The notes under the pieces were generated by a model. The model searched no databases and had not been told where the DNA came from. It saw only the letters and a program-made list of their open reading frames with translations. Shown piece after piece: positions 1 to 64,000 of a stretch of 64,000 bases of DNA (position 1 is its first letter; every line of letters begins with the position of its first letter). The position numbers and the translations under genes are program-made. The DNA lies in contig NZ_JASFYG010000001.1 in assembly GCF_030055435.1 (NCBI RefSeq), positions 82,154 through 146,153 on the forward strand, written 5' to 3'. This DNA comes from Methanothermobacter sp. (GTDB lineage Archaea > Methanobacteriota > Methanobacteria > Methanobacteriales > Methanothermobacteraceae).

Positions 1-3000
1 CCAGTGCAGTGCAATGAAGTTCATCTCAAGGGGATCGTCCCCTGGCACAAAGAGACCTGCAACCCTCACTGTTTCAAGAGCAGCATCCAGGGCCTCCCTG
101 AGCCGGGATCTCAGTGGTTCAGGTTTCCTTGAAATCTCCCCTGCAAGTGTTGTGTATGACGCTGCAAGCGCCACCCTCACGGACCTGTCAATGAGAACCG
201 CGCACTGGGGGAAGGTCTCCCTGAGTATGCCTGATATGGTGATGAGTACATCGATTCTGGGCCTGCCAAGCTCTGATAGTGGAACTGCCCTCACACCCAC
301 GACGTTCCCGCTCCTCTGGGCCTGCTGTGCATAGACCGGTTCAACACCAAGGAGCCTCATTATGAAGGCAATGGTGGCACCGTTATCCCTCTGGGTCTCG
401 GTTGCCCAGAGCACCACACCCAGCTCCTCAGGGGTGCCGTTGTAGGCTGCAAGCGCATCCCTCACAAGGTCCAATGCCTTAAGGTAGGCGTCCCAGTAGG
501 GCAGCTTCTGGGGGTCAAGGCCATACAGGTTACCACCCGTCGGAAGGGCCTCAGGGGTCCTTATGGGGTCGTTACCCAGGGATGGAGGGATGTAGAGTCC
601 ATTGAGTGCCCTGAGAAGCATTGAACGCTCCCTGCCAGGGCTTTCAAGGATACTGGCGGCGAATGATGCCACCTTCAACGCGGCGGCCTCCTCGACTGCC
701 GATAGAACCCTGCCACACCTTTCCCTGAGGGCCTCTGTGACATTACCACCACTCCGCACGGTTTCAATGATAAGATCCGCCGCGCCTGTTATGTTCCTGA
801 GGGCTTCCTCCGGTGTTATGAACCTGTTGCCTCCAGCAGGCACCGCTGTGATCCTTGATGCCATTGAGAGTACAAGTGCCCTTACCATCTCAGGTGTCCA
901 GTCACGTCCAAATACATGGAGCCCCAGTGGTGTGATGGAGGACTGCAGATGGATGATGTAGTCGTGTATACCCTCTGCAAGTTTCTCGGGTGACTCACTG
1001 AAGTTCACCACGGATTCCAGATGCAGACGGGATGCAAGTTCCACCATCTGCGGGATAAGTGCGCTGTTCCTCTCCTGCATGTACCTCTCTGTCAGTGTCT
1101 TGAGTGCCATCATGTCATCATCAAGGACTGTCGCTGCAAGGGGCTGTACCAGGTGGCTTATGATAACCGCAAGGCCGCGCCTCTTGGCATGGAGGGCCTC
1201 ACCCACACCATCCATGGTGTAGAGGTATATTGATGGTATGCTCCCTGTGCAGATGTCAGGGAAATCGGCCCCAGAGAGCCCGGCATCCTTCCCTGGCAGC
1301 CACTCATAGGTTCCATGCCTTCCCAGGTAGACCGCTGCATCAACACGCCCCTGAAGGTAGGAGTAGAATGCAAGGTACTGATAGTGTGGAGGTATAACAG
1401 TGCTGTGATAGAGGAAATCAGCGTTTTCATAGCCCCTCTGTGGCTGAGCAGCCAGGTAGATGTTCCCGAGTTTTATAACAGGGAGCACGAAGTACTTGGT
1501 GCCGTTCCGTGTAACAGTCATCACATTGCCTGGAGGGGCGCCCCATCCACACAGCCCAGGGACCCTGAGATTCAGGAATGATGTCTTCGCCCTCTGGAAG
1601 TCAGCCCAGCGGTTTTCACGGTTCAGTATACCCTGAAGTGCCCTGTGGGCCTCATCAAGGTATCTGAGAGCATCCTGCTTCTGTGTTATGTTCATGGACT
1701 CCAGGGTGGACCTGAGTTCCCTGTACCATTCACTGAGGACCCTTGCTGAGGTCAGCCTCAAATCAGGGGTTACCTGGGCTGGATCGAGATTGTAGACCTT
1801 CCTGCAGATGGCCTCAATGTAGCCCATGGGTCCCTGCTCCATCTGAAGTCTTGCAACCTCTGGAAGATTCTGGTACCAGTCCATGAATTCATTCACAGGG
1901 TAGAGCACTGCATGGTCTGCAAGTTTTTCAAGTTCGCCTAGGGCCCAGGTACCCACGTTTATCCCCCCGCTTAGCATGAGGTCAAGGAGTGCGTCGGTAC
2001 CTGCAGGCACATCAACCCTGTATCCACTGGCATTCAGGATCCGGAGGATCTCCATTATTGATTCAGGGCCGTTTAGTGAATCCGCACCTGCGATTCCCTG
2101 TTTTCCGGGTGGGTAGTTGTAGTAGATGAGTGCAACCCTCTTATCACTGTTTGCAAGTACCCTGAGACGGCTCCATGCCGCTATTCTCGAGGCGAGCTGC
2201 TCCACCCTTTCTCTTATGGGCTCTGTGAGGTCAACGGCAATTCCCGTGAGGGTGTCGGTTACACGGCATGTTGCACCCATCACCACTGGCATTATTTGTC
2301 CCTGGGTCTCCTTGAGGGCGATCACATTTGTGTTTATACCCAGACCCGATGTTTCTATTTCCCAGGTGTTCACATCTGAGCCATATATGAACGCCGGTAC
2401 TAGGAGTATCCCGTGGGTGTTTATGAGGCTGTTAACCATTGCCTTGCTGGTCTCACCACCAACCAGCCATGTCAGGCTGATGATGGCATCGACCCTTGAC
2501 ATGTTGGTTGCCTGGTCAATGAAGTAGCTCCTTATACCTGCAAATTCATACATACCGTTTCCCATGTTTGACTGGGAGATAAGCGGAAGCACATTGAGTC
2601 CCTGGACCTCAAGGGCCTCTATCATTGCATCTATATGTCGGAGGTCACCCCTTTCAAAGGTGAGCGCGCTCCAGGCGGTTATTCCCACTGTTCTCCTTCC
2701 GGGTCTCAGGTAGAGGGACGCGTATTCTGTGAAGTTACTGTAGAGTCTTCCGTTACGGTATAGGCCAAACTGTGGCACCGTGGTTGGTGCCGTGCAGTTG
2801 AATCTGCCAGGGAAACTCTTTGCAAGTATGTATTCAAGCATCCGTGCCCTGTTTTCAGGTGAAGCGGTATCTGGAACATAATACTTTTTGACTTCAAGGT
2901 AATCTGCCATTTCAGGGTACTTGGCCTTGAGCATGTCAACCATCTGCATGGATGTCTTCCCCATCGGGGGGTATGATATGCTTGAGAATATCTGCTGTAT

Positions 3001-3462
3001 CTCCATGTCAGTCAGTGCTGTTCCATTGGCATTCACAAACCTCACACCGGCGAAGTTTGAGAGCCTAACCACTGGAATTGAGAAGTAGGGGCTTGGATAG
3101 GACGCTATCACCTTACCATCGAGTTTTCCCTGGGATTTCAGGTTTACAAGGGTATCTGTGACTATCCCTGGCTGTATGTTACTGAGGTAAATTACGTGGG
3201 CCCATTCCACGAGTTCAGGGATCTCACTCACATTCTCGGAAACCTGTGTTGTGCTCCTGGCTTTGAATTTCACCTCAGGGTATCTGCTGCTTATCTCGTG
3301 CATGGGCTGGACTAGCTGCCCTGCCTCTGTGGGCCATGTTATCACGAGAAAGTGTATATCGCTCTGGTTTCCACCGTCTGTACTGTTGGCTGCCGATACA
3401 GGCGCTGTCAGTGCTAAGATCACTAGGAATAGCATCAGTGTAATGTATTCTCTTCCAGTCAT
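1..3462 (-). CDS. cobN: Exported CobN/BchH-family chelatase subunit homologue (partial)
   Basis: About 1154 N-terminal codons are visible; the gene runs off the left edge. The start is ATG at 3462, with GGAGGTG just upstream at 3467-3473. The first 25 residues form a signal peptide (basic MTGR, hydrophobic core, APVSA-A), so the protein is probably exported. The body reads as the large subunit of cobalt/magnesium chelatases: HGTYEWLPGKDAGLSGADFP near residues 720-740 matches the conserved CobN core motif. CobN inserts cobalt into hydrogenobyrinic acid diamide with CobS/CobT in the aerobic pathway. Methanogens use early cobalt insertion and carry several CobN-like proteins of unsettled role, so family membership is strong but the substrate and metal are unknown. 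Secretion argues against a simple cytoplasmic chelatase. It is transcribed away from the neighbouring helicase gene. Confidence 0.85.
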   Translation of the reverse strand, partial: MTGREYITLMLFLVILALTAPVSAANSTDGGNQSDIHFLVITWPTEAGQLVQPMHEISSRYPEVKFKARSTTQVSENVSEIPELVEWAHVIYLSNIQPGIVTDTLVNLKSQGKLDGKVIASYPSPYFSIPVVRLSNFAGVRFVNANGTALTDMEIQQIFSSISYPPMGKTSMQMVDMLKAKYPEMADYLEVKKYYVPDTASPENRARMLEYILAKSFPGRFNCTAPTTVPQFGLYRNGRLYSNFTEYASLYLRPGRRTVGITAWSALTFERGDLRHIDAMIEALEVQGLNVLPLISQSNMGNGMYEFAGIRSYFIDQATNMSRVDAIISLTWLVGGETSKAMVNSLINTHGILLVPAFIYGSDVNTWEIETSGLGINTNVIALKETQGQIMPVVMGATCRVTDTLTGIAVDLTEPIRERVEQLASRIAAWSRLRVLANSDKRVALIYYNYPPGKQGIAGADSLNGPESIMEILRILNASGYRVDVPAGTDALLDLMLSGGINVGTWALGELEKLADHAVLYPVNEFMDWYQNLPEVARLQMEQGPMGYIEAICRKVYNLDPAQVTPDLRLTSARVLSEWYRELRSTLESMNITQKQDALRYLDEAHRALQGILNRENRWADFQRAKTSFLNLRVPGLCGWGAPPGNVMTVTRNGTKYFVLPVIKLGNIYLAAQPQRGYENADFLYHSTVIPPHYQYLAFYSYLQGRVDAAVYLGRHGTYEWLPGKDAGLSGADFPDICTGSIPSIYLYTMDGVGEALHAKRRGLAVIISHLVQPLAATVLDDDMMALKTLTERYMQERNSALIPQMVELASRLHLESVVNFSESPEKLAEGIHDYIIHLQSSITPLGLHVFGRDWTPEMVRALVLSMASRITAVPAGGNRFITPEEALRNITGAADLIIETVRSGGNVTEALRERCGRVLSAVEEAAALKVASFAASILESPGRERSMLLRALNGLYIPPSLGNDPIRTPEALPTGGNLYGLDPQKLPYWDAYLKALDLVRDALAAYNGTPEELGVVLWATETQRDNGATIAFIMRLLGVEPVYAQQAQRSGNVVGVRAVPLSELGRPRIDVLITISGILRETFPQCAVLIDRSVRVALAASYTTLAGEISRKPEPLRSRLREALDAALETVRVAGLFVPGDDPLEMNFIALHW

Positions 3463-3622
3463 TTTTCACCTCCTTTTAATTTTTATCAGATTTACTTGAA
3501 AAATTAAATATTTAAAATTTTCTTTAATTAAATTAAACTAAATTTGTAATACGATCTTATTCAACAGAAAAACTATAAAAGTAAAGGGAGAGCATAGAAA
3601 TAACATTCAGGTGGTGCAGTGA
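3463..3622. promoter_or_regulatory. Divergent AT-rich promoter region, cobN-like / helicase
   Basis: This 160-base, strongly AT-rich gap separates two divergent genes. For the minus-strand gene, a TATA-like stretch lies at about 3503-3519. For the plus-strand helicase, the best TATA-like sequence is AACTATAAAA at 3571-3580, about 45 bases before its ATG. These are by-eye calls. Confidence 0.4.
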
Positions 3623-6379
3623 ATGGGAGGGGAGATTCAGCTCACAGATGAACAGCGCAGGGCTGTGGAACACTTCACCGGCCCCATGCTGGTTGTTGCA
3701 GGGCCAGGGGCCGGGAAGACAAGGATCATAGTTGAGAGGGTGGCCAACCTCATGGAGAAAAGGGGGGTTGACCCAGGAAGCCTCGTGGTGATAACCTTCA
3801 CAAAGAAGGCTGCCGATGAGCTTAAGGAGAGGATACTCGGGCGTGTGGGTTCAAGGGCAGAGGAGATGCAGATATCAACCATACACTCATTCTGCAACCG
3901 CATACTACGCATGTACCCTGACCACCACCCCCTGGGTTCCCACTTCCATGTCCTGGATGAGGAAAAACAGCTAATGTTCATCTACGACCACAGGGAAGAA
4001 CTTGGATTGAGGCACACCCCCCGGGAACGATTTCTTAAAATCCAGACCTTTTTCAGTGAATGCCAGGAAAATATGATCGAAGCGGAGACACTCCTGGAAT
4101 ACCACCGCTCCAATGGTTCAAAAAAGACAGATGTCGTCGCTGCAGAGGCATATGGTAAGTACCTCAAACTCATGGAGGAAAAGAGGGTCCTGGACTTCTC
4201 AGGGATGCAGTGGCAGGTCGTAAAACTCCTTGAAAATGAGGAGGGGGTCCTCCAGGACCTCAGATCAAGGTACAGGTTCCTCATGGTTGACGAGTACCAG
4301 GACACCAACCCCATACAGGAGAGGTTCCTGGAGCTCCTTGCAGGTGAGGAGAAAAACATATTCGCAGTTGGCGATGAGGACCAGAGCATCTACGGCTTCA
4401 GGGGGTCCACACCAGAGAACTTCCTGGGCTTCGAGGACAAGTACGATGCAGAGGTTGTGATGCTGGAGAGGAACTTCCGCTCAGTCCCCAGCATAGTGGA
4501 CGTCACCCAGAGGTTCATGGAGGGGTACAGGGACTACCCCAAGACCATAAGGCCAGTGAGGAACTCAAAAAACAGGGTCTTCATCCTCGACAACCCCACC
4601 CACCAGGATGAACCAGGAAACATAGTCAGCATAATAAGGGCCCTCGTGGACCACGATGTGGTTCCCCACCAGGGATACGTGACGCTCCTCTTCAGGAGTG
4701 TTAAACACGATGCAGTCGAGATAATGAATGAACTAAGAAGGGAAGGCATACCCTTCAACGTCTATGGGGAGGGCGGATTCTTTGACAGGGAGGAGATACT
4801 CTACATCATACAGCTCCTCCACCACACAAGGAGTATAAGGCGTAGGATAATCAGACTGAGCAATGAAAACACCGAACACTTTGAGAGTGAATTCATGGAC
4901 CTCACCGCTGAAACCGTTGATGTAATCAGAAATATGGGTGATGAGGGCTTCAGGTCACTCAGAACCCACGAAGAATTCAGGGAGGCTGGTTTTACTGATC
5001 AGGATGATATTGAAAAACTCGTCGCCCTCAACAGCCTCATAGACAGTGAACTCGGCGTCCTTGAGAGGTACTATGAGATCCTTGAGATCAGCAGATACCC
5101 CCACAGGCTCCTTGAAAGGGGTGATGATGAGTCAAGGGAGAAGCTCTACAACCTTGCAAGGTTCAGTTCAATAATCAAGGACTATGAGATGGTATCATCG
5201 AAGCCCACTGTCGAAGGCCTCATGGAGTTTGTGAGGATGGCAATGACCGGAAGCGTTAAGAAGTACGACCAGATCCTCCTTGACAACCCCTACTCGGTCA
5301 ATGTCATGACCATGCACAGGGCAAAGGGCCTTGAGTTTCCCGTTGTCATAATCTGTTCCGTGTTCAATGGCAAGCTGCCAAGGAAGAATAGAGATGAAAA
5401 GGAGGACCTCAGCATCCCTGATGAACTCAGAAAAAGTACTGGAAGAGGGGATATCCTTGAGGAGAGAAGGCTATTCTATGTGGGGATGACAAGGGCCCAG
5501 GACATGCTGATAATCTCTGCGACAGAGAACCACAGGGGAAGACTGGGGTATTCGCCCTTCATAGAGGACCTCCTATCAGCTGCAAGGATAACAAGTGATA
5601 AACTGGGGAGGATAGACCCTGAAGACGCCAGGATAGAGGTCATAAAGAACAGCTGCCAGGTGGAAGATATCGAATCCGTGGATACCTTCAGGATGAGCTT
5701 CACGGAACTCAAAACCTACCTCATATGCCCCTTCAGGTACATGATGCTCTATGAGTACGGCTTCGATGTCCCCTCAACCAGGAACCAGTTATATGGTATG
5801 GCGGTCCATGAGTGTCTCAGGAGGATAAACAGGCGCCTCATGAGGGGTGAGGCCATAACCGATGGCTATATACATGAACTGGCATCAGAGACCCTGAGGG
5901 ATCTGAATTTAAGTAGGAAGGCGTTTGATGCCTTTAAATCAAAACTGAAACGCTACATTGAGGATATAAGGTCCCGTGCAGCCAGGATAATCTCTGCAGA
6001 GAAACCCTTCAGTATAATGAGGGATGGTTTCATGCTGACAGGTCAGACAGACCTCATCATAGAAAACTCCAATGGCGGACTGGAACTCGTTGACTTCAAG
6101 GCAATGACAGGGGAGGGTATAGAGGCGACTGATATTTCTCTTCAGCTTGGACTCTACAGGCACGCCCTTGAAGAGGACTTTGATGGCTTCCTTGCCTACA
6201 CCTTTGAGGATTCAGAGTGGCATGAGATAGAGCCCCTTGATGATGTTGAAGCAGTTCTCATTGAGGTTGCATGTAGGGTGAGGAGGGAGGAGTTCCCTGC
6301 AAGGAAGAACGATTTCTGCAGGTGGTGCACCTTCCACTCCATATGTGAACATGTATCAGGGCTCTACGGGACCCTTTAA
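3623..6379 (+). CDS. UvrD/Rep-type helicase with C-terminal RecB-like Fe-S nuclease
   Basis: A 918-residue superfamily 1A helicase. Motifs appear in order: Walker A GPGAGKT (27-33), TFTKKAADEL, STIHSFC, VDEYQDT (Walker B), GDEDQSIYGFRG, ERNFRS, MTMHRAKGLEFPVV, and RRLFYVGMTRAQD. From about residue 690 comes a PD-(D/E)XK nuclease of the RecB/AddB/Cas4 kind: CPFRYMM (about 702), TGQTDLI, then ELVDFKA. It ends in CRWCTFHSIC, and with the earlier Cys this gives the four cysteines expected for an Fe-S cluster. It probably unwinds and trims DNA ends in repair or defence. The start is ATG with AGGTGGTG upstream. A full-length paralogue lies at 46440-49190. Family is confident; the specific pathway is unknown. 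Confidence 0.93.
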   Translation: MGGEIQLTDEQRRAVEHFTGPMLVVAGPGAGKTRIIVERVANLMEKRGVDPGSLVVITFTKKAADELKERILGRVGSRAEEMQISTIHSFCNRILRMYPDHHPLGSHFHVLDEEKQLMFIYDHREELGLRHTPRERFLKIQTFFSECQENMIEAETLLEYHRSNGSKKTDVVAAEAYGKYLKLMEEKRVLDFSGMQWQVVKLLENEEGVLQDLRSRYRFLMVDEYQDTNPIQERFLELLAGEEKNIFAVGDEDQSIYGFRGSTPENFLGFEDKYDAEVVMLERNFRSVPSIVDVTQRFMEGYRDYPKTIRPVRNSKNRVFILDNPTHQDEPGNIVSIIRALVDHDVVPHQGYVTLLFRSVKHDAVEIMNELRREGIPFNVYGEGGFFDREEILYIIQLLHHTRSIRRRIIRLSNENTEHFESEFMDLTAETVDVIRNMGDEGFRSLRTHEEFREAGFTDQDDIEKLVALNSLIDSELGVLERYYEILEISRYPHRLLERGDDESREKLYNLARFSSIIKDYEMVSSKPTVEGLMEFVRMAMTGSVKKYDQILLDNPYSVNVMTMHRAKGLEFPVVIICSVFNGKLPRKNRDEKEDLSIPDELRKSTGRGDILEERRLFYVGMTRAQDMLIISATENHRGRLGYSPFIEDLLSAARITSDKLGRIDPEDARIEVIKNSCQVEDIESVDTFRMSFTELKTYLICPFRYMMLYEYGFDVPSTRNQLYGMAVHECLRRINRRLMRGEAITDGYIHELASETLRDLNLSRKAFDAFKSKLKRYIEDIRSRAARIISAEKPFSIMRDGFMLTGQTDLIIENSNGGLELVDFKAMTGEGIEATDISLQLGLYRHALEEDFDGFLAYTFEDSEWHEIEPLDDVEAVLIEVACRVRREEFPARKNDFCRWCTFHSICEHVSGLYGTL

Positions 6380-6382
6380 GTT

Positions 6383-6846
6383 TCACTTCTTCACCCTGAA
6401 TGAGTATGTTACAAGGTCGAAGTTTTCCTTCTCCATCTCAAAGTCACCCCTATCTGCCCTGCGTATCACCGCATACCGCCCAATGGGGGTAACAATTATG
6501 GTGGCCCTCACCATGCTACCATTTTCAGGGTAAATGAACTCAACCCCCTGGTAGCCGTTCACTGTGACCTTCCTTTCGCCTGTGAGATTATCCGGTACAG
6601 GGAACCTGTAGTCAGCCTTCAGCTTTTCAACCGTGACCATGGTCCTGAGTTCCCCGCCGGGCTCTGAAACGGTGATGGCATACTCATAGCCCTGCTCCAC
6701 CTCATATGGGGGTGGATGAAGGAGACCTGCCTCCAGGATGCGGAATAGTGGAGTATGATCTCATGGTTCTCAAAGACCCTGTAGCCTGCTGTGCAGCATG
6801 ATACAGATACGATAACCAGAAAAAGAATGGGAATGGGCCTCATCAC
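6383..6846 (-). pseudogene. Frameshifted PsbP-like lipoprotein gene
   Basis: Two overlapping reading frames together resemble the intact neighbour at 6896-7447. The 5' part (from ATG 6846) encodes MMRPIPILFLVIVSVSCC, a lipoprotein-type signal, then LHYSASW, matching FRYLASW in the neighbour. The reading then needs a frame change near 6710-6730 to continue as PPPYEVEQGYEYAITVSEP and end in ENFDLVTYSFRVKK, matching RNFDLITYSFQVK. A segment of about 20 residues in the middle of the neighbour is also absent. It is probably a tandem duplicate disabled by an indel, or an assembly error. It lies 3 bases after the convergent helicase stop. Confidence 0.65.
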
Positions 6847-6895
6847 TTAACTCTGGATATTGATGCAGTGATAGGAAATGATGTGAGGGTTCTCA

Positions 6896-7447
6896 TCACT
6901 TCACCTGGAAGGAGTAGGTGATAAGGTCAAAGTTCCTCTTTTCAGAATCGAACCTCTCAGGCGTTTTTCCGCATAGTATGACGTAGATCCTCCCGTTCTT
7001 CTCAAGCCAGGTTGCACGTTCCTGTTTCGTCACCCCATCCACGTTGATGGTGTGTATGTTCTCATATGCGGTTACACCGTCAACGGTGAGGGTCCTCTCG
7101 GAGATCAGCCTGTAACCCGGCTCACCTGAAAAGGCCCGGTAGGTTTCATCATAGACGTCCTTCAGGGTCCTCTCTGCTGGCAGCGGTATGCTCTGTATGA
7201 TGACCACGGTCTCAAGGTTACCTGCATCATCCACCCCTGATGGGTCAGCGACCGCTGCGATGCTGTTTGGACTTGCAACCGTCAGGTTCTCTGAGGTCCA
7301 GCTGGCAAGGTACCTGAATGATATCTCACTATCAGAGTACGTCTTGTATGGAACGTCCGGGACCGTATTGTTGCCCTCGGTTGTGACGGTACAGCCTGAG
7401 ACAGCAACGGCCACAGCGATTAGGAGCAGAAAAAAGTATTCCCTCAT
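6896..7447 (-). CDS. PsbP-like lipoprotein of unknown function
   Basis: A 183-residue protein starting at ATG 7447 with GGGGGTTGAT directly upstream; an ATG-like start 21 bases earlier has no ribosome site. The N-terminus is a lipoprotein signal: MREYFFLLLIAVAVAVSGC, with Cys as the lipidated residue. The mature part has EISFRYLASW near its start and ends in FDLITYSFQVK, the pattern of PsbP-related proteins common in methanogens (compact alpha/beta domain, function unknown). It is probably anchored on the outer face of the membrane. The broken gene at 6383-6846 is a divergent tandem copy. The family name is a by-eye judgement. Confidence 0.75.
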   Translation of the reverse strand: MREYFFLLLIAVAVAVSGCTVTTEGNNTVPDVPYKTYSDSEISFRYLASWTSENLTVASPNSIAAVADPSGVDDAGNLETVVIIQSIPLPAERTLKDVYDETYRAFSGEPGYRLISERTLTVDGVTAYENIHTINVDGVTKQERATWLEKNGRIYVILCGKTPERFDSEKRNFDLITYSFQVK

Positions 7448-7576
7448 ATCAACCCCCTTTATCCACATAGTTAACTATCTATCCCATTATGGATATAGTT
7501 AGAGTGGGTGTTATTGATGGGGAGCTATTCGCATATGAGAGTACGAAGAGGGTATGGTTAGAGTGTGGTGTTAGTT

Positions 7577-7903
7577 ATGCTCATGTTAACGTCGAATACC
7601 GTTGAGGGTAAGGTGATAGGCAGGTACCATGGTATCGTGACCGGGGATGCGCTCATAGGGGCCAACATATACAAGGACCTCTTTTCGGGTGTGAGGGACG
7701 TTGTTGGTGGCAGGACATCGGCCTATGAGAGGGAACTTGCAAGGGCAAGGGAACTGGCCCTGTCCTCCATGAGGGAGGCCGCCGGCAAGCTGGGAGCTGA
7801 CGCAATTATAGGGGTGAGGATTGACTACCATAACCTTGGGGGTACAATGGGGAACACGATCCTCGTATCCGCCACCGGGACAGCGGTGTCCCTTGAGGAG
7901 TGA
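7577..7903 (+). CDS. YbjQ/UPF0145 family protein
   Basis: A small (108-residue) protein with the full YbjQ signature: [65 protein letters not shown] and a C-terminal SATGTAV. These proteins form pentamers and are often labelled heavy-metal-binding, but the biochemical role is unproven. ATG at 7577 is preferred because GGTG sits 7 bases upstream; GTG codons at 7565 and 7568 would also be in frame. The next gene, 6 bases downstream, carries a second version of the same domain on a membrane anchor, so the two probably form an operon and may co-assemble. Confidence 0.88.
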
Positions 7904-7909
7904 ACCGGG

Positions 7910-8566
7910 ATGTTGTCCCTGGGAAGGTACAGGTGGGCCGTTATTGCGGTTGCAGCGGGCCTTGCAGCGGGCCTCCTATCAGCCATCCTCTCTGTAAGGT
8001 TCCAGCTTGTCATATTCGGCTTCAACATCATGTACATAGTATCCCCCCTCCTCGCGGGATTCGTTGAGTCATACATTGCAGGGCGGAAGTACGGGGCAAG
8101 TACCGGTGCTGTAAGTGCAATCCTTGTCTTTTTTGCCGTGAACATCTACGGCTGGTTCTTTCCGGCTGAACCCATTGAGTGGAATGTGTTCACGGTTGGT
8201 GGTCTGATGCTGGTCTTCCAGGCGGCATTCCCCACAGCAGTTAACTTCCTCCTCGCAGCGATCATAACATACCTTCTTGGACTCGCAGGTAAGGGTGTGG
8301 GTGACCTCCTGGTACCCAAGAACGGGACCATACCCCTTGGCTATGATGCTGGAGGTGAAATGCTTGGTATAGTCGCAGGGGAGGCTGTCGGGAAACCTGA
8401 TGAAATCACAGAACTTCGAAGGCTGGCTGTTGAGCGCATGCTGCAGAATGCTGAGGCCATGGGGGCTGTGGGGGTGGTTGACATCGATCTTGAGGTCACG
8501 GTGCTCAGGGGTCTCGGCGGGGAGGTTCTCGCTGTGACAGCCACGGGGACAGCCGTGAAGGCTTAA
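7910..8566 (+). CDS. Membrane protein with C-terminal YbjQ-like domain
   Basis: A 218-residue protein. Residues 8-140 hold about four hydrophobic helices (for example VIAVAAGLAAGLLSAIL and TAVNFLLAAIITYLLGL). Residues about 145-218 form a cytoplasmic domain resembling the upstream YbjQ protein: IPLGYDAGGEMLGIVAGEAV, LRRLAVERMLQNAEAMGAVG, then VTATGTAV at the end. The GGAGTGA near the end of the previous gene is its likely ribosome site. It may recruit the soluble YbjQ oligomer to the membrane; this is inference. No known transporter motif is visible. Confidence 0.75.
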   Translation: MLSLGRYRWAVIAVAAGLAAGLLSAILSVRFQLVIFGFNIMYIVSPLLAGFVESYIAGRKYGASTGAVSAILVFFAVNIYGWFFPAEPIEWNVFTVGGLMLVFQAAFPTAVNFLLAAIITYLLGLAGKGVGDLLVPKNGTIPLGYDAGGEMLGIVAGEAVGKPDEITELRRLAVERMLQNAEAMGAVGVVDIDLEVTVLRGLGGEVLAVTATGTAVKA

Positions 8567-8581
8567 TTTATATGTTTTTTT
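8567..8581 (+). terminator. T-rich terminator after the YbjQ-like pair
   Basis: Directly after the stop codon comes an AT-rich run containing seven T residues (about 8575-8581), typical of archaeal oligo-T termination. Confidence 0.4.
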
Positions 8582-8648
8582 GGTTAGTCTTCATCTGCGT
8601 TTTGGTAGGTTTGTCTTTGTTTTTAGGGTTAGTCTTCATCTGTGTTTT
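8582..8648. repeat. 22-bp direct repeat at the 3' end of the K+ channel gene
   Basis: GGTTAGTCTTCATCTG followed by YGTTTT occurs at 8582-8603 and again at 8627-8648, 45 bases apart with one mismatch. The second copy contains the channel gene's stop codon and last codons; the first is in the convergent intergenic space. It looks like a local slip duplication. Confidence 0.8.
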
Positions 8649-9397
8649 TCCAGCATGTCCTCTATTCTCTCAATCTTCATTTCCAGTTCATCCAGCTTAT
8701 CACGTAGAATCCTGAACTCATCCCTCCGTGTGGAGTCTATCCTCTCCTGCTCCCTCCGGAGGGTCTCAAGGAGTGTGGATGTCGCAGAAGCGGTTATGAG
8801 GCTTGTGGATGCAATGGCACTGATCATTATGACCACACCGGTCAGCCTTCCAGGGGCTGTTACAGGTATTATATCACCGTAGCCCACAGTTGTGATGGTC
8901 TGGAGGACGTACCATAATGAGTCCTCATATGTCCTTACAAGGGGATTCACGGGACTCTCAACCAGGTAGAATACGATTGTGAATACGAACAGTACAGATA
9001 CAAATAGTCCCAGGCCATAGCCCAGGCGGCTGGTCCTTATGAACTCCCCAACAGACCCTGCAAGGTCCCTGAATGCGATGAAGAGCCCCACAACCTTTAT
9101 GAGGTTCAGAACTGCAAGTATGACAGAATCAGGGTTCACCCCCAGGATGTTCACGCCAATGAAGTAGAAGGGCACCATCACAACGGGAATGTTCCACCTG
9201 TCGCGGACCCCCGGCTGGAGGATGTAGGCTGTTACAACCGTGATACTGGTTAGGAGGTCCAGGAGGACTATCCTTGAGAATGTCCCGGGCTGAAATGGAA
9301 GGAATGTGCTGATAATGAGTGACAGCCCGTCAAGTCCAAGGAGAACAAGGATGATAATCTCAGACAGTACCCTGAAACCTTTCTGAAGATCTTTCAC
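8636..9397 (-). CDS. Voltage-gated-type K+ channel
   Basis: A 253-residue protein with about six transmembrane segments and the potassium selectivity filter TTVGYGD near residues 167-173, between the pore helix (SLWYVLQTI) and the last helix (GVVIMISAIASTSLITASA). It therefore belongs to the 6TM tetrameric K+ channel family. S4 has few regularly spaced arginines, so voltage sensing is uncertain. The C-terminus (about 210-253) is highly charged and heptad-like, probably a coiled coil that holds the tetramer; no RCK domain is present. The start is GTG at 9397 with GGGGGTTCC upstream. It is convergent with the YbjQ-like operon. Confidence 0.88.
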   Translation of the reverse strand: MKDLQKGFRVLSEIIILVLLGLDGLSLIISTFLPFQPGTFSRIVLLDLLTSITVVTAYILQPGVRDRWNIPVVMVPFYFIGVNILGVNPDSVILAVLNLIKVVGLFIAFRDLAGSVGEFIRTSRLGYGLGLFVSVLFVFTIVFYLVESPVNPLVRTYEDSLWYVLQTITTVGYGDIIPVTAPGRLTGVVIMISAIASTSLITASATSTLLETLRREQERIDSTRRDEFRILRDKLDELEMKIERIEDMLEKHR

Positions 9398-9510
9398 TTT
9401 GGAACCCCCTTGAGGAAAGCATGAACTGGATACTACTTCTATATCGTGGATTATTTATAACCTTTCAGGCATGAAAAATGAAATCTTTCAGATTAAAACT
9501 CCATTTAATG

Positions 9511-9570
9511 TTTCGAATAACTAATAACAGAATATCAATGTCCCGAATAAGTAATAACATGATATTATCT
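9511..9570. repeat. 30-bp tandem repeat upstream of hmdII
   Basis: Two exactly adjacent 30-base units (9511-9540 and 9541-9570) share CGAATAA-S-TAATAACA followed two bases later by ATAT. They lie immediately upstream of the probable BRE/TATA of hmdII, where an activator site would be expected. A binding role is inferred. Confidence 0.65.
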
Positions 9571-9580
9571 ACCCATTCAT

Positions 9581-9600
9581 GGAAAAACTTTAATAGGGTG
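9581..9600 (+). promoter_or_regulatory. Probable BRE/TATA of hmdII
   Basis: GGAAAAACTTTAATAG has the purine-rich BRE plus TATA pattern of archaeal promoters. It lies 60-75 bases before the hmdII ATG, leaving room for a leader of about 35-45 bases that includes GAGTGAT. Confidence 0.5.
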
Positions 9601-9655
9601 ATTTTCTATAATCTATTTTTTCTTCTGGAGACTTTCACATGAAAGAGTGATAACA

Positions 9656-10681
9656 ATGAAGGTGACAGTTTACGGTGCTGGTAATCAGAAATTATATACT
9701 GAGGAACTGAACCTCCCTGAAAAGTACGGCGGGGAGGCTCCATACGGCGGAAGCAGAATGGCCATGGAATTCGCACAGGCCGGACACGAGGTTACACTTG
9801 CGGAACCTGTAAGGGATGTACTGGAAGATGAACACTGGAACCTTGTTGAGGAAGCAGGTGTAACTGTCACAGATAACGATAAGGAGGCCGCAGCTGAAGC
9901 CGATGTTGCAGTGCTCTTCACACCCTTCGGAAAGGGAACCATAAATATAGCCAGGGAGATACTCCCTGAGCTACCAGAGGGGGCAGTTATAGCCAACACC
10001 TGTACGGTATCACCGGTGGTGCTGTACTACGTCCTCGAAAAAGAATTAAAAATGGACAGAACAGATATAGGTGTGTCCTCAATGCACCCTGCGGCTGTGC
10101 CAGGGACACCGCAGCACGAACACTACGTTATAGGCGGGAGGCCCACAGCGGAACTTGACATTGCAACAGATGAACAGATATCAAGGTGCGCTGAACTCGC
10201 AGAGAGCACAGGTAAAACAGCCTACGTGGTCCCGGCGGATGTGACCTCAGCAGTTGCAGATATGGGCTCCCTGGTCACTGCGGTGGCACTTGCAGGTGTC
10301 CTGGACTACTACTATGTGGGTACCCAGATAATAAAGGCCCCTGAGGAGATGGTTGAGAAGCAGATACTCATGACACTCCAGACCATGGCATCCCTGGTTG
10401 AGACATCAGGTGTTGATGGAATGGCCAGGGCCATGAACCCTGAACTCCTGGTGAAAAGCGCAAGGTCAATGCACCTCCTTGATGAACAGGAGGAACTGGA
10501 CGCAGCCCTCAGGAAGATCTCCCAGCTCAACGATGATGTCATGAAATGGATCGAGGGCGCAGAGGTTAAACACACAGACCTTGTGGCTGCCCAGGCCCTC
10601 ACAGGTGAACTCAAAACCGTCATGGGGGACCGTGCAGCTGAGGGTACAATAAGAAGGTGCATGAGGAAGATGTTTGAATAG
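9656..10681 (+). CDS. hmdII: Hmd paralogue HmdII (iron-guanylylpyridinol protein)
   Basis: A 341-residue relative of H2-forming methylenetetrahydromethanopterin dehydrogenase ([Fe]-hydrogenase). It has an N-terminal Rossmann domain ([18 protein letters not shown]) and then ANTCTVSP, whose Cys (about residue 116) corresponds to the Hmd cysteine that ligates the Fe-guanylylpyridinol cofactor. [13 protein letters not shown] and the helical C-terminal dimer domain follow. The N-terminal glycine loop lacks the histidine found in catalytic Hmd (GAGCYRTH there, GAGNQKLY here), which fits the HmdII/III group. That group can bind the cofactor but has little or no Hmd activity; a sensing or regulatory role has been proposed. 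The start is ATG 9656 with GAGTGAT upstream. A roadblock protein follows 11 bases downstream. Confidence 0.9.
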
Positions 10682-10692
10682 GGGGTTTAAAG

Positions 10693-11040
10693 TTGATAGA
10701 GAGGATACTCAAGGACCTTGGAAGGGTGAACGGTGTTAACGGATCCCTGGTTGTTGGAAAGGACGGTCTCATAATAGAGAGTGAGGTTTCAGGTGACATC
10801 GACGCGGAACTCGTGGGTGCAATGGCCTCAGCGGTGTTCGGTACAGCTGAGAGGTCGGCCGAGGAGATAAAGCATGAGCCCCTCGAGCAGGTCATGATTG
10901 AGGGTAAACGTGGTAAGACCCTCATGATCGATGCCGGTGAGGGGATCCTCGTCGTGATAACCGACGTGGATGTGAACCTGGGGATGATCAGGATAGAGAT
11001 GAAGAGGAGCGCCGAGAGGCTAGGTGACCTTCTCGGATGA
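10693..11040 (+). CDS. Roadblock/LC7 domain protein
   Basis: A 115-residue single-domain protein: helix [20 protein letters not shown], strand DGLIIESE, helix [20 protein letters not shown], strands KTLMIDAG and ILVVITD. This is the roadblock/LC7 (MglB-like) fold, which usually dimerises and regulates a small GTPase or scaffolds a complex; no GTPase gene is adjacent. The likely start is TTG 10693, with GGGGGT at 10681-10686. It probably shares the hmdII transcript. Whether it acts with HmdII is unknown. Confidence 0.85.
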
Positions 11041-11064
11041 TCCTGTTTTTTTTGAATAATTCCT
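11041..11064. terminator. T-rich terminator between convergent genes
   Basis: The 24 bases between the convergent roadblock and mcrC stops hold a run of eight T residues, followed past 11064 by another T-rich stretch. This is consistent with oligo-T termination of the plus-strand hmdII transcript. Confidence 0.45.
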
Positions 11065-12762
11065 TTATTTTTCTTTGGCTATTCTCCTGATGGCCCTCTC
11101 AATGAAATTGCGGAGTCTCTTCTCATCCACAGTAAATTCACCAGGCCTCATGGGGAATGCACCCACAGAAGGGACCTCTCCGGTTTCCTCATTGAATATC
11201 ACCCTTTTGCTGCCGGGGTAGAGGATGTAGGCCCCCATGCTGTGGAGTATGGCGTCCTTGTAGGTGTGCATCTTGTAGACGTCCCCATCCCTGTAACGGC
11301 TTTCAAGTTCCTCCTCGGCGTCCCGGAGGTCGATATCATAGAAGTCCTCAGGGTTAATGGTTGACCGGTACTTGGCATCAAGGTGGATGAAGTAGGTGCA
11401 CTCCCCCACATCCACGAGCAGTGAATAGTCGGGTCTGAAGGGGAGTGAATAGGAACTGCAACGGGTATTTCTGGCAAATCTTCCATTGTAGGATAGTGCG
11501 AGTTCCACATCCCCCATACTGAACCTCAGCAGGGACATCCCCCTCCTGAGCCTCACACCCCAGTCATTGAGGTCGAAGATATCAGAGGGGTTGACTGAGT
11601 CCCCGGTTATATCCTTGAGTATCCCTATGAGTTTGAAGTAGCACCAGTACTCGTAGAGTTCGCTGAGCTTCCTCTCAAAGCCCCTGATGGCATCCTCAAG
11701 TTCATCCCAGGTGAACCTCAGTGAGAGGTCCAGCATGAAGAAGTACCTGAGTATATCCCTGTACCCCTCCCTCTTCTGGAGGACCTGTGAGTTTAGGGGG
11801 AGAACACTGAGTTCACCCACATCCATGAGCCAGCGGGCAGAGAGGAAACCCCTCACATCATCAAGGAACCCCTCCAGGGAGTCCCCTATGTAACCCTCAG
11901 GGGCTGTTTCAAGTAGCCTCAGGATAAGGTCCTCAAGCGACTCAAGAAAGTACCTGTAGAACCGGTTCTCGGGGATGTCAGGGGTCTCATGGAGCCTCAC
12001 CTCCGGGAGTACCCTGGGGATACCCCCATCAATGCTGCCCGGGGTGGAAATCACGGATATGATCTCCTCAGGGTCAACGGTGGCGGCCAGTCCTGCAGGC
12101 ACCAGTTCAACCTCCCGCCGGAGGCCCGATGAGTACATCTGATTTATGTGCTCTGCAGCTGCATGGAGGTTCTCGGGCCTGAATATATGCTCAAGGATGA
12201 GGAAGTCCTCGTAGAGCGTTCCTGCAGAGTGGTCATTCACGGTGAACCTCTGGAATATTGGGGAATCGGAGTTCAGTATGAGGGATGTTATCTCATCTGA
12301 AAGGTCCGAGAGCATTGCAGGGTACTGTTCATGGTAGTTTATCTTCTTTGAGCGCACCTCGACGGGTATGGCCTCATGGAGGTCACCGGAGGAGACATCA
12401 AGGAAGGACTTGCCGGCGTAGCTCCTGAAGTTGAGGAAACCCGCCGATTTTTCTTCTAACTGAAACCTGAGCTCCTGGAATACAGCATCCCTCTTCAGGG
12501 AGGGAAGGACATCACATTCACCTGAACCCTCAAAGAGTACATGGTACTCGGTCTCCTCAAGCAGCATGATCTCTGAGAGGTTATCATAGTACGGGCAGTG
12601 CTCGATTGGGTTGAGACCCGGTCTTTCAACCTCGGGGACGTTTATGAGACTCACAGGGTAACCGTTAACCTCGATGGTCCTCTCAGGTATCTCACCTGGG
12701 GCCGGGCCGCCCCGGATCCTCAGGGTGCCAAGCTGAAACTCTATGATAATCTCGGAGTCCAT
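11065..12762 (-). CDS. mcrC: McrC-like restriction subunit (DUF2357 / PD-(D/E)XK)
   Basis: A 565-residue partner of the upstream McrB-like GTPase. The N-terminal 250 residues resemble the DUF2357 domain seen in many McrC-like partners. The C-terminal third carries a PD-(D/E)XK nuclease signature: RPDYSLLVD, then FIHLDAKYR (about residues 455-463). It should supply the DNA-cutting activity of a type IV, modification-dependent restriction complex, triggered by the McrB motor. ATG at 12762 has GGTAG 7 bases upstream; the in-frame TTG at 12768 abuts the mcrB stop and has no room for a ribosome site. Base composition is host-like (GC-rich), unlike the nearby BREX genes. Family names are assigned from motifs by eye. 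Confidence 0.82.
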   Translation of the reverse strand: MDSEIIIEFQLGTLRIRGGPAPGEIPERTIEVNGYPVSLINVPEVERPGLNPIEHCPYYDNLSEIMLLEETEYHVLFEGSGECDVLPSLKRDAVFQELRFQLEEKSAGFLNFRSYAGKSFLDVSSGDLHEAIPVEVRSKKINYHEQYPAMLSDLSDEITSLILNSDSPIFQRFTVNDHSAGTLYEDFLILEHIFRPENLHAAAEHINQMYSSGLRREVELVPAGLAATVDPEEIISVISTPGSIDGGIPRVLPEVRLHETPDIPENRFYRYFLESLEDLILRLLETAPEGYIGDSLEGFLDDVRGFLSARWLMDVGELSVLPLNSQVLQKREGYRDILRYFFMLDLSLRFTWDELEDAIRGFERKLSELYEYWCYFKLIGILKDITGDSVNPSDIFDLNDWGVRLRRGMSLLRFSMGDVELALSYNGRFARNTRCSSYSLPFRPDYSLLVDVGECTYFIHLDAKYRSTINPEDFYDIDLRDAEEELESRYRDGDVYKMHTYKDAILHSMGAYILYPGSKRVIFNEETGEVPSVGAFPMRPGEFTVDEKRLRNFIERAIRRIAKEK

Positions 12763-12768
12763 CTTCAA

Positions 12769-14919
12769 CTACCTTATGAATGATACGTAGCGCTGGATCC
12801 TCAGCGTATCCACCATTTCCCTCAGTTTATCATGGGATTCAGGGAATCTCCCCTCGCAGTGTTCCATAAGCTCATTGAGGGTGTCCCTCAGGAGCCTCTC
12901 CGGGCCGTGGATCTTGGGCAGGATCTTCTGTTTGATCTGGGCGTCCAGGTAGCGCTCCCAGTTTTCCCATTCTGTGGGTTTTCCCTCGTACACCCATGCG
13001 GCGTGCATGAATTCCAGTACCTCCATGGTGACCCTGAAACCGAAGTCAAAGCCTGCCCCCTGAAGTTTCTCATGGAAGAGGCTGAGTTCACGGACCAGGT
13101 CATCACGGATGCCGCCCAGGTCCTCGGCGTCACCTGTGTCATGGTTGAGGGGGTCCTCCAGGAATTTCAGGTCCCCCGCAGGTTTTTCAGGTTCCCCCTC
13201 CTCCATGAGGTATTCCCTGGGGTTCAGGGTCTCGAATTCTATGGTGTTGGCACGGTCGAGGACCTTGGGTGAGAACATGTAGGTTGTCTCATCCACGTTC
13301 ACGGTACCGACAACCAGGAGGTTCTCTGGGAGTGCTATCTCTGAGGGGAAGCCACAGTCAGGGTCGTCATGGAGGGGTACCGGTTCACCACTCTCGAGGG
13401 CTGAGAGGAAGTCTGAGAAGTAGCGTTCCACGTGTGAGAGGTTCATCTCATCGAGTATGAGTATGTATGGATTTTCGGGGTCCTCTGAGGCCCTCATTAT
13501 GAAGTCCAGGGCAGGTGTGCTCTGGTATTTACCTGTCATGATGTTGAGGTAACCGAATATGTGCCTCTTCTCGGTCCAGTTGGCACCCACGGGTACAATG
13601 AGATACCTCTTGCTCTCAGGGGTTGAGATGTACTGGCCGTAGAGCTGGGCGATCTTCGTCTTACCTGTACCTGAGTTACCTGTGAGGATCACGAAGGGCT
13701 TCACCTTGAGTGAGAGGAGGAAGTTCTCGATGAGTTCAGGTTTGAAGTGGTATCCCTTGTTTTTAAGATAATTGTAGTAATTAATTCCTCTACCTATTAA
13801 ATCAGGTCCTGATGGGTTGGAGATATCATTATCATCTTCTTCCGAAACTTTTTTCCTAATTTCGCTTAAAATTTTATAAAAAACCTCGTCTCCTAGGACT
13901 GGTTCAGCATTTTCAATGTCTACCTCTTTCGCTGTCCTAGCATAAATGATCCCACCGGTTTTTTCAGTGAAAACAGGTTCTTTTAGTCTGTAAACTCTGA
14001 TAATCCATAAATAAGCGTTTGATTCAATAAAAGATTTTACGTGCTTTGGACTCCATATATGGTAGCTGTTAATTTTGCCTAAAATTGTTGGGGAGATGTT
14101 TATTACATCAACAACTTTAGCGAAATATTTTATGGCAGGTAAATTGTTCTGAGTTTCAGGAATACTCTTTTCAATGACAAAATCACGGTACTCTTTTTTG
14201 AAGGCATCTAAATAATTGTCATTTTTAGTATAGTTCACCGTCGGATACAATAAAAATTCATTTATATTTGTGCCATATTTTCTTATAAGTATGGTTTGTT
14301 TTCCTTCTCCTAGAGCATCTACAATCGCTTTCCACTCATTGAGGCACTTGTTTAATTTTCTGGAAGTTTCACTGGATTTTATCCTTTTAACCTCATATAC
14401 AAAGTCCCTTATATTCTCAGGGAGTGTCTCGTCAAGGGGTCCTATTACCACAACCCCGGTTTTCCTGTCACCATCAACCACTTCTGTCCACTCGCCACTA
14501 TAATTATCCTCAAAAAATTTCTTACTGTAATTACCTCCGAGTTTGCCCCTGTGGACCACGTAGTAGTTTCCATCGAGGTCACGTGCAAATGCAGCTCCTA
14601 TTCTACGATCTATGCCTTCAGGAGGGAAGTTTATCTCACAGATGATTGTCCTGTTTTCACCCTCAGCAGGTTCATCCGTCCCAAAACCGTTCCAGTACCT
14701 GCTTCCCTCGATGAAACGGGTCATGTACCATATTTTGAGGTCCGACATCCAGTAAACCTTCCCTTTCTCTTCACCACCCTGAAAGCCCGCTCTCCCCACA
14801 ACGACTTTGTCAGCTCTTTTCATTAGAATATTTGAGAATTTACGTTGAGCCCTTTTTATCTCATCATTGTCTTGTATGATTTCTAAGATTCCCCCACTTA
14901 ATTTTTCCCCTGCTTTCAT
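12769..14919 (-). CDS. mcrB: McrB-like AAA+ GTPase with two N-terminal recognition-type domains
   Basis: A 716-residue protein. The AAA+ module is unmistakable: Walker A GNSGTGKT (414-421), Walker B ILILDEMNLS (about 485-494), and GTVNVDETTYMFSPKVLDRA, where McrB proteins carry their NTAD-type motif. McrB motors translocate DNA and activate McrC. Residues about 36-173 form one domain (DLKIWYMTRFIEGSRYW, AFARDLDGNYYVV). Residues about 190-390 (NEWKAIVDALGEGKQTILIR, EFLLYPT) resemble DUF1802. Both probably read modified DNA. GC content changes sharply at about 13745 and 14400: the middle domain is AT-rich like BREX, while the AAA+ part and first domain are host-like. The start is ATG with GGGGGTGA upstream. 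It is divergent from the BREX operon. Confidence 0.87.
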   Translation of the reverse strand: MKAGEKLSGGILEIIQDNDEIKRAQRKFSNILMKRADKVVVGRAGFQGGEEKGKVYWMSDLKIWYMTRFIEGSRYWNGFGTDEPAEGENRTIICEINFPPEGIDRRIGAAFARDLDGNYYVVHRGKLGGNYSKKFFEDNYSGEWTEVVDGDRKTGVVVIGPLDETLPENIRDFVYEVKRIKSSETSRKLNKCLNEWKAIVDALGEGKQTILIRKYGTNINEFLLYPTVNYTKNDNYLDAFKKEYRDFVIEKSIPETQNNLPAIKYFAKVVDVINISPTILGKINSYHIWSPKHVKSFIESNAYLWIIRVYRLKEPVFTEKTGGIIYARTAKEVDIENAEPVLGDEVFYKILSEIRKKVSEEDDNDISNPSGPDLIGRGINYYNYLKNKGYHFKPELIENFLLSLKVKPFVILTGNSGTGKTKIAQLYGQYISTPESKRYLIVPVGANWTEKRHIFGYLNIMTGKYQSTPALDFIMRASEDPENPYILILDEMNLSHVERYFSDFLSALESGEPVPLHDDPDCGFPSEIALPENLLVVGTVNVDETTYMFSPKVLDRANTIEFETLNPREYLMEEGEPEKPAGDLKFLEDPLNHDTGDAEDLGGIRDDLVRELSLFHEKLQGAGFDFGFRVTMEVLEFMHAAWVYEGKPTEWENWERYLDAQIKQKILPKIHGPERLLRDTLNELMEHCEGRFPESHDKLREMVDTLRIQRYVSFIR

Positions 14920-15138
14920 TGATTCACCCCCTTCATCTTTAATTAAATAAATAATAACAATAGCTATTATTTAATTGGCATTACATTTTTAAACTGTGTA
15001 TATCTCTATCTTTTTCTAAATATATATTTCTAAAATTGCCTAAAAGAAATCCTTTTTTAATTAAAAGTGCATAATTAAAGCGATGTATTTAATCTTCAAA
15101 GTTTACTAATCTAGACAATAGTCTTACATTGAAGGGGC
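14920..15138. promoter_or_regulatory. Divergent mcrBC / BREX intergenic region
   Basis: This 219-base, very AT-rich gap must hold promoters for both defence operons. The palindrome AATAGCTATT (14959-14968) has imperfectly symmetric AT flanks and lies close to the mcrB start. A TATA-like AAATATATATTTC sits at about 15018-15030, and a second AT-rich box (GCATAATTAAA) at about 15069. No longer operator was recognised. Such crowding would allow both systems to respond to one regulator, but none is encoded nearby. Confidence 0.4.
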
Positions 15139-17487
15139 GTGTATAAAATATATAACTTAAAATGGGATATGAGTGAAAACTTTGTAATTTTAACAGAAAG
15201 CCATTTTGGTGTTAGTCCTCCCAGACCAGTGTTTTTTGAGGAACTTGACCTTTTAGGTTTTGATGAATGGATGGACTATCCAAAATCTGAAGAACCATTA
15301 CTATGGGCAATTGGACGCAATTATTATTATAAGGGTGAAGTTATTGCCAAAACTAAAGGCGGAAATTTCTTTGAAAAACCAAAAATAGAATTCTTAAATG
15401 ATCAAAAAATAGAAATAGAGCCTATAAATATCAAAAAATTGGTAAAAAAGAATAAAGACAAACTTTTTGTTTTAGAAAATGAGGCGATGGACTTTATTCA
15501 AGGCGTCTATAATATTTATAAGAATGATTCTATTTTCACGGTTTCATATAGCGGCGGAAAGGACTCTCAGGTTATACTTGACCTGGTAACTCGTGTAATT
15601 CCGCCTGATGACTTAATCGTTATATTTTCAGATACCACACTTGAAAACAGCTTTACTTACGAAAATGTTCAGAGAACTAAGGAGGAGTATCTTAACAAAT
15701 ATCCCAAACTAAAATTTAAAACAGCTAAACCTCCTAAATCCGCATCGGAACTAATTAAATATGCAGGGTTACCTAGCAGGTTTAAGAGATGGTGTACCGA
15801 TGCACTAAAAACAGCTCCTTTTAAAAATCTTTTAAAGAAAATCCTAAAAGATTATTCGGAGGTCATAGTTTTTGAGGGTGTTAGATCAGAGGAAAGCTCC
15901 AAAAGGTCTACCTATTCGCGAATTGAAGGTGAAGTCAAACACTCGGCTATTATAAATGCACGTCCTATACTCGATTGGAATATAACTGAGGTTTACCTTT
16001 ATCTTTTTTATAGAGGTTTAAACTTAAACCAGGCTTATAGATGGGGTTTAAGTAGAGTCGGATGCATTTTATGCCCATATTCTTCAGTTTGGACAGAATT
16101 CATCAATTATAACCTTGAAAAAGAATCTTTAGAGCATTATATTTCGTTCATCAAAAATTACGCTAATATAAGGGGGGTTCCTGAGAAGAATGTGAAGAAG
16201 TTCATTGCTAACGGTGAATGGAAGAAAAGGGCTGGAGGCCTGGGATTAGATTTGGAATCGAACATAATAATCTCTGAAGACTCTGATAAGATTAAAGGAA
16301 CCATTAACAATCCAAGGCAAAGTTTTCTTGAATGGTGTAAAGTCCTTGGAGATCGAAATTATCGCGAAAATAAAGGCGAGTTGTCGGGTGAAATAAGGAT
16401 TGATGATAGTAAGGTTGACTTTAAAATTAAGAATTCAAATTCAGAGAAACAAATAATCGAAGTATGGAATATTGAAAATCCAACAGTTAAATCGAAGATT
16501 AGGAAGATTCTCTATAAAACAACATTCTGTGTTAATTGTGGCTTATGTCAGGCTGAGTGCCCTAATTTTGCTTTAGAAACAGTTGATAAATTGAATGTGA
16601 ATTCCAACTTCTGTAAAAAGTGTCATAAATGTCTATATTTCTCAAAAAATGGCTGTATAATTGCAGCATCAGTCTATAATTCTGTAGGGGGTATTAAGAT
16701 GAAAAAAAGAACCGGCGGAATAGATAAATACTCAACATTTGGTCTTAGGCAGGAATGGTTAAACGACTTTTTTGTTCTAGGAGATGAATGGCTTTCTAAC
16801 AATACTTTAGGGCCCAAACAAGTACCTGCCGTATTAAGATGGCTTATAGACGCTGAATTGATTGACGAAAAGAAAAAAGTTAGCACTGATCTTGGAAACT
16901 ACTTAAGAGAAATTTACAAGAAGGACAAATCATCCGCTTGGCTTATAATATGGAATAACATGTATTACAATTCAATGGTAGTTAATTGGTATTTGAATAA
17001 GATTCCTTGGGGTAAAATAACTAATAAAAACGAGTTAAAAGAAAAGATGGGCTTAGATTATCCAGAGTACAGTAAAGGCACAATAGGTAATCCCATAGAT
17101 GCCATGGTAAACATGTTTGATAACTCGCCATTAGGTGATAAATTAGGTATTGGCGTTATAGAAAAAAAGGGCAGGACAGTTAAGTCAATTCATAAAGTAG
17201 GTGTTAGTGATATTAACTCATATGTTGTAGCTTATTCCCTTTATAAACTAGCTGAAAACAGTTCAAGGAGAAACTTCACAGTATCCGAGCTTTTTGAAAA
17301 CGATTTTGAAGGAGGACCCTATAAAATATTTGGATTATCAAAAAACAATTTTGAACGAATATTAAGAGGTTTGCAAGAAGGACAGAGGATTTTAAGTGTT
17401 GATCTAGTCGCTGATCTCGATAACATCCGTTTAAGAGAAGATTTGACATCCTTAGATATAATCAAAACATATTGTGAGGGGTTATAA
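15139..17487 (+). CDS. brxP: BrxP: PAPS-reductase/DndC-like protein with Fe-S module and DUF4007-like C-terminus
   Basis: A 782-residue first gene of a BREX type 4 operon. A short N-terminal domain precedes an adenine-nucleotide alpha-hydrolase (PAPS reductase/DndC) domain with PP-loop SGGKDS (138-143), RFKRWCTDALK, FEGVRSEES and GCILCPYSS. Residues 464-506 hold eight cysteines (CxxCxxCxxxCP, then CxxCxxCx7C), like a 2[4Fe-4S] ferredoxin. From about 521 to the end, STFGLRQEWL and LGPKQVPAVLRWLIDAELI resemble DUF4007, a domain found in phosphorothioation-type systems. It probably activates sulfate or handles sulfur for DNA marking or sensing; this is inferred. GTG at 15139 follows GAAGGGG; ATG at 15169 is an alternative start. 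It overlaps brxC by one base (TAATG). Its composition is AT-rich and foreign. Confidence 0.9.
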   Translation: MYKIYNLKWDMSENFVILTESHFGVSPPRPVFFEELDLLGFDEWMDYPKSEEPLLWAIGRNYYYKGEVIAKTKGGNFFEKPKIEFLNDQKIEIEPINIKKLVKKNKDKLFVLENEAMDFIQGVYNIYKNDSIFTVSYSGGKDSQVILDLVTRVIPPDDLIVIFSDTTLENSFTYENVQRTKEEYLNKYPKLKFKTAKPPKSASELIKYAGLPSRFKRWCTDALKTAPFKNLLKKILKDYSEVIVFEGVRSEESSKRSTYSRIEGEVKHSAIINARPILDWNITEVYLYLFYRGLNLNQAYRWGLSRVGCILCPYSSVWTEFINYNLEKESLEHYISFIKNYANIRGVPEKNVKKFIANGEWKKRAGGLGLDLESNIIISEDSDKIKGTINNPRQSFLEWCKVLGDRNYRENKGELSGEIRIDDSKVDFKIKNSNSEKQIIEVWNIENPTVKSKIRKILYKTTFCVNCGLCQAECPNFALETVDKLNVNSNFCKKCHKCLYFSKNGCIIAASVYNSVGGIKMKKRTGGIDKYSTFGLRQEWLNDFFVLGDEWLSNNTLGPKQVPAVLRWLIDAELIDEKKKVSTDLGNYLREIYKKDKSSAWLIIWNNMYYNSMVVNWYLNKIPWGKITNKNELKEKMGLDYPEYSKGTIGNPIDAMVNMFDNSPLGDKLGIGVIEKKGRTVKSIHKVGVSDINSYVVAYSLYKLAENSSRRNFTVSELFENDFEGGPYKIFGLSKNNFERILRGLQEGQRILSVDLVADLDNIRLREDLTSLDIIKTYCEGL

Positions 17488-20400
17488 TGCTATATTCAGA
17501 CATAATTTCTTTAAATGAAAGATTTCAGCCAGCTTATGACTTAGAAAATGAACTAGAAGATTACTGGAAAACATTCATACCTAACAAAAGGTTTTATAAA
17601 ATTTTGGGCGAAACTTTAAATGCACTTGAAAGTAACCGTGTGGAAGATAGACAATCCATATGGATTCAGGGTACCTATGGAACAGGGAAGAGTCACGCAG
17701 CAGCAGTTATTAAACACCTCTTGTCAGATGATCCTAAAATTTTAGAGGATTTTGAAATTAAGGAACCTCAGTTAGCTGCTAGATTGAAATCTTTCAGAGA
17801 AAAAAAGAGAATATTTCCTGTTGTAATAAAAGGGACCGCTGGCATTACAGACCCCCGAGAATTTGCTCTTCTTGTTGAAAAGTCTGTTAGAAGAGCACTG
17901 GCTGAGGAAGGACATGAATTAAGCGTAAAAACTGATTTTGAAAAATTAATTGAATCTTTAAATAATGGTCATTTAAATTTTGAGAGTCTTTTTGAAGGTA
18001 CAGAAATAGAGATCTATGGAAGTAAAGATAGTATAATCACTTTACTTGAAAAAGAAGACATTGAAATACAGAGAAAGATTGAAAAGATTCTTTCTTCCAA
18101 GGGTATTATAATTGCAAGAGAGAATATAACTGACTGGCTTAAGGAAATTAATGAAGAACTAAAAATGAGGAACATAGCAGATAATCTTGTTATTTTCTGG
18201 GATGAATTCACTGGAATAATGGATTTAGAAAATTCTGGCCCCCTTTTAACTGAAGTTCAGAATATCGCGGAACTCTCTCCGAAACATGGAATATACCTCT
18301 TTATAATATCACACAGAACCCCCTATCAACTAAAAAATAAAGGCAAAGAGGAGGACATTGAAAAAATTCTTGGAAGGTTTAAGCTCCTTGAGTACGCAAT
18401 GGAAAGTGTTACAACATATCACCTAATAGAGCACACTATAAAAAAGAAGGACGCAGAGGCATGGAACTCACTTAAAAATCAAAATATAAGTAGAATAGAA
18501 GACGTTATAGCCAGAATAACTGAAATTGAAGATAATGCGACATCTTCACTTGAAAACATTTTCCCCATACACCCATATACTGCATACATAGCGACTATTA
18601 TTGCTCGTCAAATTGGGTCCACTGAAAGGAGCATATTTAAGTTCCTATATGATGATGAAAGTGGTTTTAAGGCCTTCTTATCCAACGATGTGACAGAGAG
18701 ACCATTTTTAACTGCAGATCATTTGTGGGACTTCTTCTTTAAAGATTTTGAAAGAATTGAAAGTGAAAAGGTGTATTCTATCATTGAACGATATAAATTA
18801 TACCAGGAAAAGATTGATGGACTTGGAGAGAACTATTCTGCTATTTTTAAAGCGCTACTACTTCTGAACCTTATATATCGTCTTGTTGAATTAGGGGAAA
18901 CACCGATATTAAAACCCGAAATGAAAAATATCTGCCATATATTCAAGGGTTATTTAGAAGAGGATACTATTAAGGAGGTTTTAGAATACATAGATAATGA
19001 AAAGATAGTAAACAAGAATCCTGATGGAATGTTTCTTATCTCTACTTCAACATTACCCTACGAAGAGGTAGAGAGAGAAAAGGAGTCCCTTAAAGAGACT
19101 TATAACAAAGTATCAATTGTTTTAAGTGATCAGCATAAAAAGGAATTACTAAACAGTATAAATGCTTTGAGGGAAGTTGAGACCCATATTTTTGACTTGC
19201 CTCCAAATAAGTTTAATCTACATTCCAAGCTTGAAAATGCCTTTAGTAAACACCATGCTGTGCAAATCGCATTGTTTTTGGGATTAGATGGAACAGAGAT
19301 AAACAAGATTGAGTCTTATTTAAGCGAAGCATCTAAAGAGGATCATCTACGAAATAAATTGTTAGTTGTAAGTAAAAATGAACTTGGCGAAGAAAACTTT
19401 GATAGATTTTTAGAGTATAAGGCAAGGAGCAATATCGCTGCTAGGCACAACTATATGGATGATAAAGAGGAAAATGAGAAATATGCCAAAAAGATCATTG
19501 ATAAGTGGATTAGTGAAATACAAAACGATTATTTAACCTGTTTCTTTAATGGAAATGAGTATCCTCAAATATTTTCAAAATTCGGAAACTTTATAGAGGA
19601 TTTCCTCTCAAAGGAAATTTTTACCCATGGACTCGAAACGGTTAACTCAAAGCAAAGTAAGAACATTTGGAAAACTCAAAGATCTCCAAAAACAGCAGAA
19701 ATATTTTTATTCGCGGAAAATAGGGATGATTTAGAAGAAAAAACTAAAGATGGCGCCAATAAGCCCCTGAGACTCATATTAAAAGACCATAATGAGAATT
19801 ATATAGTTGATAACGATCTTAATTTTAAAGTTGATGTAAACAGGGAACATCCGCTTATTGTAATGGATAGAGAAATAGGGAAAGCAATCGAAAATGAGGG
19901 CGACGGTGTCTTCAATTTGGGCGATGTACTCAAATTCTTGTCGAAACCACCCTATGGACTATATAAATCTAAAATTAACATAGCAGCCCTATCATTTTTA
20001 ATGAGAAAATATGTTGACCAGTTATTCGAAGCGGGATCTGGGATACAAGTTACCAAAGAGCGAATGAGGGATAAAGTCATTGAAATATTCGAATACTGGG
20101 AAAACAATAGAAACAGAGAGAAACTTAATGTTCGATGCGGTTCTGAAGATGAAAAGAAATTGATTAGATTATTATCTGATATATTTGACCTTGAGGACAT
20201 TACTAGCCTAAATGAGGTTAAATGGAAAATCAAGGAATGGGTTAAAGAACGAGATACTCCCTTATGGCTCTTTAAGTGCGGAGAGTCTAATCAGCCTGAG
20301 AAGTTTGAAAAGATATTTAACCTGATTTTTGAATTTACGAGGTCTAACGATACCGAAATAAACTCGGAGAAAATAGGGAGGATCCTCACTGAAATAGAAG

Positions 20401-20837
20401 GTTTTGAACTTGATCTTAAGAGCCATATACAAAAGGTTTTATCGCAAAAAGAAGATCTTTGGACCTTTGTATTCAGAAAATGGCTTAAATCACACCTAGA
20501 AGAAAATGGAGATATAATAATAAATTACTATGAAATAATGGACTACCTTAAGCATCATATGCAGGAGGATATAGGGTCCTGGGAAGAGAAGGATGTTAAA
20601 GATAAGGTTAAAGATTGGTATATAAGGACCGTTACCCATCCCCCTAAGCCTTCGGAACCTCCAAAGTCCTCAGAAACTGAAACTGAACCCGAGCCTGAAC
20701 TGCCTGAGAATGAAATAAAAAAAATAAAAGATAGGATTAATGAGCTAGACCCTGAAAAATTGAAGAATATACTCCGAAGGCTCGTGGATGAGAATCCTTC
20801 AATTATAGGTCCATTAAGAAGATTAATGGGGGAATAA
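17487..20837 (+). CDS. brxC: BrxC/PglY-family large ATPase
   Basis: A 1116-residue AAA-type ATPase. Walker A GTYGTGKS (62-69) is preceded by RQSIWIQG; the Walker B-like VIFWDEFTG is near residue 235. IFPIHPYTAYIATIIARQIG and ERSIFKFLYD match the conserved DUF6079/BrxC-type core that follows the ATPase. The tail is Pro/Glu-rich (about 1055-1075), then a helical end. In BREX systems BrxC is essential and forms DNA-associated assemblies with PglZ. The gene overlaps brxP by one base and has GAGGGG upstream; pglZ follows after 3 bases. AT-rich codon use (AAA, ATA, TTA) contrasts with the flanks. Confidence 0.93.
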   Translation: MLYSDIISLNERFQPAYDLENELEDYWKTFIPNKRFYKILGETLNALESNRVEDRQSIWIQGTYGTGKSHAAAVIKHLLSDDPKILEDFEIKEPQLAARLKSFREKKRIFPVVIKGTAGITDPREFALLVEKSVRRALAEEGHELSVKTDFEKLIESLNNGHLNFESLFEGTEIEIYGSKDSIITLLEKEDIEIQRKIEKILSSKGIIIARENITDWLKEINEELKMRNIADNLVIFWDEFTGIMDLENSGPLLTEVQNIAELSPKHGIYLFIISHRTPYQLKNKGKEEDIEKILGRFKLLEYAMESVTTYHLIEHTIKKKDAEAWNSLKNQNISRIEDVIARITEIEDNATSSLENIFPIHPYTAYIATIIARQIGSTERSIFKFLYDDESGFKAFLSNDVTERPFLTADHLWDFFFKDFERIESEKVYSIIERYKLYQEKIDGLGENYSAIFKALLLLNLIYRLVELGETPILKPEMKNICHIFKGYLEEDTIKEVLEYIDNEKIVNKNPDGMFLISTSTLPYEEVEREKESLKETYNKVSIVLSDQHKKELLNSINALREVETHIFDLPPNKFNLHSKLENAFSKHHAVQIALFLGLDGTEINKIESYLSEASKEDHLRNKLLVVSKNELGEENFDRFLEYKARSNIAARHNYMDDKEENEKYAKKIIDKWISEIQNDYLTCFFNGNEYPQIFSKFGNFIEDFLSKEIFTHGLETVNSKQSKNIWKTQRSPKTAEIFLFAENRDDLEEKTKDGANKPLRLILKDHNENYIVDNDLNFKVDVNREHPLIVMDREIGKAIENEGDGVFNLGDVLKFLSKPPYGLYKSKINIAALSFLMRKYVDQLFEAGSGIQVTKERMRDKVIEIFEYWENNRNREKLNVRCGSEDEKKLIRLLSDIFDLEDITSLNEVKWKIKEWVKERDTPLWLFKCGESNQPEKFEKIFNLIFEFTRSNDTEINSEKIGRILTEIEGFELDLKSHIQKVLSQKEDLWTFVFRKWLKSHLEENGDIIINYYEIMDYLKHHMQEDIGSWEEKDVKDKVKDWYIRTVTHPPKPSEPPKSSETETEPEPELPENEIKKIKDRINELDPEKLKNILRRLVDENPSIIGPLRRLMGE

Positions 20838-20840
20838 GGC

Positions 20841-23168
20841 ATGCATTCCAACCTGAAAGAGTTTAACTCTTTCAATGATCTTTTTTTGGAGATTGAGGAG
20901 GACAAAAACTCTAAAAACAGGTACCCTGTTAGATTCATTTTTTTGAATTCATTTGAGGAATTAAATGAAGTAATCGAACATTTAAAAAATTTTTCAGATG
21001 TTGTATTCCTTGATTCCCTGCTGGATAACATGCAGTGGCTTACAAAGGATAGTATCCTCCTGGAAATAAAGAATAAGTTGAAGGAGGATTCAAGGCTTGT
21101 AATTGTTCCTCTTTCAGAATTCCTCAGGTTCACCCCAACTAATGACTTTTATGGTCTTCTAAAGGCCTTGTCTGAAATAGAGACCAATGATTACTCGAGA
21201 ATATACATTCCCCTTGTCGGACTTTATAAAAGATTTAAGAAGGAGTTTATTGATGAATTCTACAGAAAAGACGAATGGGCTCCCATCTGGAAGCTTATTG
21301 GGGATATAGAACCTGTTACGATATATCATGCTACATTTAATTTTGATGATACGCTGCAGCTCCCAGAATTTGAAATAATCAAAAATACGACGGACTGGTT
21401 CAACTTATGGAGAAATCCAGGAACTCTGAAGGTTCTTTCTTTTTCAAAGGTTATTCAGGTTTTTCATTCTAAATGGCTTCCTGACGAAATATTTAACTTA
21501 AAAATTATAAAGAATCAAAAGGAGTTCGTCGAGACAATATTTGGTGAAAAATTTGAATTGCCTTTTTATGAAAAAGATTCTAATTATTGGAATAGACTTA
21601 TCAAGATATTCAATAAGAGAGGTGTTGTAAGTACGACATCTTTGATTAAGGATCATTTTAATATTATGGATTTGAATAAATTAAAGGCCGCTGATTTTGT
21701 GGAATACTTCTTAAGTGAACCAGACAAATTTTATAAGTGGATCTTAAAGAATTATGTTTCACAATTTTTAGAGGATAAAATATATCTAAAACACTGCTTT
21801 ACCAAAATGGATGGCCTAGAAAATAGTGAACTAATTGAATTACTTTGGCTTGAAATATTCGGCCTTGAAAACATTGAAAGCTTCTATCTTGAGAGGAAAG
21901 AGATATTAAAAAGGATTCCGAAGATAGATGAGAGTAAAATTAAAGGTGCTTTGGAAAGGATCAAAGATCTTCCTCTAAAAGATCAGACACCTTATATTAC
22001 GGGAATATCCACAGCCGAAAAAGAATTTGTTATAAATAATGTCATGGAAATGGATTTAGGATCCATTAGACATCATCTAAAGGACTGTTTTCCTGAACTC
22101 TACTCTTATTATGGTTGGGATAATTTAAAGCCCATATTGAATTCTGATGGATGGTTATTAGAATATTTCAAAGAGTACAATATGTGCAAAATTAGGAATG
22201 ATTTCTCGGAAAATTTAAAATCACTTATTGAAGAAAAGAATAAAGACAAGAATTCCTTTTTTGATTGGTTTTATACTATTGAAAAGCCCAAAATAGATCC
22301 AAATGGAGTTAATTATTGGATTGATGGTCTGGGTGCCGAGTGGCTTCCATTTGTGTATTATTTGCTAGATGAATATCTAGGCGAAAACTATTTAGTTGAA
22401 GCACAAATTTGTCGCGTTGATTTACCAAGCATTACAAAATGTAACAAATATCCTTTTGAGAAATTTGGGGATCTAGACGGCTATATACACAATAACCATT
22501 ATAAACATCCGAAAACGTTAATAGAAGAACTTGAAATAATTAAACAGATCATAAAGAAAATTAAAGATGAAATCACCATTAACGACCATGGGGTTATCAA
22601 CATCTACTCAGACCATGGGTTTAGCTTTTTGACTTTAAGTAAGTTTAATGATAAAATTCTTGATTTTGATGATGCCCAGCATGAGGGCAGATACCTCTGG
22701 ATGGATAATAATGAGGACTTGAATGATAAATATTATATAACTTTAAAGTCTGAATGCTCCGATAAAAACGTTTTAGTGGCATTAAAGCATGTTTCGTTAT
22801 CTAATGTACCATCTAGGGAGACACACGGAGGCGCAACTCCTGAAGAAGTTCTAGTTCCATATTTCAGAATAATAAAGGCTGGAGAAGAAGTCACTTACAC
22901 CCTTGAAACAGCTGAATTAGATGCTGATATCAGTAATCCCGTGGTCACTTTCAGATTATCCCCCGTTCCAACTAAAATACCAGAAGCTTTAATTGAAAAC
23001 AAAACCTTGGTTGTCGAAAATAGGGGCGATGGTTATTACCAGGTAGATCTATCACAGTTAGGTGACCTAAGACCACAGTTATATAAAATCAAGTTAAAAA
23101 TTAATAAACAAACATTGGATCTTAGGGTTAATTTAAAAGGAGGATTTAGGGAGAGGGAGCTTATATGA
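20841..23168 (+). CDS. pglZ: PglZ, alkaline-phosphatase-superfamily BREX protein
   Basis: A 775-residue protein. The hallmark PglZ domain occupies roughly residues 480-660: NYWIDGLGAEWLPFVYYLL (Asp 495 in the usual first metal-site position), then NDHGV (about 582) and IYSDHGFSF (Asp 591-His 592), the paired metal-binding Asp/His of the alkaline phosphatase superfamily. RETHGGATPEEVLVPYF follows, as in other PglZ proteins. The N-terminal half is a helical region without recognised motif, and the C-terminus is beta-rich. PglZ is the one protein common to all BREX types; in some it acts as a nuclease or phosphodiesterase. It begins 3 bases after brxC, and its stop overlaps the brxL start (ATGA). 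Confidence 0.93.
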   Translation: MHSNLKEFNSFNDLFLEIEEDKNSKNRYPVRFIFLNSFEELNEVIEHLKNFSDVVFLDSLLDNMQWLTKDSILLEIKNKLKEDSRLVIVPLSEFLRFTPTNDFYGLLKALSEIETNDYSRIYIPLVGLYKRFKKEFIDEFYRKDEWAPIWKLIGDIEPVTIYHATFNFDDTLQLPEFEIIKNTTDWFNLWRNPGTLKVLSFSKVIQVFHSKWLPDEIFNLKIIKNQKEFVETIFGEKFELPFYEKDSNYWNRLIKIFNKRGVVSTTSLIKDHFNIMDLNKLKAADFVEYFLSEPDKFYKWILKNYVSQFLEDKIYLKHCFTKMDGLENSELIELLWLEIFGLENIESFYLERKEILKRIPKIDESKIKGALERIKDLPLKDQTPYITGISTAEKEFVINNVMEMDLGSIRHHLKDCFPELYSYYGWDNLKPILNSDGWLLEYFKEYNMCKIRNDFSENLKSLIEEKNKDKNSFFDWFYTIEKPKIDPNGVNYWIDGLGAEWLPFVYYLLDEYLGENYLVEAQICRVDLPSITKCNKYPFEKFGDLDGYIHNNHYKHPKTLIEELEIIKQIIKKIKDEITINDHGVINIYSDHGFSFLTLSKFNDKILDFDDAQHEGRYLWMDNNEDLNDKYYITLKSECSDKNVLVALKHVSLSNVPSRETHGGATPEEVLVPYFRIIKAGEEVTYTLETAELDADISNPVVTFRLSPVPTKIPEALIENKTLVVENRGDGYYQVDLSQLGDLRPQLYKIKLKINKQTLDLRVNLKGGFRERELI

Positions 23169-24595
23169 ACATGCTTGACTTTAAAATTAAAGAGAAATTT
23201 CCAATGGAATCTGTTCTAAAGAATCCTGAGATATACGGTGTATTCTCAGGATATAATCTACCCTCCTTCGTAAAGGACTGGTTAATCCAGAGGAACAGCA
23301 CTCAAGAGGGAAAAATTGATGAAGAAAATTTGAGACTCTTTTTAAACAGGCATATAGCTCAAAAAAATAAAAAAATTATTAAAGGGACATTAATTAATGA
23401 TTACATCCCTATAACCTTATTGTCAAGGATTATAATTGAACCGGATATAAGGAGTGGTGTTATAAAATTTTCTATTCCTGATTTAGGGATCGGTCCTAAT
23501 GAGGGTATAGTTCCAAACTATATTGCTGAGAAGCACCCCGAATTGAAAGGTGGAGAGGTTTGGGGTGTAGTAAAACTTTCATATAGTCCTCCAGATAATG
23601 GGAAAATGGGCTTTATAGAGATAGTAGATTATAAGTCATTCAAACCCTATGAAGTTGATCTGGAATATTTCAAACAAAAGAGGAATGACTTCACAATTGC
23701 AGAATGGATTGATTTGTTGATTAGGTCAATGGAGTACAATCCAGAGGGCTTTGAAAGTCTACAACAGAAACTTCTCTTTATATCAAGGTTGCTGATTTTT
23801 GTAGAACCAAATCTTAACATGTTTGAATTGGCCCCCAAGGGGACTGGAAAATCCTATGTTTTCAATAACCTGAGCAAATACGGATGGGTAATCAGTGGCG
23901 GCGTTATAAGTAGAGCCAAACTTTTGTATGACATTTCAAGAAAAACTCCTGGATTACTAACTCTTTACGATTTTGTTGCGATAGATGAAGTTGAAACAAT
24001 AAAATTTACAGATGAAAGTGAGTTACGTGGCGCCTTAAAGAATTACTTAGAATCAGGTACATTTTCTGTGGCTAATTATAAAGGTGAATCCTCAGCAGGT
24101 TTAATGGTCCTTGGAAACATTCCCCTTACACAGGAAAGGAAACCCGTTGATAACAGGTACTTTGCTAATTTACACAAGTTTTTCAATGACCCCGCACTCT
24201 TGGATAGGTTCCATGGGTTTATTGAAGGATGGAAACTTCCTAGAATGAGAGAAGATCTTATAATAAGGGGGTATGCTCTAAATGTGGAGTATTTCTCAGA
24301 GATTCTACATGAACTTAGGACAGACTCTCAATTCAGAAATATAGTCGAAAAACTAGTTCATGTGCCTAAAGATGCAGATACAAGGGATAAAAATGCTATA
24401 ATTAAATTGGCAACAGCTTACCTTAAGTTGATATTTCCCCATGTGAAGCATCCTGAGAATATAGACAAGAAAGATTTTGAAATGTATTGCCTTGATCCGG
24501 CCATTAAAATGAGGGAAATAATAAAAACACAGATAAGTTACATTGATCCTGAATTTTCAAGGGAAGTCCCTAATATTAAAATAAAAGATTATTGA
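23165..24595 (+). CDS. brxL: BrxL, short form (MCM-like AAA+ without Lon-like tail)
   Basis: A 476-residue last gene of the operon. The N-terminal portion (EKFPMESVLKNPEIYGVF, LPSFVKDWLI) and the region around IPLTLLSRIII resemble BrxL. The ATPase has Walker A APKGTGKS (K229) and Walker B FVAIDEVETIKF (about D272), and LMVLGNIPL in the sensor position. BrxL proteins of type 1 BREX are about 680-700 residues with a C-terminal Lon-protease-like domain. Here the protein stops shortly after a helical lid (about 400-476) and no Lon-like Ser-Lys region is seen. Bases after the stop do not continue the frame, so it is a short form rather than an obvious truncation. It is translationally coupled to pglZ. 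Confidence 0.88.
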   Translation: MNMLDFKIKEKFPMESVLKNPEIYGVFSGYNLPSFVKDWLIQRNSTQEGKIDEENLRLFLNRHIAQKNKKIIKGTLINDYIPITLLSRIIIEPDIRSGVIKFSIPDLGIGPNEGIVPNYIAEKHPELKGGEVWGVVKLSYSPPDNGKMGFIEIVDYKSFKPYEVDLEYFKQKRNDFTIAEWIDLLIRSMEYNPEGFESLQQKLLFISRLLIFVEPNLNMFELAPKGTGKSYVFNNLSKYGWVISGGVISRAKLLYDISRKTPGLLTLYDFVAIDEVETIKFTDESELRGALKNYLESGTFSVANYKGESSAGLMVLGNIPLTQERKPVDNRYFANLHKFFNDPALLDRFHGFIEGWKLPRMREDLIIRGYALNVEYFSEILHELRTDSQFRNIVEKLVHVPKDADTRDKNAIIKLATAYLKLIFPHVKHPENIDKKDFEMYCLDPAIKMREIIKTQISYIDPEFSREVPNIKIKDY

Positions 24596-24620
24596 TTAGT
24601 AAATCACTCTTCAGGCAGTA

Positions 24621-24847
24621 CTATCCCGTATGAGCTAGGCTCCTTGCAATTAGGATGGTTGCAATGACTGCAAGGAGGTAACAATGAGTGCATAGACAAA
24701 TAGTCCTGTGAGTTCATTGCCCGCCTTGAAGAACTGTGTTATAAGTGCCTTTATGGCCTCGTTCCAGGCAAGAACCTCTATTAGGCCGAATGCAATTGTT
24801 ATCAGTGTACCCATGGTCTTAAGAACTTCGAGTTTGAATTCCCCCAT
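24621..24847 (-). pseudogene. DUF5654-like small membrane protein, frameshifted
   Basis: The first frame (ATG 24847, with GGGGTGAT upstream) encodes KTMGTLITIAFGLIEVLAWNEAIKALI and FVYALIVT, typical of the small two-helix DUF5654 proteins, then runs into nonsense (SLQSLQPS). A one-base change at about 24671-24676 restores LLAVIATILIARSLAHTG, a natural second membrane helix, ending at a stop at 24621-24623. One C appears to be missing from a short C run. The gene ends only 26 bases from the brxL stop, at the right edge of the defence island. It is either a recent loss or a sequencing indel. Confidence 0.7.
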
Positions 24848-24892
24848 ATCACCCCTTAATTGTATTATAATTTAATATATTCAGGTCTTATT

Positions 24893-25375
24893 TCAGGTCC
24901 ACTCATATGGGTTGAACTCAGATGGTGGAATGTACATGACCTCAGCATATCCCCTCCTCAGGAGTTCCCTGTTTATGTTGACTCCATCAACGTAGACCAC
25001 AGCGAGGACCCTACCATATTTATCATGCCTTTTTGCATCGTCTATGTCGAGCTGCACCGTCCTTGAGAGGCACATTGATTTCATGAAGTCCTTCGCCTCC
25101 CTGTAGCCTGGCTCCCCCCTCTCAGGGGTGTTAACACCCACAAGGCGTATCCTCCCTGTCCCCGAAACATCGATGGTGTCCCCATCAACAACATAGGTGC
25201 AGACTCCACTGGCATCATATTCCCCTGTTCCTGAGGCATTACCTGCATCTGAGGTCATGTAATCCTCTGGACTCACATCCGAGTAATTACTGGGGTTCTG
25301 GTCCTGGTATTCTGATTCCTCTGAGACACAGCCCGCCACTGAAAGAACGGCAAGTGCAAGGATAATCACAATCAC
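24893..25375 (-). CDS. Thermonuclease-like (SNase) lipoprotein
   Basis: A staphylococcal-nuclease-fold protein: VVDGDTIDVSGTGRIRLVG, VNTPERGEPGY, and DKYGRVLAVVYVDGVNINR with LLRRGYAEV. The Asp, Arg (RLVGVNTPE) and second Arg (KYGR) positions of the SNase active site are present, so it may cut DNA or RNA outside the cell with Ca2+. The N-terminus is a lipoprotein signal (VIIILALAVLSVAGC) followed by a Ser/Asp/Tyr-rich linker, so it is probably membrane-anchored. The start is uncertain. The open frame reaches ATG 25480, but the extra residues precede the signal and look untranslated. GTG 25375 is chosen, with GAGGGGAGTG about 20 bases upstream. Confidence 0.82.
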   Translation of the reverse strand: MIVIILALAVLSVAGCVSEESEYQDQNPSNYSDVSPEDYMTSDAGNASGTGEYDASGVCTYVVDGDTIDVSGTGRIRLVGVNTPERGEPGYREAKDFMKSMCLSRTVQLDIDDAKRHDKYGRVLAVVYVDGVNINRELLRRGYAEVMYIPPSEFNPYEWT

Positions 25376-25467
25376 TCTCTTAATATTAACACTCCCCTCT
25401 TCACTGTTAAATAATATGAGTTTACATGTATATATTAATTTTGAATCATTAGGGAAGGGGCCATGAA

Positions 25468-25636
25468 CTGAAAAAAACATTTAATAATAGTATCTGGTCT
25501 CTTGATCCTGACTCAAATTTGGCGGATATTCTGAGATCTGAAAAAACATTTAATAGGATCGTCCGGTCAGCCACCAAAATAGAATTTAGGCGGCCTGAGT
25601 TGATCTGAAAAAAAACATTTAATAGGATCGTCCCCC
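25468..25636 (+). repeat. Degenerate ~68-bp tandem repeats with TATA-like boxes
   Basis: A core CTG-A(6-8)-CATTTAATA occurs three times, with CTG at 25468, 25538 and 25605 (spacing 70 and 67). The last two copies continue as GGATCGTC, and the spacers share AATTT-GGCGG-CTGAG. Each core looks like a BRE plus TATA box. The third lies 25-33 bases before the helicase ATG, which lacks a ribosome site, so that transcript is probably leaderless. Confidence 0.75.
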
Positions 25637-25648
25637 AATTCTATTAAC

Positions 25649-28126
25649 ATGGTTAAAAGGGTGCTTGAGAGGTTCACCAGGGACTGGCGCTTCAGGGATG
25701 CAGTGGAACACGTTGAGACGGTCCCCGCAAGGCGCGCTGAATACGCGGAGGTCACCGACCTCCCTGAGAACATCATGAAGTACCTTGAGGGGAACGGCAT
25801 CAGGCTCTACCGCCACCAGGCAGAGGCCCTCGAGGCAGTAAGGGAGGGGAAAAACATCCTCATAACAACCCCAACGGCCTCAGGGAAGACCCTGGCCTTC
25901 AACCTCCCCATAATGGAGGCCCTAACCCTTGATGGGAGTGCAACGGCCCTCTACATCTACCCTGCCAAGGCACTCTCAAGGGACCAGCTGAAGGTTCTGA
26001 GGCACCTGGAATCTGAGCTTGGAATCACACTGAACCCGGCAACCTATGATGGTGACACCCCCAGGGATATGAGGCCATGGATACGTGAGAATTCACGTGC
26101 AGTCCTCACCAACCCCCACCAGCTTCACCGTATACTGCCCTGGCACCACCAGTGGAGGAGGTTCTACAGTAACCTAAGGTACGTGGTGATAGATGAGGCC
26201 CACCAGTACCGGGGTGTCTTTGGATCAAGTGTGGCGCTCCTCATAAGGAGGCTAAGGAGGATCTGCAGGCATTACGGTTCAGATCCCAGGTTCATCCTTG
26301 CAAGCGCAACCCTCGCCAACCCTGAGGAGTTCTCAGGTAAACTGACTGGCCTGGATTTCCATGTTATCTCACGGGACACGTCACCCTCCGGCCCCAGGCA
26401 CTTCGTACTCTACAACCCCTACAGCAAGAGGGGGGACCCATCGGCGCACCTTGAAACCTCATCCATACTCACCTACCTTGTTCTGAGGGGTGTTCAGACC
26501 CTCTGCTTCACGGTTTCAAGGAAGATGGCTGAACTTGTAACCAGGTGGACCCGGGAACAGCTTGACAGGGAAAACAGGAAACTCATTGACCGTGTGACAT
26601 CCTACAGGGCAGGTTACCTTGCAGATCAGAGGAGGATGATAGAGTCAGGGCTTAGATCCGGGAAGCTCCTGGGAGTCACCACCACCAACGCCCTGGAGCT
26701 TGGTATAGATATCGGGTCACTGGACGCCGTAATAATATCAGGGTACCCGGGAACCATGATATCCACCTGGCAGCAGGCAGGGAGGGCAGGGAGGAACAGG
26801 AATGACTCCCTTGTGATCCTGGTGGCATTCGAGAACCCCCTGGACCAGTACATCATGAAGAACCCCTCCTTCATCTTCGAGAGGCCCCATGAGAACGCCA
26901 TAATCAACCCTGAAAACAGGTTCATACTCAGGAACCACACGGCCTGCGCGGCCTCAGAGTTACCCCTCACCCTCGACGACTTCCTGGACCACGACTTCAG
27001 CATGGCAGTGGCAGGGGAGATGCTGGACGATGGGGAACTTGAAATCTCACATGAGGGACTGGTGTGCAGCACCGACCCCCAGTTCAGGTATGGCCTGGAT
27101 GATATCTCATCAGATACCTTCACGGTGATATGCGAGGGCCGGACACTTGAGACCATGAGCCGGTCCCAGGCATACAGGGAGGCCCATGAGGGCGCTGTGC
27201 TCATGAACCACGGCAACACCTACATCGTACGGGACTTTGATCTGGAGAAGAGGAGGATAACCGTTGAGAGGAGAGACGTGGAGTATCATACATCGGTCCT
27301 CAGGGAGACAGAGCTCAGGGTGATCAGGAAACTCAGAAGACGGCGTGTGGGAAGCCTTGAGGTCAACTTCGGGGAGGTTGAGGTTACAGAGCACTACACC
27401 GGTTACAGGGTCATGAACTACAGTAAGGTCCTGGGTAAGAGGGACCTTGAACTTCCACCCATCAGGTTCAGGACCAGGGCACTCTGGTTCACGGTACCCG
27501 AAACCCTCAGGGAGAGGGTTGAAGGGGAGTACGGGGGTGATGAAACATTCGAGGGAGGACTCCACGGGGCTGAACACGCGCTCATAGCACTGTTCCCACT
27601 CCATGTACTCTGCGACAGGATGGATATAGGGGGACTGTCAACCCCCTGGCACCAGGACACACAGGAGGCAACGGTGTTCATCTACGACGGCTTTGAGGGG
27701 GGTATCGGACTTGCTGAGAAGGGTGTTGAGGTCTTCGAGGACCTCCTCAAGTCGACACTTGAACTTGTCTCATCCTGCGACTGCAGTGACGGGTGCCCAT
27801 CATGCATCTACTCACCAAAATGCGGCAACGACAATTCACCCCTCCACAGGGACGCCACAGTGATGATACTCGAACACCTGATGGGCATGATCTCCGGGGT
27901 TGCCAAGGAGGAAAGCAGTGAGGAGGCCCCCGGCGTCCTTGAGGAGGTTGAACTCCTCTGCAGTGAGGGCAGACTATCTGATGCCAAGCTGAAGCTGCAT
28001 GAGATCCTCGAGGAGGAACCATCTAATGCAGGGGCATGCTACCTCATGGGGGCCATCCTCAGGGAACAGGGGGAGGCTGAGATGGCAGATTACTTCCATG
28101 AGAGGGCCAGGAATGGAATGAATTGA
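25649..28126 (+). CDS. mrfA: MrfA/YprA-like superfamily 2 helicase with C-terminal metal-binding domain
   Basis: An 825-residue helicase. Visible motifs are Q-type KYLEGNGIRLYRHQAEAL, Walker A TPTASGKT (about 74-81), VIDEAHQYRG (about 180), ILASATLANP, TTNALELGIDIGSLDAVI and WQQAGRAGRN. From about residue 620 comes the DUF1998/MZB-type domain, with a four-cysteine site CDCSDGCPSCIYSPKC (about 710-726). The last 60 residues look like a TPR. In Bacillus, MrfA with the exonuclease MrfB repairs mitomycin C lesions; the downstream exonuclease-like gene supports the same pairing here. No ribosome site precedes ATG 25649, which sits 25-30 bases after a TATA-like box, suggesting a leaderless message. 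The C-terminal TPR is an addition to the usual architecture. Confidence 0.88.
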   Translation: MVKRVLERFTRDWRFRDAVEHVETVPARRAEYAEVTDLPENIMKYLEGNGIRLYRHQAEALEAVREGKNILITTPTASGKTLAFNLPIMEALTLDGSATALYIYPAKALSRDQLKVLRHLESELGITLNPATYDGDTPRDMRPWIRENSRAVLTNPHQLHRILPWHHQWRRFYSNLRYVVIDEAHQYRGVFGSSVALLIRRLRRICRHYGSDPRFILASATLANPEEFSGKLTGLDFHVISRDTSPSGPRHFVLYNPYSKRGDPSAHLETSSILTYLVLRGVQTLCFTVSRKMAELVTRWTREQLDRENRKLIDRVTSYRAGYLADQRRMIESGLRSGKLLGVTTTNALELGIDIGSLDAVIISGYPGTMISTWQQAGRAGRNRNDSLVILVAFENPLDQYIMKNPSFIFERPHENAIINPENRFILRNHTACAASELPLTLDDFLDHDFSMAVAGEMLDDGELEISHEGLVCSTDPQFRYGLDDISSDTFTVICEGRTLETMSRSQAYREAHEGAVLMNHGNTYIVRDFDLEKRRITVERRDVEYHTSVLRETELRVIRKLRRRRVGSLEVNFGEVEVTEHYTGYRVMNYSKVLGKRDLELPPIRFRTRALWFTVPETLRERVEGEYGGDETFEGGLHGAEHALIALFPLHVLCDRMDIGGLSTPWHQDTQEATVFIYDGFEGGIGLAEKGVEVFEDLLKSTLELVSSCDCSDGCPSCIYSPKCGNDNSPLHRDATVMILEHLMGMISGVAKEESSEEAPGVLEEVELLCSEGRLSDAKLKLHEILEEEPSNAGACYLMGAILREQGEAEMADYFHERARNGMN

Positions 28127-28140
28127 ATGGGGGATACTGG

Positions 28141-29055
28141 ATGTTTGAGAAACTCAAATGGGACCTCATGAGGGAATATGAGGGCATGGAACTGGATGAG
28201 GCCATCGGGGCATCCAGGGTGACCGCTGCTGGATCAGAGGCACTTGAGGTGTCCTTCACCAGGAATATGAGGTTTAGGGTCCGCGAATCAGCGGATGACA
28301 TCCTCTCTGACCTCAAGCTCCTCAGGGGTGTTGGGCCGGTCACCGAGGAGAGGTTGAAGTCTGAGGGGTACCTAACGGTTCCCGACCTACTTGCACATGA
28401 GAGTTACAGGGATGAGGCCTCCAGGGTCCTTTCCATGATCCACTCAGGGGATGTGTACAACCTGAGGTGTTACCTCAACGCCTCAGCATCCGATGAGAGG
28501 GTGCTTGCTGCTCTGGGACTCCTTGATGGCGGGGTGTTCACCTTCCTTGACATTGAGACCCTTGGGCTTTCAGGGGAACCTGTGATACTCACAGGGATGG
28601 CCTGGATTGAAGACGGTGAGATCCATGTGAGGCAGCGCCTCGCCCCTGAACCCTCCATGGAGGCGGCTGTCCTTGAGATATTCCGGCACATCCCACCCGA
28701 CTCGATCCTTGTAACATTCAACGGTGCAAGCTTTGACATCCCCTATATAAGGAGGAGGTCAGAGTTCCATAACCTGAGTAACCGGCTGGAGCAGTGCCAT
28801 GTTGACCTCTACCATGTTTCGAGGCGCCTCTGGGGCTGCAGCCTACCTGACTGCAAACTCTGCACGGTTGAGAGCCACATCCTGGGTGTGGAGAGGGACC
28901 TTGACATTCCAGGGGAATATGTGCCCGACTACTACCACACCTACCTCTCAACAGGTAACCCGGGGCCCCTGGTACCGGTGGTGGAGCACAACAGGGAGGA
29001 TATAATCAACATGGCCCTTCTGCTCTCACACATCAACTCCGGGTCCACTGATTGA
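28141..29055 (+). CDS. mrfB: MrfB/YprB-like DEDD exonuclease
   Basis: A 304-residue RNase H-like exonuclease. The DEDD residues are visible: FLDIETLGL (Asp/Glu near 137-139), FNGASFDIPYIRRR (Asp near 199), and HNREDIINM near the C-terminus. An N-terminal helical part contains LLRGVGPVTEERLKSEGY, a helix-hairpin-helix-like stretch. The CSLPDCKLCTVE stretch has cysteines that could bind metal. It matches YprB/MrfB, the exonuclease partner of the MrfA helicase, and follows that gene directly. ATG 28141 has GGGGGAT 6 bases upstream; the in-frame TTG 28123 that overlaps the helicase stop is less likely. Role in crosslink or adduct repair is inferred from the bacterial pair. Confidence 0.85.
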   Translation: MFEKLKWDLMREYEGMELDEAIGASRVTAAGSEALEVSFTRNMRFRVRESADDILSDLKLLRGVGPVTEERLKSEGYLTVPDLLAHESYRDEASRVLSMIHSGDVYNLRCYLNASASDERVLAALGLLDGGVFTFLDIETLGLSGEPVILTGMAWIEDGEIHVRQRLAPEPSMEAAVLEIFRHIPPDSILVTFNGASFDIPYIRRRSEFHNLSNRLEQCHVDLYHVSRRLWGCSLPDCKLCTVESHILGVERDLDIPGEYVPDYYHTYLSTGNPGPLVPVVEHNREDIINMALLLSHINSGSTD

Positions 29056-29141
29056 ACGGTTATGGTGCAGATGGGGATTCTGGAAGTGAAAAACCCAATA
29101 AATAAATATTCCCTTTAACATATTATCTGGTGGTGTTTTAC

Positions 29142-29453
29142 ATGGATATCCTGATTCTTGTAAACCGCGTGGCGGGGCTCATCCTGGGGGTCATGATAAT
29201 AGTCTCATGCCTCAGGATAATCTCGGAGCTGAGGTCCAGGGAACTTGCGGTCTCCATGCTCTTCCTCAAGAGGCGGGTGTCCAGGATTATAGCTGCATCC
29301 ATATTCATAGCATCCATCTTCACGGTACTCGTGGGCCTAACATTCGTTGGGGGACAGTCAGAGTTTGTGGTTGAGGGCCTGCTGAACCTGAACGCCCTCT
29401 TTCTCCTTGTAGTGGTGGGCCTCCTAGCCTCAGTCATGGGGGGTGATACCTGA
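29142..29453 (+). CDS. Small membrane protein of unknown function
   Basis: A 103-residue protein with three hydrophobic segments: ILVNRVAGLILGVMIIVSC, IIAASIFIASIFTVLVGL and LNALFLLVVVGLLASVM. A charged loop follows the first (SELRSRELAVSMLFLKRRVSR). ATG 29142 is chosen because GGTGGTG lies 6 bases before it, and AATAAATATT at 29101-29110 is a fitting TATA. It overlaps the next gene by one base, so the two are coupled and may form a heteromeric membrane complex. Not recognised as a known family. A similarly arranged pair occurs at 35620-36182. Confidence 0.7.
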   Translation: MDILILVNRVAGLILGVMIIVSCLRIISELRSRELAVSMLFLKRRVSRIIAASIFIASIFTVLVGLTFVGGQSEFVVEGLLNLNALFLLVVVGLLASVMGGDT

Positions 29454-29779
29454 TGGTCCCTGCCTGGCTCATCATGATACCACCCATCCTGACCCTGTAC
29501 TTTGCAGCGAGGATACTCCTCAACAACCTTAGATACAGTGAGGCGGCCCTGGGGATGCTCTTCTCCAACATCAATGAGACCACACGCCTCCTGAGGGTAT
29601 TCGCTGTTTCAATGATACTCTTCTCAGCCACGAGGGTGATGGACCTCATTGACCTCTTCCACCCAATACCCTGGAACGATGAGATAATAGCCTCCATAAT
29701 ATGGGTGGTTGACATCGTCCTTGTCTATGTCTTCTACAGGGTTGCCGCCACAACAACGCCCCATGAGAAGAAGATCTGA
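29453..29779 (+). CDS. Small membrane protein, partner of the preceding gene
   Basis: A 108-residue protein with three hydrophobic stretches (WLIMIPPILTLYFAARILL, VFAVSMILFSATRVMDLI, IIASIIWVVDIVLVYVFYR) and a short charged C-terminus. It is translated from ATG 29453 within TGATG, with GGGGGTGAT upstream, so it is coupled to the gene before it. The layout (helix, amphipathic loop ARILLNNLRYSEAALGMLF, two helices) parallels its neighbour (SELRSRELAVSMLF), suggesting the two arose by duplication. Function is unknown. Confidence 0.7.
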   Translation: MVPAWLIMIPPILTLYFAARILLNNLRYSEAALGMLFSNINETTRLLRVFAVSMILFSATRVMDLIDLFHPIPWNDEIIASIIWVVDIVLVYVFYRVAATTTPHEKKI

Positions 29780-29869
29780 TGAGTGAAGGAAAAGCTTCCA
29801 CTGATATAGAATCTGATAGACAGCCTGCCGCCTTTCGGTGGGGGATATAACTGTTGAGGGAGAATCTGA

Positions 29870-32800
29870 ATGGATAAATCTGCAAGGAAGATCATCGAGA
29901 GGGAATTTGAGAACCTGAGGGAGAAACTCCTTGACCTCACAATGCGAAACCAGCTCCTGAACTTCAGGCCAAGGTCAAGGACGGTTGAGGTTGTTAACCA
30001 CGACCCTGAATACATCTACACCTACCTGGTCCTCAACGGCGGTAAGATGAAACTGGCCCCCAGGAGGGAACCTGAAGAGGAGACTGACCCCGGTAACGAA
30101 ATTGAGGACCCTGAAGGTGAAGTTGATACCGTTAACCACATGGAGGACCCTGAAGGTGAATGGGAGATTGACCACGGTGATGAGCTGGAGGACCTTAAAC
30201 CCGATGATGAGAACATCCTCCTGACTGACCTCACAGAATCTGAACTTCAGAGGAGGCTCTTCTACATCAACCAGAGGGCAAGGACGATGATCCAGGAGCA
30301 GGGCTATAACATACTCTACCTCGCCCTGGGGTTCCTTGAGTGGATGGCCGCGGATGAACCTGACATCAGGAGGGCCCCCCTGATACTTGTACCGGTGGTC
30401 CTTGAGAGGCGAAGGGCGGGCTCATCATTCTCACTACGCTGGGATGGTAGCGAGATCATAACTAACATGTCACTCCAGGCCAGGCTCAGGGAGGAGGGAA
30501 TCGAACTACCCGAGTTCAGGATGCCCCAGAGTCCTTCAGGGATCGCAGAGTACTTCAGGAGGGTTGAGGATGCGGTGAAATCCATGGATGGATGGGGGGT
30601 CACCGATGAGGTCCAGCTGGGTTTCTTCTCATTCACCAAGTTCCTCATGTACATGGACCTTGACCCTGCATCCTACTCAAACTGGGATGAGATAGTTGAA
30701 CGCCCCCTCCTCAGGGCCCTCTTCTCCATCGAAATAGATGAGGATGATGGGGAGGTGGACATAGACAGCATCCCCTACGAGGACCTCTACCACGTGGTTG
30801 ACGCCGACTCATCCCAGATCGCGGTTATAGAGGATGTGAAGGCTGGTAAGAACCTTGTGGTTGAGGGGCCCCCCGGTACAGGGAAATCCCAGACCATCGT
30901 GAACCTGATAGCCGAGCTCATGGCCGCAGGAAAGACCGTGCTCTTTGTGAGTGAGAAGATGGCCGCCCTTGAGGTTGTGAAGAGCAGACTGGACTCCATT
31001 GGCCTTGGAAGGTTCTGCCTTGAACTCCACTCCCATAAGGCCAGGAAGAAGGACGTCCTCAAGGAACTGGAGTCAACCCTCATGGAGGCCGAGGCAGAGA
31101 GGCCAGACGCTGAGAGGGAGTTCAGGAGGGTGGAAAAGCTGCGCGATGAGCTCAACGAGTACAGGAGGGCCCTCCATGAGCCACTGTACAGCATACAGCT
31201 CTCACCATTCCAGTTATTCGGGATGAAGGAGAGCTCAGAGAGGTACTTCAATGGGGAGATGCCATTCGTCAGGATACCCTCACCTGAGACCATAACCCCC
31301 GATGAGTGGGATGAGGCCCTCGTGGAACTGAGAAACCTCGCGAAGCTGGCCGAACTCCTCCCACCCCTCCATGAGAACCCCTGGTCAGGCACCGACCCCG
31401 GGATGATGCTACCCTCGGATGTGAGGGAACTGGAGGTCCTCCTGGAGTCAGTGATTAAGGTTACCGATAAACTGATGGCCGCACTCAGGGAATTCCAGGA
31501 GAGGTACGGCTTCAGCCCAGTTAAGAATGTAGGGGACCTTGAGAGGCTCGGAGAGGTGGTCTCTGTTGTTGCAGAGTCACGCCCCTTCGACCTTGGTGTC
31601 CTTGAATCAGAGATCTGGGACCGCTACAGGGCTGACGCCTTCACACTCCTTGATAAGCTTGAGGCCTACACCCGCAGGAGGGAGATACTCGACAGGTTCC
31701 ATGAATCTGTCCACAGCGTGGATCTGGAGGCACTCCTAAGGGAGTACCTAAAGGAGTCATCCAGCAGGATAAAGTTCCTGAGCGGCAGGTACAGGAAGGT
31801 GAGGAATGAGATAGACGCCCTCTACGTTGGAAGGGCCCCTGAGAATGACTATGAGATTGTGGAGGACCTTGAGAACCTGATTGATGTCATGAGCCTCAGG
31901 GAGGAACTTGAAAGGTACAGTGGCGTGGCCGAGAGGTTCTTCGGTTCAATGTGGAACCCTGAAAACCCATCCATCCAGGACCTGAGGGCCACCGCAGAGT
32001 GGATAGGCCGGTTCAGGGACCTCCACAGCGAGGGCCTCATATCGGAGAGGACACTGGAGTGCATCTCTGATGGCCTTGACGGTGATAGGCTTCTCTCTGA
32101 ATTCCATGAAATCCTCGAAATCCACAGTGAACTCCAGGATAAACTCTCAAAGCTCCAGACAAGGATAAACACCCATGCCCATGTCATATTCAACTCAGCA
32201 CCGGAGGAGGTCCCGTTCCGCGCCTGGAGGTCAAGGGTTAAGGCGTGGAGGGAGGCACTCAACCTCCTCCCCCTCTGGTCCCAGTACCTTGAGAAGAAGA
32301 GGCTCTGCATGAAGACCCGGGGGGCCGCATTCATACCACTCATAGAGTCCAGGATAATCAGCATGGAGGATATAAGGCCCGCCATGGAGGGTAACCTTGC
32401 AGATGCCCTCCTTGAGAGGGCCTTCAGGGAGATACCGGTCCTTTACACCTTCATTGGTGACCTCCATGAGGCCAGGATAAGGGAGTTCAGGGAGCTTGAC
32501 TCCAGGATAATCGAGCTCAACAGGAAGAGGCTCATATATCAGCTCACAAGCAACATGCCAACCGTCTTCGGCGGGGCGGCTCCGGACTCTGAGGAGAGCA
32601 TCCTCAGCGGTGAATTCACACGTAAGAGGGGGCATATGCCCCTCAGGAAACTCCTTAAACTTGCAGGTGGCGTTATAAAGAGGATAAAGCCCTGCTTCAT
32701 GATGAGCCCCCTCTCCATTGCACAGTACCTTGACCCCAGGAGCAGCGAACTCCAGTTTGATGTGGTGATATTCGACGAGGCATCACAGGTTAAACCAGAG

Positions 32801-34657
32801 GACGCCCTGGGGGCATTCTTAAGGGCCAGGAATGCTGTGGTGATGGGTGACACCAACCAGCTCCCACCAACCAGCTTCTTTGACCAGATGCTCACATCAG
32901 AGGAGGACTCTGAGGATGTGGCCACAGCGGCTGACATTGAGAGCATACTACACCTCTGCAAGAGGAGCTTCCCTGTGAGGATGCTGAGGTGGCACTACAG
33001 GAGCCGGCACGAGTCCCTGATCGCCGTGTCGAACCAGGAGTTCTATGACAACAGGCTCCTTGTGTACCCTTCACCCTCAAGGGAGGATGAGGAACTGGGG
33101 CTTCACCTCAGGTACATTCCAGACACGGTATATGAGCGCGGAAGGACCTCATCCAACCCCCTCGAGGCCGCAGCCGTTGTTGAGGCCATAGAGGAGCACT
33201 TCATAAGGTACGGCACATCAAGGAGTCTTGGTGTGGGCACGTTCTCTGTTGCCCAGATGAACGCCATCCTCGAGGCCCTAGAGGAGAGGCTTCGAGAGAA
33301 CCCTGAACTTGAGCGGCTCATAAACCAGGAGACCAATGAGCCATTCTTCATAAAGAACCTTGAAACCATACAGGGGGATGAGAGGGACGTTATCTTCATC
33401 AGTGTGGGCTACGGCTTTGATGAAAACGGGCGGATGTCCCTCAACTTTGGGCCCCTGAACCAGGAGGGCGGTGAGAGGAGGCTGAACGTCCTCATCACCA
33501 GGGCCCGTGAGAAGTGCGTGGTTTTCACCAACTTCAGGGCATCGGACCTTAAAACAGGGCCGGGGACGCCCTTCGGTGTCAGGGCACTTAAGAGGTTCCT
33601 CAGGTACGCAGAGACAGGTGTGCTTGACTCAGATTCCACCAGTAATTCACAGGGCCTCTTTGAGGATTCGGTATACGAGTTCCTGGTTGACCAGGGATTC
33701 GAGGTTGACAGGGGTGTGGGGTGTGCAGGTTTCAGGGTTGACTTTGCGGTTAAGGACCCAGATGACCCTGGCAGGTACATTGCAGGGATCCTCACCGATG
33801 GTGAGATGTACCGGAGGGCGGAGGTTGCAAGGGATCGTGACAGGCTCAGGGAGGAGATCCTCAGGAACCTTGGCTGGAACATCATCCACCTCTGGTCCTC
33901 GGACTGGTACCGCAATAGGGATGAGACACAGAGGAAGGTTGCGGAGGGTCTCTCGGAAATAGTTGAGAAAACCAGGGAATCCAGGGAGCTACAGGAGGTG
34001 ACTGAGGTGGAGGGTCAGGTGGAGGTTGATGACCCTGAACCCCCTGAGGTTGATGAGAATTTAGATGATTCCACCAGGGAAGAGCAGGATGCAGCTGAAC
34101 CAGTGGATCCCGATGAATCCATGGGGCAGGCTGTTGCCAGGTACGTCGAGTACACCACCGATAAACTGAAAAAACCCGACGATCTCTACAAAAACCCAAC
34201 ACCCGTGATATCATCCGTTGTGAGTGAGATAGTATCAATGGAGGGTCCCGTGCACGTCGAGGAGGTTATAAGGCGTATAAGGGAGTCATGTGGACTTAGA
34301 AGAGCAGGTAGGAGGGTGAGGAGCATAATAAACTCTGCAATTGAGATGGCGGAGAACAATGGTAACATCAAGCGGAGCGGTGACTTCCTGCTCCTCACTG
34401 AGTCCATGCCTGTCACCGTGAGGAGAAGGACTGGGAGGATTGACATCTCATTAATATCTCCAATGGAGATTGAGGAGGCTGTGAGGATAGCCCTAAGGTC
34501 CACCTCAGAGGTGGATGAGGTTGTAACAAGGGTCTCGAGGATGTTTGGCTTTAAAAATACCAGCAGAAAGACTGCCACGGGTATCAGAAAGGTCATAGAG
34601 GATATGGCCCGGAGGGGTGAGGTTGTGGTTGAGGATGATACCATCAGACCGGGGTGA
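29870..34657 (+). CDS. Giant DUF4011 helicase with Vsr-like nuclease and DUF3320 domain
   Basis: A 1595-residue superfamily 1B (DNA2/NAM7-like) helicase. The N-terminal DUF4011-type region begins LRDKLLDLTMRNQLLNFRPR-like (here REKLLDLTMRNQLLNF) and includes an acidic insert with two EDPEGE repeats (about 80-105). Walker A GPPGTGKS is at 333-340. A long coiled-coil insert spans about 390-880. Walker B VIFDEASQ is near 966-973, with GDTNQLPPT, HYRSRHE, TIQGDERDVIFIS and LNVLITRAREK after it. Residues about 1262-1365 form a Vsr/MTES_1575-like nuclease (FRVDFAV, GILTDGEMY, LGWNIIHLWSSDW). DUF3320 follows at about 1421-1510. This architecture is often found in defence islands. ATG 29870 has GAGGGAG upstream. 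Its composition is host-like. Confidence 0.9.
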   Translation: MDKSARKIIEREFENLREKLLDLTMRNQLLNFRPRSRTVEVVNHDPEYIYTYLVLNGGKMKLAPRREPEEETDPGNEIEDPEGEVDTVNHMEDPEGEWEIDHGDELEDLKPDDENILLTDLTESELQRRLFYINQRARTMIQEQGYNILYLALGFLEWMAADEPDIRRAPLILVPVVLERRRAGSSFSLRWDGSEIITNMSLQARLREEGIELPEFRMPQSPSGIAEYFRRVEDAVKSMDGWGVTDEVQLGFFSFTKFLMYMDLDPASYSNWDEIVERPLLRALFSIEIDEDDGEVDIDSIPYEDLYHVVDADSSQIAVIEDVKAGKNLVVEGPPGTGKSQTIVNLIAELMAAGKTVLFVSEKMAALEVVKSRLDSIGLGRFCLELHSHKARKKDVLKELESTLMEAEAERPDAEREFRRVEKLRDELNEYRRALHEPLYSIQLSPFQLFGMKESSERYFNGEMPFVRIPSPETITPDEWDEALVELRNLAKLAELLPPLHENPWSGTDPGMMLPSDVRELEVLLESVIKVTDKLMAALREFQERYGFSPVKNVGDLERLGEVVSVVAESRPFDLGVLESEIWDRYRADAFTLLDKLEAYTRRREILDRFHESVHSVDLEALLREYLKESSSRIKFLSGRYRKVRNEIDALYVGRAPENDYEIVEDLENLIDVMSLREELERYSGVAERFFGSMWNPENPSIQDLRATAEWIGRFRDLHSEGLISERTLECISDGLDGDRLLSEFHEILEIHSELQDKLSKLQTRINTHAHVIFNSAPEEVPFRAWRSRVKAWREALNLLPLWSQYLEKKRLCMKTRGAAFIPLIESRIISMEDIRPAMEGNLADALLERAFREIPVLYTFIGDLHEARIREFRELDSRIIELNRKRLIYQLTSNMPTVFGGAAPDSEESILSGEFTRKRGHMPLRKLLKLAGGVIKRIKPCFMMSPLSIAQYLDPRSSELQFDVVIFDEASQVKPEDALGAFLRARNAVVMGDTNQLPPTSFFDQMLTSEEDSEDVATAADIESILHLCKRSFPVRMLRWHYRSRHESLIAVSNQEFYDNRLLVYPSPSREDEELGLHLRYIPDTVYERGRTSSNPLEAAAVVEAIEEHFIRYGTSRSLGVGTFSVAQMNAILEALEERLRENPELERLINQETNEPFFIKNLETIQGDERDVIFISVGYGFDENGRMSLNFGPLNQEGGERRLNVLITRAREKCVVFTNFRASDLKTGPGTPFGVRALKRFLRYAETGVLDSDSTSNSQGLFEDSVYEFLVDQGFEVDRGVGCAGFRVDFAVKDPDDPGRYIAGILTDGEMYRRAEVARDRDRLREEILRNLGWNIIHLWSSDWYRNRDETQRKVAEGLSEIVEKTRESRELQEVTEVEGQVEVDDPEPPEVDENLDDSTREEQDAAEPVDPDESMGQAVARYVEYTTDKLKKPDDLYKNPTPVISSVVSEIVSMEGPVHVEEVIRRIRESCGLRRAGRRVRSIINSAIEMAENNGNIKRSGDFLLLTESMPVTVRRRTGRIDISLISPMEIEEAVRIALRSTSEVDEVVTRVSRMFGFKNTSRKTATGIRKVIEDMARRGEVVVEDDTIRPG

Positions 34658-35584
34658 TGCGAGCATACCTCCATTTAGATTCGTATGGAGGCGTATATGA
34701 ACCCCTACTCGATCATATCCCTCCCTGCATCTGTGATTCCTTGTATTCATCTACTACAGGAAAAACCCCGAATAACCTTAATCTTATTGTATCCACCCTG
34801 TGTTGCTGTATCATTCATGGCCTTCACCGACTTGGTTTACCGGAAACTGTCATCACAGGGAATACCATCATATGGCTCAGGCTGAGATTCCTCTGGCCTA
34901 TCATACCGGAGATTCTCCTTCATACAGCCCTCATCTACACGGGAATGGAGGTAACCGGGAGTTGCAGTAATGCACCTGCACTTATATTCATCGTTAAAGG
35001 GGCTTGAATGACCTCTTCATTTCCAGTCCAGTCCTCAAATCCCATGGCTGGACCTACGCCCTCCCGGAACCCCTCTGGTCTTTGCACTCTTCTCGCTCTG
35101 GACATTTGCTGTGACACTCACGGCGGAAGCCATCATACTAAGGGACTACTTTAGATCAGAAGGGTACATGGGGGAGTCCCTGTACATATTCATGGGTCGT
35201 TTCGTGCTGCTGATTGTGAACTTCACAACTGACTTCATTTTCAGGGATCCTATTGGTTCGGTCTTCCAGAATTCAGCAATAACATCCTCATTTGACTGTT
35301 CTTCATTGCCTGTGGTGTCTGGAGATACGAATTTCCAGAAATCTCACCTGCCATGGCTACAAGGGGCATATGTGATGCCCAACTTCTCATGATAACGGAC
35401 CTTTAGGGAGGGTTAGAGGCTACATCGGGAGTAAACATGAGAAGTTCTCCTACAGTCCCAGAGATTGTGGTGAAAACCATTCCAGGATATTTTTGACCCC
35501 TCTGACATGGAGATGATGAGGGAGGTGGTCTCGGATTTCAGCTTATCTGAAATGTTCCTTGAAGCGTGTAAGGGAAAGAACTAA
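34658..35584 (+). pseudogene. Decayed region with remnants of at least one membrane-protein gene
   Basis: No intact gene fits here, though short open frames pass from one frame to the next. Membrane-like pieces are PPCVAVSFMAFTDLVYRKLS (about 34790-34850), then IIPEILLHTALIYTG in another frame, then LVFALFSLWTFAVTLTAEA with IFMGRFVLLIVNFTTDF in a third (about 35070-35240). A separate remnant near 35485-35584 reads FQDIFDPSDMEMMREVV and ends ACKGKN before a stop. This looks like gene decay with several frameshifts. The original families were not recognised. Confidence 0.45.
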
Positions 35585-35619
35585 ATTATCCAGGAAATAT
35601 ATATGTAAATGGTGATAGG

Positions 35620-35904
35620 ATGATTCCGTATGGTCGCGAATTTCAGGTGGCCCAGTTCATATCCACAGTTATAACTGGCCTGAGCCTCATCTACATGGTT
35701 AGGGTCTCTGCTCATGATGGTAGATGGATACCAATGACCATTGCGGTTTTACTGCTCTTTATATCAACTGTGTTCGGTTTTATGAGGGAGATAATGGCAT
35801 TTGACCTTATGAGGACCATTGAGTGGGTCTTCATCATGCTTGCAGCTGCAATGTTCCTCTATGCCTCAGTGAGGTCCAACAGGAAACTGGAGGCTGAGAC
35901 ATGA
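35620..35904 (+). CDS. Small membrane protein of unknown function
   Basis: A 94-residue protein with three hydrophobic helices (FISTVITGLSLIYMVRV, WIPMTIAVLLLFISTVFGFM, TIEWVFIMLAAAMFLYASV). ATG 35620 has GGTGATAGG just upstream and a TATA-like AAATATATAT at 35594-35603. It overlaps the following gene by 4 bases (ATGA). The pair resembles the pair at 29142-29779 in size, coupling and helix count. No known domain is recognised. Confidence 0.7.
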   Translation: MIPYGREFQVAQFISTVITGLSLIYMVRVSAHDGRWIPMTIAVLLLFISTVFGFMREIMAFDLMRTIEWVFIMLAAAMFLYASVRSNRKLEAET

Positions 35905-36182
35905 TAATAATCATCCTCAAGGGTGCGGCCCTCCTATTCATAACCCTTGCAGCTGTGGTTTCTGTGAGGAACTACATGCTCACAAGGTTCGCGTCTGGTG
36001 TCTGGGGATTCGTGTCCATGGGATTTGTAAGTGGCGCCATAATCATCGGTGTGAGGTTCATAAAGGAGTTCATACCCCTCATGGAGTTTGAGGTGGTTAA
36101 GATCTGCCTTCTCCCTGTTATGATGGCATTCATCCTTGCAGCGTCATTTGAGCTTAACAGGGACATACTGAAACCCATATGA
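35901..36182 (+). CDS. Small membrane protein, partner of the preceding gene
   Basis: A 93-residue protein with three hydrophobic helices (IIIILKGAALLFITLAAVVSV, VWGFVSMGFVSGAIIIGV, VKICLLPVMMAFILAASF). It starts inside the previous gene's stop (ATGA), so it is translationally coupled. The charged FIKEFIPLMEFEV loop parallels FMREIMAFDLMRTIEW in the upstream protein, suggesting ancient duplication. Function is unknown. It is convergent with the YjdF-like gene at 36248-36943. Confidence 0.68.
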   Translation: MIIIILKGAALLFITLAAVVSVRNYMLTRFASGVWGFVSMGFVSGAIIIGVRFIKEFIPLMEFEVVKICLLPVMMAFILAASFELNRDILKPI

Positions 36183-36247
36183 TAGTCTTAATCCATTTAA
36201 GTTAGAGAATAGTGGAAATATCTACTTCTTCTTTTCATTTAGGGTTA

Positions 36248-36943
36248 TCACTCTTCTTCATCTATCCCCTCAAACCTTGCGATCTCATCGACCCAGTCAA
36301 GGCAGTAGTTCTTCTCCTCAGCCCTTTTTATGAGTATTATACCCGTAACTGCCCCGAATATACCTCCTATGAGATCTGTGAGGAGGTCCATCATGGTGTC
36401 GGTGAGGGGGTCCATCACCGGTGACCCCTGGGTGGGGCCAGTGGGGAGGAAGTGCTCTATGTGCCTGTAGAGGTGGTGGTCGTAGCCGTACTCAACCAGT
36501 TCAAGGAGGGCTCCTATACCCAGTGTCACGAATATTATGAGGAACGCCATTATGAGGAGGCTGGTCCTTATCTTCCCGTAGACGTAGGCGGTGTAGAGGA
36601 GCATCATTCCGATGAGGGCCACTATGAAGGGGACTGTGAAGTGCATGAACTTGTCATAGTAGGCTATTCTCCCGTAGAGGCCGAAGGTATTGCCCAGTAT
36701 ATACTCCAGTGCAACCACGGTGAGGAAGAGGATCTCTATCTCAACCGGGATGACGCTGAGGCCATCGGGGTGCCTGAGGGCCGGGAGGTACACCACGACC
36801 ACCGCAAGGAGCGTCATAAGGCCGAAGACCTTTGTGCCCCCGGCACCGAAGACCACTATTATCAGACCCATAACCACAAGGAATATCCTTATTGCCGTAA
36901 GCAGCTTCCTCTTCCATGAACCGTTCTCCCTGCACTCATTCAT
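36248..36943 (-). CDS. YjdF/DUF2238-like membrane protein
   Basis: A 231-residue membrane protein with about six helices. The diagnostic region YYDKFMHFTVPFIVALIGM, then IGALLELVEYGYD and DPLTDTMMDLLTDLIGGIFG, matches the DUF2238/YjdF family, in which conserved His, Glu and Asp residues lie in or near membrane helices. The biochemical function of the family is not known. It starts 8 bases inside the end of the upstream P-type ATPase gene (ATG 36943), so the two are co-translated; a link to cation transport is possible but unproven. Confidence 0.8.
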   Translation of the reverse strand: MNECRENGSWKRKLLTAIRIFLVVMGLIIVVFGAGGTKVFGLMTLLAVVVVYLPALRHPDGLSVIPVEIEILFLTVVALEYILGNTFGLYGRIAYYDKFMHFTVPFIVALIGMMLLYTAYVYGKIRTSLLIMAFLIIFVTLGIGALLELVEYGYDHHLYRHIEHFLPTGPTQGSPVMDPLTDTMMDLLTDLIGGIFGAVTGIILIKRAEEKNYCLDWVDEIARFEGIDEEE

Positions 36944-39575
36944 CCTTCAACCTCCCCATTATGTACTTCTCGGCCTCTATTGAGATGAGACCTGTGAGTG
37001 AGAATGGTATTATTATCCCCCACCACTCAGATGGAAATGGAGACGTCCTGAATATGACCTCAAGGCCCGGGACGTACACTATGAAAAGGGTAACTGTCAC
37101 GGTTATGATTATACCGGTCGCCACCCACCTGTTGGTCAGGGGAATCCTGATGACGGATTTATCCAGTGACCTTGCTGTGAGGAGATAGAAGACATGTACA
37201 AGAATCACCGTGGTGAAGGTCACAGTCCTTGCCACGGTAACATCAAGTCCCCTTGAGACCCCTATATAGAACACAGCGAGTCCTGAGATGGCCATTGCAG
37301 CGGATACCAGGCCAACCTTCCTTATGAAGGTGTAGTCCACTATTCCAGTCCCGGGGTCCCTTGGTGGTTTTTCAAGGACAGATTCGTCTGAGGCCTCTGC
37401 AACCAGGGGGAGGGCGAGGAAGACACCATCAAACATGTTTATCCACAGTATCTGGAGGGGGAGAAGCGGCAGGCTGGCGCTGAAGGTGGGGCTTACAGGT
37501 GCGAGGAGGAATGAGAGGAGTATTATGAGGGCCTGGCCCCCGCTTGTTGGGAGGACATAGTATATTATCCTCCTTATCCTCTCATAGACGTTCCTCCCCT
37601 CACTTACAGCCGCAACGATGGTGGCGAAGTTATCATCTGCAAGGACCATATCAGCTGATTCCCTTGCAACCTCTGTTCCGCTACCCATTGCAACGCCAAT
37701 ATCCGCCATTTTAAGTGCAGGGGCATCATTCACCCCATCACCTGTCATTGCCACGATCTCACCGTTCTCCCTCAGAATCTCTGTCAGGGTGTACTTGTGA
37801 TCAGGGGTTACCCTTGCAAAAACGTTGCAGTCCTCCAGGGATTTTCTGATCTCATCAGTGCCCATTGATGATAATTCGGGGCCAGTGAGTACCCTGCCTG
37901 TTTCTATTCCAAGTTCAGCTGCAACGGTCCCTGCGGTGGCAGCATGGTCCCCTGTTATCATGATGATCCTTATACCTGCGGATTTGCATTTTCCAACGGC
38001 CTCAATGGCCTCGGGTCTTGGGGGGTCAATCATGCCCTGGAATCCCAGAAGGGTCATGTCGTTGAGGTCGTAGTCATGGATCCCGGTACCTGAATGCCTT
38101 TTCTCTGCAAATGCAAGAACCCTCATACCCTCTGATGCCATTTCATGTATCTTATCCATCAGTCTATCTTTTTCAATGGATTTCAATCCTTTCTCCGTTA
38201 GTTCATGGCTGCACATCTCAATTATCTGCTCGGGGGACCCTTTTGCCTGTATTAAGCCGTCCTCTGTGAGGACCGCCATGTACTTCCTTGTGGAGTCAAA
38301 GGGCACCTCATCGACCCTTCCAGCTCTCTCCCTTACACCTCCCTTGTGGGCCGCCACGATGAGTGCCACCTCTGTGGGGTCACCATGGAGCCTTTCATCA
38401 GCAACTGATGCGTTGTTGCAGTTGAGGCCGCATTTAAGTATCCTGAGGAGTGGCTCGGGGGGCTCTTTGATTCTGGAACCATCGAGTGTTATTTCACCAT
38501 CATCACTGTAGCCCACCCCCTCCACCTCATAGTTGACCCCTCCCGCGTATATGGATTTCACTGTCATCTCGTTCCTTGTGAGTGTCCCTGTCTTATCGGA
38601 ACATATCACGGTGACACTTCCAAGTGTCTCCACCGAAGGGAGGTTCCTTACTATGGCATTCCTCTCCGCCATGGCCCTAACTGCAAGGGCAAGGGTCACG
38701 GTGAGGACCGCCGGAAGACCCTCGGGGATTGCAGCCACAGCCAGAGATGTTGATGCAAGGAAGGATAGTACCGCATCGTATCCAAACAGGATTGCGGCTA
38801 TGAAATTGAAAACTGCAAGGGACACAACAGCCAGTGCTATCGTCCTTGAGAATTCATCGATCTTCTCAAGGAGCGGTGTTTTAACATCAACCTCCTTCAC
38901 CCTCTCTGCTATCCTGCCAAGCTCTGTTTCCCTCCCAGTTGAAATCACGGCACCCAGCGCCCTACCCTCTGTTATCAGCGTCCCGCTGAAGAGGATGTTC
39001 CTGAATTCACCCCTGAGGATATCCTCCCCTTTGAGGGGGGAGGGGTCCTTTTCAACAGGGACTGACTCCCCTGTGAGGGCCGATTCATCCACATGCAGGT
39101 TCTTTGATTCGATTAGCCTTATATCTGCAGGCACCCTTTCACCGACTCCCAGCACGGTTATGTCACCTGGAACGAGGAGTCTTGCGGGAATTCTCATTTC
39201 TTTTCCTTCCCTGATTACGGTGGAGTATGATTCCGTGAACTTCTGAAGTGACTCGATGGCCTCAGAGGCCTTCCCCTCCTGTATGAAGCCGATGATGGAG
39301 TTCAGAACCACAACTCCTGTGATTACAGCGGTGTCAATCCATTCTCCTATGAATGCCGTGAATACTGCAACGGTGAGAAGTATATATACCAGGAGGCTCT
39401 GAAACTGCTTCAGAAAACGGAAGATTGGGTGGGGTTTTCTGAACTGGATCTCATTGGGGCCGTGGATCTCAAGTCTACCCTGGGCCTCCGTCTCTTGGAG
39501 GCCTCCGGTTGATGTTCCAAGTTCATCGAGTGCCCCGGCCACATCCATTTCAGATATTCTTTTCCAGAGAGTCAT
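36936..39575 (-). CDS. P2-type cation-transporting ATPase (Ca2+-ATPase-like)
   Basis: An 879-residue P-type ATPase with the full set of marks: N-terminal cation ATPase domain (ALDELGTSTGGL), actuator loop ALTGESVPVEK, phosphorylation site SDKTGTLT (Asp near 326), MITGDH and GDGVNDAPALKMADIGVAMG. Transmembrane helix 4 has AAIPEGLPAV, as in Ca2+ and Na+/K+ pumps. Helix 6 keeps Asn and Asp (WINMFDG), consistent with Ca2+ or a related cation. The C-terminal membrane domain has six helices. It probably exports Ca2+ or imports/exports a similar ion; the ion cannot be fixed by eye. GGTGCTGGA precedes ATG 39575. Confidence 0.92.
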   Translation of the reverse strand: MTLWKRISEMDVAGALDELGTSTGGLQETEAQGRLEIHGPNEIQFRKPHPIFRFLKQFQSLLVYILLTVAVFTAFIGEWIDTAVITGVVVLNSIIGFIQEGKASEAIESLQKFTESYSTVIREGKEMRIPARLLVPGDITVLGVGERVPADIRLIESKNLHVDESALTGESVPVEKDPSPLKGEDILRGEFRNILFSGTLITEGRALGAVISTGRETELGRIAERVKEVDVKTPLLEKIDEFSRTIALAVVSLAVFNFIAAILFGYDAVLSFLASTSLAVAAIPEGLPAVLTVTLALAVRAMAERNAIVRNLPSVETLGSVTVICSDKTGTLTRNEMTVKSIYAGGVNYEVEGVGYSDDGEITLDGSRIKEPPEPLLRILKCGLNCNNASVADERLHGDPTEVALIVAAHKGGVRERAGRVDEVPFDSTRKYMAVLTEDGLIQAKGSPEQIIEMCSHELTEKGLKSIEKDRLMDKIHEMASEGMRVLAFAEKRHSGTGIHDYDLNDMTLLGFQGMIDPPRPEAIEAVGKCKSAGIRIIMITGDHAATAGTVAAELGIETGRVLTGPELSSMGTDEIRKSLEDCNVFARVTPDHKYTLTEILRENGEIVAMTGDGVNDAPALKMADIGVAMGSGTEVARESADMVLADDNFATIVAAVSEGRNVYERIRRIIYYVLPTSGGQALIILLSFLLAPVSPTFSASLPLLPLQILWINMFDGVFLALPLVAEASDESVLEKPPRDPGTGIVDYTFIRKVGLVSAAMAISGLAVFYIGVSRGLDVTVARTVTFTTVILVHVFYLLTARSLDKSVIRIPLTNRWVATGIIITVTVTLFIVYVPGLEVIFRTSPFPSEWWGIIIPFSLTGLISIEAEKYIMGRLKDE

Positions 39576-39701
39576 TCCAGCACCATCTGTTTGAATACCA
39601 GTATTTTTATAATCTGTTTTGAATAAGCTTTATGAGGTCGCCCCCCCTTTTAACTGGAAAAAATTTATTGAAAGATGAACATAATATACAGGGTGATCAT
39701 T

Positions 39702-39974
39702 ATGAATGTGATAAAGAGAAGGGGTTCAAGGGAAGCCTATGACCCATCAAAGATACGGGCCTCACTTGAGAAGGCTGCCATTGATGCAGGTTACAGTCCC
39801 GAGGAGAAGAGGGAGATCATTGAGAAGGTCTACCAGACCGTTACTGAGAAGATAAAGGGCGAGGAGGAGATCAAAACTGATACCATAAGGATGTGCCTTT
39901 TAACCGAGCTTGATAAGTGCGAACCCTACATTGCAAGGTCATGGAGAAGATTTGAGAAGAAGTATAAGGGTTAG
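39702..39974 (+). CDS. Stand-alone ATP-cone domain protein
   Basis: A 90-residue protein that is almost entirely an ATP-cone: NVIKRRGSREAYDPSKIRAS, LEKAAIDAGYSPEE, and RSWRRFEKKYKG at the end. ATP-cones bind ATP/dATP and usually regulate ribonucleotide reductase or NrdR. Here no catalytic or zinc-ribbon part is attached, so it could act as a separate nucleotide-sensing subunit. ATG 39702 is chosen over the longer frame because GGGTGATC lies 5 bases upstream. AAATTTATTG at 39661-39670 may be the TATA. Confidence 0.85.
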   Translation: MNVIKRRGSREAYDPSKIRASLEKAAIDAGYSPEEKREIIEKVYQTVTEKIKGEEEIKTDTIRMCLLTELDKCEPYIARSWRRFEKKYKG

Positions 39975-40097
39975 GCTCTGATTTTTCCTTTTTGAGGATT
40001 TTAGATGTATAAGGGCTATTAACCTTAATAATTAACTCCATTTATTTATTTGAGAAAAAATTTAAAGGCTTTTTAATATTTTGAGGACAACAACTCT

Positions 40098-40167
40098 TTT
40101 ATTTATATAGCTGACACGGCCCATTGTTCCGCCATGACATCGATATGCATATATATTGCATGTCGAT
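40098..40167 (+). promoter_or_regulatory. tup promoter with ModE-like inverted-repeat operator
   Basis: A TATA-like TTTATTTATATAG ends near 40110. Downstream, an 11-7-11 inverted repeat occupies 40139-40167: ATCGATATGCA, spacer TATATAT, TGCATGTCGAT, with one arm mismatch. It lies between the TATA and the tupA start, where a bound repressor would block transcription. The ATCG-TAT...ATA-CGAT pattern resembles ModE-family molybdate/tungstate operators. Confidence 0.65.
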
Positions 40168-40199
40168 ACAGTATATCTGTTGTAATGGAGGTTCCACTT

Positions 40200-41075
40200 A
40201 TGGAGAAAAAATACGTTGCCATGGTAGCTCTTATTGCAGTGATCATAGGGGCAGCCATTTATGGGATATCAGACAATGGAAAGAGGCAGGTACTCAGAAT
40301 ATCCACAACAACAAGCCTTGAGGATACAGGGCTCCTTGAGAGTGTGGAGGCAGCATTCGAGAAGAGGTACCCCACTATCGATGTGCAGATAGTTTCAGGC
40401 GGTACGGGCATAGCCCTTGAGCGGGGAAAAAGGGGTGACGCCGACCTCGTCATAGTGCACGACAAAACCAGAGAGAAGGAGTTCATAAAGGAGGGTTATG
40501 GCACAGGAAGATACCCCTTCGCCTACAACTACTTCTACATCGTGGGACCAAAGAGTGACCCCGCGAATATCAGTGAAGCCAAATCTGCAGAGGACGCATT
40601 CAGGAGGATCCTTGAGGCAGCAGCCAGCAACCCCTCTGTGAAATTCGTATCAAGGGGGGACAACTCCGGCACCAATTCAAGGGAAATAAAGATCTGGAAA
40701 AACGTAACAGACTACAACGCCACAGTCAATGGCTCAGCATGGTACATTGAAACCGGGAGCGGGATGGGCGACACACTCAGGGTTGCAGACCAGAAGGGCG
40801 CCTACACACTCACAGATTCAGGCACATATCTTGCCCTCAGGGATGGGATAAACCTCGTCACGTACCTCACAGAGGACAGTTCACTCCTCAACGTCTACGC
40901 AGCAATACCCGTGAACCCACAGAAGGTGAGGGGCGTGAACAGCGCGGCTGCAGAGAAATTCGTTGACTTCCTCCTGAGTGATGAGTGCCAGAGGCTCATA
41001 TCAGAGTACGGAAAGGATAAATATGGCCAGTCCCTCTTCAGGGCCCTCAATGGAGGAAAAGAACCGGAAAACTGA
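40200..41075 (+). CDS. tupA: TupA-like tungstate-binding lipoprotein/periplasmic protein
   Basis: A 291-residue extracytoplasmic binding protein. After a membrane-spanning signal (YVAMVALIAVIIGAAIYGI) come STTTSLEDTGLLESVEAAFE, QIVSGGTGIALERGKRGDAD, LVIVHDKTREKEF, and FVSRGDNSGTNSREIKIW, the TupA pattern. The TTTS and GDNSGT segments contribute to oxyanion binding in the family. It should deliver tungstate (or molybdate) to TupB/TupC for formylmethanofuran dehydrogenase and other tungsten enzymes. ATG 40200 has GGAGG 11 bases upstream; an upstream in-frame start at 40134 would place the operator inside the gene. Confidence 0.88.
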   Translation: MEKKYVAMVALIAVIIGAAIYGISDNGKRQVLRISTTTSLEDTGLLESVEAAFEKRYPTIDVQIVSGGTGIALERGKRGDADLVIVHDKTREKEFIKEGYGTGRYPFAYNYFYIVGPKSDPANISEAKSAEDAFRRILEAAASNPSVKFVSRGDNSGTNSREIKIWKNVTDYNATVNGSAWYIETGSGMGDTLRVADQKGAYTLTDSGTYLALRDGINLVTYLTEDSSLLNVYAAIPVNPQKVRGVNSAAAEKFVDFLLSDECQRLISEYGKDKYGQSLFRALNGGKEPEN

Positions 41076-41111
41076 ATACAGCTATAAACTTAAAACTTCA
41101 GGGCGAAAATC

Positions 41112-41798
41112 ATGAACGAAATAATCACAGGATTCATAAGGGCCATTGAACTCATGGCATCACTTGACCCTGAACTCATTGACATAACAGCAAGGACACT
41201 CATGGTTTCAGTCTCATCCACGGTCCTGGCATCTATAATTGCGGTGCCGGCAGCGGCGATGATTGACCTGCGGGAGTTCAAGGGAAAGAGGGTTCTCCTG
41301 AATGTGATACAGACCCTCTACAGCATCCCCACTGTACTTGTGGGCCTCTTTGTATTCCTGCTCATCTCACGCTCAGGGCCACTGGGTCCGCTCAACCTCC
41401 TCTTCACACCTGCCGGTATGATACTCGGCCAGACCATACTCATCCTCCCGCTGGTCACAGGCTTCAGCATCACAGCCCTCAGAAGTGTTAAACCGGAGCT
41501 CAGGGACCTTGCAAGATCCCTGGGCGCCACCGAGTTCCAGGTTATGGTGAGGGTTCTGGAGGAGGCAAGGTACGCTGTCATGGCCGCAGTCATCCTGGGA
41601 TTCGGGAGGGCAATCTCAGAGGTCGGGGCCGCCATAATGCTCGGTGGAAACATACGGGGCTTCACAAGGGTCATAACAACCGCCATATCACTGGAAACCT
41701 CAAGGGGGAACCTTGAACTATCAATAGCCCTGGGGATAATACTCCTCATCATATCACTGGCCGTTAACACAGTACTCAACCACTTCCAGGAGAAATAA
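41112..41798 (+). CDS. tupB: TupB-like ABC permease
   Basis: A 228-residue permease with about five membrane helices and the BPD_transp_1 EAA-type loop: LRDLARSLGATEFQVMVRVL with EARYAVMAAVILGFGRAISE. The gene lies between the binding protein and the ATPase, with 36 and 2 bases of spacing, so the three form one operon. It should be the homodimeric membrane channel for tungstate or molybdate. The sequence FGRAISEVGAAIMLGGNI is typical of the molybdate/tungstate/sulfate class. The start ATG 41112 follows GGGCGAAAATC. Confidence 0.9.
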   Translation: MNEIITGFIRAIELMASLDPELIDITARTLMVSVSSTVLASIIAVPAAAMIDLREFKGKRVLLNVIQTLYSIPTVLVGLFVFLLISRSGPLGPLNLLFTPAGMILGQTILILPLVTGFSITALRSVKPELRDLARSLGATEFQVMVRVLEEARYAVMAAVILGFGRAISEVGAAIMLGGNIRGFTRVITTAISLETSRGNLELSIALGIILLIISLAVNTVLNHFQEK

Positions 41799-41800
41799 TC

Positions 41801-42841
41801 ATGAACGTGCTTGAACTCCACGGGATAGAAAAGACCTACGGGGACGTAAGGGTCCTGGATGATGTGAACCTTAAGGTCAGGGAGGGTGAGACCCTCGGGA
41901 TCATAGGGCCCACAGGGGCGGGGAAATCCACACTCCTACGTATAATAAACCTCCTGGAAAAGCCTGACAGTGGCGAGATAATCTTCCAGGGCGAGAACGT
42001 GGCTGAGAAGAGGGAGGTGGATGTCAGGAGGAGGATGGGCATGGTATTCCAGAACACCCCGGTATTTCGTGGTACCATAAGGGAGAGTGTCCTCTACGGT
42101 CCCCATGTGAGGGGGATGAAACCGGAGGCCCGGGAGGTCCGGGAGGTCCTTGAACTGGTGGGCCTTGAGGACGCCTCAAGGAAGACCACTGAACTATCGG
42201 GTGGTGAGAGGCAGCGCCTGGCACTTGCCCAGGTACTCATAAACCGGCCTGAACTTGTGCTCCTGGATGAGGCAACATCCAGCCTTGACCCTGTATCCAC
42301 CAGGAGGATGGAGGAGGTCATAGCTGAACTTGACGTTACGGTGATACTCACAACCCATGACCTCATCCAGGGCCAGAAGCTCTCTGACAGGATCGCCATA
42401 CTCAACAGGAGGATTCTCCAGGTGGGTGAACCCATGGAGGTCTTCAGGAGGCCGGCGAGCAGGTTCGTTGCAGAGTTCGTGGGTGCAGAGAACATACTCA
42501 GGGGGAGGGCCAGGGTCACCCCCGACGGTGTGACCATCATAGAATGTGACGGTGTGAGTATCTACTCGTCAGAGGAGGCCGAGGGCATGGTTTCAGCCAC
42601 CGTGAGGCCCGAGGATATAACCATATCATGGGGGAGGGTGAATTCAAGTGCACTGAACCAGCTCCGCGGCACAGTTAAAGCGATACGTGATTCAGGCTCC
42701 CTCCAGGAACTGGAGGTCAGGTGTGGCGGTGAGACACTCACTGTACACCTGACAGCGAGGTCACTCCATGAGATGGGGATCACCACAGGCTCAGAGGTCT
42801 GGCTTGAATTCAAGGCATCTGCGGTCCATGTAATCAGATGA
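41801..42841 (+). CDS. tupC: TupC-like ABC ATPase with C-terminal TOBE domain
   Basis: A 346-residue ABC transporter ATPase: Walker A GPTGAGKST (about 35-43), Q-loop MGMVFQNTP, signature LSGGERQRLALAQVL, Walker B LVLLDEATSSLDP and switch LTTHD. From about residue 240 a TOBE/Mop-like domain follows (VTPDGVTIIECDG, SATVRPEDITIS, GSLQELEVRCGG), which may bind oxyanion and inhibit transport when metal is plentiful. GGAGAAATAATC precedes ATG 41801. The 3' end overlaps the convergent rubredoxin-ThDP gene by 8 bases. Confidence 0.92.
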   Translation: MNVLELHGIEKTYGDVRVLDDVNLKVREGETLGIIGPTGAGKSTLLRIINLLEKPDSGEIIFQGENVAEKREVDVRRRMGMVFQNTPVFRGTIRESVLYGPHVRGMKPEAREVREVLELVGLEDASRKTTELSGGERQRLALAQVLINRPELVLLDEATSSLDPVSTRRMEEVIAELDVTVILTTHDLIQGQKLSDRIAILNRRILQVGEPMEVFRRPASRFVAEFVGAENILRGRARVTPDGVTIIECDGVSIYSSEEAEGMVSATVRPEDITISWGRVNSSALNQLRGTVKAIRDSGSLQELEVRCGGETLTVHLTARSLHEMGITTGSEVWLEFKASAVHVIR

Positions 42842-44579
42842 AGCGCCTTGGGTCGGTTTTGATGTCCACTACCACAGGTCCCTCTGTTCTGAGGGCATCT
42901 GAAACAGCATCCTCCAGTTTGTCTGGTTCGGTGACCCGGATTCCCCGGCCGCCACAGTTCTCAGCGAACCCTGCGAAGTCACAGTTCTGGAGTTCGGTCT
43001 GCCAGTTGGGGAAACCCTCAACCAGCTGCTCCTGCATTATCATCCCGAGGCTCCTGTTGTTGAGTATGAAGACCTTCACAGGGAGATGGTACTTCACAGC
43101 GGTTAGAAATTCAGCCATGACCATGGAAAACCCTCCATCACCTGTTATACATGCAACCTCCCTGTCAGGGAACTCCAGCTGCGCCGCAATTGCAGCCGGA
43201 AGCCCGAATCCCATTGAGCCAAGGTACCCTGAGAAGAGGAGCCTCTGGGTGCCCTTCATCTGGAAGTTCCTTCCAAACCACCAGCCGTTCTCACCAACAT
43301 CAAGGGATATGATGGCCCCCTCATCAAGGAGGTCATTGAGGACAGCCATTATGTACTGTGGCCTCAGGGGCCTTGAGGATGAGTCTATTTCAGATTCAAG
43401 AAGGGCCAGCCACCTCTCCCTGAGTTTCCTGAGCTCTGCCCTGTAGGACTCCCTCCTCCTCTCGCGGGTCATGGAGAGAAGCTCGGGTACTGTGAGTGAG
43501 GATCGACCCTCAAGTCCCATCTCAACCGGGTGGCGCCTTGCGATCATGAGGGGGTCTATGTCAATCTGCAGGATCCTCCCAGGGGGTAGCTGGGTGAGGT
43601 CAGAAAAGGATGACCCTATAACAATGAGGAGATCCGATTTCCTTACGGCCTCGGCCGCCGCAGCGGACCCCAGGCTCCCGTGACAGCCCAGGTAAAGGGG
43701 GTGGTGGTTATCAACAACCCCCTTGCCCCTGAATGTGGTCACAATCCCGGCCCCTATCCTCTCTGCAAGTTCAACAACACTCTCCGCCGCTTCAAGCGCC
43801 CCGAATCCAGCGATTATGATGGGGCGCTCTGCAGAATCAATTAAGGATGCAGCATTCTGTAACTGGCGTCTGGGTACGGTCACCGATACAGGGGCGATCG
43901 AACCGGTGAGTGGTCTTACACCGGCAGTGCACTCCATTGTCTGGACGTCCCTGGGGACATCAATATGTGAAACACCCCTCTCGATGATGGCGTGTTTCAG
44001 GGCATCCCTTACAATCTCCGGGGTCTCATCAGGGCTTATGAGGGTCATGTTGTACACTGTCAGGGACTCGAAGAGGCTGTGCTGGTCTATCTCCTGACTT
44101 GCACCTGTCCCGATCCTGTAGGTCTCAACCTGTCCTGTCACAGCTATAACCGGTGACCTGTCAAGGGCCGCGTCCAGAAGCCCGGTTATGAGGTTCGATG
44201 CCCCCGGGCCGGCGACTGCCATGCAAACCGCAGGGTTTCCTGTGAGTTTGCCATAGGCTGAGGCCATGAATGCCGCCGACGCCTCATGGCGTACCTGTAT
44301 GTACTTCACGTCACTGTTCCTCCTTATGGCATCAACAAGTCCCAGTGTTGAGGTTCCCGGGATCCCGAAGATGTACCTCACACCCCAGGCTGCAAGCTGT
44401 GCTATAAAGACATCCGAGACCGTCCTCCCTGTTTCCCTGGCCCTGGACCCCAGCCTCACAAACGCGTCCTTGGGCGCGTTGCAGACCGGGCAGCGCCATT
44501 CCACTGGGAGGGAGTCGAATTCACCCTCATGTTCCTCATGGAAGATGTAATTGCATACCGTGCACCTGAAGTCTGCCAT
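42834..44579 (-). CDS. Rubredoxin-ThDP enzyme fusion (pyruvate oxidase/acetolactate synthase-like)
   Basis: A 581-residue fusion. Residues 1-40 are a rubredoxin with CxxC at 6/9 and 30/33 (FRCTVC, RCPVC) and W28. The rest is a thiamine-diphosphate enzyme of the acetolactate synthase/pyruvate oxidase family: IPGTSTLGLVDAIRR, the cofactor-activating Glu in RHEASAAFMASAYG, and the ThDP motif GDGGFSM followed by FILNNRSLG. The fused rubredoxin suggests electrons leave a 2-oxoacid (or similar) oxidation through iron, or that it works in an oxygen-defence chain with nearby redox proteins. The substrate is unknown. A cytochrome-b5-like gene lies 9 bases upstream in the same direction and probably in the same operon. 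Confidence 0.85.
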   Translation of the reverse strand: MADFRCTVCNYIFHEEHEGEFDSLPVEWRCPVCNAPKDAFVRLGSRARETGRTVSDVFIAQLAAWGVRYIFGIPGTSTLGLVDAIRRNSDVKYIQVRHEASAAFMASAYGKLTGNPAVCMAVAGPGASNLITGLLDAALDRSPVIAVTGQVETYRIGTGASQEIDQHSLFESLTVYNMTLISPDETPEIVRDALKHAIIERGVSHIDVPRDVQTMECTAGVRPLTGSIAPVSVTVPRRQLQNAASLIDSAERPIIIAGFGALEAAESVVELAERIGAGIVTTFRGKGVVDNHHPLYLGCHGSLGSAAAAEAVRKSDLLIVIGSSFSDLTQLPPGRILQIDIDPLMIARRHPVEMGLEGRSSLTVPELLSMTRERRRESYRAELRKLRERWLALLESEIDSSSRPLRPQYIMAVLNDLLDEGAIISLDVGENGWWFGRNFQMKGTQRLLFSGYLGSMGFGLPAAIAAQLEFPDREVACITGDGGFSMVMAEFLTAVKYHLPVKVFILNNRSLGMIMQEQLVEGFPNWQTELQNCDFAGFAENCGGRGIRVTEPDKLEDAVSDALRTEGPVVVDIKTDPRRFI

Positions 44580-44588
44580 CTGAAGCCC

Positions 44589-44822
44589 TCATTTCACCTT
44601 AAGGGTACCCATCACTGGGAACCTTTCAAGGAGTTCCCTGCCATGGGGGGCTTTCTCCAGTTCATGGGTGAGATCCCTTCCTGCACTGTGGATTACCTGG
44701 TGGCGCCCATCCCTCCATAGGAAGCTCTCTGATACATCGTAAACCCTGCCGTCGCATGCAACGTATGCGGGACCTGAAATTCCATCAAATCTTCTGAGAT
44801 CCTCGGGTGTGAACTCCCTCAT
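44589..44822 (-). CDS. Cytochrome-b5-like domain protein
   Basis: A 77-residue single domain: MREFTPEDLRRFDGISGPAY, VACDGRVYDVSES, WRDGRHQVIHSAGRDLTHEL, KAPHGRELLERFPVMG. This is the prokaryotic cytochrome-b5-like heme/steroid-binding pattern, with histidines in GRHQ, IHSAG, LTHE and APHG that could ligate heme or another ligand. Because methanogens of this group make no cytochromes, heme binding is uncertain. ATG 44822 has GGTGGTGGA directly before it. The gene sits 9 bases before the rubredoxin-ThDP fusion and downstream of a ferritin-like gene, suggesting a redox or oxidative-stress cluster. Confidence 0.78.
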   Translation of the reverse strand: MREFTPEDLRRFDGISGPAYVACDGRVYDVSESFLWRDGRHQVIHSAGRDLTHELEKAPHGRELLERFPVMGTLKVK

Positions 44823-44908
44823 TCCACCACCAAAGCGCTTCACTTCTGATCCCCAGTTTCTTTATTAATATCCAGATGAACTCCCGTACCCCAGCACCCG
44901 GAGAGAAG

Positions 44909-45459
44909 TTATTCAAGGAATTTCCTCACAAAGGGTGAGGTTTCACCGCGCCTCATGAAGTGCCCTGATGGGCCCTCACCCAGGAACTCTGAGAACCAGG
45001 ACTCATGCTGTATCTCCTCATGGAGTATTGAGAGTGCAAGGTCATAGGTCCTGTGGTCCTTACCGGCAGTTATATTGCATATGTGGGTGTACTGCCTCAC
45101 AGCGCACCTCTCTGCGGCAACAAGGACCTCAAGTATCTTCATGGTGTCAGTGGTCTTCTCAGGGAGGTATGCGGGGGGCATCCTGAGATATCATGGAACT
45201 CCTTCATATCCTGTGGGAGTTCACCTCCAAGCTCGTATATCCTTGGGACAAGTGCCTCAAAGTGGTTCCGGTCCTCTATCCTTGCAGATTCCGCTATCTC
45301 CTTTATCCCCTCACCATCAAGGCCTATCAGGTTGGCCCTGAGTATCGTGTAGTAGTAGAAGTTTGTGAGTTCCGCAGCCGCGTTCTTCACAAGGAGTTCA
45401 ACAAGTTCATCCACATTTATACCTGAATTTTCAACCATTTCACGGGTAACCCTGGCCAT
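44909..45459 (-). pseudogene. DPS-like ferritin gene interrupted by one-base frameshift
   Basis: Two overlapping frames together make a full ferritin-like four-helix protein of about 183 residues. The first, from ATG 45459 (AGAGGTGAT upstream), has VKNAAAELTNFYYYTILRAN and ARIEDRNHFEALVPRIYEL (ligand Glu and ExxH). After GCPP it shifts frame at the C6 run near 45170-45176. The second frame continues AYLPEKTTDTMKILEVL, VAAERCAVRQYTHICNIT, then LALSILHEEIQHESWFSEFL with the second ExxH. Adding one C restores the whole protein. It is a DPS-like/ferritin iron and peroxide protein. The break may be a homopolymer sequencing error rather than real inactivation. Confidence 0.82.
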
Positions 45460-45542
45460 ACTATCACCTCTGAATATTATGTATAACATCCCTAATAAAA
45501 TATGATAGTGAATATTCTTTCAGACCAATTTCTGAAAAAATT

Positions 45543-46334
45543 TCAGGAAAGTGCCAGGTCAAGTATCATCATGAGAACAAAGCCTAAAAGGGCGGATACA
45601 GTTGCAAGGTCCGTGTTACTCCCGCTCTGGCACTCGGGGATGATGTCCTCTATCACCACGAATAGCATGGCACCAGCAGCAAAGCCCAGGGCGTAGGGCA
45701 TGACCCCTGAGAATGAGTAAACCAGAATAGCGCCTGCAAGGCCACCAAGGATTTCAACCAGGCCCGATACCTGGCCGTAGGTGAAACTCCTCCACCTGGA
45801 CAGGCCCTCACCCCTCAGTGGGAGGGAGACCGCGGCCCCCTCAGGCAGATTCTGTATGCCTATACCCAGGGCAAGGGTGATGGGGGCTGCAAGTGCACCT
45901 GTGGCTGCAGCGGCCCCGAAGGCAACACCAACCGCAAGGCCCTCAGGGATGTTGTGTATGGCAACGGCAAGGAGAAGGAGCCTGTTCCTCCTCCAGGTCG
46001 TGGGGAGCCCCTCTGCATCCTCAGGGTCGCATCCAGGGTGAAGGTGGGGTATGATCTTATCCACACCTGAAAGGAAGAGTCCACCTGCAAGGAACCCGAG
46101 GGCCGGGGGTAACCACTCTGCATATCCGTTGATGGCTGAAAGTTCAATTGCAGGAACCAGGAGAGACCAGAAACTTGCAGCGATCATTATACCCGCTGCA
46201 AAGCCAAGTGAGGAGTCAAGGAGTTTCCTCTCAGCCCTCACAGGGAGAAAGACCAGGGCAGCCCCTGCAAGTGTCATGAGCCAGGTGAAGACGGTTGCAA
46301 GGAATGCGTTGAGGATGGGGTCTGCGGGGTTCAT
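45543..46334 (-). CDS. ZIP-family divalent metal transporter
   Basis: A 263-residue protein with about eight membrane helices. Helices 4 and 5 carry the ZIP metal-site motifs AIHNIPEGLAVG and QNLPEGAAVS, and a His-containing loop (KIIPHLHPGCDPED) precedes them. ZIP proteins move Zn2+, Fe2+ or similar ions into the cytoplasm; ZupT-like bacterial members are the closest by eye. The substrate is not fixed. It is upstream of the ferritin-like gene on the same strand, so iron is an attractive but unproven cargo. Confidence 0.9.
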   Translation of the reverse strand: MNPADPILNAFLATVFTWLMTLAGAALVFLPVRAERKLLDSSLGFAAGIMIAASFWSLLVPAIELSAINGYAEWLPPALGFLAGGLFLSGVDKIIPHLHPGCDPEDAEGLPTTWRRNRLLLLAVAIHNIPEGLAVGVAFGAAAATGALAAPITLALGIGIQNLPEGAAVSLPLRGEGLSRWRSFTYGQVSGLVEILGGLAGAILVYSFSGVMPYALGFAAGAMLFVVIEDIIPECQSGSNTDLATVSALLGFVLMMILDLALS

Positions 46335-46439
46335 TGTAGATTGTATGTATGCTGTGACTTAATAATTCTTCACCAGAAAAATTCCATCAAACGGGGAAAA
46401 CATTAATATATTCACCACCCAATCTATGAAACAGTCACG

Positions 46440-49190
46440 ATGACAGGATCACTCTGCAGGAAAGGGGAGGCATGTACAGAGAACCAGAAGAGGGCCGTTA
46501 AGAAGACCGACGGGCCACTTGTAATTGTGGCAGGACCAGGTGCCGGGAAAACAAGGGTTCTTGTTGAGAGGACAGCTTACCTTGTTAAAAGAAAGGGGGT
46601 TAGCCCGGAGAATATACTTGTTATAACCTTCACAGAGAAGGCTGCAGATGAGCTGAAGTCAAGGCTCATAAACTGCGTTGGACTGGACGCCGAACTCATG
46701 CATATATCAACCATACACTCATTCTGCAGCACCATACTCAGGGAGCACCCCGAGGAACATGACCTTGGAGCGGGATTCGAGATCCTGGACGAGGAGTCAC
46801 AGCTCATGTTCCTAAGGTCAGTCTTCTACAGGATCGGGCTTAACAGTTTCATGAAGATGGGTGAGATTCATGAGGCAATAGAATTCTTCAACAGGTGCAC
46901 CGAGAACTACGTGGACCCCGATGAACTCATGGAGGCCCTCAAAAAACATTACCCTCATAAGAAGAGATACCATGGCATGGCAGCTTGCTACAGCCAATAC
47001 CTGAATGCCCTGAGGGAGGAGAAGAAGATAGACTTCCCTGGACTTGAAAAGGAGGTTTACATCCTCCTTAAATCAAACGAGGATGTCCTTGAATCTGTCA
47101 GAAATAAATACAGGTACATAATGATCGACGAGTACCAGGACACGAGCCCAATCCAGGAGAGGATATTCAGGACGATAGCAGGGCCCGAATCAAGCATATG
47201 CGTCGTTGGGGATGAGGACCAGAGCATCTACGGCTTCAGGGGCGCCACCCCCGAGAACTTCATAAGGTTCAGGGACAAATACAATGCAGAGGTGGTTTTC
47301 CTTGAGGACAACTTCAGGTCAAGGGCTGGGATAGTTCTCACAGCCGACAGGTTCATGAGGGGGGAGAGACACTACCGGAAAACCATAAAGCCTGTGAGGG
47401 ATGGCGGAACAGACGTTGTGATACTCAGGAGCCGTGATGTTAACTCCGAGGCCAGGAACATAGTAGCCCTCATAAAGAAACTCAAAGCCACAGGCAAAAT
47501 CCCTGACTACGGATACGTTGCACTTCTATTCAGGAGTGTGCGCTACCATGCAGACAAGGTACTCAGGGAGCTCAGGAGGGAGGGGATCCCCTACATAGTC
47601 CGCGGTGACGGATCATTCCTCAAGAGATACGAGATAAGGAGCATGCTCTACTTCCTGGCCTACGTGGACCCCCCCAATTACGATGGTAAATTCAGTGGAA
47701 GGTGGGGTGGCTGGTGGAACATCTCCATGTTCCGCGGTGAATTCCTGGATCTAAGTAGGGAAACACTGGAGGCCCTTGAATCCCTTGAGAGGGATGTGAA
47801 ACTCTCGGATTTCAACTCCCTCCAGGAACTGGAGGATGCTGGTATCCGGGGTGAAGATGCAGAGAAGATACTCGGCCTCAACAGGATCAGGGAGGAACTT
47901 GAAAAGGGCTCACTTACGGTGCTCCAGACCTTCTACAGGATACTGGAGGTGACAGGTTACCTCAGAAGACTCCTCCTTGATGGTAGTGACAAGAGCAGGG
48001 CAAGGATATTCAACCTTGCAAAGCTCAGTTCACTCATAGACAAGTATGAAACCATAAAACCAGGTGCCAGGATACAGGACATCCTCTGGTACCTCTACCT
48101 CCTCCCCCATCATCTCCACCATGACGAGGCCGTCCTGGAGGACCCGGCCTCAGTGAAGGTGATGACAGTCCACCAGGCAAAGGGTCTTGAGTTTCCTGTT
48201 GTGTTCATCTGCTCTGTAATAAATGGAAGGTTCCCGGGCAGAAAAAGGAAGAGGAAGGAACTGGTGCCCATCCCCCGGGAACTGCTCCTATCATCTGGAG
48301 AACAGGAGGATGAAGACCGACGGCTCTTCTATGTTGCAATGACAAGGGCCCAGGATGCACTTATCATCTCCACCGCACCCAGAATCAACACGAGGAAGGT
48401 GGGGATCTCACCATACATCACCGAGTTAAGGGAGAAGTGCGGTATATACGAGTGTGAGTGCACATCCATCGAGGGGTGCCTTGAGAGGGAGTGGTCAGAG
48501 GAGCCCCTACGGATCAACTTCTCGGCCCTCTTCACCTACGAGGAGTGCCCCTTCAGGTACATGATGATCTACCATTACGGCTTCGTCTACCCGGAAACCT
48601 TCATGCAGCGCTACGGTATCATACTACACAGGTGCCTCGAAGAGTTACACCTTGGAATGAAGAATTCAGAGAATATAAACGGGGCATTCATAAGGGAAAT
48701 CGTTGAAAGGTGCTGGATACCCATGGGGAGAGACGATGAGTTGAAAAAGAGGCGCCTTGAAAGGGAACTCCTCAACTACTACCATGACAGCAGGGACCAT
48801 ATAGAGGAGGTTGTCTCGGTGGAGGAGCCCTTCTCCATACCCGACGATGATATAATAATAGAGGGTCGGACCGACCTCATCATCAGGAACTCTGAGGGTG
48901 AACTGGAGCTTGTGGACTTCAAGGCCCGGGAACATGGGGGGATTGAGAGGATGGGACTCGAATACCAGCTCAGAACCTACGAGTATGCACTGAGGGAGAG
49001 ATACAATTTTGACAGGCTCTCTGCATACGCCATCAGGGACTCCATGAGGATATCATTTGACTCCGACCCCCAGTTCACTGTAAGGGAGAGGATAGAGGAG
49101 ACAGTTGAGAAAATAAGGAGTGAGTGCTTCGAGCCCCGCAGGAATCAGTTCTGCTCAAGGTGCGTGTTCAGGAACTTCTGTGGGGTATAA
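46440..49190 (+). CDS. UvrD/Rep-type helicase with RecB-like Fe-S nuclease, second paralogue
   Basis: A 916-residue paralogue of the gene at 3623-6379, with the same domain order and nearly the same length. Motifs: Walker A GPGAGKTR (about 33-40), TFTEKAADEL, STIHSFC, IDEYQDTSPIQ, GDEDQSIYGFRGATPENF, MTVHQAKGLEFPVV, RRLFYVAMTRAQD. The nuclease has EECPFRYMMIYHYGF (about 702), EGRTDLI, LELVDFKA and C-terminal CSRCVFRNFC for the Fe-S cluster. No ribosome site precedes ATG 46440; TTAATATAT at 46404-46412 is about 28-36 bases upstream, suggesting a leaderless transcript. The protein-level difference from the first copy is large, so the duplication is old. Confidence 0.93.
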   Translation: MTGSLCRKGEACTENQKRAVKKTDGPLVIVAGPGAGKTRVLVERTAYLVKRKGVSPENILVITFTEKAADELKSRLINCVGLDAELMHISTIHSFCSTILREHPEEHDLGAGFEILDEESQLMFLRSVFYRIGLNSFMKMGEIHEAIEFFNRCTENYVDPDELMEALKKHYPHKKRYHGMAACYSQYLNALREEKKIDFPGLEKEVYILLKSNEDVLESVRNKYRYIMIDEYQDTSPIQERIFRTIAGPESSICVVGDEDQSIYGFRGATPENFIRFRDKYNAEVVFLEDNFRSRAGIVLTADRFMRGERHYRKTIKPVRDGGTDVVILRSRDVNSEARNIVALIKKLKATGKIPDYGYVALLFRSVRYHADKVLRELRREGIPYIVRGDGSFLKRYEIRSMLYFLAYVDPPNYDGKFSGRWGGWWNISMFRGEFLDLSRETLEALESLERDVKLSDFNSLQELEDAGIRGEDAEKILGLNRIREELEKGSLTVLQTFYRILEVTGYLRRLLLDGSDKSRARIFNLAKLSSLIDKYETIKPGARIQDILWYLYLLPHHLHHDEAVLEDPASVKVMTVHQAKGLEFPVVFICSVINGRFPGRKRKRKELVPIPRELLLSSGEQEDEDRRLFYVAMTRAQDALIISTAPRINTRKVGISPYITELREKCGIYECECTSIEGCLEREWSEEPLRINFSALFTYEECPFRYMMIYHYGFVYPETFMQRYGIILHRCLEELHLGMKNSENINGAFIREIVERCWIPMGRDDELKKRRLERELLNYYHDSRDHIEEVVSVEEPFSIPDDDIIIEGRTDLIIRNSEGELELVDFKAREHGGIERMGLEYQLRTYEYALRERYNFDRLSAYAIRDSMRISFDSDPQFTVRERIEETVEKIRSECFEPRRNQFCSRCVFRNFCGV

Positions 49191-49231
49191 CCTGATGGAA
49201 TTTACGCATTTGGGTGATTGAGGTGTTTCTT

Positions 49232-49648
49232 ATGGATTTCACACATTTCTATGATGTTTTACGGGAGAACATTAACAGTTACCGTGGAGAATATGAGAGG
49301 ATAGTGGACTACGCACCGGATCTCTTCCGGCTGCTGGCTGAAGTGCTTAGGACTGATGAGGTGCTGAGTGAGGAGAGGCTGAGGATATCCGCCGCCATGG
49401 GCTACCTGGTGGCCCCCTACGATGTGATACCCGAGGAGATCTATGGTCCACATGGATACATTGACGACGTTTACATCTGCGCTGTGGTTGTTGATGAGCT
49501 TGCATCCCGCCACGGATACGCCTTTCTGGAGGAGCACTGGGCTGGTGATGAAGAACTTGAATCAGTTATTGAAGAGTGCCTGGAGAGGGCCTCGGAGATA
49601 CTGGGAGAAAAAAGAGGGGAAATACTCTCATATGCCGGTTTCAGGTGA
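49232..49648 (+). CDS. DUF1232 (YkvA-like) protein
   Basis: A 138-residue protein. The core RISAAMGYLVAPYDVIPEEI with GYIDDVYICAVVVDEL is the DUF1232 pattern: a short, largely hydrophobic hairpin with conserved P-x-D-x-IP. The surrounding parts are helical and acidic. The function of the family is not established; it is probably membrane-associated. ATG 49232 is preferred because GAGGTG lies 6-8 bases upstream; the in-frame GTG 49214 lacks such a site. A T-rich run after the stop (49700-49720) could be a terminator. Confidence 0.75.
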   Translation: MDFTHFYDVLRENINSYRGEYERIVDYAPDLFRLLAEVLRTDEVLSEERLRISAAMGYLVAPYDVIPEEIYGPHGYIDDVYICAVVVDELASRHGYAFLEEHWAGDEELESVIEECLERASEILGEKRGEILSYAGFR

Positions 49649-49798
49649 AAGGTCTACCTTTTATCAAGATATTACTTTAATATGAAAAACCATTGTTTTA
49701 AGAACTTTTATTTTTTTAAATCTTAAATTAAAAAATTTTAAATACAGCGAGAGAGAATAAAATAATATTTATACTAAAGGGGTTCTGGGGGGTAAATC

Positions 49799-52700
49799 TT
49801 GAATGATATTACTGATGGATTCTCCTCTTTAAGAAAAGGTGCATACACTGGAATTGCTCTTTTTATACTTCTACTGAGTATTCTGGCAATTACATGTCCT
49901 GTTTCTGCTGCTGAACTCAACGAGTCGGCGATACCACCACCTGGCATTGACCCATACGGGACAGTGAAGTCCTGGAATGGGGATCCGATAGAAAATGCAA
50001 CTGTAAGGGCCCTGCAGGATTGTGTGACGGTTGCTGAGAACACCACCAGTTCATCAGGGGCCTACAACCTTATCTTACCCCCGGGCACCTATGAAGTTGT
50101 GGCATCAGCCGAAAATTACACCCCATCATCACTTATCCTTGACGTGAATGAACCCCTCGAGGTCAACTTTGAACTTGCATACCCCAACTCCTTCTACGGT
50201 ACCGTCTATGACACCACCGGCGCGCCACTGGAGAACGTCATCGTTGAGGTCCGTGACCAGCTGGACGTCACCATAGCAGAGAACTACACCGATTCCGCTG
50301 GCAGATATATGGTAAATTATGGAAGATACTTTGATGAACACCCCGGCGTCATACAGGCCTACCTTGCCCTCGTGGCTTTCCGCGGCGACCTCTTCACAGA
50401 GAGGTACAACATCCTCATGGACCCTGGTGAATCATCACGCTTTGATCTTGAAATGGAGTACCGCACCTCCCTCCGGGGCACTGTGAGGGGCCAGGAGACC
50501 CTGCCATCAGATATCCCTGTAAACGTCCTTCTTGAGGGCGAGAACCGCACAGAGTACACCGACCCCTATGGGAAGTTCTACTTTGAGTTCAGAGAGGATG
50601 AGGTCCCCCTCGTGAGGGGGGTAATGGTGGATGCCTACGGTTACCATCCCTGGAGCAGTGACCTTACCCTCCAGCCAGGTGACGACATAACACTTGATAT
50701 AATCCTAGATGAGAGGGCGCTCCTCACGGTTAACGTCACCAATTCAAGTGGGGAGCCTGTTGAAGATGCTGTTATCTCATTCGCTGGAATGGAGGGATAC
50801 ACCGGTGAGGATGGCTCAGTTAAACTGGCCGTCGAGACTGGAGAACTCACCCTTAATGTTTCACATCCACTCTACGCCCCTGAAACCAGGGCAATTCAGG
50901 TTGATGATGGTAAAAACACCCTCAGCATCCAACTTATAAGATTCGGGCTTCCGGTTGAGGTTAGGGGAACCGTGGTTGATAGGGGAACACCCATTGATGG
51001 TGCCGAGGTTGTCCTCGAATCAGGCTCATTCCGGTTAAGCAGGTACACCAGTTCCAGTGGGGAGTACGCCTTCAGCACAGATGACCACCCCATCCTCACA
51101 TCAGGTGTGCCCGTGACACTCACTGTGCAGATGTGGATGTATAAACCCTACGCTGAGACCTTCACAGTCCCTGAAACAGGGGATTACAGGGAAATTGAAC
51201 TTGAACATGAAACCACACTGGGGGGTTATGTGAGTGACCCCGACGATAACATCGTATACGCGGATGTTACCCTCAGCTACACCCAGAATGGTGAACCTGT
51301 TGAGCTGAACGCGGGCCTTGATGAGGGAGGCCATTACCTCTTCTATGGTGTTGGACCCTCAGATACAGGGACATATGACATCCACGCTTATCACCCACTC
51401 TACAGGCCCTACCATGCAGTCATAGCCCTGAACATGTCCTCTGAAAACGTGCATAACATCGTTATGGGCTACTATGACGGTTCAGCCTCCTTCACAGTAC
51501 TGAACTGGGATGGGGAGCCACTGAGTGGAGTGGGGATCCAGCTTGATGGACCCGCCCACCTCTACAGGGTCACAGGGGCGGATGGTGTTGCACTCTTCAA
51601 CCACATCCCCGATGGCCTCTGGACCTACACGGTGGGGCCCTACGGCTATGTACCGGTCACCGGTAATTTCACAATCACTGATGGTGGCAGTGAGTTAGTG
51701 ACGGTGAGGCTCATAAGGAAGGGACTTCCTGTGACACTGCAGGGTCATGTCTATGACTCAACGGGTGCACCGCTACGGGGTGTCAGGCTGTACTTCTGGC
51801 CTGAAACACATCCAGGATACACATCCATATGGAGCGAGACGAATTCAGATGGGTTATACGTCTTCACAACCCAGAATTACCCTGAACTGGTATCAGGCCT
51901 CTCAGGTCACCTCAAAACCTACCTGTCACACTACCGTGACGCAGACATCTACATGTTAATCGGGGAGGGTGTCACAACCCGTGACATACAGCTGGACCTC
52001 TGGCCCTCAAACATAACTGTTAATGTTACTGACATTAACGGCAACCCTGTGGTGGGTGAAACCGTCTACCTCTTTGGCCCGGACACATTCAGTGGCACCA
52101 CAGGTGCTGATGGTCTTGCTGTATTTGAACACTGCCCTGCCTCAGAGTACTGGGACATCTCCCTCTACCCTTATAACTACTATTACTGGGACGGCTACTG
52201 GTACACCCTCACAGAGGACAGGAACCTGACTGTCAATGTCACACTGGTGCCAAGGACGGTGCCCTGTGAGATAAAAGGTACTGTGGTTGATGATGTGGGG
52301 GTTCCAGTATTCAATGTTAAGGTGGACCTCCTCTACATAAATGCAGACCAGCCTGTTGAATGGAATTCAGTAAGAACAGATTCATCAGGTAGATTCACAT
52401 GTAACCTCTATGGAACAACAGCCAACCTTATGAGGCTCGTATTCTCAAAGGATGGTTACAGGAACCTCACAGTTGATATACTGCCCGGGGAGTTACCTGT
52501 GAACAGGGTGTTCACGCTTCAGCTTGATGTTGAGGAAACAGGCAGGGTGCAGGGTTACATAAGGAACTTCCCTGGTGAGCCTCTTTCAGGGATAACCGTC
52601 ACAGCCTCAAGGGTGGGTTACCCCAGCATCTCAAACACTACAGATTCCAGTGGCTTCTACAGCTTCGACCTTCCAGCAGGGAACTACATCTTCACAGCCT

Positions 52701-55700
52701 CCAGCCCCACCCACATCCCTGTGAGCAAGGCCACCACTATTGCGCCCAACCTAATAATCCCTGTGGACTTTGAACTGCACCTTAAAAACTCCGTTTATGG
52801 TCGGGTGCTCCATGCGAACTTTGAAAGGGACCCCTCACCTCTGGAGGGGGCGCTTGTGGAACTTTTAATGGATGGTACATCAGTTGCATCCACCATCACA
52901 GACTCTGAGGGAAGATATGAGATAGCCATCCCAATATCAGGATCATATAACCTTACAGCAGCACTATACCCCTATGAGCCTGCATCAGAAGCAGTTGATC
53001 TCCAGGAAACATCAGCCCTATTCAGGGAGATCATACTGTATCCTGGTCCATACTCAGGCATCCATGGTACAGTAACAGACGCTGTAACAGGTCTCCCGCT
53101 GGGTGGTGTCACAGTGACCTTCAGAAGATACAGAGGCGAATTTGTTGACCTTGAACTTGTGGCACTCACCGGTACAGATGGATCATACAGCTTCCAGTCA
53201 CTCCAACCCTGGATACCCTACACCCTGGACTTTGAAAAACCAGGCTACGTACCTGTAAGGGACCTCTGGTTATTCCCTGAAGTTGGTGAGGATTTTGAAC
53301 ACAACCAGCCACTTCAGCCATTCCTCTCAACTATGATTGAGGGCCAGATACTCTGCTGGGCCGGGCCCCTCCAGGGTGAGGTGGTCCTGGATGGTGCCAT
53401 CAGTATGATTACAGGCCCCGATGGCAGATTCGAGTTCACTGATATCATACCAGGCTACCACATACTCACAGCATATGTCACTGATAGGGCAGAGTCCGTC
53501 TACTTCCTCCTTGGAAACGGGGAGCACCTCCACCAGGATATTGTCTTCAGGACCTTCGTAATGGACAGGTCCCCCTCACCAGGGGAGGTCCTCAGGGAAC
53601 TCCAGAGTGTGGGTGTGAGGCTCTTCGGTGGAAGGGATGGTGCTGCGGCCACACTGAACCTCTACCCTGGAACAGCCGCCACAGGGACACCAATCCCTGG
53701 AATACTCTCATGGACAGGGGACTGGCTCATATTCACGCCCTCCTCAATGCCCCCCAGGGGCCCATGCACAGCCAGGGCTGAGGTGCCAGGTGAGGTAACA
53801 GCGACCTGGACATTCCAGTACCTGCCACCGACAGGTAACCCGCCAGTTATCACATCTATTAGCCCCCAGGATGGGTCATTCTTCAGGAAGCCCACAGAGA
53901 TACCGGTAACGGTGTCTGTGAGGAATGACCCTGGAAATGGACTCTCATTTGTTGATTCAAAGATCCTCCTTGATAATCTGCCAGTTGCAACCATGATAAC
54001 AGGTAACAGCCTCACAGGAAGCTGGGCAATGACAGCGACACTATCAGGCATCTCAGCTGGATGGCACAAACTCACCGCCATCGCAATTGATCCCCAGGGC
54101 CTCGGCACATCAGTGGACTGGAGGATCTTCGTGTCCTATGCTTCAGGCCCCACCATAAGCAACCTCAGGGTGACGCCCGCATTTGTACCTGGAAGGGAAA
54201 GCATGCATATAACCGCAGATATAAGTGAACCTGTAAGGTCGGTTTCCCTTCTCTTTGAGATACCATCCAACAGTGTTGAACTTGGAGGATTTGAGGATAG
54301 AATAGATGGATACTGGAGCGGATGGTTGAGGGACTGGCAGAGGACGTTCATGGCACCCGATGGGGAGATACACTTCACCATCATGGCTGTGGGGATGGAT
54401 GGGGCATTCTCAAACACACTGGGTGGTTCAACAATCGTCGACACCACGGGACCTGAAATCATATTAACAGATCCTGATGTGATCAAATCAAGAAATACCC
54501 CTATCGGAGGCATACTTAAGGACCTTACCGGAATTTTCAGTTTCAATGCAACATCAAAAACCTGCAATGTGACATCAAGCTTTACGGCAACCACATTCAC
54601 GGTGAACATCTCAGCCCCCTCTGACGGCTACCATGAGATAGTGATGAATGCCACCGACATCCTTGGAAACTTCCGGAGTGTGGTCTACAGGATTCTCATT
54701 GACACATCAAAGCCTCTTGTCCAGTTCACAGCTCCAAGGGAGAATAGCACCGTGAGACCGGGCACCTTACTGAGCTTCAGGGTATCAGATACTGGACCAT
54801 CAGGTCTCTGGAGGGGCAAACTAATGGTTTATTATAACAGAATGTATGACAGAATGCCTGATCCTGTCCCTCAGGACCTGAGGGTACTACTTGACGGTAC
54901 TGATATAACAGGTAGGCTTCAGTATGGAGGGAGAACATATTCTGATCCTTTAATCTCAGGCATATATGGCTACAATTATAACTATACAGCATCACTTGAA
55001 TCCATTGAGGTAAAATACAATCCCAGGTTATATGGCTTCCTCAGCGATGGCCAGCACACACTCCAGGTTACAGTAAGGGACAGGGCAGGTAACGAGGAGA
55101 CATCTGAACTGCGCTTCTCAAGCTTCACCGGAAACCCTGAAATCATAGAAAAGAGTATTGATATGGTCTCAGAGGAAAATGAAACCCTGATTATGATATT
55201 TGATGTGCAGGAGAACTCAGATGGTGGATTCAATAAATTCATGCTTAAGGTGGATGGCTCCACGGTAGCATCGCAGCCCATCATAACCCCTGGCACTCTT
55301 CCCTACATGTGTACTGTGAGATATGAGGTTACAGGAAACTTTACAGAGGGCCCGCACACGGTGAGCCTTACAGTTACCGATGGCAGGGGATTCTCAGGGA
55401 CACTGGACACAGGATTCTATCACCTTGAAAGGACACCTGTAAGCCTACAGAACTTCAATGAGAGGTACATGTACATCCCTGACATCGGGGTGTACTCAGG
55501 AAACCACACCCATTACCTGAAAACCAACAGTTCATACTACTTCAAACCTGGCAGCAGCGCCCTTCACGGTTACTGTGCAATGGATGGACCCAGCAACAAT
55601 CTCCTCAGGAGATACTCAGAAAGATCGGATAACATCATACTCCCAATGGGTGGGCAGCTTGCCTTCACCATAGCAGAGACCCCATATATTAATGTGGCTG

Positions 55701-58621
55701 ATGCAGAATACCTCTCACTGTGGATGACCGATATAGAGGTCATCAACAACGTTTACTGGGGGTGGGGTGGAGGTATACTGGTCTACTTCGACGATGGGCG
55801 AGGATACAACCTTCTGGTGAATAACACCAAGGGAATTCGCGGCTTTGACCTCCTAAGCACCCTGAACCCCCCTGCAATACTCTACGTCAGACATGAAGCC
55901 CCATGGGTGAACCGGGCAGGTATTGTGGATAACAGTGTCGCATCCAGAAGGGGAGCTGACGGAAGGATATGGAAGAACTACATTGTGAAGATACCCGAGG
56001 GCCTTAACACAGCCAACCTGAAGGTGATATTCGTATGGGAGACCGTGAACTGGTACCAGAACAGCGCGGGTATGACGGTCTCTGTCTCATCAAAGATAGA
56101 CCACATTGAATTTGTTAAGTCCATAGTGGATTTCGTGTACCCGGACTTCGGTGAGGAGGACGTTAAACTCAAACCAACAATATGGGCCTGGTTCAAGGTT
56201 CCCCTGGATGCTGCAAGGTTCAGTTCAGATGTCTTCCACCTCAGGAACTCCGCAGGCGGAATCATAAACGGAACAGCCAGCTACGATCAAACACTGCAGA
56301 GGGCCTACTTCACACCCTTCAGTGAACTTGGAGGCCTCAAAACCTTCACCGGATACGTCAGCCAGGACATAAGGACTATCTATGGGGTTGTACTCCCAAA
56401 AATGGGGCCCTACACATGGAGCTTCACAACTGCCCGTGGACAGCCAGCCCTCTGGCAGACTATCAGGTACAATGGAGAGGACTACTGCATATACCTCGTC
56501 TGGGGACCAGACTACGCTGGGGGAAAACCAGGCTACCTTTACTCAGGCAATGAACTTGTATCAACCTATGGAACACTCCTGGAGATACAGGTACTCAAGA
56601 AGGTTGGAAGCAACTACTATGAGATCGGGGACATGGACCTCAAACGCATGATATTCCAGGCGGCCCAGAGAAAGGCCTTCTACACCACCTTCAATGTCAC
56701 ATCCCCTGAACTCATACCCCAGTCAACCAGGGACTGGATTGAGGACTCCGCAGGAAGCTGGAGCGGCTGGTTACTCTGGGGAATCGCATGGCTGGTCTCA
56801 GACCCGGCCCCGATCCCTGACGACGATGAGGTTATAAAGGACATGATAGGCCTCATACTGGGTGATGGATCAACACCAGCCACGCTCACAGGGGTTGAAC
56901 AGGCACTATCCTGGTTCTCAACGGGACTCACCGGTGCAAGTAAAATAAACGATGCCGTGGAGAAACTGAGGGAGATGAAGGCCAAGAAGGCGGGTAACAA
57001 GTTTGAGGAGAGTGTCGTGGGTGATGTCCTTGAGATAGCAGAGTTTGTTAAGGGAGAACTTGACTTCCAGAGGGAACTCTGGGAGTACGTCTTCAAGTGC
57101 ATGTGGCAGCTGAGGGTTGCAGAGAACTACCGGCCACAGCTGACAGCCATCCTCCCATACACATCTGGAAGTACACATGAGGCCATCAGTGAATTCCTAT
57201 CAGCGAGTATAGACACGGTGAAAAGGGATATAGCTCGCAAGGTGGCTGAACACATAGGTAAAACAACCGTCAGCCTGATCAAGGATGCTGTCCTCGATGT
57301 GGTCAGCAAAAACCCCTACGGTAAGATCGTGGTGACGACACTGAAGGTCTTCTTCAAGATAGCAAGCTTCACAAGGTGGGATGATGTCCATGCATCATCG
57401 AATGTTGCAGTAGCATACTCGGACGCAGAGTACAGCTTCCACAATGCCCGGGAGGCACTGGTCAGTACCTTCAGGCTTGTATCACCTGACAGAATCACAG
57501 TTGATGACGTCACCTACCCTGCGACGGCTGGAAGGCTCTGGTACGGTGCAGGGGGATACTTCTATGATACCCTGCTCAAGATAGCCAGGATAGTGAGGAA
57601 CTGGCCAACATCCGATAGGAGTTCATGGGACGCCGCAATACCCATATATGAGAGATATGCCTCAGAGTACCTTAGAAGGAGTGGTAGCTTCATACCCGAG
57701 ATGCTATCATCAAACACCGATATAATGCGTCTCCTCCCCCTCATAAAGGGGGGCACGCAGGGTAAACCCTCAAGGATATACCTGGCAGCCTATTCACCTG
57801 TGGCACTCCTTGTAACAGCACCTGACGGCCGCAGGATAGGATATGACCCCACACGTCCTGAGGGTCAGAGAATAGTCAACGACTTCGGTGCCAGCGCATT
57901 CTACAACAGCCCCTACAGTGAACCACAGGTCATGGTGATACCTGCAGGTATAGGGGAGCTCAGGATACAGGCCTTCGGGGTTGACACAGACAGTTACAGG
58001 ATAACCGTTGAGGTCCTCGATGAGGATGGAAACCCCATCTCAGGTTCAGAGTGGACCGGTAACATCACCCCTGGTGTCTATAAATTCTTCAGCATCCTCA
58101 TAGACCAGTACGGCTCAACCTACAAGTACGATGGCAGGGCACCGGTTATCAGGGTTACAGGCGTATCAGGTGGCGGAAGGTACACCGGTACAGTAAAACC
58201 CCTCATATCAGTTGACGATGACAACCTTGAGGGGTGGTTCGCAACACTAAACGGCAAACTCTACACAGGGGGCCCGGTAAGTTCACCGGGTGTTTACACA
58301 CTGGTTGTGAGGGCCACGGATGGAGTGAACGTGGTCTACAGTACAGTGATATTCATGATACAGGAGGTTTCACCCGTGAAGCCACCCGAGGAGGGTGAAC
58401 ACGGCGGTGTAGGGGAGACTGTGATTGTGCATGCGGTGTACACTGTTTCAGGTGCTGTGAGTGAGGTCCCCTCAGGGGCTGTGGTACCGCCCGCTGAAGT
58501 GGTTAACGTTACACCCACAGGTATGAGGGGAGGATATGACTACACATGGCTTGCGGTGTCTCTCCTGGTATCAGTGCTCATAATTGGGGTGTACGGGGCC
58601 CTTAGAAGGAGTAATACGTGA
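49799..58621 (+). CDS. Giant surface protein with repeated CarboxypepD_reg-like and Ig-like domains
   Basis: A 2940-residue exported protein. TTG 49799 follows GGGGGGT. A signal peptide (about 1-38, IALFILLLSILAITCPVSA) and a C-terminal anchor (WLAVSLLVSVLIIGVYGALRR) frame it. Residues about 50-1240 hold some 14 carboxypeptidase-regulatory-like modules (G-V-D-G-P-L-x-V...DG-Y-F pattern, for example GTVYDTTGAPLENVIVEV). Ig-like or big domains follow (PVITSISPQDGSFF; DTSKPLVQFTAPRENS). A SbsA-type Big_5 domain (YPDFGEEDVKLKPTIWAWF) is near 2110-2200. An unusual helical block runs at about 2280-2600, then Ig-like domains. It is probably a cell-surface adhesin or S-layer-associated stalk, heavily N-glycosylated (many NxT/S). 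A TATA-like AATAATATTTATA lies near 49760-49772. Confidence 0.85.
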   Translation: MNDITDGFSSLRKGAYTGIALFILLLSILAITCPVSAAELNESAIPPPGIDPYGTVKSWNGDPIENATVRALQDCVTVAENTTSSSGAYNLILPPGTYEVVASAENYTPSSLILDVNEPLEVNFELAYPNSFYGTVYDTTGAPLENVIVEVRDQLDVTIAENYTDSAGRYMVNYGRYFDEHPGVIQAYLALVAFRGDLFTERYNILMDPGESSRFDLEMEYRTSLRGTVRGQETLPSDIPVNVLLEGENRTEYTDPYGKFYFEFREDEVPLVRGVMVDAYGYHPWSSDLTLQPGDDITLDIILDERALLTVNVTNSSGEPVEDAVISFAGMEGYTGEDGSVKLAVETGELTLNVSHPLYAPETRAIQVDDGKNTLSIQLIRFGLPVEVRGTVVDRGTPIDGAEVVLESGSFRLSRYTSSSGEYAFSTDDHPILTSGVPVTLTVQMWMYKPYAETFTVPETGDYREIELEHETTLGGYVSDPDDNIVYADVTLSYTQNGEPVELNAGLDEGGHYLFYGVGPSDTGTYDIHAYHPLYRPYHAVIALNMSSENVHNIVMGYYDGSASFTVLNWDGEPLSGVGIQLDGPAHLYRVTGADGVALFNHIPDGLWTYTVGPYGYVPVTGNFTITDGGSELVTVRLIRKGLPVTLQGHVYDSTGAPLRGVRLYFWPETHPGYTSIWSETNSDGLYVFTTQNYPELVSGLSGHLKTYLSHYRDADIYMLIGEGVTTRDIQLDLWPSNITVNVTDINGNPVVGETVYLFGPDTFSGTTGADGLAVFEHCPASEYWDISLYPYNYYYWDGYWYTLTEDRNLTVNVTLVPRTVPCEIKGTVVDDVGVPVFNVKVDLLYINADQPVEWNSVRTDSSGRFTCNLYGTTANLMRLVFSKDGYRNLTVDILPGELPVNRVFTLQLDVEETGRVQGYIRNFPGEPLSGITVTASRVGYPSISNTTDSSGFYSFDLPAGNYIFTASSPTHIPVSKATTIAPNLIIPVDFELHLKNSVYGRVLHANFERDPSPLEGALVELLMDGTSVASTITDSEGRYEIAIPISGSYNLTAALYPYEPASEAVDLQETSALFREIILYPGPYSGIHGTVTDAVTGLPLGGVTVTFRRYRGEFVDLELVALTGTDGSYSFQSLQPWIPYTLDFEKPGYVPVRDLWLFPEVGEDFEHNQPLQPFLSTMIEGQILCWAGPLQGEVVLDGAISMITGPDGRFEFTDIIPGYHILTAYVTDRAESVYFLLGNGEHLHQDIVFRTFVMDRSPSPGEVLRELQSVGVRLFGGRDGAAATLNLYPGTAATGTPIPGILSWTGDWLIFTPSSMPPRGPCTARAEVPGEVTATWTFQYLPPTGNPPVITSISPQDGSFFRKPTEIPVTVSVRNDPGNGLSFVDSKILLDNLPVATMITGNSLTGSWAMTATLSGISAGWHKLTAIAIDPQGLGTSVDWRIFVSYASGPTISNLRVTPAFVPGRESMHITADISEPVRSVSLLFEIPSNSVELGGFEDRIDGYWSGWLRDWQRTFMAPDGEIHFTIMAVGMDGAFSNTLGGSTIVDTTGPEIILTDPDVIKSRNTPIGGILKDLTGIFSFNATSKTCNVTSSFTATTFTVNISAPSDGYHEIVMNATDILGNFRSVVYRILIDTSKPLVQFTAPRENSTVRPGTLLSFRVSDTGPSGLWRGKLMVYYNRMYDRMPDPVPQDLRVLLDGTDITGRLQYGGRTYSDPLISGIYGYNYNYTASLESIEVKYNPRLYGFLSDGQHTLQVTVRDRAGNEETSELRFSSFTGNPEIIEKSIDMVSEENETLIMIFDVQENSDGGFNKFMLKVDGSTVASQPIITPGTLPYMCTVRYEVTGNFTEGPHTVSLTVTDGRGFSGTLDTGFYHLERTPVSLQNFNERYMYIPDIGVYSGNHTHYLKTNSSYYFKPGSSALHGYCAMDGPSNNLLRRYSERSDNIILPMGGQLAFTIAETPYINVADAEYLSLWMTDIEVINNVYWGWGGGILVYFDDGRGYNLLVNNTKGIRGFDLLSTLNPPAILYVRHEAPWVNRAGIVDNSVASRRGADGRIWKNYIVKIPEGLNTANLKVIFVWETVNWYQNSAGMTVSVSSKIDHIEFVKSIVDFVYPDFGEEDVKLKPTIWAWFKVPLDAARFSSDVFHLRNSAGGIINGTASYDQTLQRAYFTPFSELGGLKTFTGYVSQDIRTIYGVVLPKMGPYTWSFTTARGQPALWQTIRYNGEDYCIYLVWGPDYAGGKPGYLYSGNELVSTYGTLLEIQVLKKVGSNYYEIGDMDLKRMIFQAAQRKAFYTTFNVTSPELIPQSTRDWIEDSAGSWSGWLLWGIAWLVSDPAPIPDDDEVIKDMIGLILGDGSTPATLTGVEQALSWFSTGLTGASKINDAVEKLREMKAKKAGNKFEESVVGDVLEIAEFVKGELDFQRELWEYVFKCMWQLRVAENYRPQLTAILPYTSGSTHEAISEFLSASIDTVKRDIARKVAEHIGKTTVSLIKDAVLDVVSKNPYGKIVVTTLKVFFKIASFTRWDDVHASSNVAVAYSDAEYSFHNAREALVSTFRLVSPDRITVDDVTYPATAGRLWYGAGGYFYDTLLKIARIVRNWPTSDRSSWDAAIPIYERYASEYLRRSGSFIPEMLSSNTDIMRLLPLIKGGTQGKPSRIYLAAYSPVALLVTAPDGRRIGYDPTRPEGQRIVNDFGASAFYNSPYSEPQVMVIPAGIGELRIQAFGVDTDSYRITVEVLDEDGNPISGSEWTGNITPGVYKFFSILIDQYGSTYKYDGRAPVIRVTGVSGGGRYTGTVKPLISVDDDNLEGWFATLNGKLYTGGPVSSPGVYTLVVRATDGVNVVYSTVIFMIQEVSPVKPPEEGEHGGVGETVIVHAVYTVSGAVSEVPSGAVVPPAEVVNVTPTGMRGGYDYTWLAVSLLVSVLIIGVYGALRRSNT

Positions 58622-58624
58622 GGG

Positions 58625-59563
58625 CTACCTCCCCCACAATTCTGATCCGCAGATCCCGCAGAAGTTCTCATCACCTGTTAGGGGTGTTCCGCATTTATGA
58701 CACTTTAAATCGATTTCTAATTGTGAACCAGTGTGTTTTTCTATAATTTCATTGTATGCCCCTGATTCAACCCAATCAAGGATTTCCGATGCTCTCATAA
58801 CAGTCCAGGGGTGTGTTGATCCCATGATGAGGATGGTTTTCCCTACCTTATCAAGGTTATCATAATCGTACCCCTTGAATTCCCTTGCCTGTTCAATGAA
58901 TTTATCTCTGTCAATCTTGTCGAAGAAACTTTTAGGTGCGCCTGCAATTTTAATCATGGCATTTATGGCAGCATCCTCATCCTGACATGCCAGGAGACCA
59001 GCCCTGTCAGCGGTGAATTCTGACATTCTATTCCAGTAGAGGAGTGCCAGTTCAAGGCCGGTACTTATGAGTCCACCTATTCCCAGTGTAGCCGTGCCAA
59101 TGATGTCACCCGCTATGGGTATAATCTCTGCCATGATATGGTACAGCATATGGCCACTTTTGATATGGCCGACCTCATGACCAATTACATATCGCAGTTC
59201 ATCTTCTGTGAGTAAATCAATGGCACCTGAGTTTAAGATGATTATTGGGTTTTCTGATCCTATGGTACGTCCATTAACCCTATAATTCCATTCTATATAA
59301 AGTTCAGGTATCTTTTTGAGGTGAAGGGTGTTACAGACATCAAGAAGAATATCGTGAACTTCAGAAAAGTGGTTCTCATTGACCTTTATGTAGCTTCCAG
59401 TGTACTGCAATCGATAATATCTTTCTACACCATGCTTGAATATCTTACGCGTTAATGTTTCAAGTCCAGGCGTTCCCTCAAGGGCCTGGAGCGCCTGGCG
59501 GTCCAGTGGGTGCTCATATTCACTGGGATGGAGAAAGTTAAGCTTTTTTATTTCACCAGCCAT
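58625..59563 (-). CDS. M48-family metalloprotease with C-terminal zinc ribbon
   Basis: A 312-residue zinc protease. RYVIGHEVGHIKSGHML contains HExxH (about 130-134), and EFTADRAGLLAC supplies the third zinc ligand Glu of the M48/HtpX type. A hydrophobic segment (IAGDIIGTATLGIGGLISTGL) lies between them. The C-terminus adds CHKCGTPLTGDENFCGICG, a four-cysteine zinc ribbon. It is probably a membrane-associated quality-control protease. The upstream zinc-ribbon gene ends 4 bases before it (GGTGATATA then ATG 59563), so they form an operon. It is convergent with the giant surface protein gene, only 3 bases away. Confidence 0.88.
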   Translation of the reverse strand: MAGEIKKLNFLHPSEYEHPLDRQALQALEGTPGLETLTRKIFKHGVERYYRLQYTGSYIKVNENHFSEVHDILLDVCNTLHLKKIPELYIEWNYRVNGRTIGSENPIIILNSGAIDLLTEDELRYVIGHEVGHIKSGHMLYHIMAEIIPIAGDIIGTATLGIGGLISTGLELALLYWNRMSEFTADRAGLLACQDEDAAINAMIKIAGAPKSFFDKIDRDKFIEQAREFKGYDYDNLDKVGKTILIMGSTHPWTVMRASEILDWVESGAYNEIIEKHTGSQLEIDLKCHKCGTPLTGDENFCGICGSELWGR

Positions 59564-59567
59564 TATA

Positions 59568-60320
59568 TCACCTTAGTTCTTCCATGAAAATGAGGCTTCC
59601 ACCACATTCACATTTCTTTAAGAATTCCTGGGGATCATCCCATGGTCTGAGTTTGTAGTACCTGTTACACGTATCGCACACGATATAACCGCATTCATAT
59701 TCCCTCAAGGAATTCCTTTTAGAAATTATTCCCTTGAGGAGAGTGTCTGCAGAATCAATAATCTCATCAAAGGTATTAAAAAATCTGGATTCCAGTTTAT
59801 AGACTTCATGTTTGAGTTTATTCTCATAATTAGATTCCTCTTTGTTTTCTGATTTTGATTTTTTTATTGCCAGGGCTTTGCTTATATCCTCAGATGTAGG
59901 GTTTGCCTTAGCTAATGATTCGCCACATTCCTCTTTTTCTGATTTTTTTATTGCCAGGGCTTTGCTTATATCCTCAGATGTGGGTCCCGCCTTAACTAAT
60001 GATTCACCACATTCAATGCAGAACCGCTGCCCGGCTTTGGCATCTGTGCCGCAATGGGGACAACTAGAGGCTACCCTCAGGGTACTGATCCTGTTCCCGC
60101 AGTTTGTGCAGAAACGTGATTGAAGGGTTAGATTATAGCCACATTCGGGGCAGATCTTAATATTATCATGTGATGTAATCTGCTCCCCCTCAATGTGTAG
60201 ACCCCTATTTTTTACAACTGGGGCTCCACAACTGGTGCAGAATTTAAAACCATCCGGAATTTTCTCCCTGCATTCCATGCAATAAAGTGTATTGCTTGAT
60301 TCAGAGTTTCCATTAGCCAT
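59568..60320 (-). CDS. Multi-zinc-ribbon protein with internal duplication
   Basis: A 250-residue protein with several zinc ribbons: CMECREKIPDGFKFCTSCG, CPECGYNLTLQSRFCTNCG, CPHCGTDAKAGQRFCIECG, and CDTCNRYYKLRPWDDPQ with CECGG near the C-terminus. Between the third ribbon and the coiled-coil part, a 28-residue segment (SEDISKALAIKKS) occurs twice, matching the 84-base DNA period. The second copy has CGES with only one Cys, so it is no longer a full ribbon. Function is unknown; it may be an adaptor for the adjacent M48 protease. GGAGGTGTAG precedes ATG 60320. Divergent from the zinc-ribbon/SHOCT gene across a 271-base AT-rich gap. Confidence 0.78.
   Translation of the reverse strand: MANGNSESSNTLYCMECREKIPDGFKFCTSCGAPVVKNRGLHIEGEQITSHDNIKICPECGYNLTLQSRFCTNCGNRISTLRVASSCPHCGTDAKAGQRFCIECGESLVKAGPTSEDISKALAIKKSEKEECGESLAKANPTSEDISKALAIKKSKSENKEESNYENKLKHEVYKLESRFFNTFDEIIDSADTLLKGIISKRNSLREYECGYIVCDTCNRYYKLRPWDDPQEFLKKCECGGSLIFMEELR
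59857..60014. repeat. 84-bp period tandem duplication inside zinc-ribbon gene
   Basis: A 74-base block at 59857-59930 is repeated at 59941-60014 with a few substitutions, separated by 10 bases. The period of 84 bases keeps the reading frame (28 codons). High similarity indicates a recent duplication. Confidence 0.85.
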
Positions 60321-60591
60321 CTACACCTCCCCTTCAATATTCAGTTTATAATTCATAGTGACCTCCAAAATTATAAACTTTATCATGACCCCCCCTATTT
60401 GATGTATTCCATGATTTCAAGGGTTTTTCAGCAGATAAAAGAGACAATTGATTTATAAATATCCTACCTACGATAAATAATGGCCACATAAATTCAATAT
60501 TTCCCTTTTAAGTCTTGATATTTGAAGTTTTTAATAAGATTTTAATAGATTTATCACATTAATATGACATGCATAGTGTGGAGGTATTCAA

Positions 60592-61446
60592 ATGGCTGGA
60601 AAAAGATGTCCAGAGTGTTATTTTACAAATGCTGAAGCTGTCAAATTTTGTACAAACTGCGGAAAGGATCTTCAAAACCTTCTGGTATACTTTGAAGCAC
60701 CCTCTGGTGGTGATGATATTGAAATAACAAGGGATGCTGTGATAGTACATAAGAGAAGTCTAACCGGTGAAAAAAGTGGAAAAAAGGAAGTTTTTCTGAG
60801 AAGTAATATGGAGGATGTTAAAATTGGAAGGATACTATCACAGCTTACCTTTACCTACAATGGCAAATTCAGAGTATACAATCTCAGAAGAGAGTATCTA
60901 GATAGGGCAGAAGAACTTCTTCTACCTCCAAAAAATCCCGATTTTGAGGATAGCAGCGTAGATCCTTTAGAAACTGAATACGAACAAACAACCAAGCCTC
61001 TTTTTTTCTTAGATGGTAGGAATGGACAGGTTGAACTTTATGATAACCGTGTCGAGATAAAAAGAGAGGGCCTTAAGTCAATCCTTTTCTATGGAAGTTT
61101 AACCAAAGGGACAAAAACGATATACTTGCAAGATATTACAGGTGTCGAAATAAAAAAACCAGGATTCACCGTTGGATACATCCAGTTTACAGTACCTGGG
61201 GGGTTCGAGAAAACTGGTGGTGGTGTATCTTCAACCAATGATGAGAATACAGTCACATTTGATGGAGAAAAACAATATAAAATCGCCCTTAAAATAAAAG
61301 AGAGAATAGAAAAATTAAAAAGTGGAACATCCTCCACCCCCACAATAAGCGTTGTGGATGAGATAAAAAAGGCCAGCGAACTGGTAGAAAGCGGAGTACT
61401 CACAGAAGAAGAATTCGAAAAACTGAAAAAGAAACTTATCGGTTAA
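60592..61446 (+). CDS. Zinc-ribbon / DUF4429-like / SHOCT-domain protein
   Basis: A 284-residue cytoplasmic protein. The N-terminus is a zinc ribbon (CPECYFTNAEAVKFCTNCG). Two similar beta-rich modules follow, the second clearly DUF4429-like (GRNGQVELYDNRVEIKREG, TIYLQDITGVEIKKPGF, GYIQFTVPGG). The C-terminus is a SHOCT-type short helix pair (IKKASELVESGVLTEEEFEK with LKKKLIG). Such proteins are thought to bind nucleic acid or oligomerise, but no activity is assigned. ATG 60592 follows GGAGGTATTCAA. Composition is AT-rich compared with the surface-protein gene. It is divergent from the multi-zinc-ribbon gene. Confidence 0.82.
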   Translation: MAGKRCPECYFTNAEAVKFCTNCGKDLQNLLVYFEAPSGGDDIEITRDAVIVHKRSLTGEKSGKKEVFLRSNMEDVKIGRILSQLTFTYNGKFRVYNLRREYLDRAEELLLPPKNPDFEDSSVDPLETEYEQTTKPLFFLDGRNGQVELYDNRVEIKREGLKSILFYGSLTKGTKTIYLQDITGVEIKKPGFTVGYIQFTVPGGFEKTGGGVSSTNDENTVTFDGEKQYKIALKIKERIEKLKSGTSSTPTISVVDEIKKASELVESGVLTEEEFEKLKKKLIG

Positions 61447-61635
61447 AGTGCTTATTTAGCATGATAAGTATCGGAATCACTAAAAACTAGAAGAAGCCTT
61501 CACTTTAGAAAGATCCAAGACAACTACCTATTCAACTACTGTGTCGTCACACCTGGACCTCGCATCTAATTATTCAGAACGCAGTATCCAGGAAACGATT
61601 AATTCAAACATTAAATAAATGATAATAGCGGTTTA

Positions 61636-62235
61636 TTGGATACTAAGGAACTGAGGAGGAACTTAAGGAACTCTTAAAAACTTAAAAATGAACCTGTGGC
61701 CATAAAATGGTCCGTCAGGGAGCCAGCAGACATTGAAAGGGAGAATGGTAAATCAAGGTTCTGTGAAAAACTCGTGAAGGCAATGAACGGGGAGTTCTTC
61801 TATGCGACCAGTGATGAGGAGGAGTGCATGGGGGGTGCTAGGTACACTGGCCTGAGAGATCCATTCAAATTCCCAGCTAACATGCGAAGCGGCGCTTTCC
61901 CTGTGCCCATGGGGGTCTAAAGGAACATACAGGCTTGAGCCCAAAGTCATATTCATTATCTGCAATGCCAGGCAGGCAATGGAGGTCCTCCATGCCAGCG
62001 CCTATGACTCAGGTTCACATGGCCTTGGGGCCGACTCAGGACCCATATGCAGCTCATGGCAGCAGTCCCCTACCTCACAGCTAAGGTGACCTATGGTTTC
62101 GGGGATGTGGGCTCAAGGAGGTGCATGTGATAGGGGGACGTCATGGTGAGCATCCCCGGAGGTGACCTGCAGCGTATCGTCTCGAACCCTGAGGAGATGA
62201 GGACCAAAAAGCTTTTCGGTGATGATGAAAAATAA
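61636..62235 (+). pseudogene. Decayed DUF169-family gene
   Basis: Pieces of one protein are spread over three frames. NEPVAIKWSVREPADIER, then CEKLVKAMNGEFFYATSDEE and CMGGARYTGL (61690-61918) are typical of DUF169 proteins. After a stop the sequence resumes in another frame: LEPKVIFIICNARQAMEVLH (about 61935). Then comes PYLTAKVTYGFGDVGSRRCM in a third frame (about 62060-62130). It ends DLQRIVSNPEEMRTKKLFGDDEK (stop at 62233-62235). At least three lesions are needed, so this is real decay rather than one sequencing error. The 190 bases before it (61447-61635) hold nothing recognisable. Confidence 0.7.
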
Positions 62236-62259
62236 ATTACTGCTCAAGGGCTGAGGTGA

Positions 62260-63942
62260 ATGTTCAGGATTCTTCTTGTGAAGGATGGAGATGGCGCTCC
62301 TGACTTAGAGGAAAAACTGAGGCGCCATGGTTTCAGTGTGGATGTGGCCACAAGTCTTAAAGATGCCAAGAAAAGTGAAACCGATCTGATCCTCATATAC
62401 ACAACCCCCCAGAGGGTGGGAAAATGGGATCTGGAAGATACTGAAATCCCCCTCATGTACCTCCTAGACTTTAAGGAGGAGGGGAGGCTTGTATTAACCT
62501 GTCCGCATGGATGTATTGAAAAGCCTGTGGCTGATGACGACCTTAAAAGCTGCATTGATTTTCTCATGAACAGGATCATCCTTGAGGAGGAGCGCTACAG
62601 AAAACTCTTCGAGTACATCGATAGCTGCGTGGCCGTCTATGAGGCGGTTGATGATGGTGAGGACTTCGTAATCAGGGATTTCAACCGTGCCGCTGAACTT
62701 GCTGAGGACGTGAAGAGGGAGGAGATACTGGGAAGGAGGGTGACTGAGGTCTTTCCAGGTGTGGATGATTTCGGGCTCCTTGAGGTCTTAAGGAGGGTAT
62801 ACAGGACTGGAAGGGCAGAGCACTTTCCCCTTGCCTTTTACAGTGATGATAGGATAAGTGGCTGGAGGGAGAACTTCGTATATCGCCTCCCATCAGGAGA
62901 GGTGGTCGCTGTTTACAGGGATCTAACAGAACGTAAACAGCTCGAAGAGAAGCTTAAGGAGAATGAGCGCTTATACAGGAGCATATTCGAGAATACTGGT
63001 TCTGCGACAACCATAGTTGATGAGGACACCACCATACTGATGGTTAACAGGGAATTTGAGAGGCTCAGCGGCTACTCCCGGGAGGAGATAGAGGGTAAGA
63101 TGAGCTGGAAGGAATTCTTAGCAGATGAGGATCTCAAGAGAATGGAAGAGTATCACCATCTATGGATGAAGGACCCCGCACTTGTACCTAGAGTCCATAA
63201 CTTCAGGTTCCGTGACCGTCATGGGAACATAAAGTACATAAGGATGAATGCGGATCCCATCCCCGGAACCACCATGATCGTGGCTTCACTCGTTGATGTC
63301 ACGGATATCAGGGAGGCTGAAGAGGAGATCCTCAGGTCCCTCAGGGAGAAGGAGGTGCTTCTCAGGGAGATACACCACCGGGTCAAGAACAACCTCCAGA
63401 TAATATCAAGCCTCCTGAACCTTCAGCTTTCAAGGATAGGGGATGAAGAACTCCGTAAAATAGTCAGGGAGAGTCAGGGCAGGATAAAGGCCATGGCCAT
63501 GATACATGAACACCTTTACCAGTCAGAGTCACTGGAGAGGGTCAATTTCCGGGAATACGTGGAGAAACTGGTTGGGGACATAATCATATCCCATGGGGTA
63601 AGTGTCAGGAAAAACATTGAAATTGAGGACATGGAACTTGACCTGGACACCGCCATTCCTCTCGGGCTGATCATCAATGAACTTGTAACCAACAGCATCA
63701 AGTATGCATTTCCTGATGGAAGAGGCACCATAACCATAGGTATGAGAAAGGCCGACGGTTCAGTAGAACTGGTGGTGGCAGATGATGGTGTGGGTCTTCC
63801 AGAGGATATTGACCCCTCGAGTACCGGTACACTTGGACTTAAACTTGTGGGTCTCCTCACCGAACAGCTGAACGGTAAGATGACACTGGATGTAGATGGG
63901 GGTACGAAATTCAGTATTGTTTTCAGGGAGAGGGATGAATAG
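62260..63942 (+). CDS. PAS-domain sensor histidine kinase with degenerate receiver domain
   Basis: A 560-residue cytoplasmic kinase. Residues 1-105 resemble a response-regulator receiver (FRILLVKDGDG, IEKPVADDD) but the phosphate-accepting Asp is replaced (LILIYTT), so it is a pseudo-receiver. Two PAS domains follow (about 110-230, ending YRDLTERKQLEEKL; and about 235-355, LYRSIFENTGSATTIV to ASLVDVTDIREAEE). The kinase core is HisKA_2-type: LLREIHHRVKNNLQIISSLL (phospho-His), then N-box LIINELVTNSIKYAFP and G1 DDGVGLPED. It probably senses a small ligand or redox state. ATG 62260 follows GAGGTGA. No partner response regulator is in the window. Confidence 0.9.
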   Translation: MFRILLVKDGDGAPDLEEKLRRHGFSVDVATSLKDAKKSETDLILIYTTPQRVGKWDLEDTEIPLMYLLDFKEEGRLVLTCPHGCIEKPVADDDLKSCIDFLMNRIILEEERYRKLFEYIDSCVAVYEAVDDGEDFVIRDFNRAAELAEDVKREEILGRRVTEVFPGVDDFGLLEVLRRVYRTGRAEHFPLAFYSDDRISGWRENFVYRLPSGEVVAVYRDLTERKQLEEKLKENERLYRSIFENTGSATTIVDEDTTILMVNREFERLSGYSREEIEGKMSWKEFLADEDLKRMEEYHHLWMKDPALVPRVHNFRFRDRHGNIKYIRMNADPIPGTTMIVASLVDVTDIREAEEEILRSLREKEVLLREIHHRVKNNLQIISSLLNLQLSRIGDEELRKIVRESQGRIKAMAMIHEHLYQSESLERVNFREYVEKLVGDIIISHGVSVRKNIEIEDMELDLDTAIPLGLIINELVTNSIKYAFPDGRGTITIGMRKADGSVELVVADDGVGLPEDIDPSSTGTLGLKLVGLLTEQLNGKMTLDVDGGTKFSIVFRERDE

Positions 63943-64000
63943 GTTGCCGCCATTAACATAACTTCGTAATAGTGACGTTTAACGAAGATAAATCAAGGTG
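63943..64000. other. Right-edge intergenic sequence
   Basis: Only 58 bases follow the kinase stop; no gene start or structure is recognised before the window ends. Confidence 0.6.

What the first reader, a model, noticed from the sequence alone, without database searches (positions are those of the whole stretch)
15139..24595. Complete BREX type 4 operon in a thermophilic methanogen
Four coupled genes (1-base overlap, 3-base gap, 4-base overlap) encode, in order, a PAPS-reductase/DndC-like protein, BrxC, PglZ and BrxL. This is the defining content and order of BREX type 4, the rarer form without a PglX methyltransferase. The genes are much AT-richer than their flanks, indicating horizontal transfer. 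How type 4 marks self DNA is a real open question; the sulfur-handling first gene suggests phosphorothioate-like marking (inference). High-temperature homologues may be unusually stable for study.
Basis: partly seen in the sequence, partly recalled or inferred. Interest (0 to 1): 0.9.

Follow-up and report, generated by a model that had tools for sequence, protein, structure and literature searches.

The report
BREX type 4 defence operon in methanogen
This is a genuine, apparently intact virus-defence operon of a known kind (BREX type 4, which tags the cell's own DNA with sulfur) in a heat-loving methane producer; the less expected part is its site, a defence hot spot where closely related species carry a BREX-derived fusion gene beside other DNA-cutting enzymes instead.

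Summary
Confirmed: window 15139-24595 holds four tightly coupled genes, brxP-brxC-pglZ-brxL, all matching BREX profiles best (BrxP 8e-259; BREX-4 PglZ 608 bits against a 140-bit cut-off), with intact catalytic residues and purifying selection. It is an ordinary new member of BREX type 4. The 'open question' of self-marking is largely answered: BREX type 4 is reported to make DNA phosphorothioates (Yuan et al., Nat Commun 2026;17:1717, known here through citing papers). BrxP's predicted fold agrees: a PAPS-reductase core, ferredoxin-type cysteines and a C-terminal SspB-like domain.

New here is the setting. The operon occupies a genus-wide defence hot spot: all eight genomes share the flanks while the cargo changes (BREX4, DISARM, HerA-NurA-TGT, OLD-like). 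Six genomes carry an McrBC-type pair. All five BREX4-free genomes (three with McrBC, two with HerA-NurA) encode an intact unusual protein: BrxP's SspB-like domain fused to the middle of BrxC, without the ATPase. In the three BREX4 genomes that gene is absent, truncated or a remnant. This suggests that other nucleases reuse a BREX4 target-recognition module (inference). Foreign origin is supported, but AT-richness does not prove recent transfer.

The parts
15139..17487 (+). brxP: N-terminal region, PAPS-reductase/PP-loop domain (SGGKDS 138-143), 8-Cys 4Fe-4S ferredoxin-type region (Cys 464-506), C-terminal DUF4007/SspB-like DNA-recognition domain (about 523-782)
   Evidence: PADLOC BrxP 8.2e-259 over 4-778; Pfam PAPS_reduct 1.6e-30, DUF4007 7e-7; conserved Cys and PP-loop in 16-20 sequences; AF2 model pLDDT 84.6 matches PAPS reductase 1sur and SspB 6lb9/6juf
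17487..20837 (+). brxC: ORC/Cdc6-type AAA+ ATPase scaffold (GTYGTGKS at 62-69; WDEFT at 238-242)
   Evidence: PADLOC BrxC E=0, 1071 bits; secondary match to SspC 1.7e-26; Walker motifs conserved in 21 homologues
20841..23168 (+). pglZ: alkaline-phosphatase-fold phosphodiesterase/nuclease, type 4 form
   Evidence: NCBIfam NF033445 BREX_PglZ_4, 608 bits vs cut-off 140; PADLOC PglZ 2.7e-173; D495, D546, H550, D591, H592, H662 invariant
23165..24595 (+). brxL: AAA+ ATPase of the BrxL family, short form (476 aa; the match to the 679-aa type 1 BrxL ends near its residue 458, so no C-terminal Lon-like part)
   Evidence: TIGR02688 468.6 bits vs 329; PF13337 + PF20442; solved BrxL 8emc, 2e-49
14920..15138 (.). 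219-bp AT-rich intergenic region, likely divergent promoters for the mcrB-like gene (-) and brxP (+) (inference)
   Evidence: gene layout; BREX4 homology to the G002 copy begins at 15124
12769..14919 (-). McrB-like protein (DUF1802 + AAA_5), resident neighbour in 6 of 8 genomes of the genus; not part of canonical BREX4
   Evidence: Pfam; PADLOC candidate PDC-M26A; orthologues in L032-L036
11065..12768 (-). McrC-like protein (DUF2357 + PD-(D/E)XK nuclease)
   Evidence: PF09823 2.7e-55, PF04411 1.8e-37
24606..24890 (.). right border of the exchanged block: conserved flank (DUF5654 gene 24650-24847) resumes at 24606 relative to the nearest relative
   Evidence: blastn junctions against G004 and G001; Pfam

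Best explanation
The feature is a complete, probably functional BREX type 4 operon. Proposed working: BrxP and BrxC form the modification arm. BrxP activates a DNA backbone position with ATP through its PP-loop and places sulfur there, using a sulfur donor (probably the host's SufS-like cysteine desulfurase, possibly through its Fe-S region), at short motifs read by the SspB-like C-terminal domain; BrxC is the ATP-driven scaffold on DNA. PglZ (nuclease/phosphodiesterase) and BrxL (DNA-binding AAA+ ATPase) block unmarked incoming DNA. The cassette is cargo in a genus-wide defence hot spot, next to an older resident McrBC-type pair. Shown here: gene content, order, domain identity, intact catalytic residues, selection, hot-spot exchange. 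From the literature: phosphorothioation by type 4, PglZ nuclease activity (type 1). Inferred: sulfur donor, motif reading by DUF4007, activity in this host, any cooperation with McrBC.
For: BREX profiles best for all four proteins, with the type 4 PglZ model far above its cut-off. The same gene order in most of 25 independent bacterial and archaeal loci long enough to show it, and on Methanosphaera plasmid pNP174, annotated there 'BREX-4 system phosphatase PglZ'. Catalytic motifs conserved, with no loss in the window copy. dN/dS 0.04-0.14 against the G002 copy. BrxP fold matches PAPS reductases, sulfur transferases (TtuA, LarE) and SspB. Hot spot and junctions. Host desulfurase. Literature: PMC12839542 section 34, PMC11931770.
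Against: No expression, modification or phage data exist for this locus here. No desulfurase gene is linked, although PMC12839542 finds one in 56% of type 4 taxa; the host gene is only a candidate donor. PMC12839542 says type 4 PAPS reductases lack a cysteine dyad of DndC (not tested here), so the chemistry could differ from Dnd.
Confidence: 0.9

Rival explanations
1. The BREX4 genes work together with the adjacent McrBC-type pair: McrBC is a restriction arm that takes its target recognition from a DUF4007-BrxC module, supplied by a fusion protein in BREX4-free relatives and by BrxP/BrxC themselves in BREX4 genomes.
For: A DUF4007::BrxC(middle) fusion gene lies directly beside mcrB, in divergent orientation, in G003, G005 and G006; its model's best PDB match is SspB. 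The fusion is under purifying selection (dN/dS about 0.22, L032-L033). In the three BREX4 genomes it is absent, truncated to 452 aa, or a short decayed remnant (sequence), as if redundant. PADLOC lists the McrB as a defence candidate.
Against: Two genomes (G001, G004) have the fusion without McrBC, beside a HerA-NurA-TGT set. No McrBC pair was found in the 25 loci. Neighbours in a hot spot may be independent. The fusion could have been lost simply because BREX4 landed on it.
Confidence: 0.25
2. The operon is an inactive relic or silent cargo.
For: It is AT-rich cargo in a gene-exchange hot spot, and damaged type 4 relatives exist: in G581 brxP is split in two frames, and in G572 brxP and brxC are joined with loss of the ATPase.
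Against: All four frames are open with intact motifs; dN/dS 0.04-0.14; promoter-sized intergenic region upstream.
Confidence: 0.06
3. The sulfur-type protein makes something other than phosphorothioate, for example a base thiolation, by a TtuA/LarE-like mechanism.
For: Among the PDB matches of the BrxP model, TtuA and LarE sulfur transferases rank below the PAPS reductases; the Fe-S arrangement differs from DndC (PMC12839542).
Against: Phosphorothioates are reported for brxPCZL in gut bacteria (cited); the DUF4007 domain resembles SspB of a phosphorothioate system.
Confidence: 0.05

Closest known systems
BREX type 4 (brxPCZL; Goldfarb 2015 class; Yuan et al. 2026; PMC12839542 section 34)
   Same: Same four genes in the same order, BrxP with fused PAPS-reductase, Fe-S and DUF4007 domains, type 4 PglZ, short BrxL
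   Different: No linked cysteine desulfurase; lies beside an McrBC-type pair in a thermophilic methanogen hot spot
BREX type 4 of Methanosphaera sp. ISO3-F5 plasmid pNP174 (NZ_CP118754.2)
   Same: Same operon; BrxP 50% identical
   Different: On a 174-kb plasmid, with a DUF262 gene downstream and no McrBC beside it
SspABCD phosphorothioate system
   Same: BrxP~SspD, BrxC~SspC (PADLOC SspC 1.7e-26, SspD 1.3e-18), DUF4007~SspB by fold
   Different: Has no PglZ or BrxL; uses SspE or SspFGH for restriction (PMC9646914, PMC8092258 abstracts)
BREX-Related Capture (BRC) systems (PMC12839542 section 36)
   Same: The HerA + TGT + DUF4007-bearing set in relatives G001/G004 at this hot spot resembles it
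   Different: There NurA is present and no PglZ was seen, and DUF4007 is fused to a BrxC piece

Membership tests
BREX type 4 | BREX-4 type PglZ | tested here: met
   NF033445 608 bits vs cut-off 140
BREX type 4 | BrxC/PglY ATPase with intact Walker motifs | tested here: met
   PADLOC 1071 bits; conserved motifs
BREX type 4 | BrxP: PAPS-reductase-like protein, usually fused to DUF4007, in place of PglX | tested here: met
   no methyltransferase found by domain searches of the genes from 11 to 29 kb
BREX type 4 | BrxL | tested here: met
   TIGR02688 above cut-off; 8emc match
BREX type 4 | gene order brxP-brxC-pglZ-brxL in one operon | tested here: met
BREX type 4 | linked cysteine desulfurase (56% of taxa in PMC12839542; not obligatory) | tested here: not met
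   none beside the operon; a host SufS-like gene is elsewhere, next to ribH
BREX type 4 | DNA phosphorothioate modification and phage exclusion | not testable with these tools
   needs LC-MS or PT-seq and phage assays
SspABCD | SspB-like, SspC-like and SspD-like components together with SspE or SspFGH | tested here: not met
   homologous domains present, but best profiles are BREX and no SspE or SspFGH gene was seen beside the operon
Dnd system | DndC best match with DndD and DndE | tested here: not met
   DndC profile only 1.7e-18 against BrxP 8e-259; no DndD or DndE among the adjacent genes
McrBC (type IV restriction), for the neighbouring pair | McrB AAA GTPase plus McrC DUF2357-PD-(D/E)XK | tested here: met
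   AAA_5 6e-8, DUF2357 2.7e-55, PDDEXK_7 1.8e-37

The most novel reading that the evidence does not exclude
In this genus a BREX4 operon was cut down by an in-frame deletion to a single protein (SspB-like DUF4007 plus the middle of BrxC, without the ATPase) that now serves as the target-recognition subunit of unrelated nuclease systems (an McrBC pair, or HerA-NurA). The window's BREX4 sits where that subunit was lost and may supply the same function to McrBC, making a coupled phosphorothioate/McrBC defence not described before.
Probability: 0.22. Interest if true: 0.65.

Novelty: new member of a known kind. Interest (0 to 1): 0.36.

Why it matters
The operon adds a well-preserved BREX type 4 from a thermophilic methanogen genus, useful as a source of possibly stable proteins for structural work; no close solved relative of BrxP or of the type 4 PglZ was found by sequence. 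Its surroundings matter more. Eight related genomes show a defence hot spot with defined borders, and a reduced BREX4 fusion protein recurring beside other nucleases, which offers a natural test of what the DUF4007 and BrxC modules do on their own.

Tried and rejected
Dnd or Ssp membership: rejected, best profiles are BREX by a wide margin. Recent transfer inferred from AT-richness alone: rejected as proof; dS between the G000 and G002 copies (1.06-1.42) is no lower than a flanking core gene (0.74), although composition differences make dS rough. A desulfurase-free sulfur route was considered because some methanogens lack desulfurase (own knowledge), but this host has a SufS-like gene; weak or no matches in the Archaeoglobi and Methanothermococcus MAGs carrying BREX4 may only reflect incomplete bins or a divergent family, so no claim is made. 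The hot-spot gene first taken for a second PAPS reductase proved to match only BrxP's DUF4007 arm plus BrxC. Searches for the fusion outside the genus (genome contigs; phylum of G152; phylum of G153; plasmids; viral contigs) gave no second DUF4007::BrxC fusion of this form; the nearest is a BrxP::BrxC joined frame in G572. The patterns and samples were limited, so absence is not established. The L102 'Bacteroidales' contig is so close to the archaeal copies that it is probably a misbinned contig (inference). The primary phosphorothioate paper (PMC12914056) is not held, so its content is taken from citing papers.

Full report
OBSERVATION. The operon's GC is 0.33-0.35 against 0.45-0.56 around it. 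No tRNA lies in the window.

IDENTITY. BrxP (PADLOC 8.2e-259), BrxC (E=0), PglZ (2.7e-173; NCBIfam BREX_PglZ_4 608 bits, cut-off 140) and BrxL (TIGR02688 468.6 bits) all find BREX models best. BrxP and BrxC also match SspD and SspC more weakly, the known kinship of type 4 with the Ssp phosphorothioate system (PMC12839542). PDB sequence searches find BrxL (8emc, 2e-49) and only weak or no relatives for BrxP, BrxC and PglZ.

INTACTNESS. Against 19-21 homologues per protein, the window copies keep the PP-loop (S138-GGKD-S143), C219, C309/C312, the eight Cys of the ferredoxin-type region, the BrxC Walker motifs, the PglZ metal-binding D/H set and the BrxL motifs. dN/dS against the G002 copy is 0.08, 0.11, 0.14 and 0.04 for BrxP, BrxC, PglZ and BrxL. 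AlphaFold2 models BrxP well (pLDDT 84.6); Foldseek matches PAPS reductases (1sur 1.8e-7), SspB (6lb9 6.7e-6), TtuA and LarE.

DISTRIBUTION. Three of eight genomes of the genus have BREX4, all at this site. In the phylum (152 genomes) full-length BrxP was otherwise seen in G130 and, cut by a contig end, in G100, with a partial match in G062; most other matches cover only the ferredoxin-type stretch. G130's contig corresponds to Methanosphaera plasmid pNP174 (same length and coordinates). Most of the 25 other loci from bacteria and archaea show the same gene order, several with a desulfurase-like gene after brxL. PMC12839542 counts type 4 in 457 taxa, 20 archaeal. So membership, archaeal occurrence and marking chemistry are known.

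HOT SPOT. All eight genomes share the flanks: an HMD-related gene and a roadblock-domain gene on the left; an SNase gene and a DEAD/MZB helicase with an RNase_H_2 gene on the right (in G001 only the SNase part of the right flank matched). Relative to the nearest relative G004 (95-97% identical flanks) the window departs at 11073 and rejoins at 24606; relative to G003 it departs at 14830 and rejoins at 24890; the BREX4 block aligns to the G002 copy over 15124-24584 at 79% and to G007 at 68-69%. Cargo elsewhere: DISARM (G003, and by gene lengths G005), an OLD/AriA-like gene (G006), and a TGT-NurA-HerA-1417-aa AAA set (G004, and by gene lengths G001).

FUSION PROTEIN. Five BREX4-free genomes have an intact 583-624 aa protein matching about BrxP 516-782 in its first part (34-38% identity) and about BrxC 525-866 in its second (26-35%). 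Its model's top PDB hit is SspB (4.7e-6; only the first part is confidently modelled). In G003, G005 and G006 it starts beside mcrB in divergent orientation; in G001/G004 it follows the HerA set. In the BREX4 genomes it is absent (window), cut to 452 aa (G007) or a decayed remnant (G002). In a Methanococci-group genome, G572, brxP runs in frame into brxC from residue 291 with no pglZ or brxL nearby, showing how such fusions can arise by deletion. This fusion beside McrBC was not found in the papers read: PMC12839542 has no mention of McrB or DUF2357, and only three held papers mention DUF4007. The library is partial, so this is not proof of novelty.

MECHANISM. Best reading: phosphorothioate marking by BrxP/BrxC with sulfur from a housekeeping desulfurase, restriction by PglZ/BrxL. 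Only the genes, domains and selection are shown here; chemistry is from the literature on relatives. Coupling to McrBC is a hypothesis.

VERDICT. Interest comes mainly from the hot spot and the recycled fusion.

Noticed in passing
L032 11989-13767 (-), L033 and L034 equivalents; L030 2040-3914 (-); L031 equivalent: Fusion protein of BrxP's SspB-like DUF4007 domain with the middle of BrxC (no ATPase), beside McrBC or HerA-NurA genes in five species of the genus
   Followed up: partly
L127 8842-12423 (-): 1193-aa frame in a Methanococci-group genome: full BrxP joined in frame to BrxC from residue 291, no pglZ or brxL nearby
   Followed up: partly
L035 10827-10946 (-): Short decayed remnant of the fusion gene between mcrB and brxP in G002
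   Followed up: partly
L030 2040-13700: TGT/DpdA-like, NurA, HerA, 1417-aa AAA protein, DUF6884 and LAGLIDADG genes: a possible BREX-Related Capture variant with NurA and no PglZ
   Followed up: no
window 12769-14919 and McrB orthologues in L033, L034, L035: The middle of the McrB-like protein (about residues 190-375, the DUF1802 region in the window) is not alignable in three of the five orthologues, while both ends are 55-76% identical: a variable, perhaps specificity, domain
   Followed up: no
window 12769-14919: The McrB-like protein carries NVD rather than NxxD at the GTPase motif, the form PMC11090510 gives for CoCoNuTs and close relatives
   Followed up: no
L129 6290-8629: brxP of G581 is split into two frames by a stop, followed by brxC: a possibly damaged BREX4
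   Followed up: no
window 58625-61446: AT-rich stretch with an M48 peptidase, a zinc-ribbon protein and a DUF4429/SHOCT protein
   Followed up: no
L118 21478-23190: DUF262 gene directly downstream of BREX4 on Methanosphaera plasmid pNP174, possibly a GmrSD-type companion
   Followed up: no

Follow-up and report, generated by a model that had tools for sequence, protein, structure and literature searches.

Among the surface proteins of methanogens, the closest described counterparts of the protein reported here are the adhesin-like proteins (ALPs) of the Methanobacteriales. ALPs with carboxypeptidase regulatory-like domains number one in M. smithii and three in M. stadtmanae (PMC11532034, Table 2), and two Methanothermobacter species are credited with 12 ALPs each (PMC3087415, Table 1). 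The available text of PMC8416519 describes two further archaeal groups: VARTIG of the Thermococcales, in which the C-terminal Ig domain varies by recombination and downstream genes shuffle, and alpha2-macroglobulin/TEP-like proteins.

Here we describe a predicted surface protein of 2,940 residues encoded in the window, by which we mean the whole 64,000-nucleotide stretch of Methanothermobacter DNA that was analysed. Like the Methanobacteriales ALPs portrayed in the available text of PMC11532034, it combines a membrane anchor, long arrays of beta domains and a predicted surface location; unlike them, it shows no right-handed beta-helix (a feature common in ALPs, though not found in all), and it carries 14 modules of one type together with an orphan helical block near the anchor. 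With VARTIG, as far as that text describes it, the protein shares a large Ig-like build and the apparent exchange of one end by recombination, but here it is the N-terminal modules that differ, no set of shuffling genes accompanies the gene, and the few genomes compared show one exchange. The hypervariable C-terminal Ig domain and the downstream operon of the VARTIG module are absent: the C-terminal beta domains are conserved, and the next gene downstream lies on the opposite strand. The archaeal alpha2-macroglobulin/TEP-like proteins of the same source resemble it in having a beta-module stalk, a helical block and a C-terminal beta domain, whereas no TED match and no CxEQ motif are found here. 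Tandem transthyretin-like modules also recall the stalk of NOMO (BOS complex), with only the module fold in common; a whole-protein profile run against PDB sequences had NOMO (9c7v_B, E 1.8e-6) as its only match at E up to 0.001.

Among the matches listed by literature searches, in such text as these provide, the 2,940-residue protein is not described, either under Methanothermobacter carboxypeptidase regulatory-like and adhesin-like surface proteins or under mosaic recombination of Methanobacteriales ALPs. A large modular methanogen surface protein is by itself ordinary; what is new here is the orphan helical domain and the probable exchange of the tip. We consider it slightly better than an even bet that the gene encodes a membrane-anchored stalk of the adhesin-like kind, whose tip is exchangeable and whose new helical element, at the level of the wall, serves structure or assembly and is not a binding head.

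Results

A single locus with patchy occurrence

The open reading frame is uninterrupted at the position where the preliminary description had placed a protein of 2,940 residues (Table 1), and corresponds to G000:C1:131952-140771 in its own genome (G000; 1.67 Mb, 99.7% complete). Full-length orthologs occur in three of the seven other Methanothermobacter genomes, at 98% (G001), 80% (G007) and 45% (G002) identity; with such orthologs, the frame is not a product of chance. The nearest of them, in G001, is open throughout and starts with TTG at the same place, behind the same G-rich stretch. A search of the host genome with the whole protein found only the gene itself, and among 60 relatives the protein was matched in five, in the fifth by no more than a 72-residue stretch of a single module (E 1.5e-5).

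Table 1. Features of the surface-protein gene and its neighbours, in window coordinates
Feature	Position	Strand	Basis
UvrD-type helicase with PD-(D/E)XK nuclease domain, conserved upstream neighbour	46440..49190	+	
150-aa DUF1232 protein, conserved upstream neighbour	49196..49648	+	
Whole gene, 2,940 aa, TTG start	49799..58621	+	ORF listing; orthologs; same TTG in G001
Distal region, residues 1-929 (predicted signal peptide, modules 1-10, just into module 11)	49799..52585	+	Synonymous breakpoint against G007
Hydrophobic core of predicted signal peptide, residues 19-37	49853..49909	+	Hydropathy
14 tandem CarboxypepD_reg-like (transthyretin-like) modules, residues 53-1250	49955..53548	+	Pfam and own profile
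Beta-rich/Ig-like region, residues 1251-2109	53549..56125	+	Pfam; 1880-2109 without assignment
Big_5 Ig-like domain, residues 2110-2211	56126..56431	+	Pfam, above cut-off
Short beta section, residues 2212-2276	56432..56626	+	Best-scoring part of a poor AlphaFold model
Orphan block, predicted all-helical, residues 2277-2640	56627..57718	+	AlphaFold; no family reaches its cut-off
Membrane-proximal beta/Ig-like region, residues 2655-2857	57761..58369	+	Judged by eye from sequence
Predicted C-terminal membrane helix, residues 2917-2935, then Arg-Arg	58547..58603	+	Hydropathy
M48 peptidase with zinc ribbon, downstream neighbour	58625..59563	-	

The gene is carried by four of the eight Methanothermobacter genomes, its own included, and always at one conserved locus, where a UvrD-nuclease gene and a DUF1232 gene (the latter named from the window copy) precede it in all four carriers. 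At the corresponding sites of the non-carriers G005 and G006, only 243 and 300 bases separate the DUF1232 frame from the M48 frame (in G006, from a piece of it), and tblastn detected no remnant of the gene at either site. The gene is absent at this locus from M. thermautotrophicus Delta-H, and the sites in G003, with a truncated UvrD neighbour, and G004, with only a distant UvrD paralog, are not comparable. In a tree of the UvrD protein, carrier G002 groups with non-carrier G006, with G005 beside them. This grouping of a carrier with non-carriers points to a patchy presence that arose either by two losses or by a gain through recombination.

Downstream, a complete M48 gene is present in the window and in G001 and G005; G002 and G006 have only its C-terminal part, some 110 residues long. 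It is missing at the site in G007, in which a second RNA polymerase A' (Rpb1-like) gene takes its place beside the surface gene (L030:3714-6338). That second gene is 81% identical to the copy elsewhere in the same genome; in G006, Rpb1-like matches fall in four pieces, none of them full length.

A proposed stalk with 14 tandem modules

Only two membrane-like segments, residues 19-37 and 2917-2935, appear in the whole protein when these are defined by a 19-residue mean hydropathy of at least 1.6. They are the predicted export signal and C-terminal anchor, so that both of these ALP features are present. The module array opens soon after the first. Pfam matches CarboxypepD_reg to the protein as a whole at E 2.9e-92, in 12 stretches at E up to 1 and in 10 at E up to 0.01, and a profile seeded from the protein itself resolves 14 modules within residues 53-1250, each at E below 1e-13, plus a doubtful 15-residue piece (E 0.11). 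Leave-one-out profiles built on 13 modules recovered every left-out module, some of them partially, at E 1e-13 to 8e-4; control searches with 20 shuffles, the reversed sequence and residues 1251-2940 gave E 0.33 at best. The initial estimate of about 14 carboxypeptidase-like modules is thereby borne out. Comparison of repeat number between orthologs, which had been suggested as a check, revealed no variation: 14 modules are scored in three of the four proteins and 13 in the fourth, whose 14th aligns at 51% identity without being scored.

Beyond the array, residues 1251-2211 appear beta-rich on composition and on inspection by eye. As to the repeated Big/Ig-like domains of ALPs, Big_5 lies above the Pfam cut-off, Big_13 is a partial match above it (residues 1748-1773) and Big_7 falls below it (residues 1349-1427), the array itself being CarboxypepD_reg; the membrane-proximal residues 2655-2857 have no Pfam match over cut-off. 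Across the whole protein 21 Pfam families match at E up to 1, with no right-handed beta-helix domain among them, and the best-scoring S-layer models of NCBIfam reach 54.8 and 37.4 bits against cut-offs of 1400 and 700. N-glycosylation sequons number 18 in the 1,210 residues of the module array and 12 in the 965 residues between the array and the helical block, which itself has one in 364.

An orphan helical section near the predicted anchor

Two AlphaFold runs without an alignment gave nothing but helices for about residues 2279-2636 (mean pLDDT 44.5 and 44.3; pTM 0.28 and 0.36). We take the helical section to be real as predicted secondary structure, in models of low confidence: structure prediction, which had been suggested as a check, gave an all-helical section, and at a mean pLDDT of 44 a fold was not obtained. 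Nothing over cut-off was found for the block by Pfam and PHROGs searches with the block, or at the block by Pfam and NCBIfam searches with the whole protein, in which the best stretch per family was considered. Together with the PDB-sequence searches, which likewise match nothing, these results uphold the original report of a helical section without a recognised motif, including on the point where it had thought itself open to contradiction, namely an HMM match of the block to a known domain.

Several candidate relatives were discarded. Five PDB sequences found at E up to 1 with the block alone (best 0.0047) vanish when a four-ortholog profile is used; Gemini_AL1_M and XH are Pfam matches below cut-off; the thioester domain is represented by neither a PF07678 match nor a CxEQ motif; and the pseudomurein-binding repeat PF09373, with 28 matches in the genome, has none in the gene.

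In broader searches, the block was matched in five of 149 genomes of the order, these being its own, the three with orthologs and one with a weak match (E 2.4e-4) to an unrelated 186-residue frame; a search of 151 genomes from the phylum, a set that overlaps the first for the most part, returned the same five. Among genome contigs, the block profile gave 52 pattern matches and the whole protein 13, none confirmed in either case; the known orthologs were likewise missed by these scans, whose collections, like those of phages and plasmids, may lack near genomes. A scan of viral contigs for the block gave 113 pattern matches with none confirmed. Residues 2212-2660 were matched by neither phages nor plasmids, and the whole protein by no phage; with residues 1880-2860 one plasmid was matched, through a 64-residue part of the Ig-like tail (E 6e-4). 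By sequence, then, the helical block is new, with no credible relative in these collections beyond the orthologs of the gene. It shares this isolation with the beta region at residues 1880-2211, which matches only the four carriers among the 149 genomes of the order. The tail (residues 2661-2860) adds to the four carriers a weak match to a generic Ig-like repeat protein (E 6.7e-4).

The order of parts, with beta modules followed by a helical block of about 360 residues and then by beta domains, is that of an alpha2-macroglobulin/TEP-like protein, in which an MG-like stalk, a helical thioester domain and a C-terminal beta domain succeed one another. In the stalk, moreover, Pfam MG4 lies above cut-off (bMG3 falls below it), and archaeal proteins of such a kind exist, according to the available text of PMC8416519. 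The TED family PF07678 is nevertheless absent from the host and 59 other genomes of the order, in a search that was positive in four of 14 controls; the CxEQ motif occurs in none of the four orthologs, and the one C..Q of the block is missing from the distant ortholog. We regard a protein of this type as very improbable.

Which end of the stalk the block occupies can be judged from the topology. A C-terminal anchor would put the block on the membrane side, at the foot of the stalk, and make the N-terminus the free tip, with several Ig-like domains and the 14 modules between it and the block. From the end of the block to the membrane helix there are some 280 residues, which comprise beta domains and a linker. 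Beta modules are usually 3.5-4 nm long; the gap would correspond to about 8-15 nm, putting the block in or near the pseudomurein wall. Such a position suggests contact with the wall, and it is here that the block might be a wall-binding domain, standing in for pseudomurein-binding repeats and locking the stalk in the sacculus. Its place between anchor and stalk would suit that role, as would the 28 PF09373 matches of the genome, none of which falls within the gene; the block is, however, nearly neutral (net charge -8), and we think a wall-binding domain rather unlikely.

Probable exchange of the distal modules

The distribution of differences between orthologs sets the two ends of the protein apart. 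The helical block is 99% identical to its counterpart in G001, 93% in G007 and 32% in G002, and modules 1-10 are 96% identical in G001 and 63% in G007. In the comparison with the distant ortholog G002, few parts of the protein are less conserved than the block, the domains flanking it being 54-62% identical. The block changes little among near relatives and diverges more over long time spans; the shift in its rate relative to the flanks, from near pairs to far ones, falls short of significance (p 0.15).

Synonymous change locates the difference more closely. Computed against G007 in 150-codon windows, dS is 1.05-1.78 over residues 1-900 and 0.18-0.63 over residues 901-2940; for the neighbouring UvrD, ZIP, histidine kinase and DUF1232 genes it is 0.37, 0.32, 0.32 and 0.47. 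The best single breakpoint falls at residue 929, with a synonymous difference of 0.60 to its left and 0.28 to its right, and was reached by none of 200 codon shuffles. Comparison of G001 with G007 places it at the same residue (0 of 200 shuffles), and modules 10 and 11 adjoin at residues 909-917. Since raised synonymous change does not come from protein selection alone, the distal ten modules have probably been exchanged with another lineage, an event of recombination that the breakpoint would reflect. The helical block, over which dN/dS against G007 is 0.11-0.25 (residues 2251-2700), has probably descended with the chromosome.

The probable tip exchange is visible as one event, between the window lineage and G007. 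The pair of window and G001 likewise has a significant breakpoint, at residue 914 (0.089 against 0.027; 0 of 200 shuffles), but there the tip value is ordinary for the flanking genes (dS 0.064, 0.033, 0.051 and 0.177) and it is the rest of the gene that is low, so that no tip exchange is shown by this pair. Against G002, where dS is saturated, no significant breakpoint emerged (57 of 200 shuffles).

These observations bear on the role first proposed for the block, which the preliminary description had topping the stalk, as a possible binding head or self-assembly device. As the only large non-beta section, without known relative, it might indeed be a binding head or specificity domain, and it differs more from the distant ortholog than its neighbours do. 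Against this, it lies near the membrane anchor, far from the free end, and close relatives do not differ mainly there; what looks exchanged is the tip modules. Such a head therefore seems to us quite unlikely. Conservation among close relatives, paucity of sequons and a position just above the membrane argue instead for a structural or assembly element as the most likely role of the block.

A model of the stalk

Under the reading that we favour, of a stalk with an exchangeable tip and a structural block, the anchor and helical base would hold the stalk, and the N-terminus, carried by the module array, would project through and beyond the pseudomurein wall. Folded at the level of the wall and serving structure or assembly, the block would hold or space the stalk. 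The outer ten modules, which may come into contact with partners, surfaces or viruses, would be the part that is exchanged. For binding, for the partners and for the function of the block, the model draws on inference from these sequences.

A bolder form of the model is that a new fold, so far seen only in this Methanothermobacter protein, seats or assembles the stalk in the wall and that the outer ten modules are a recombining recognition cassette; with a conserved base and an exchangeable tip, this would serve partner or self recognition or escape from viruses. We hold this to be doubtful. If the stalk is as we propose, it would offer a test system for how pseudomurein-walled archaea hold very long proteins through the wall, and a test of whether swapping a protein's tip determines the choice of partner or the sensitivity to viruses. 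The genus has genetic tools for M. thermautotrophicus Delta-H, itself without the gene, for which shuttle vectors exist, according to the available text of PMC8609365.

Other surface and defence genes

The genome encodes two other giant surface proteins, both of which carry a CarboxypepD_reg match: a repetitive one of at least 2,431 residues that is cut by a contig end (L042:3-7295, contig C4 of G000), and an anchored one of 1,501 residues (L043:758-5260, contig C1), which we take from its sequence to be CobN-like. Elsewhere in the window, PADLOC identifies the BREX defence genes BrxP, BrxC, PglZ and BrxL at 15139-24595, the first three of them at 33-34% G+C against 48% for the window. A 1,595-residue DUF4011/MTES_1575 nuclease-helicase at 29870-34657 matches the PADLOC candidate PDC-S37 and the Hhe defence protein.
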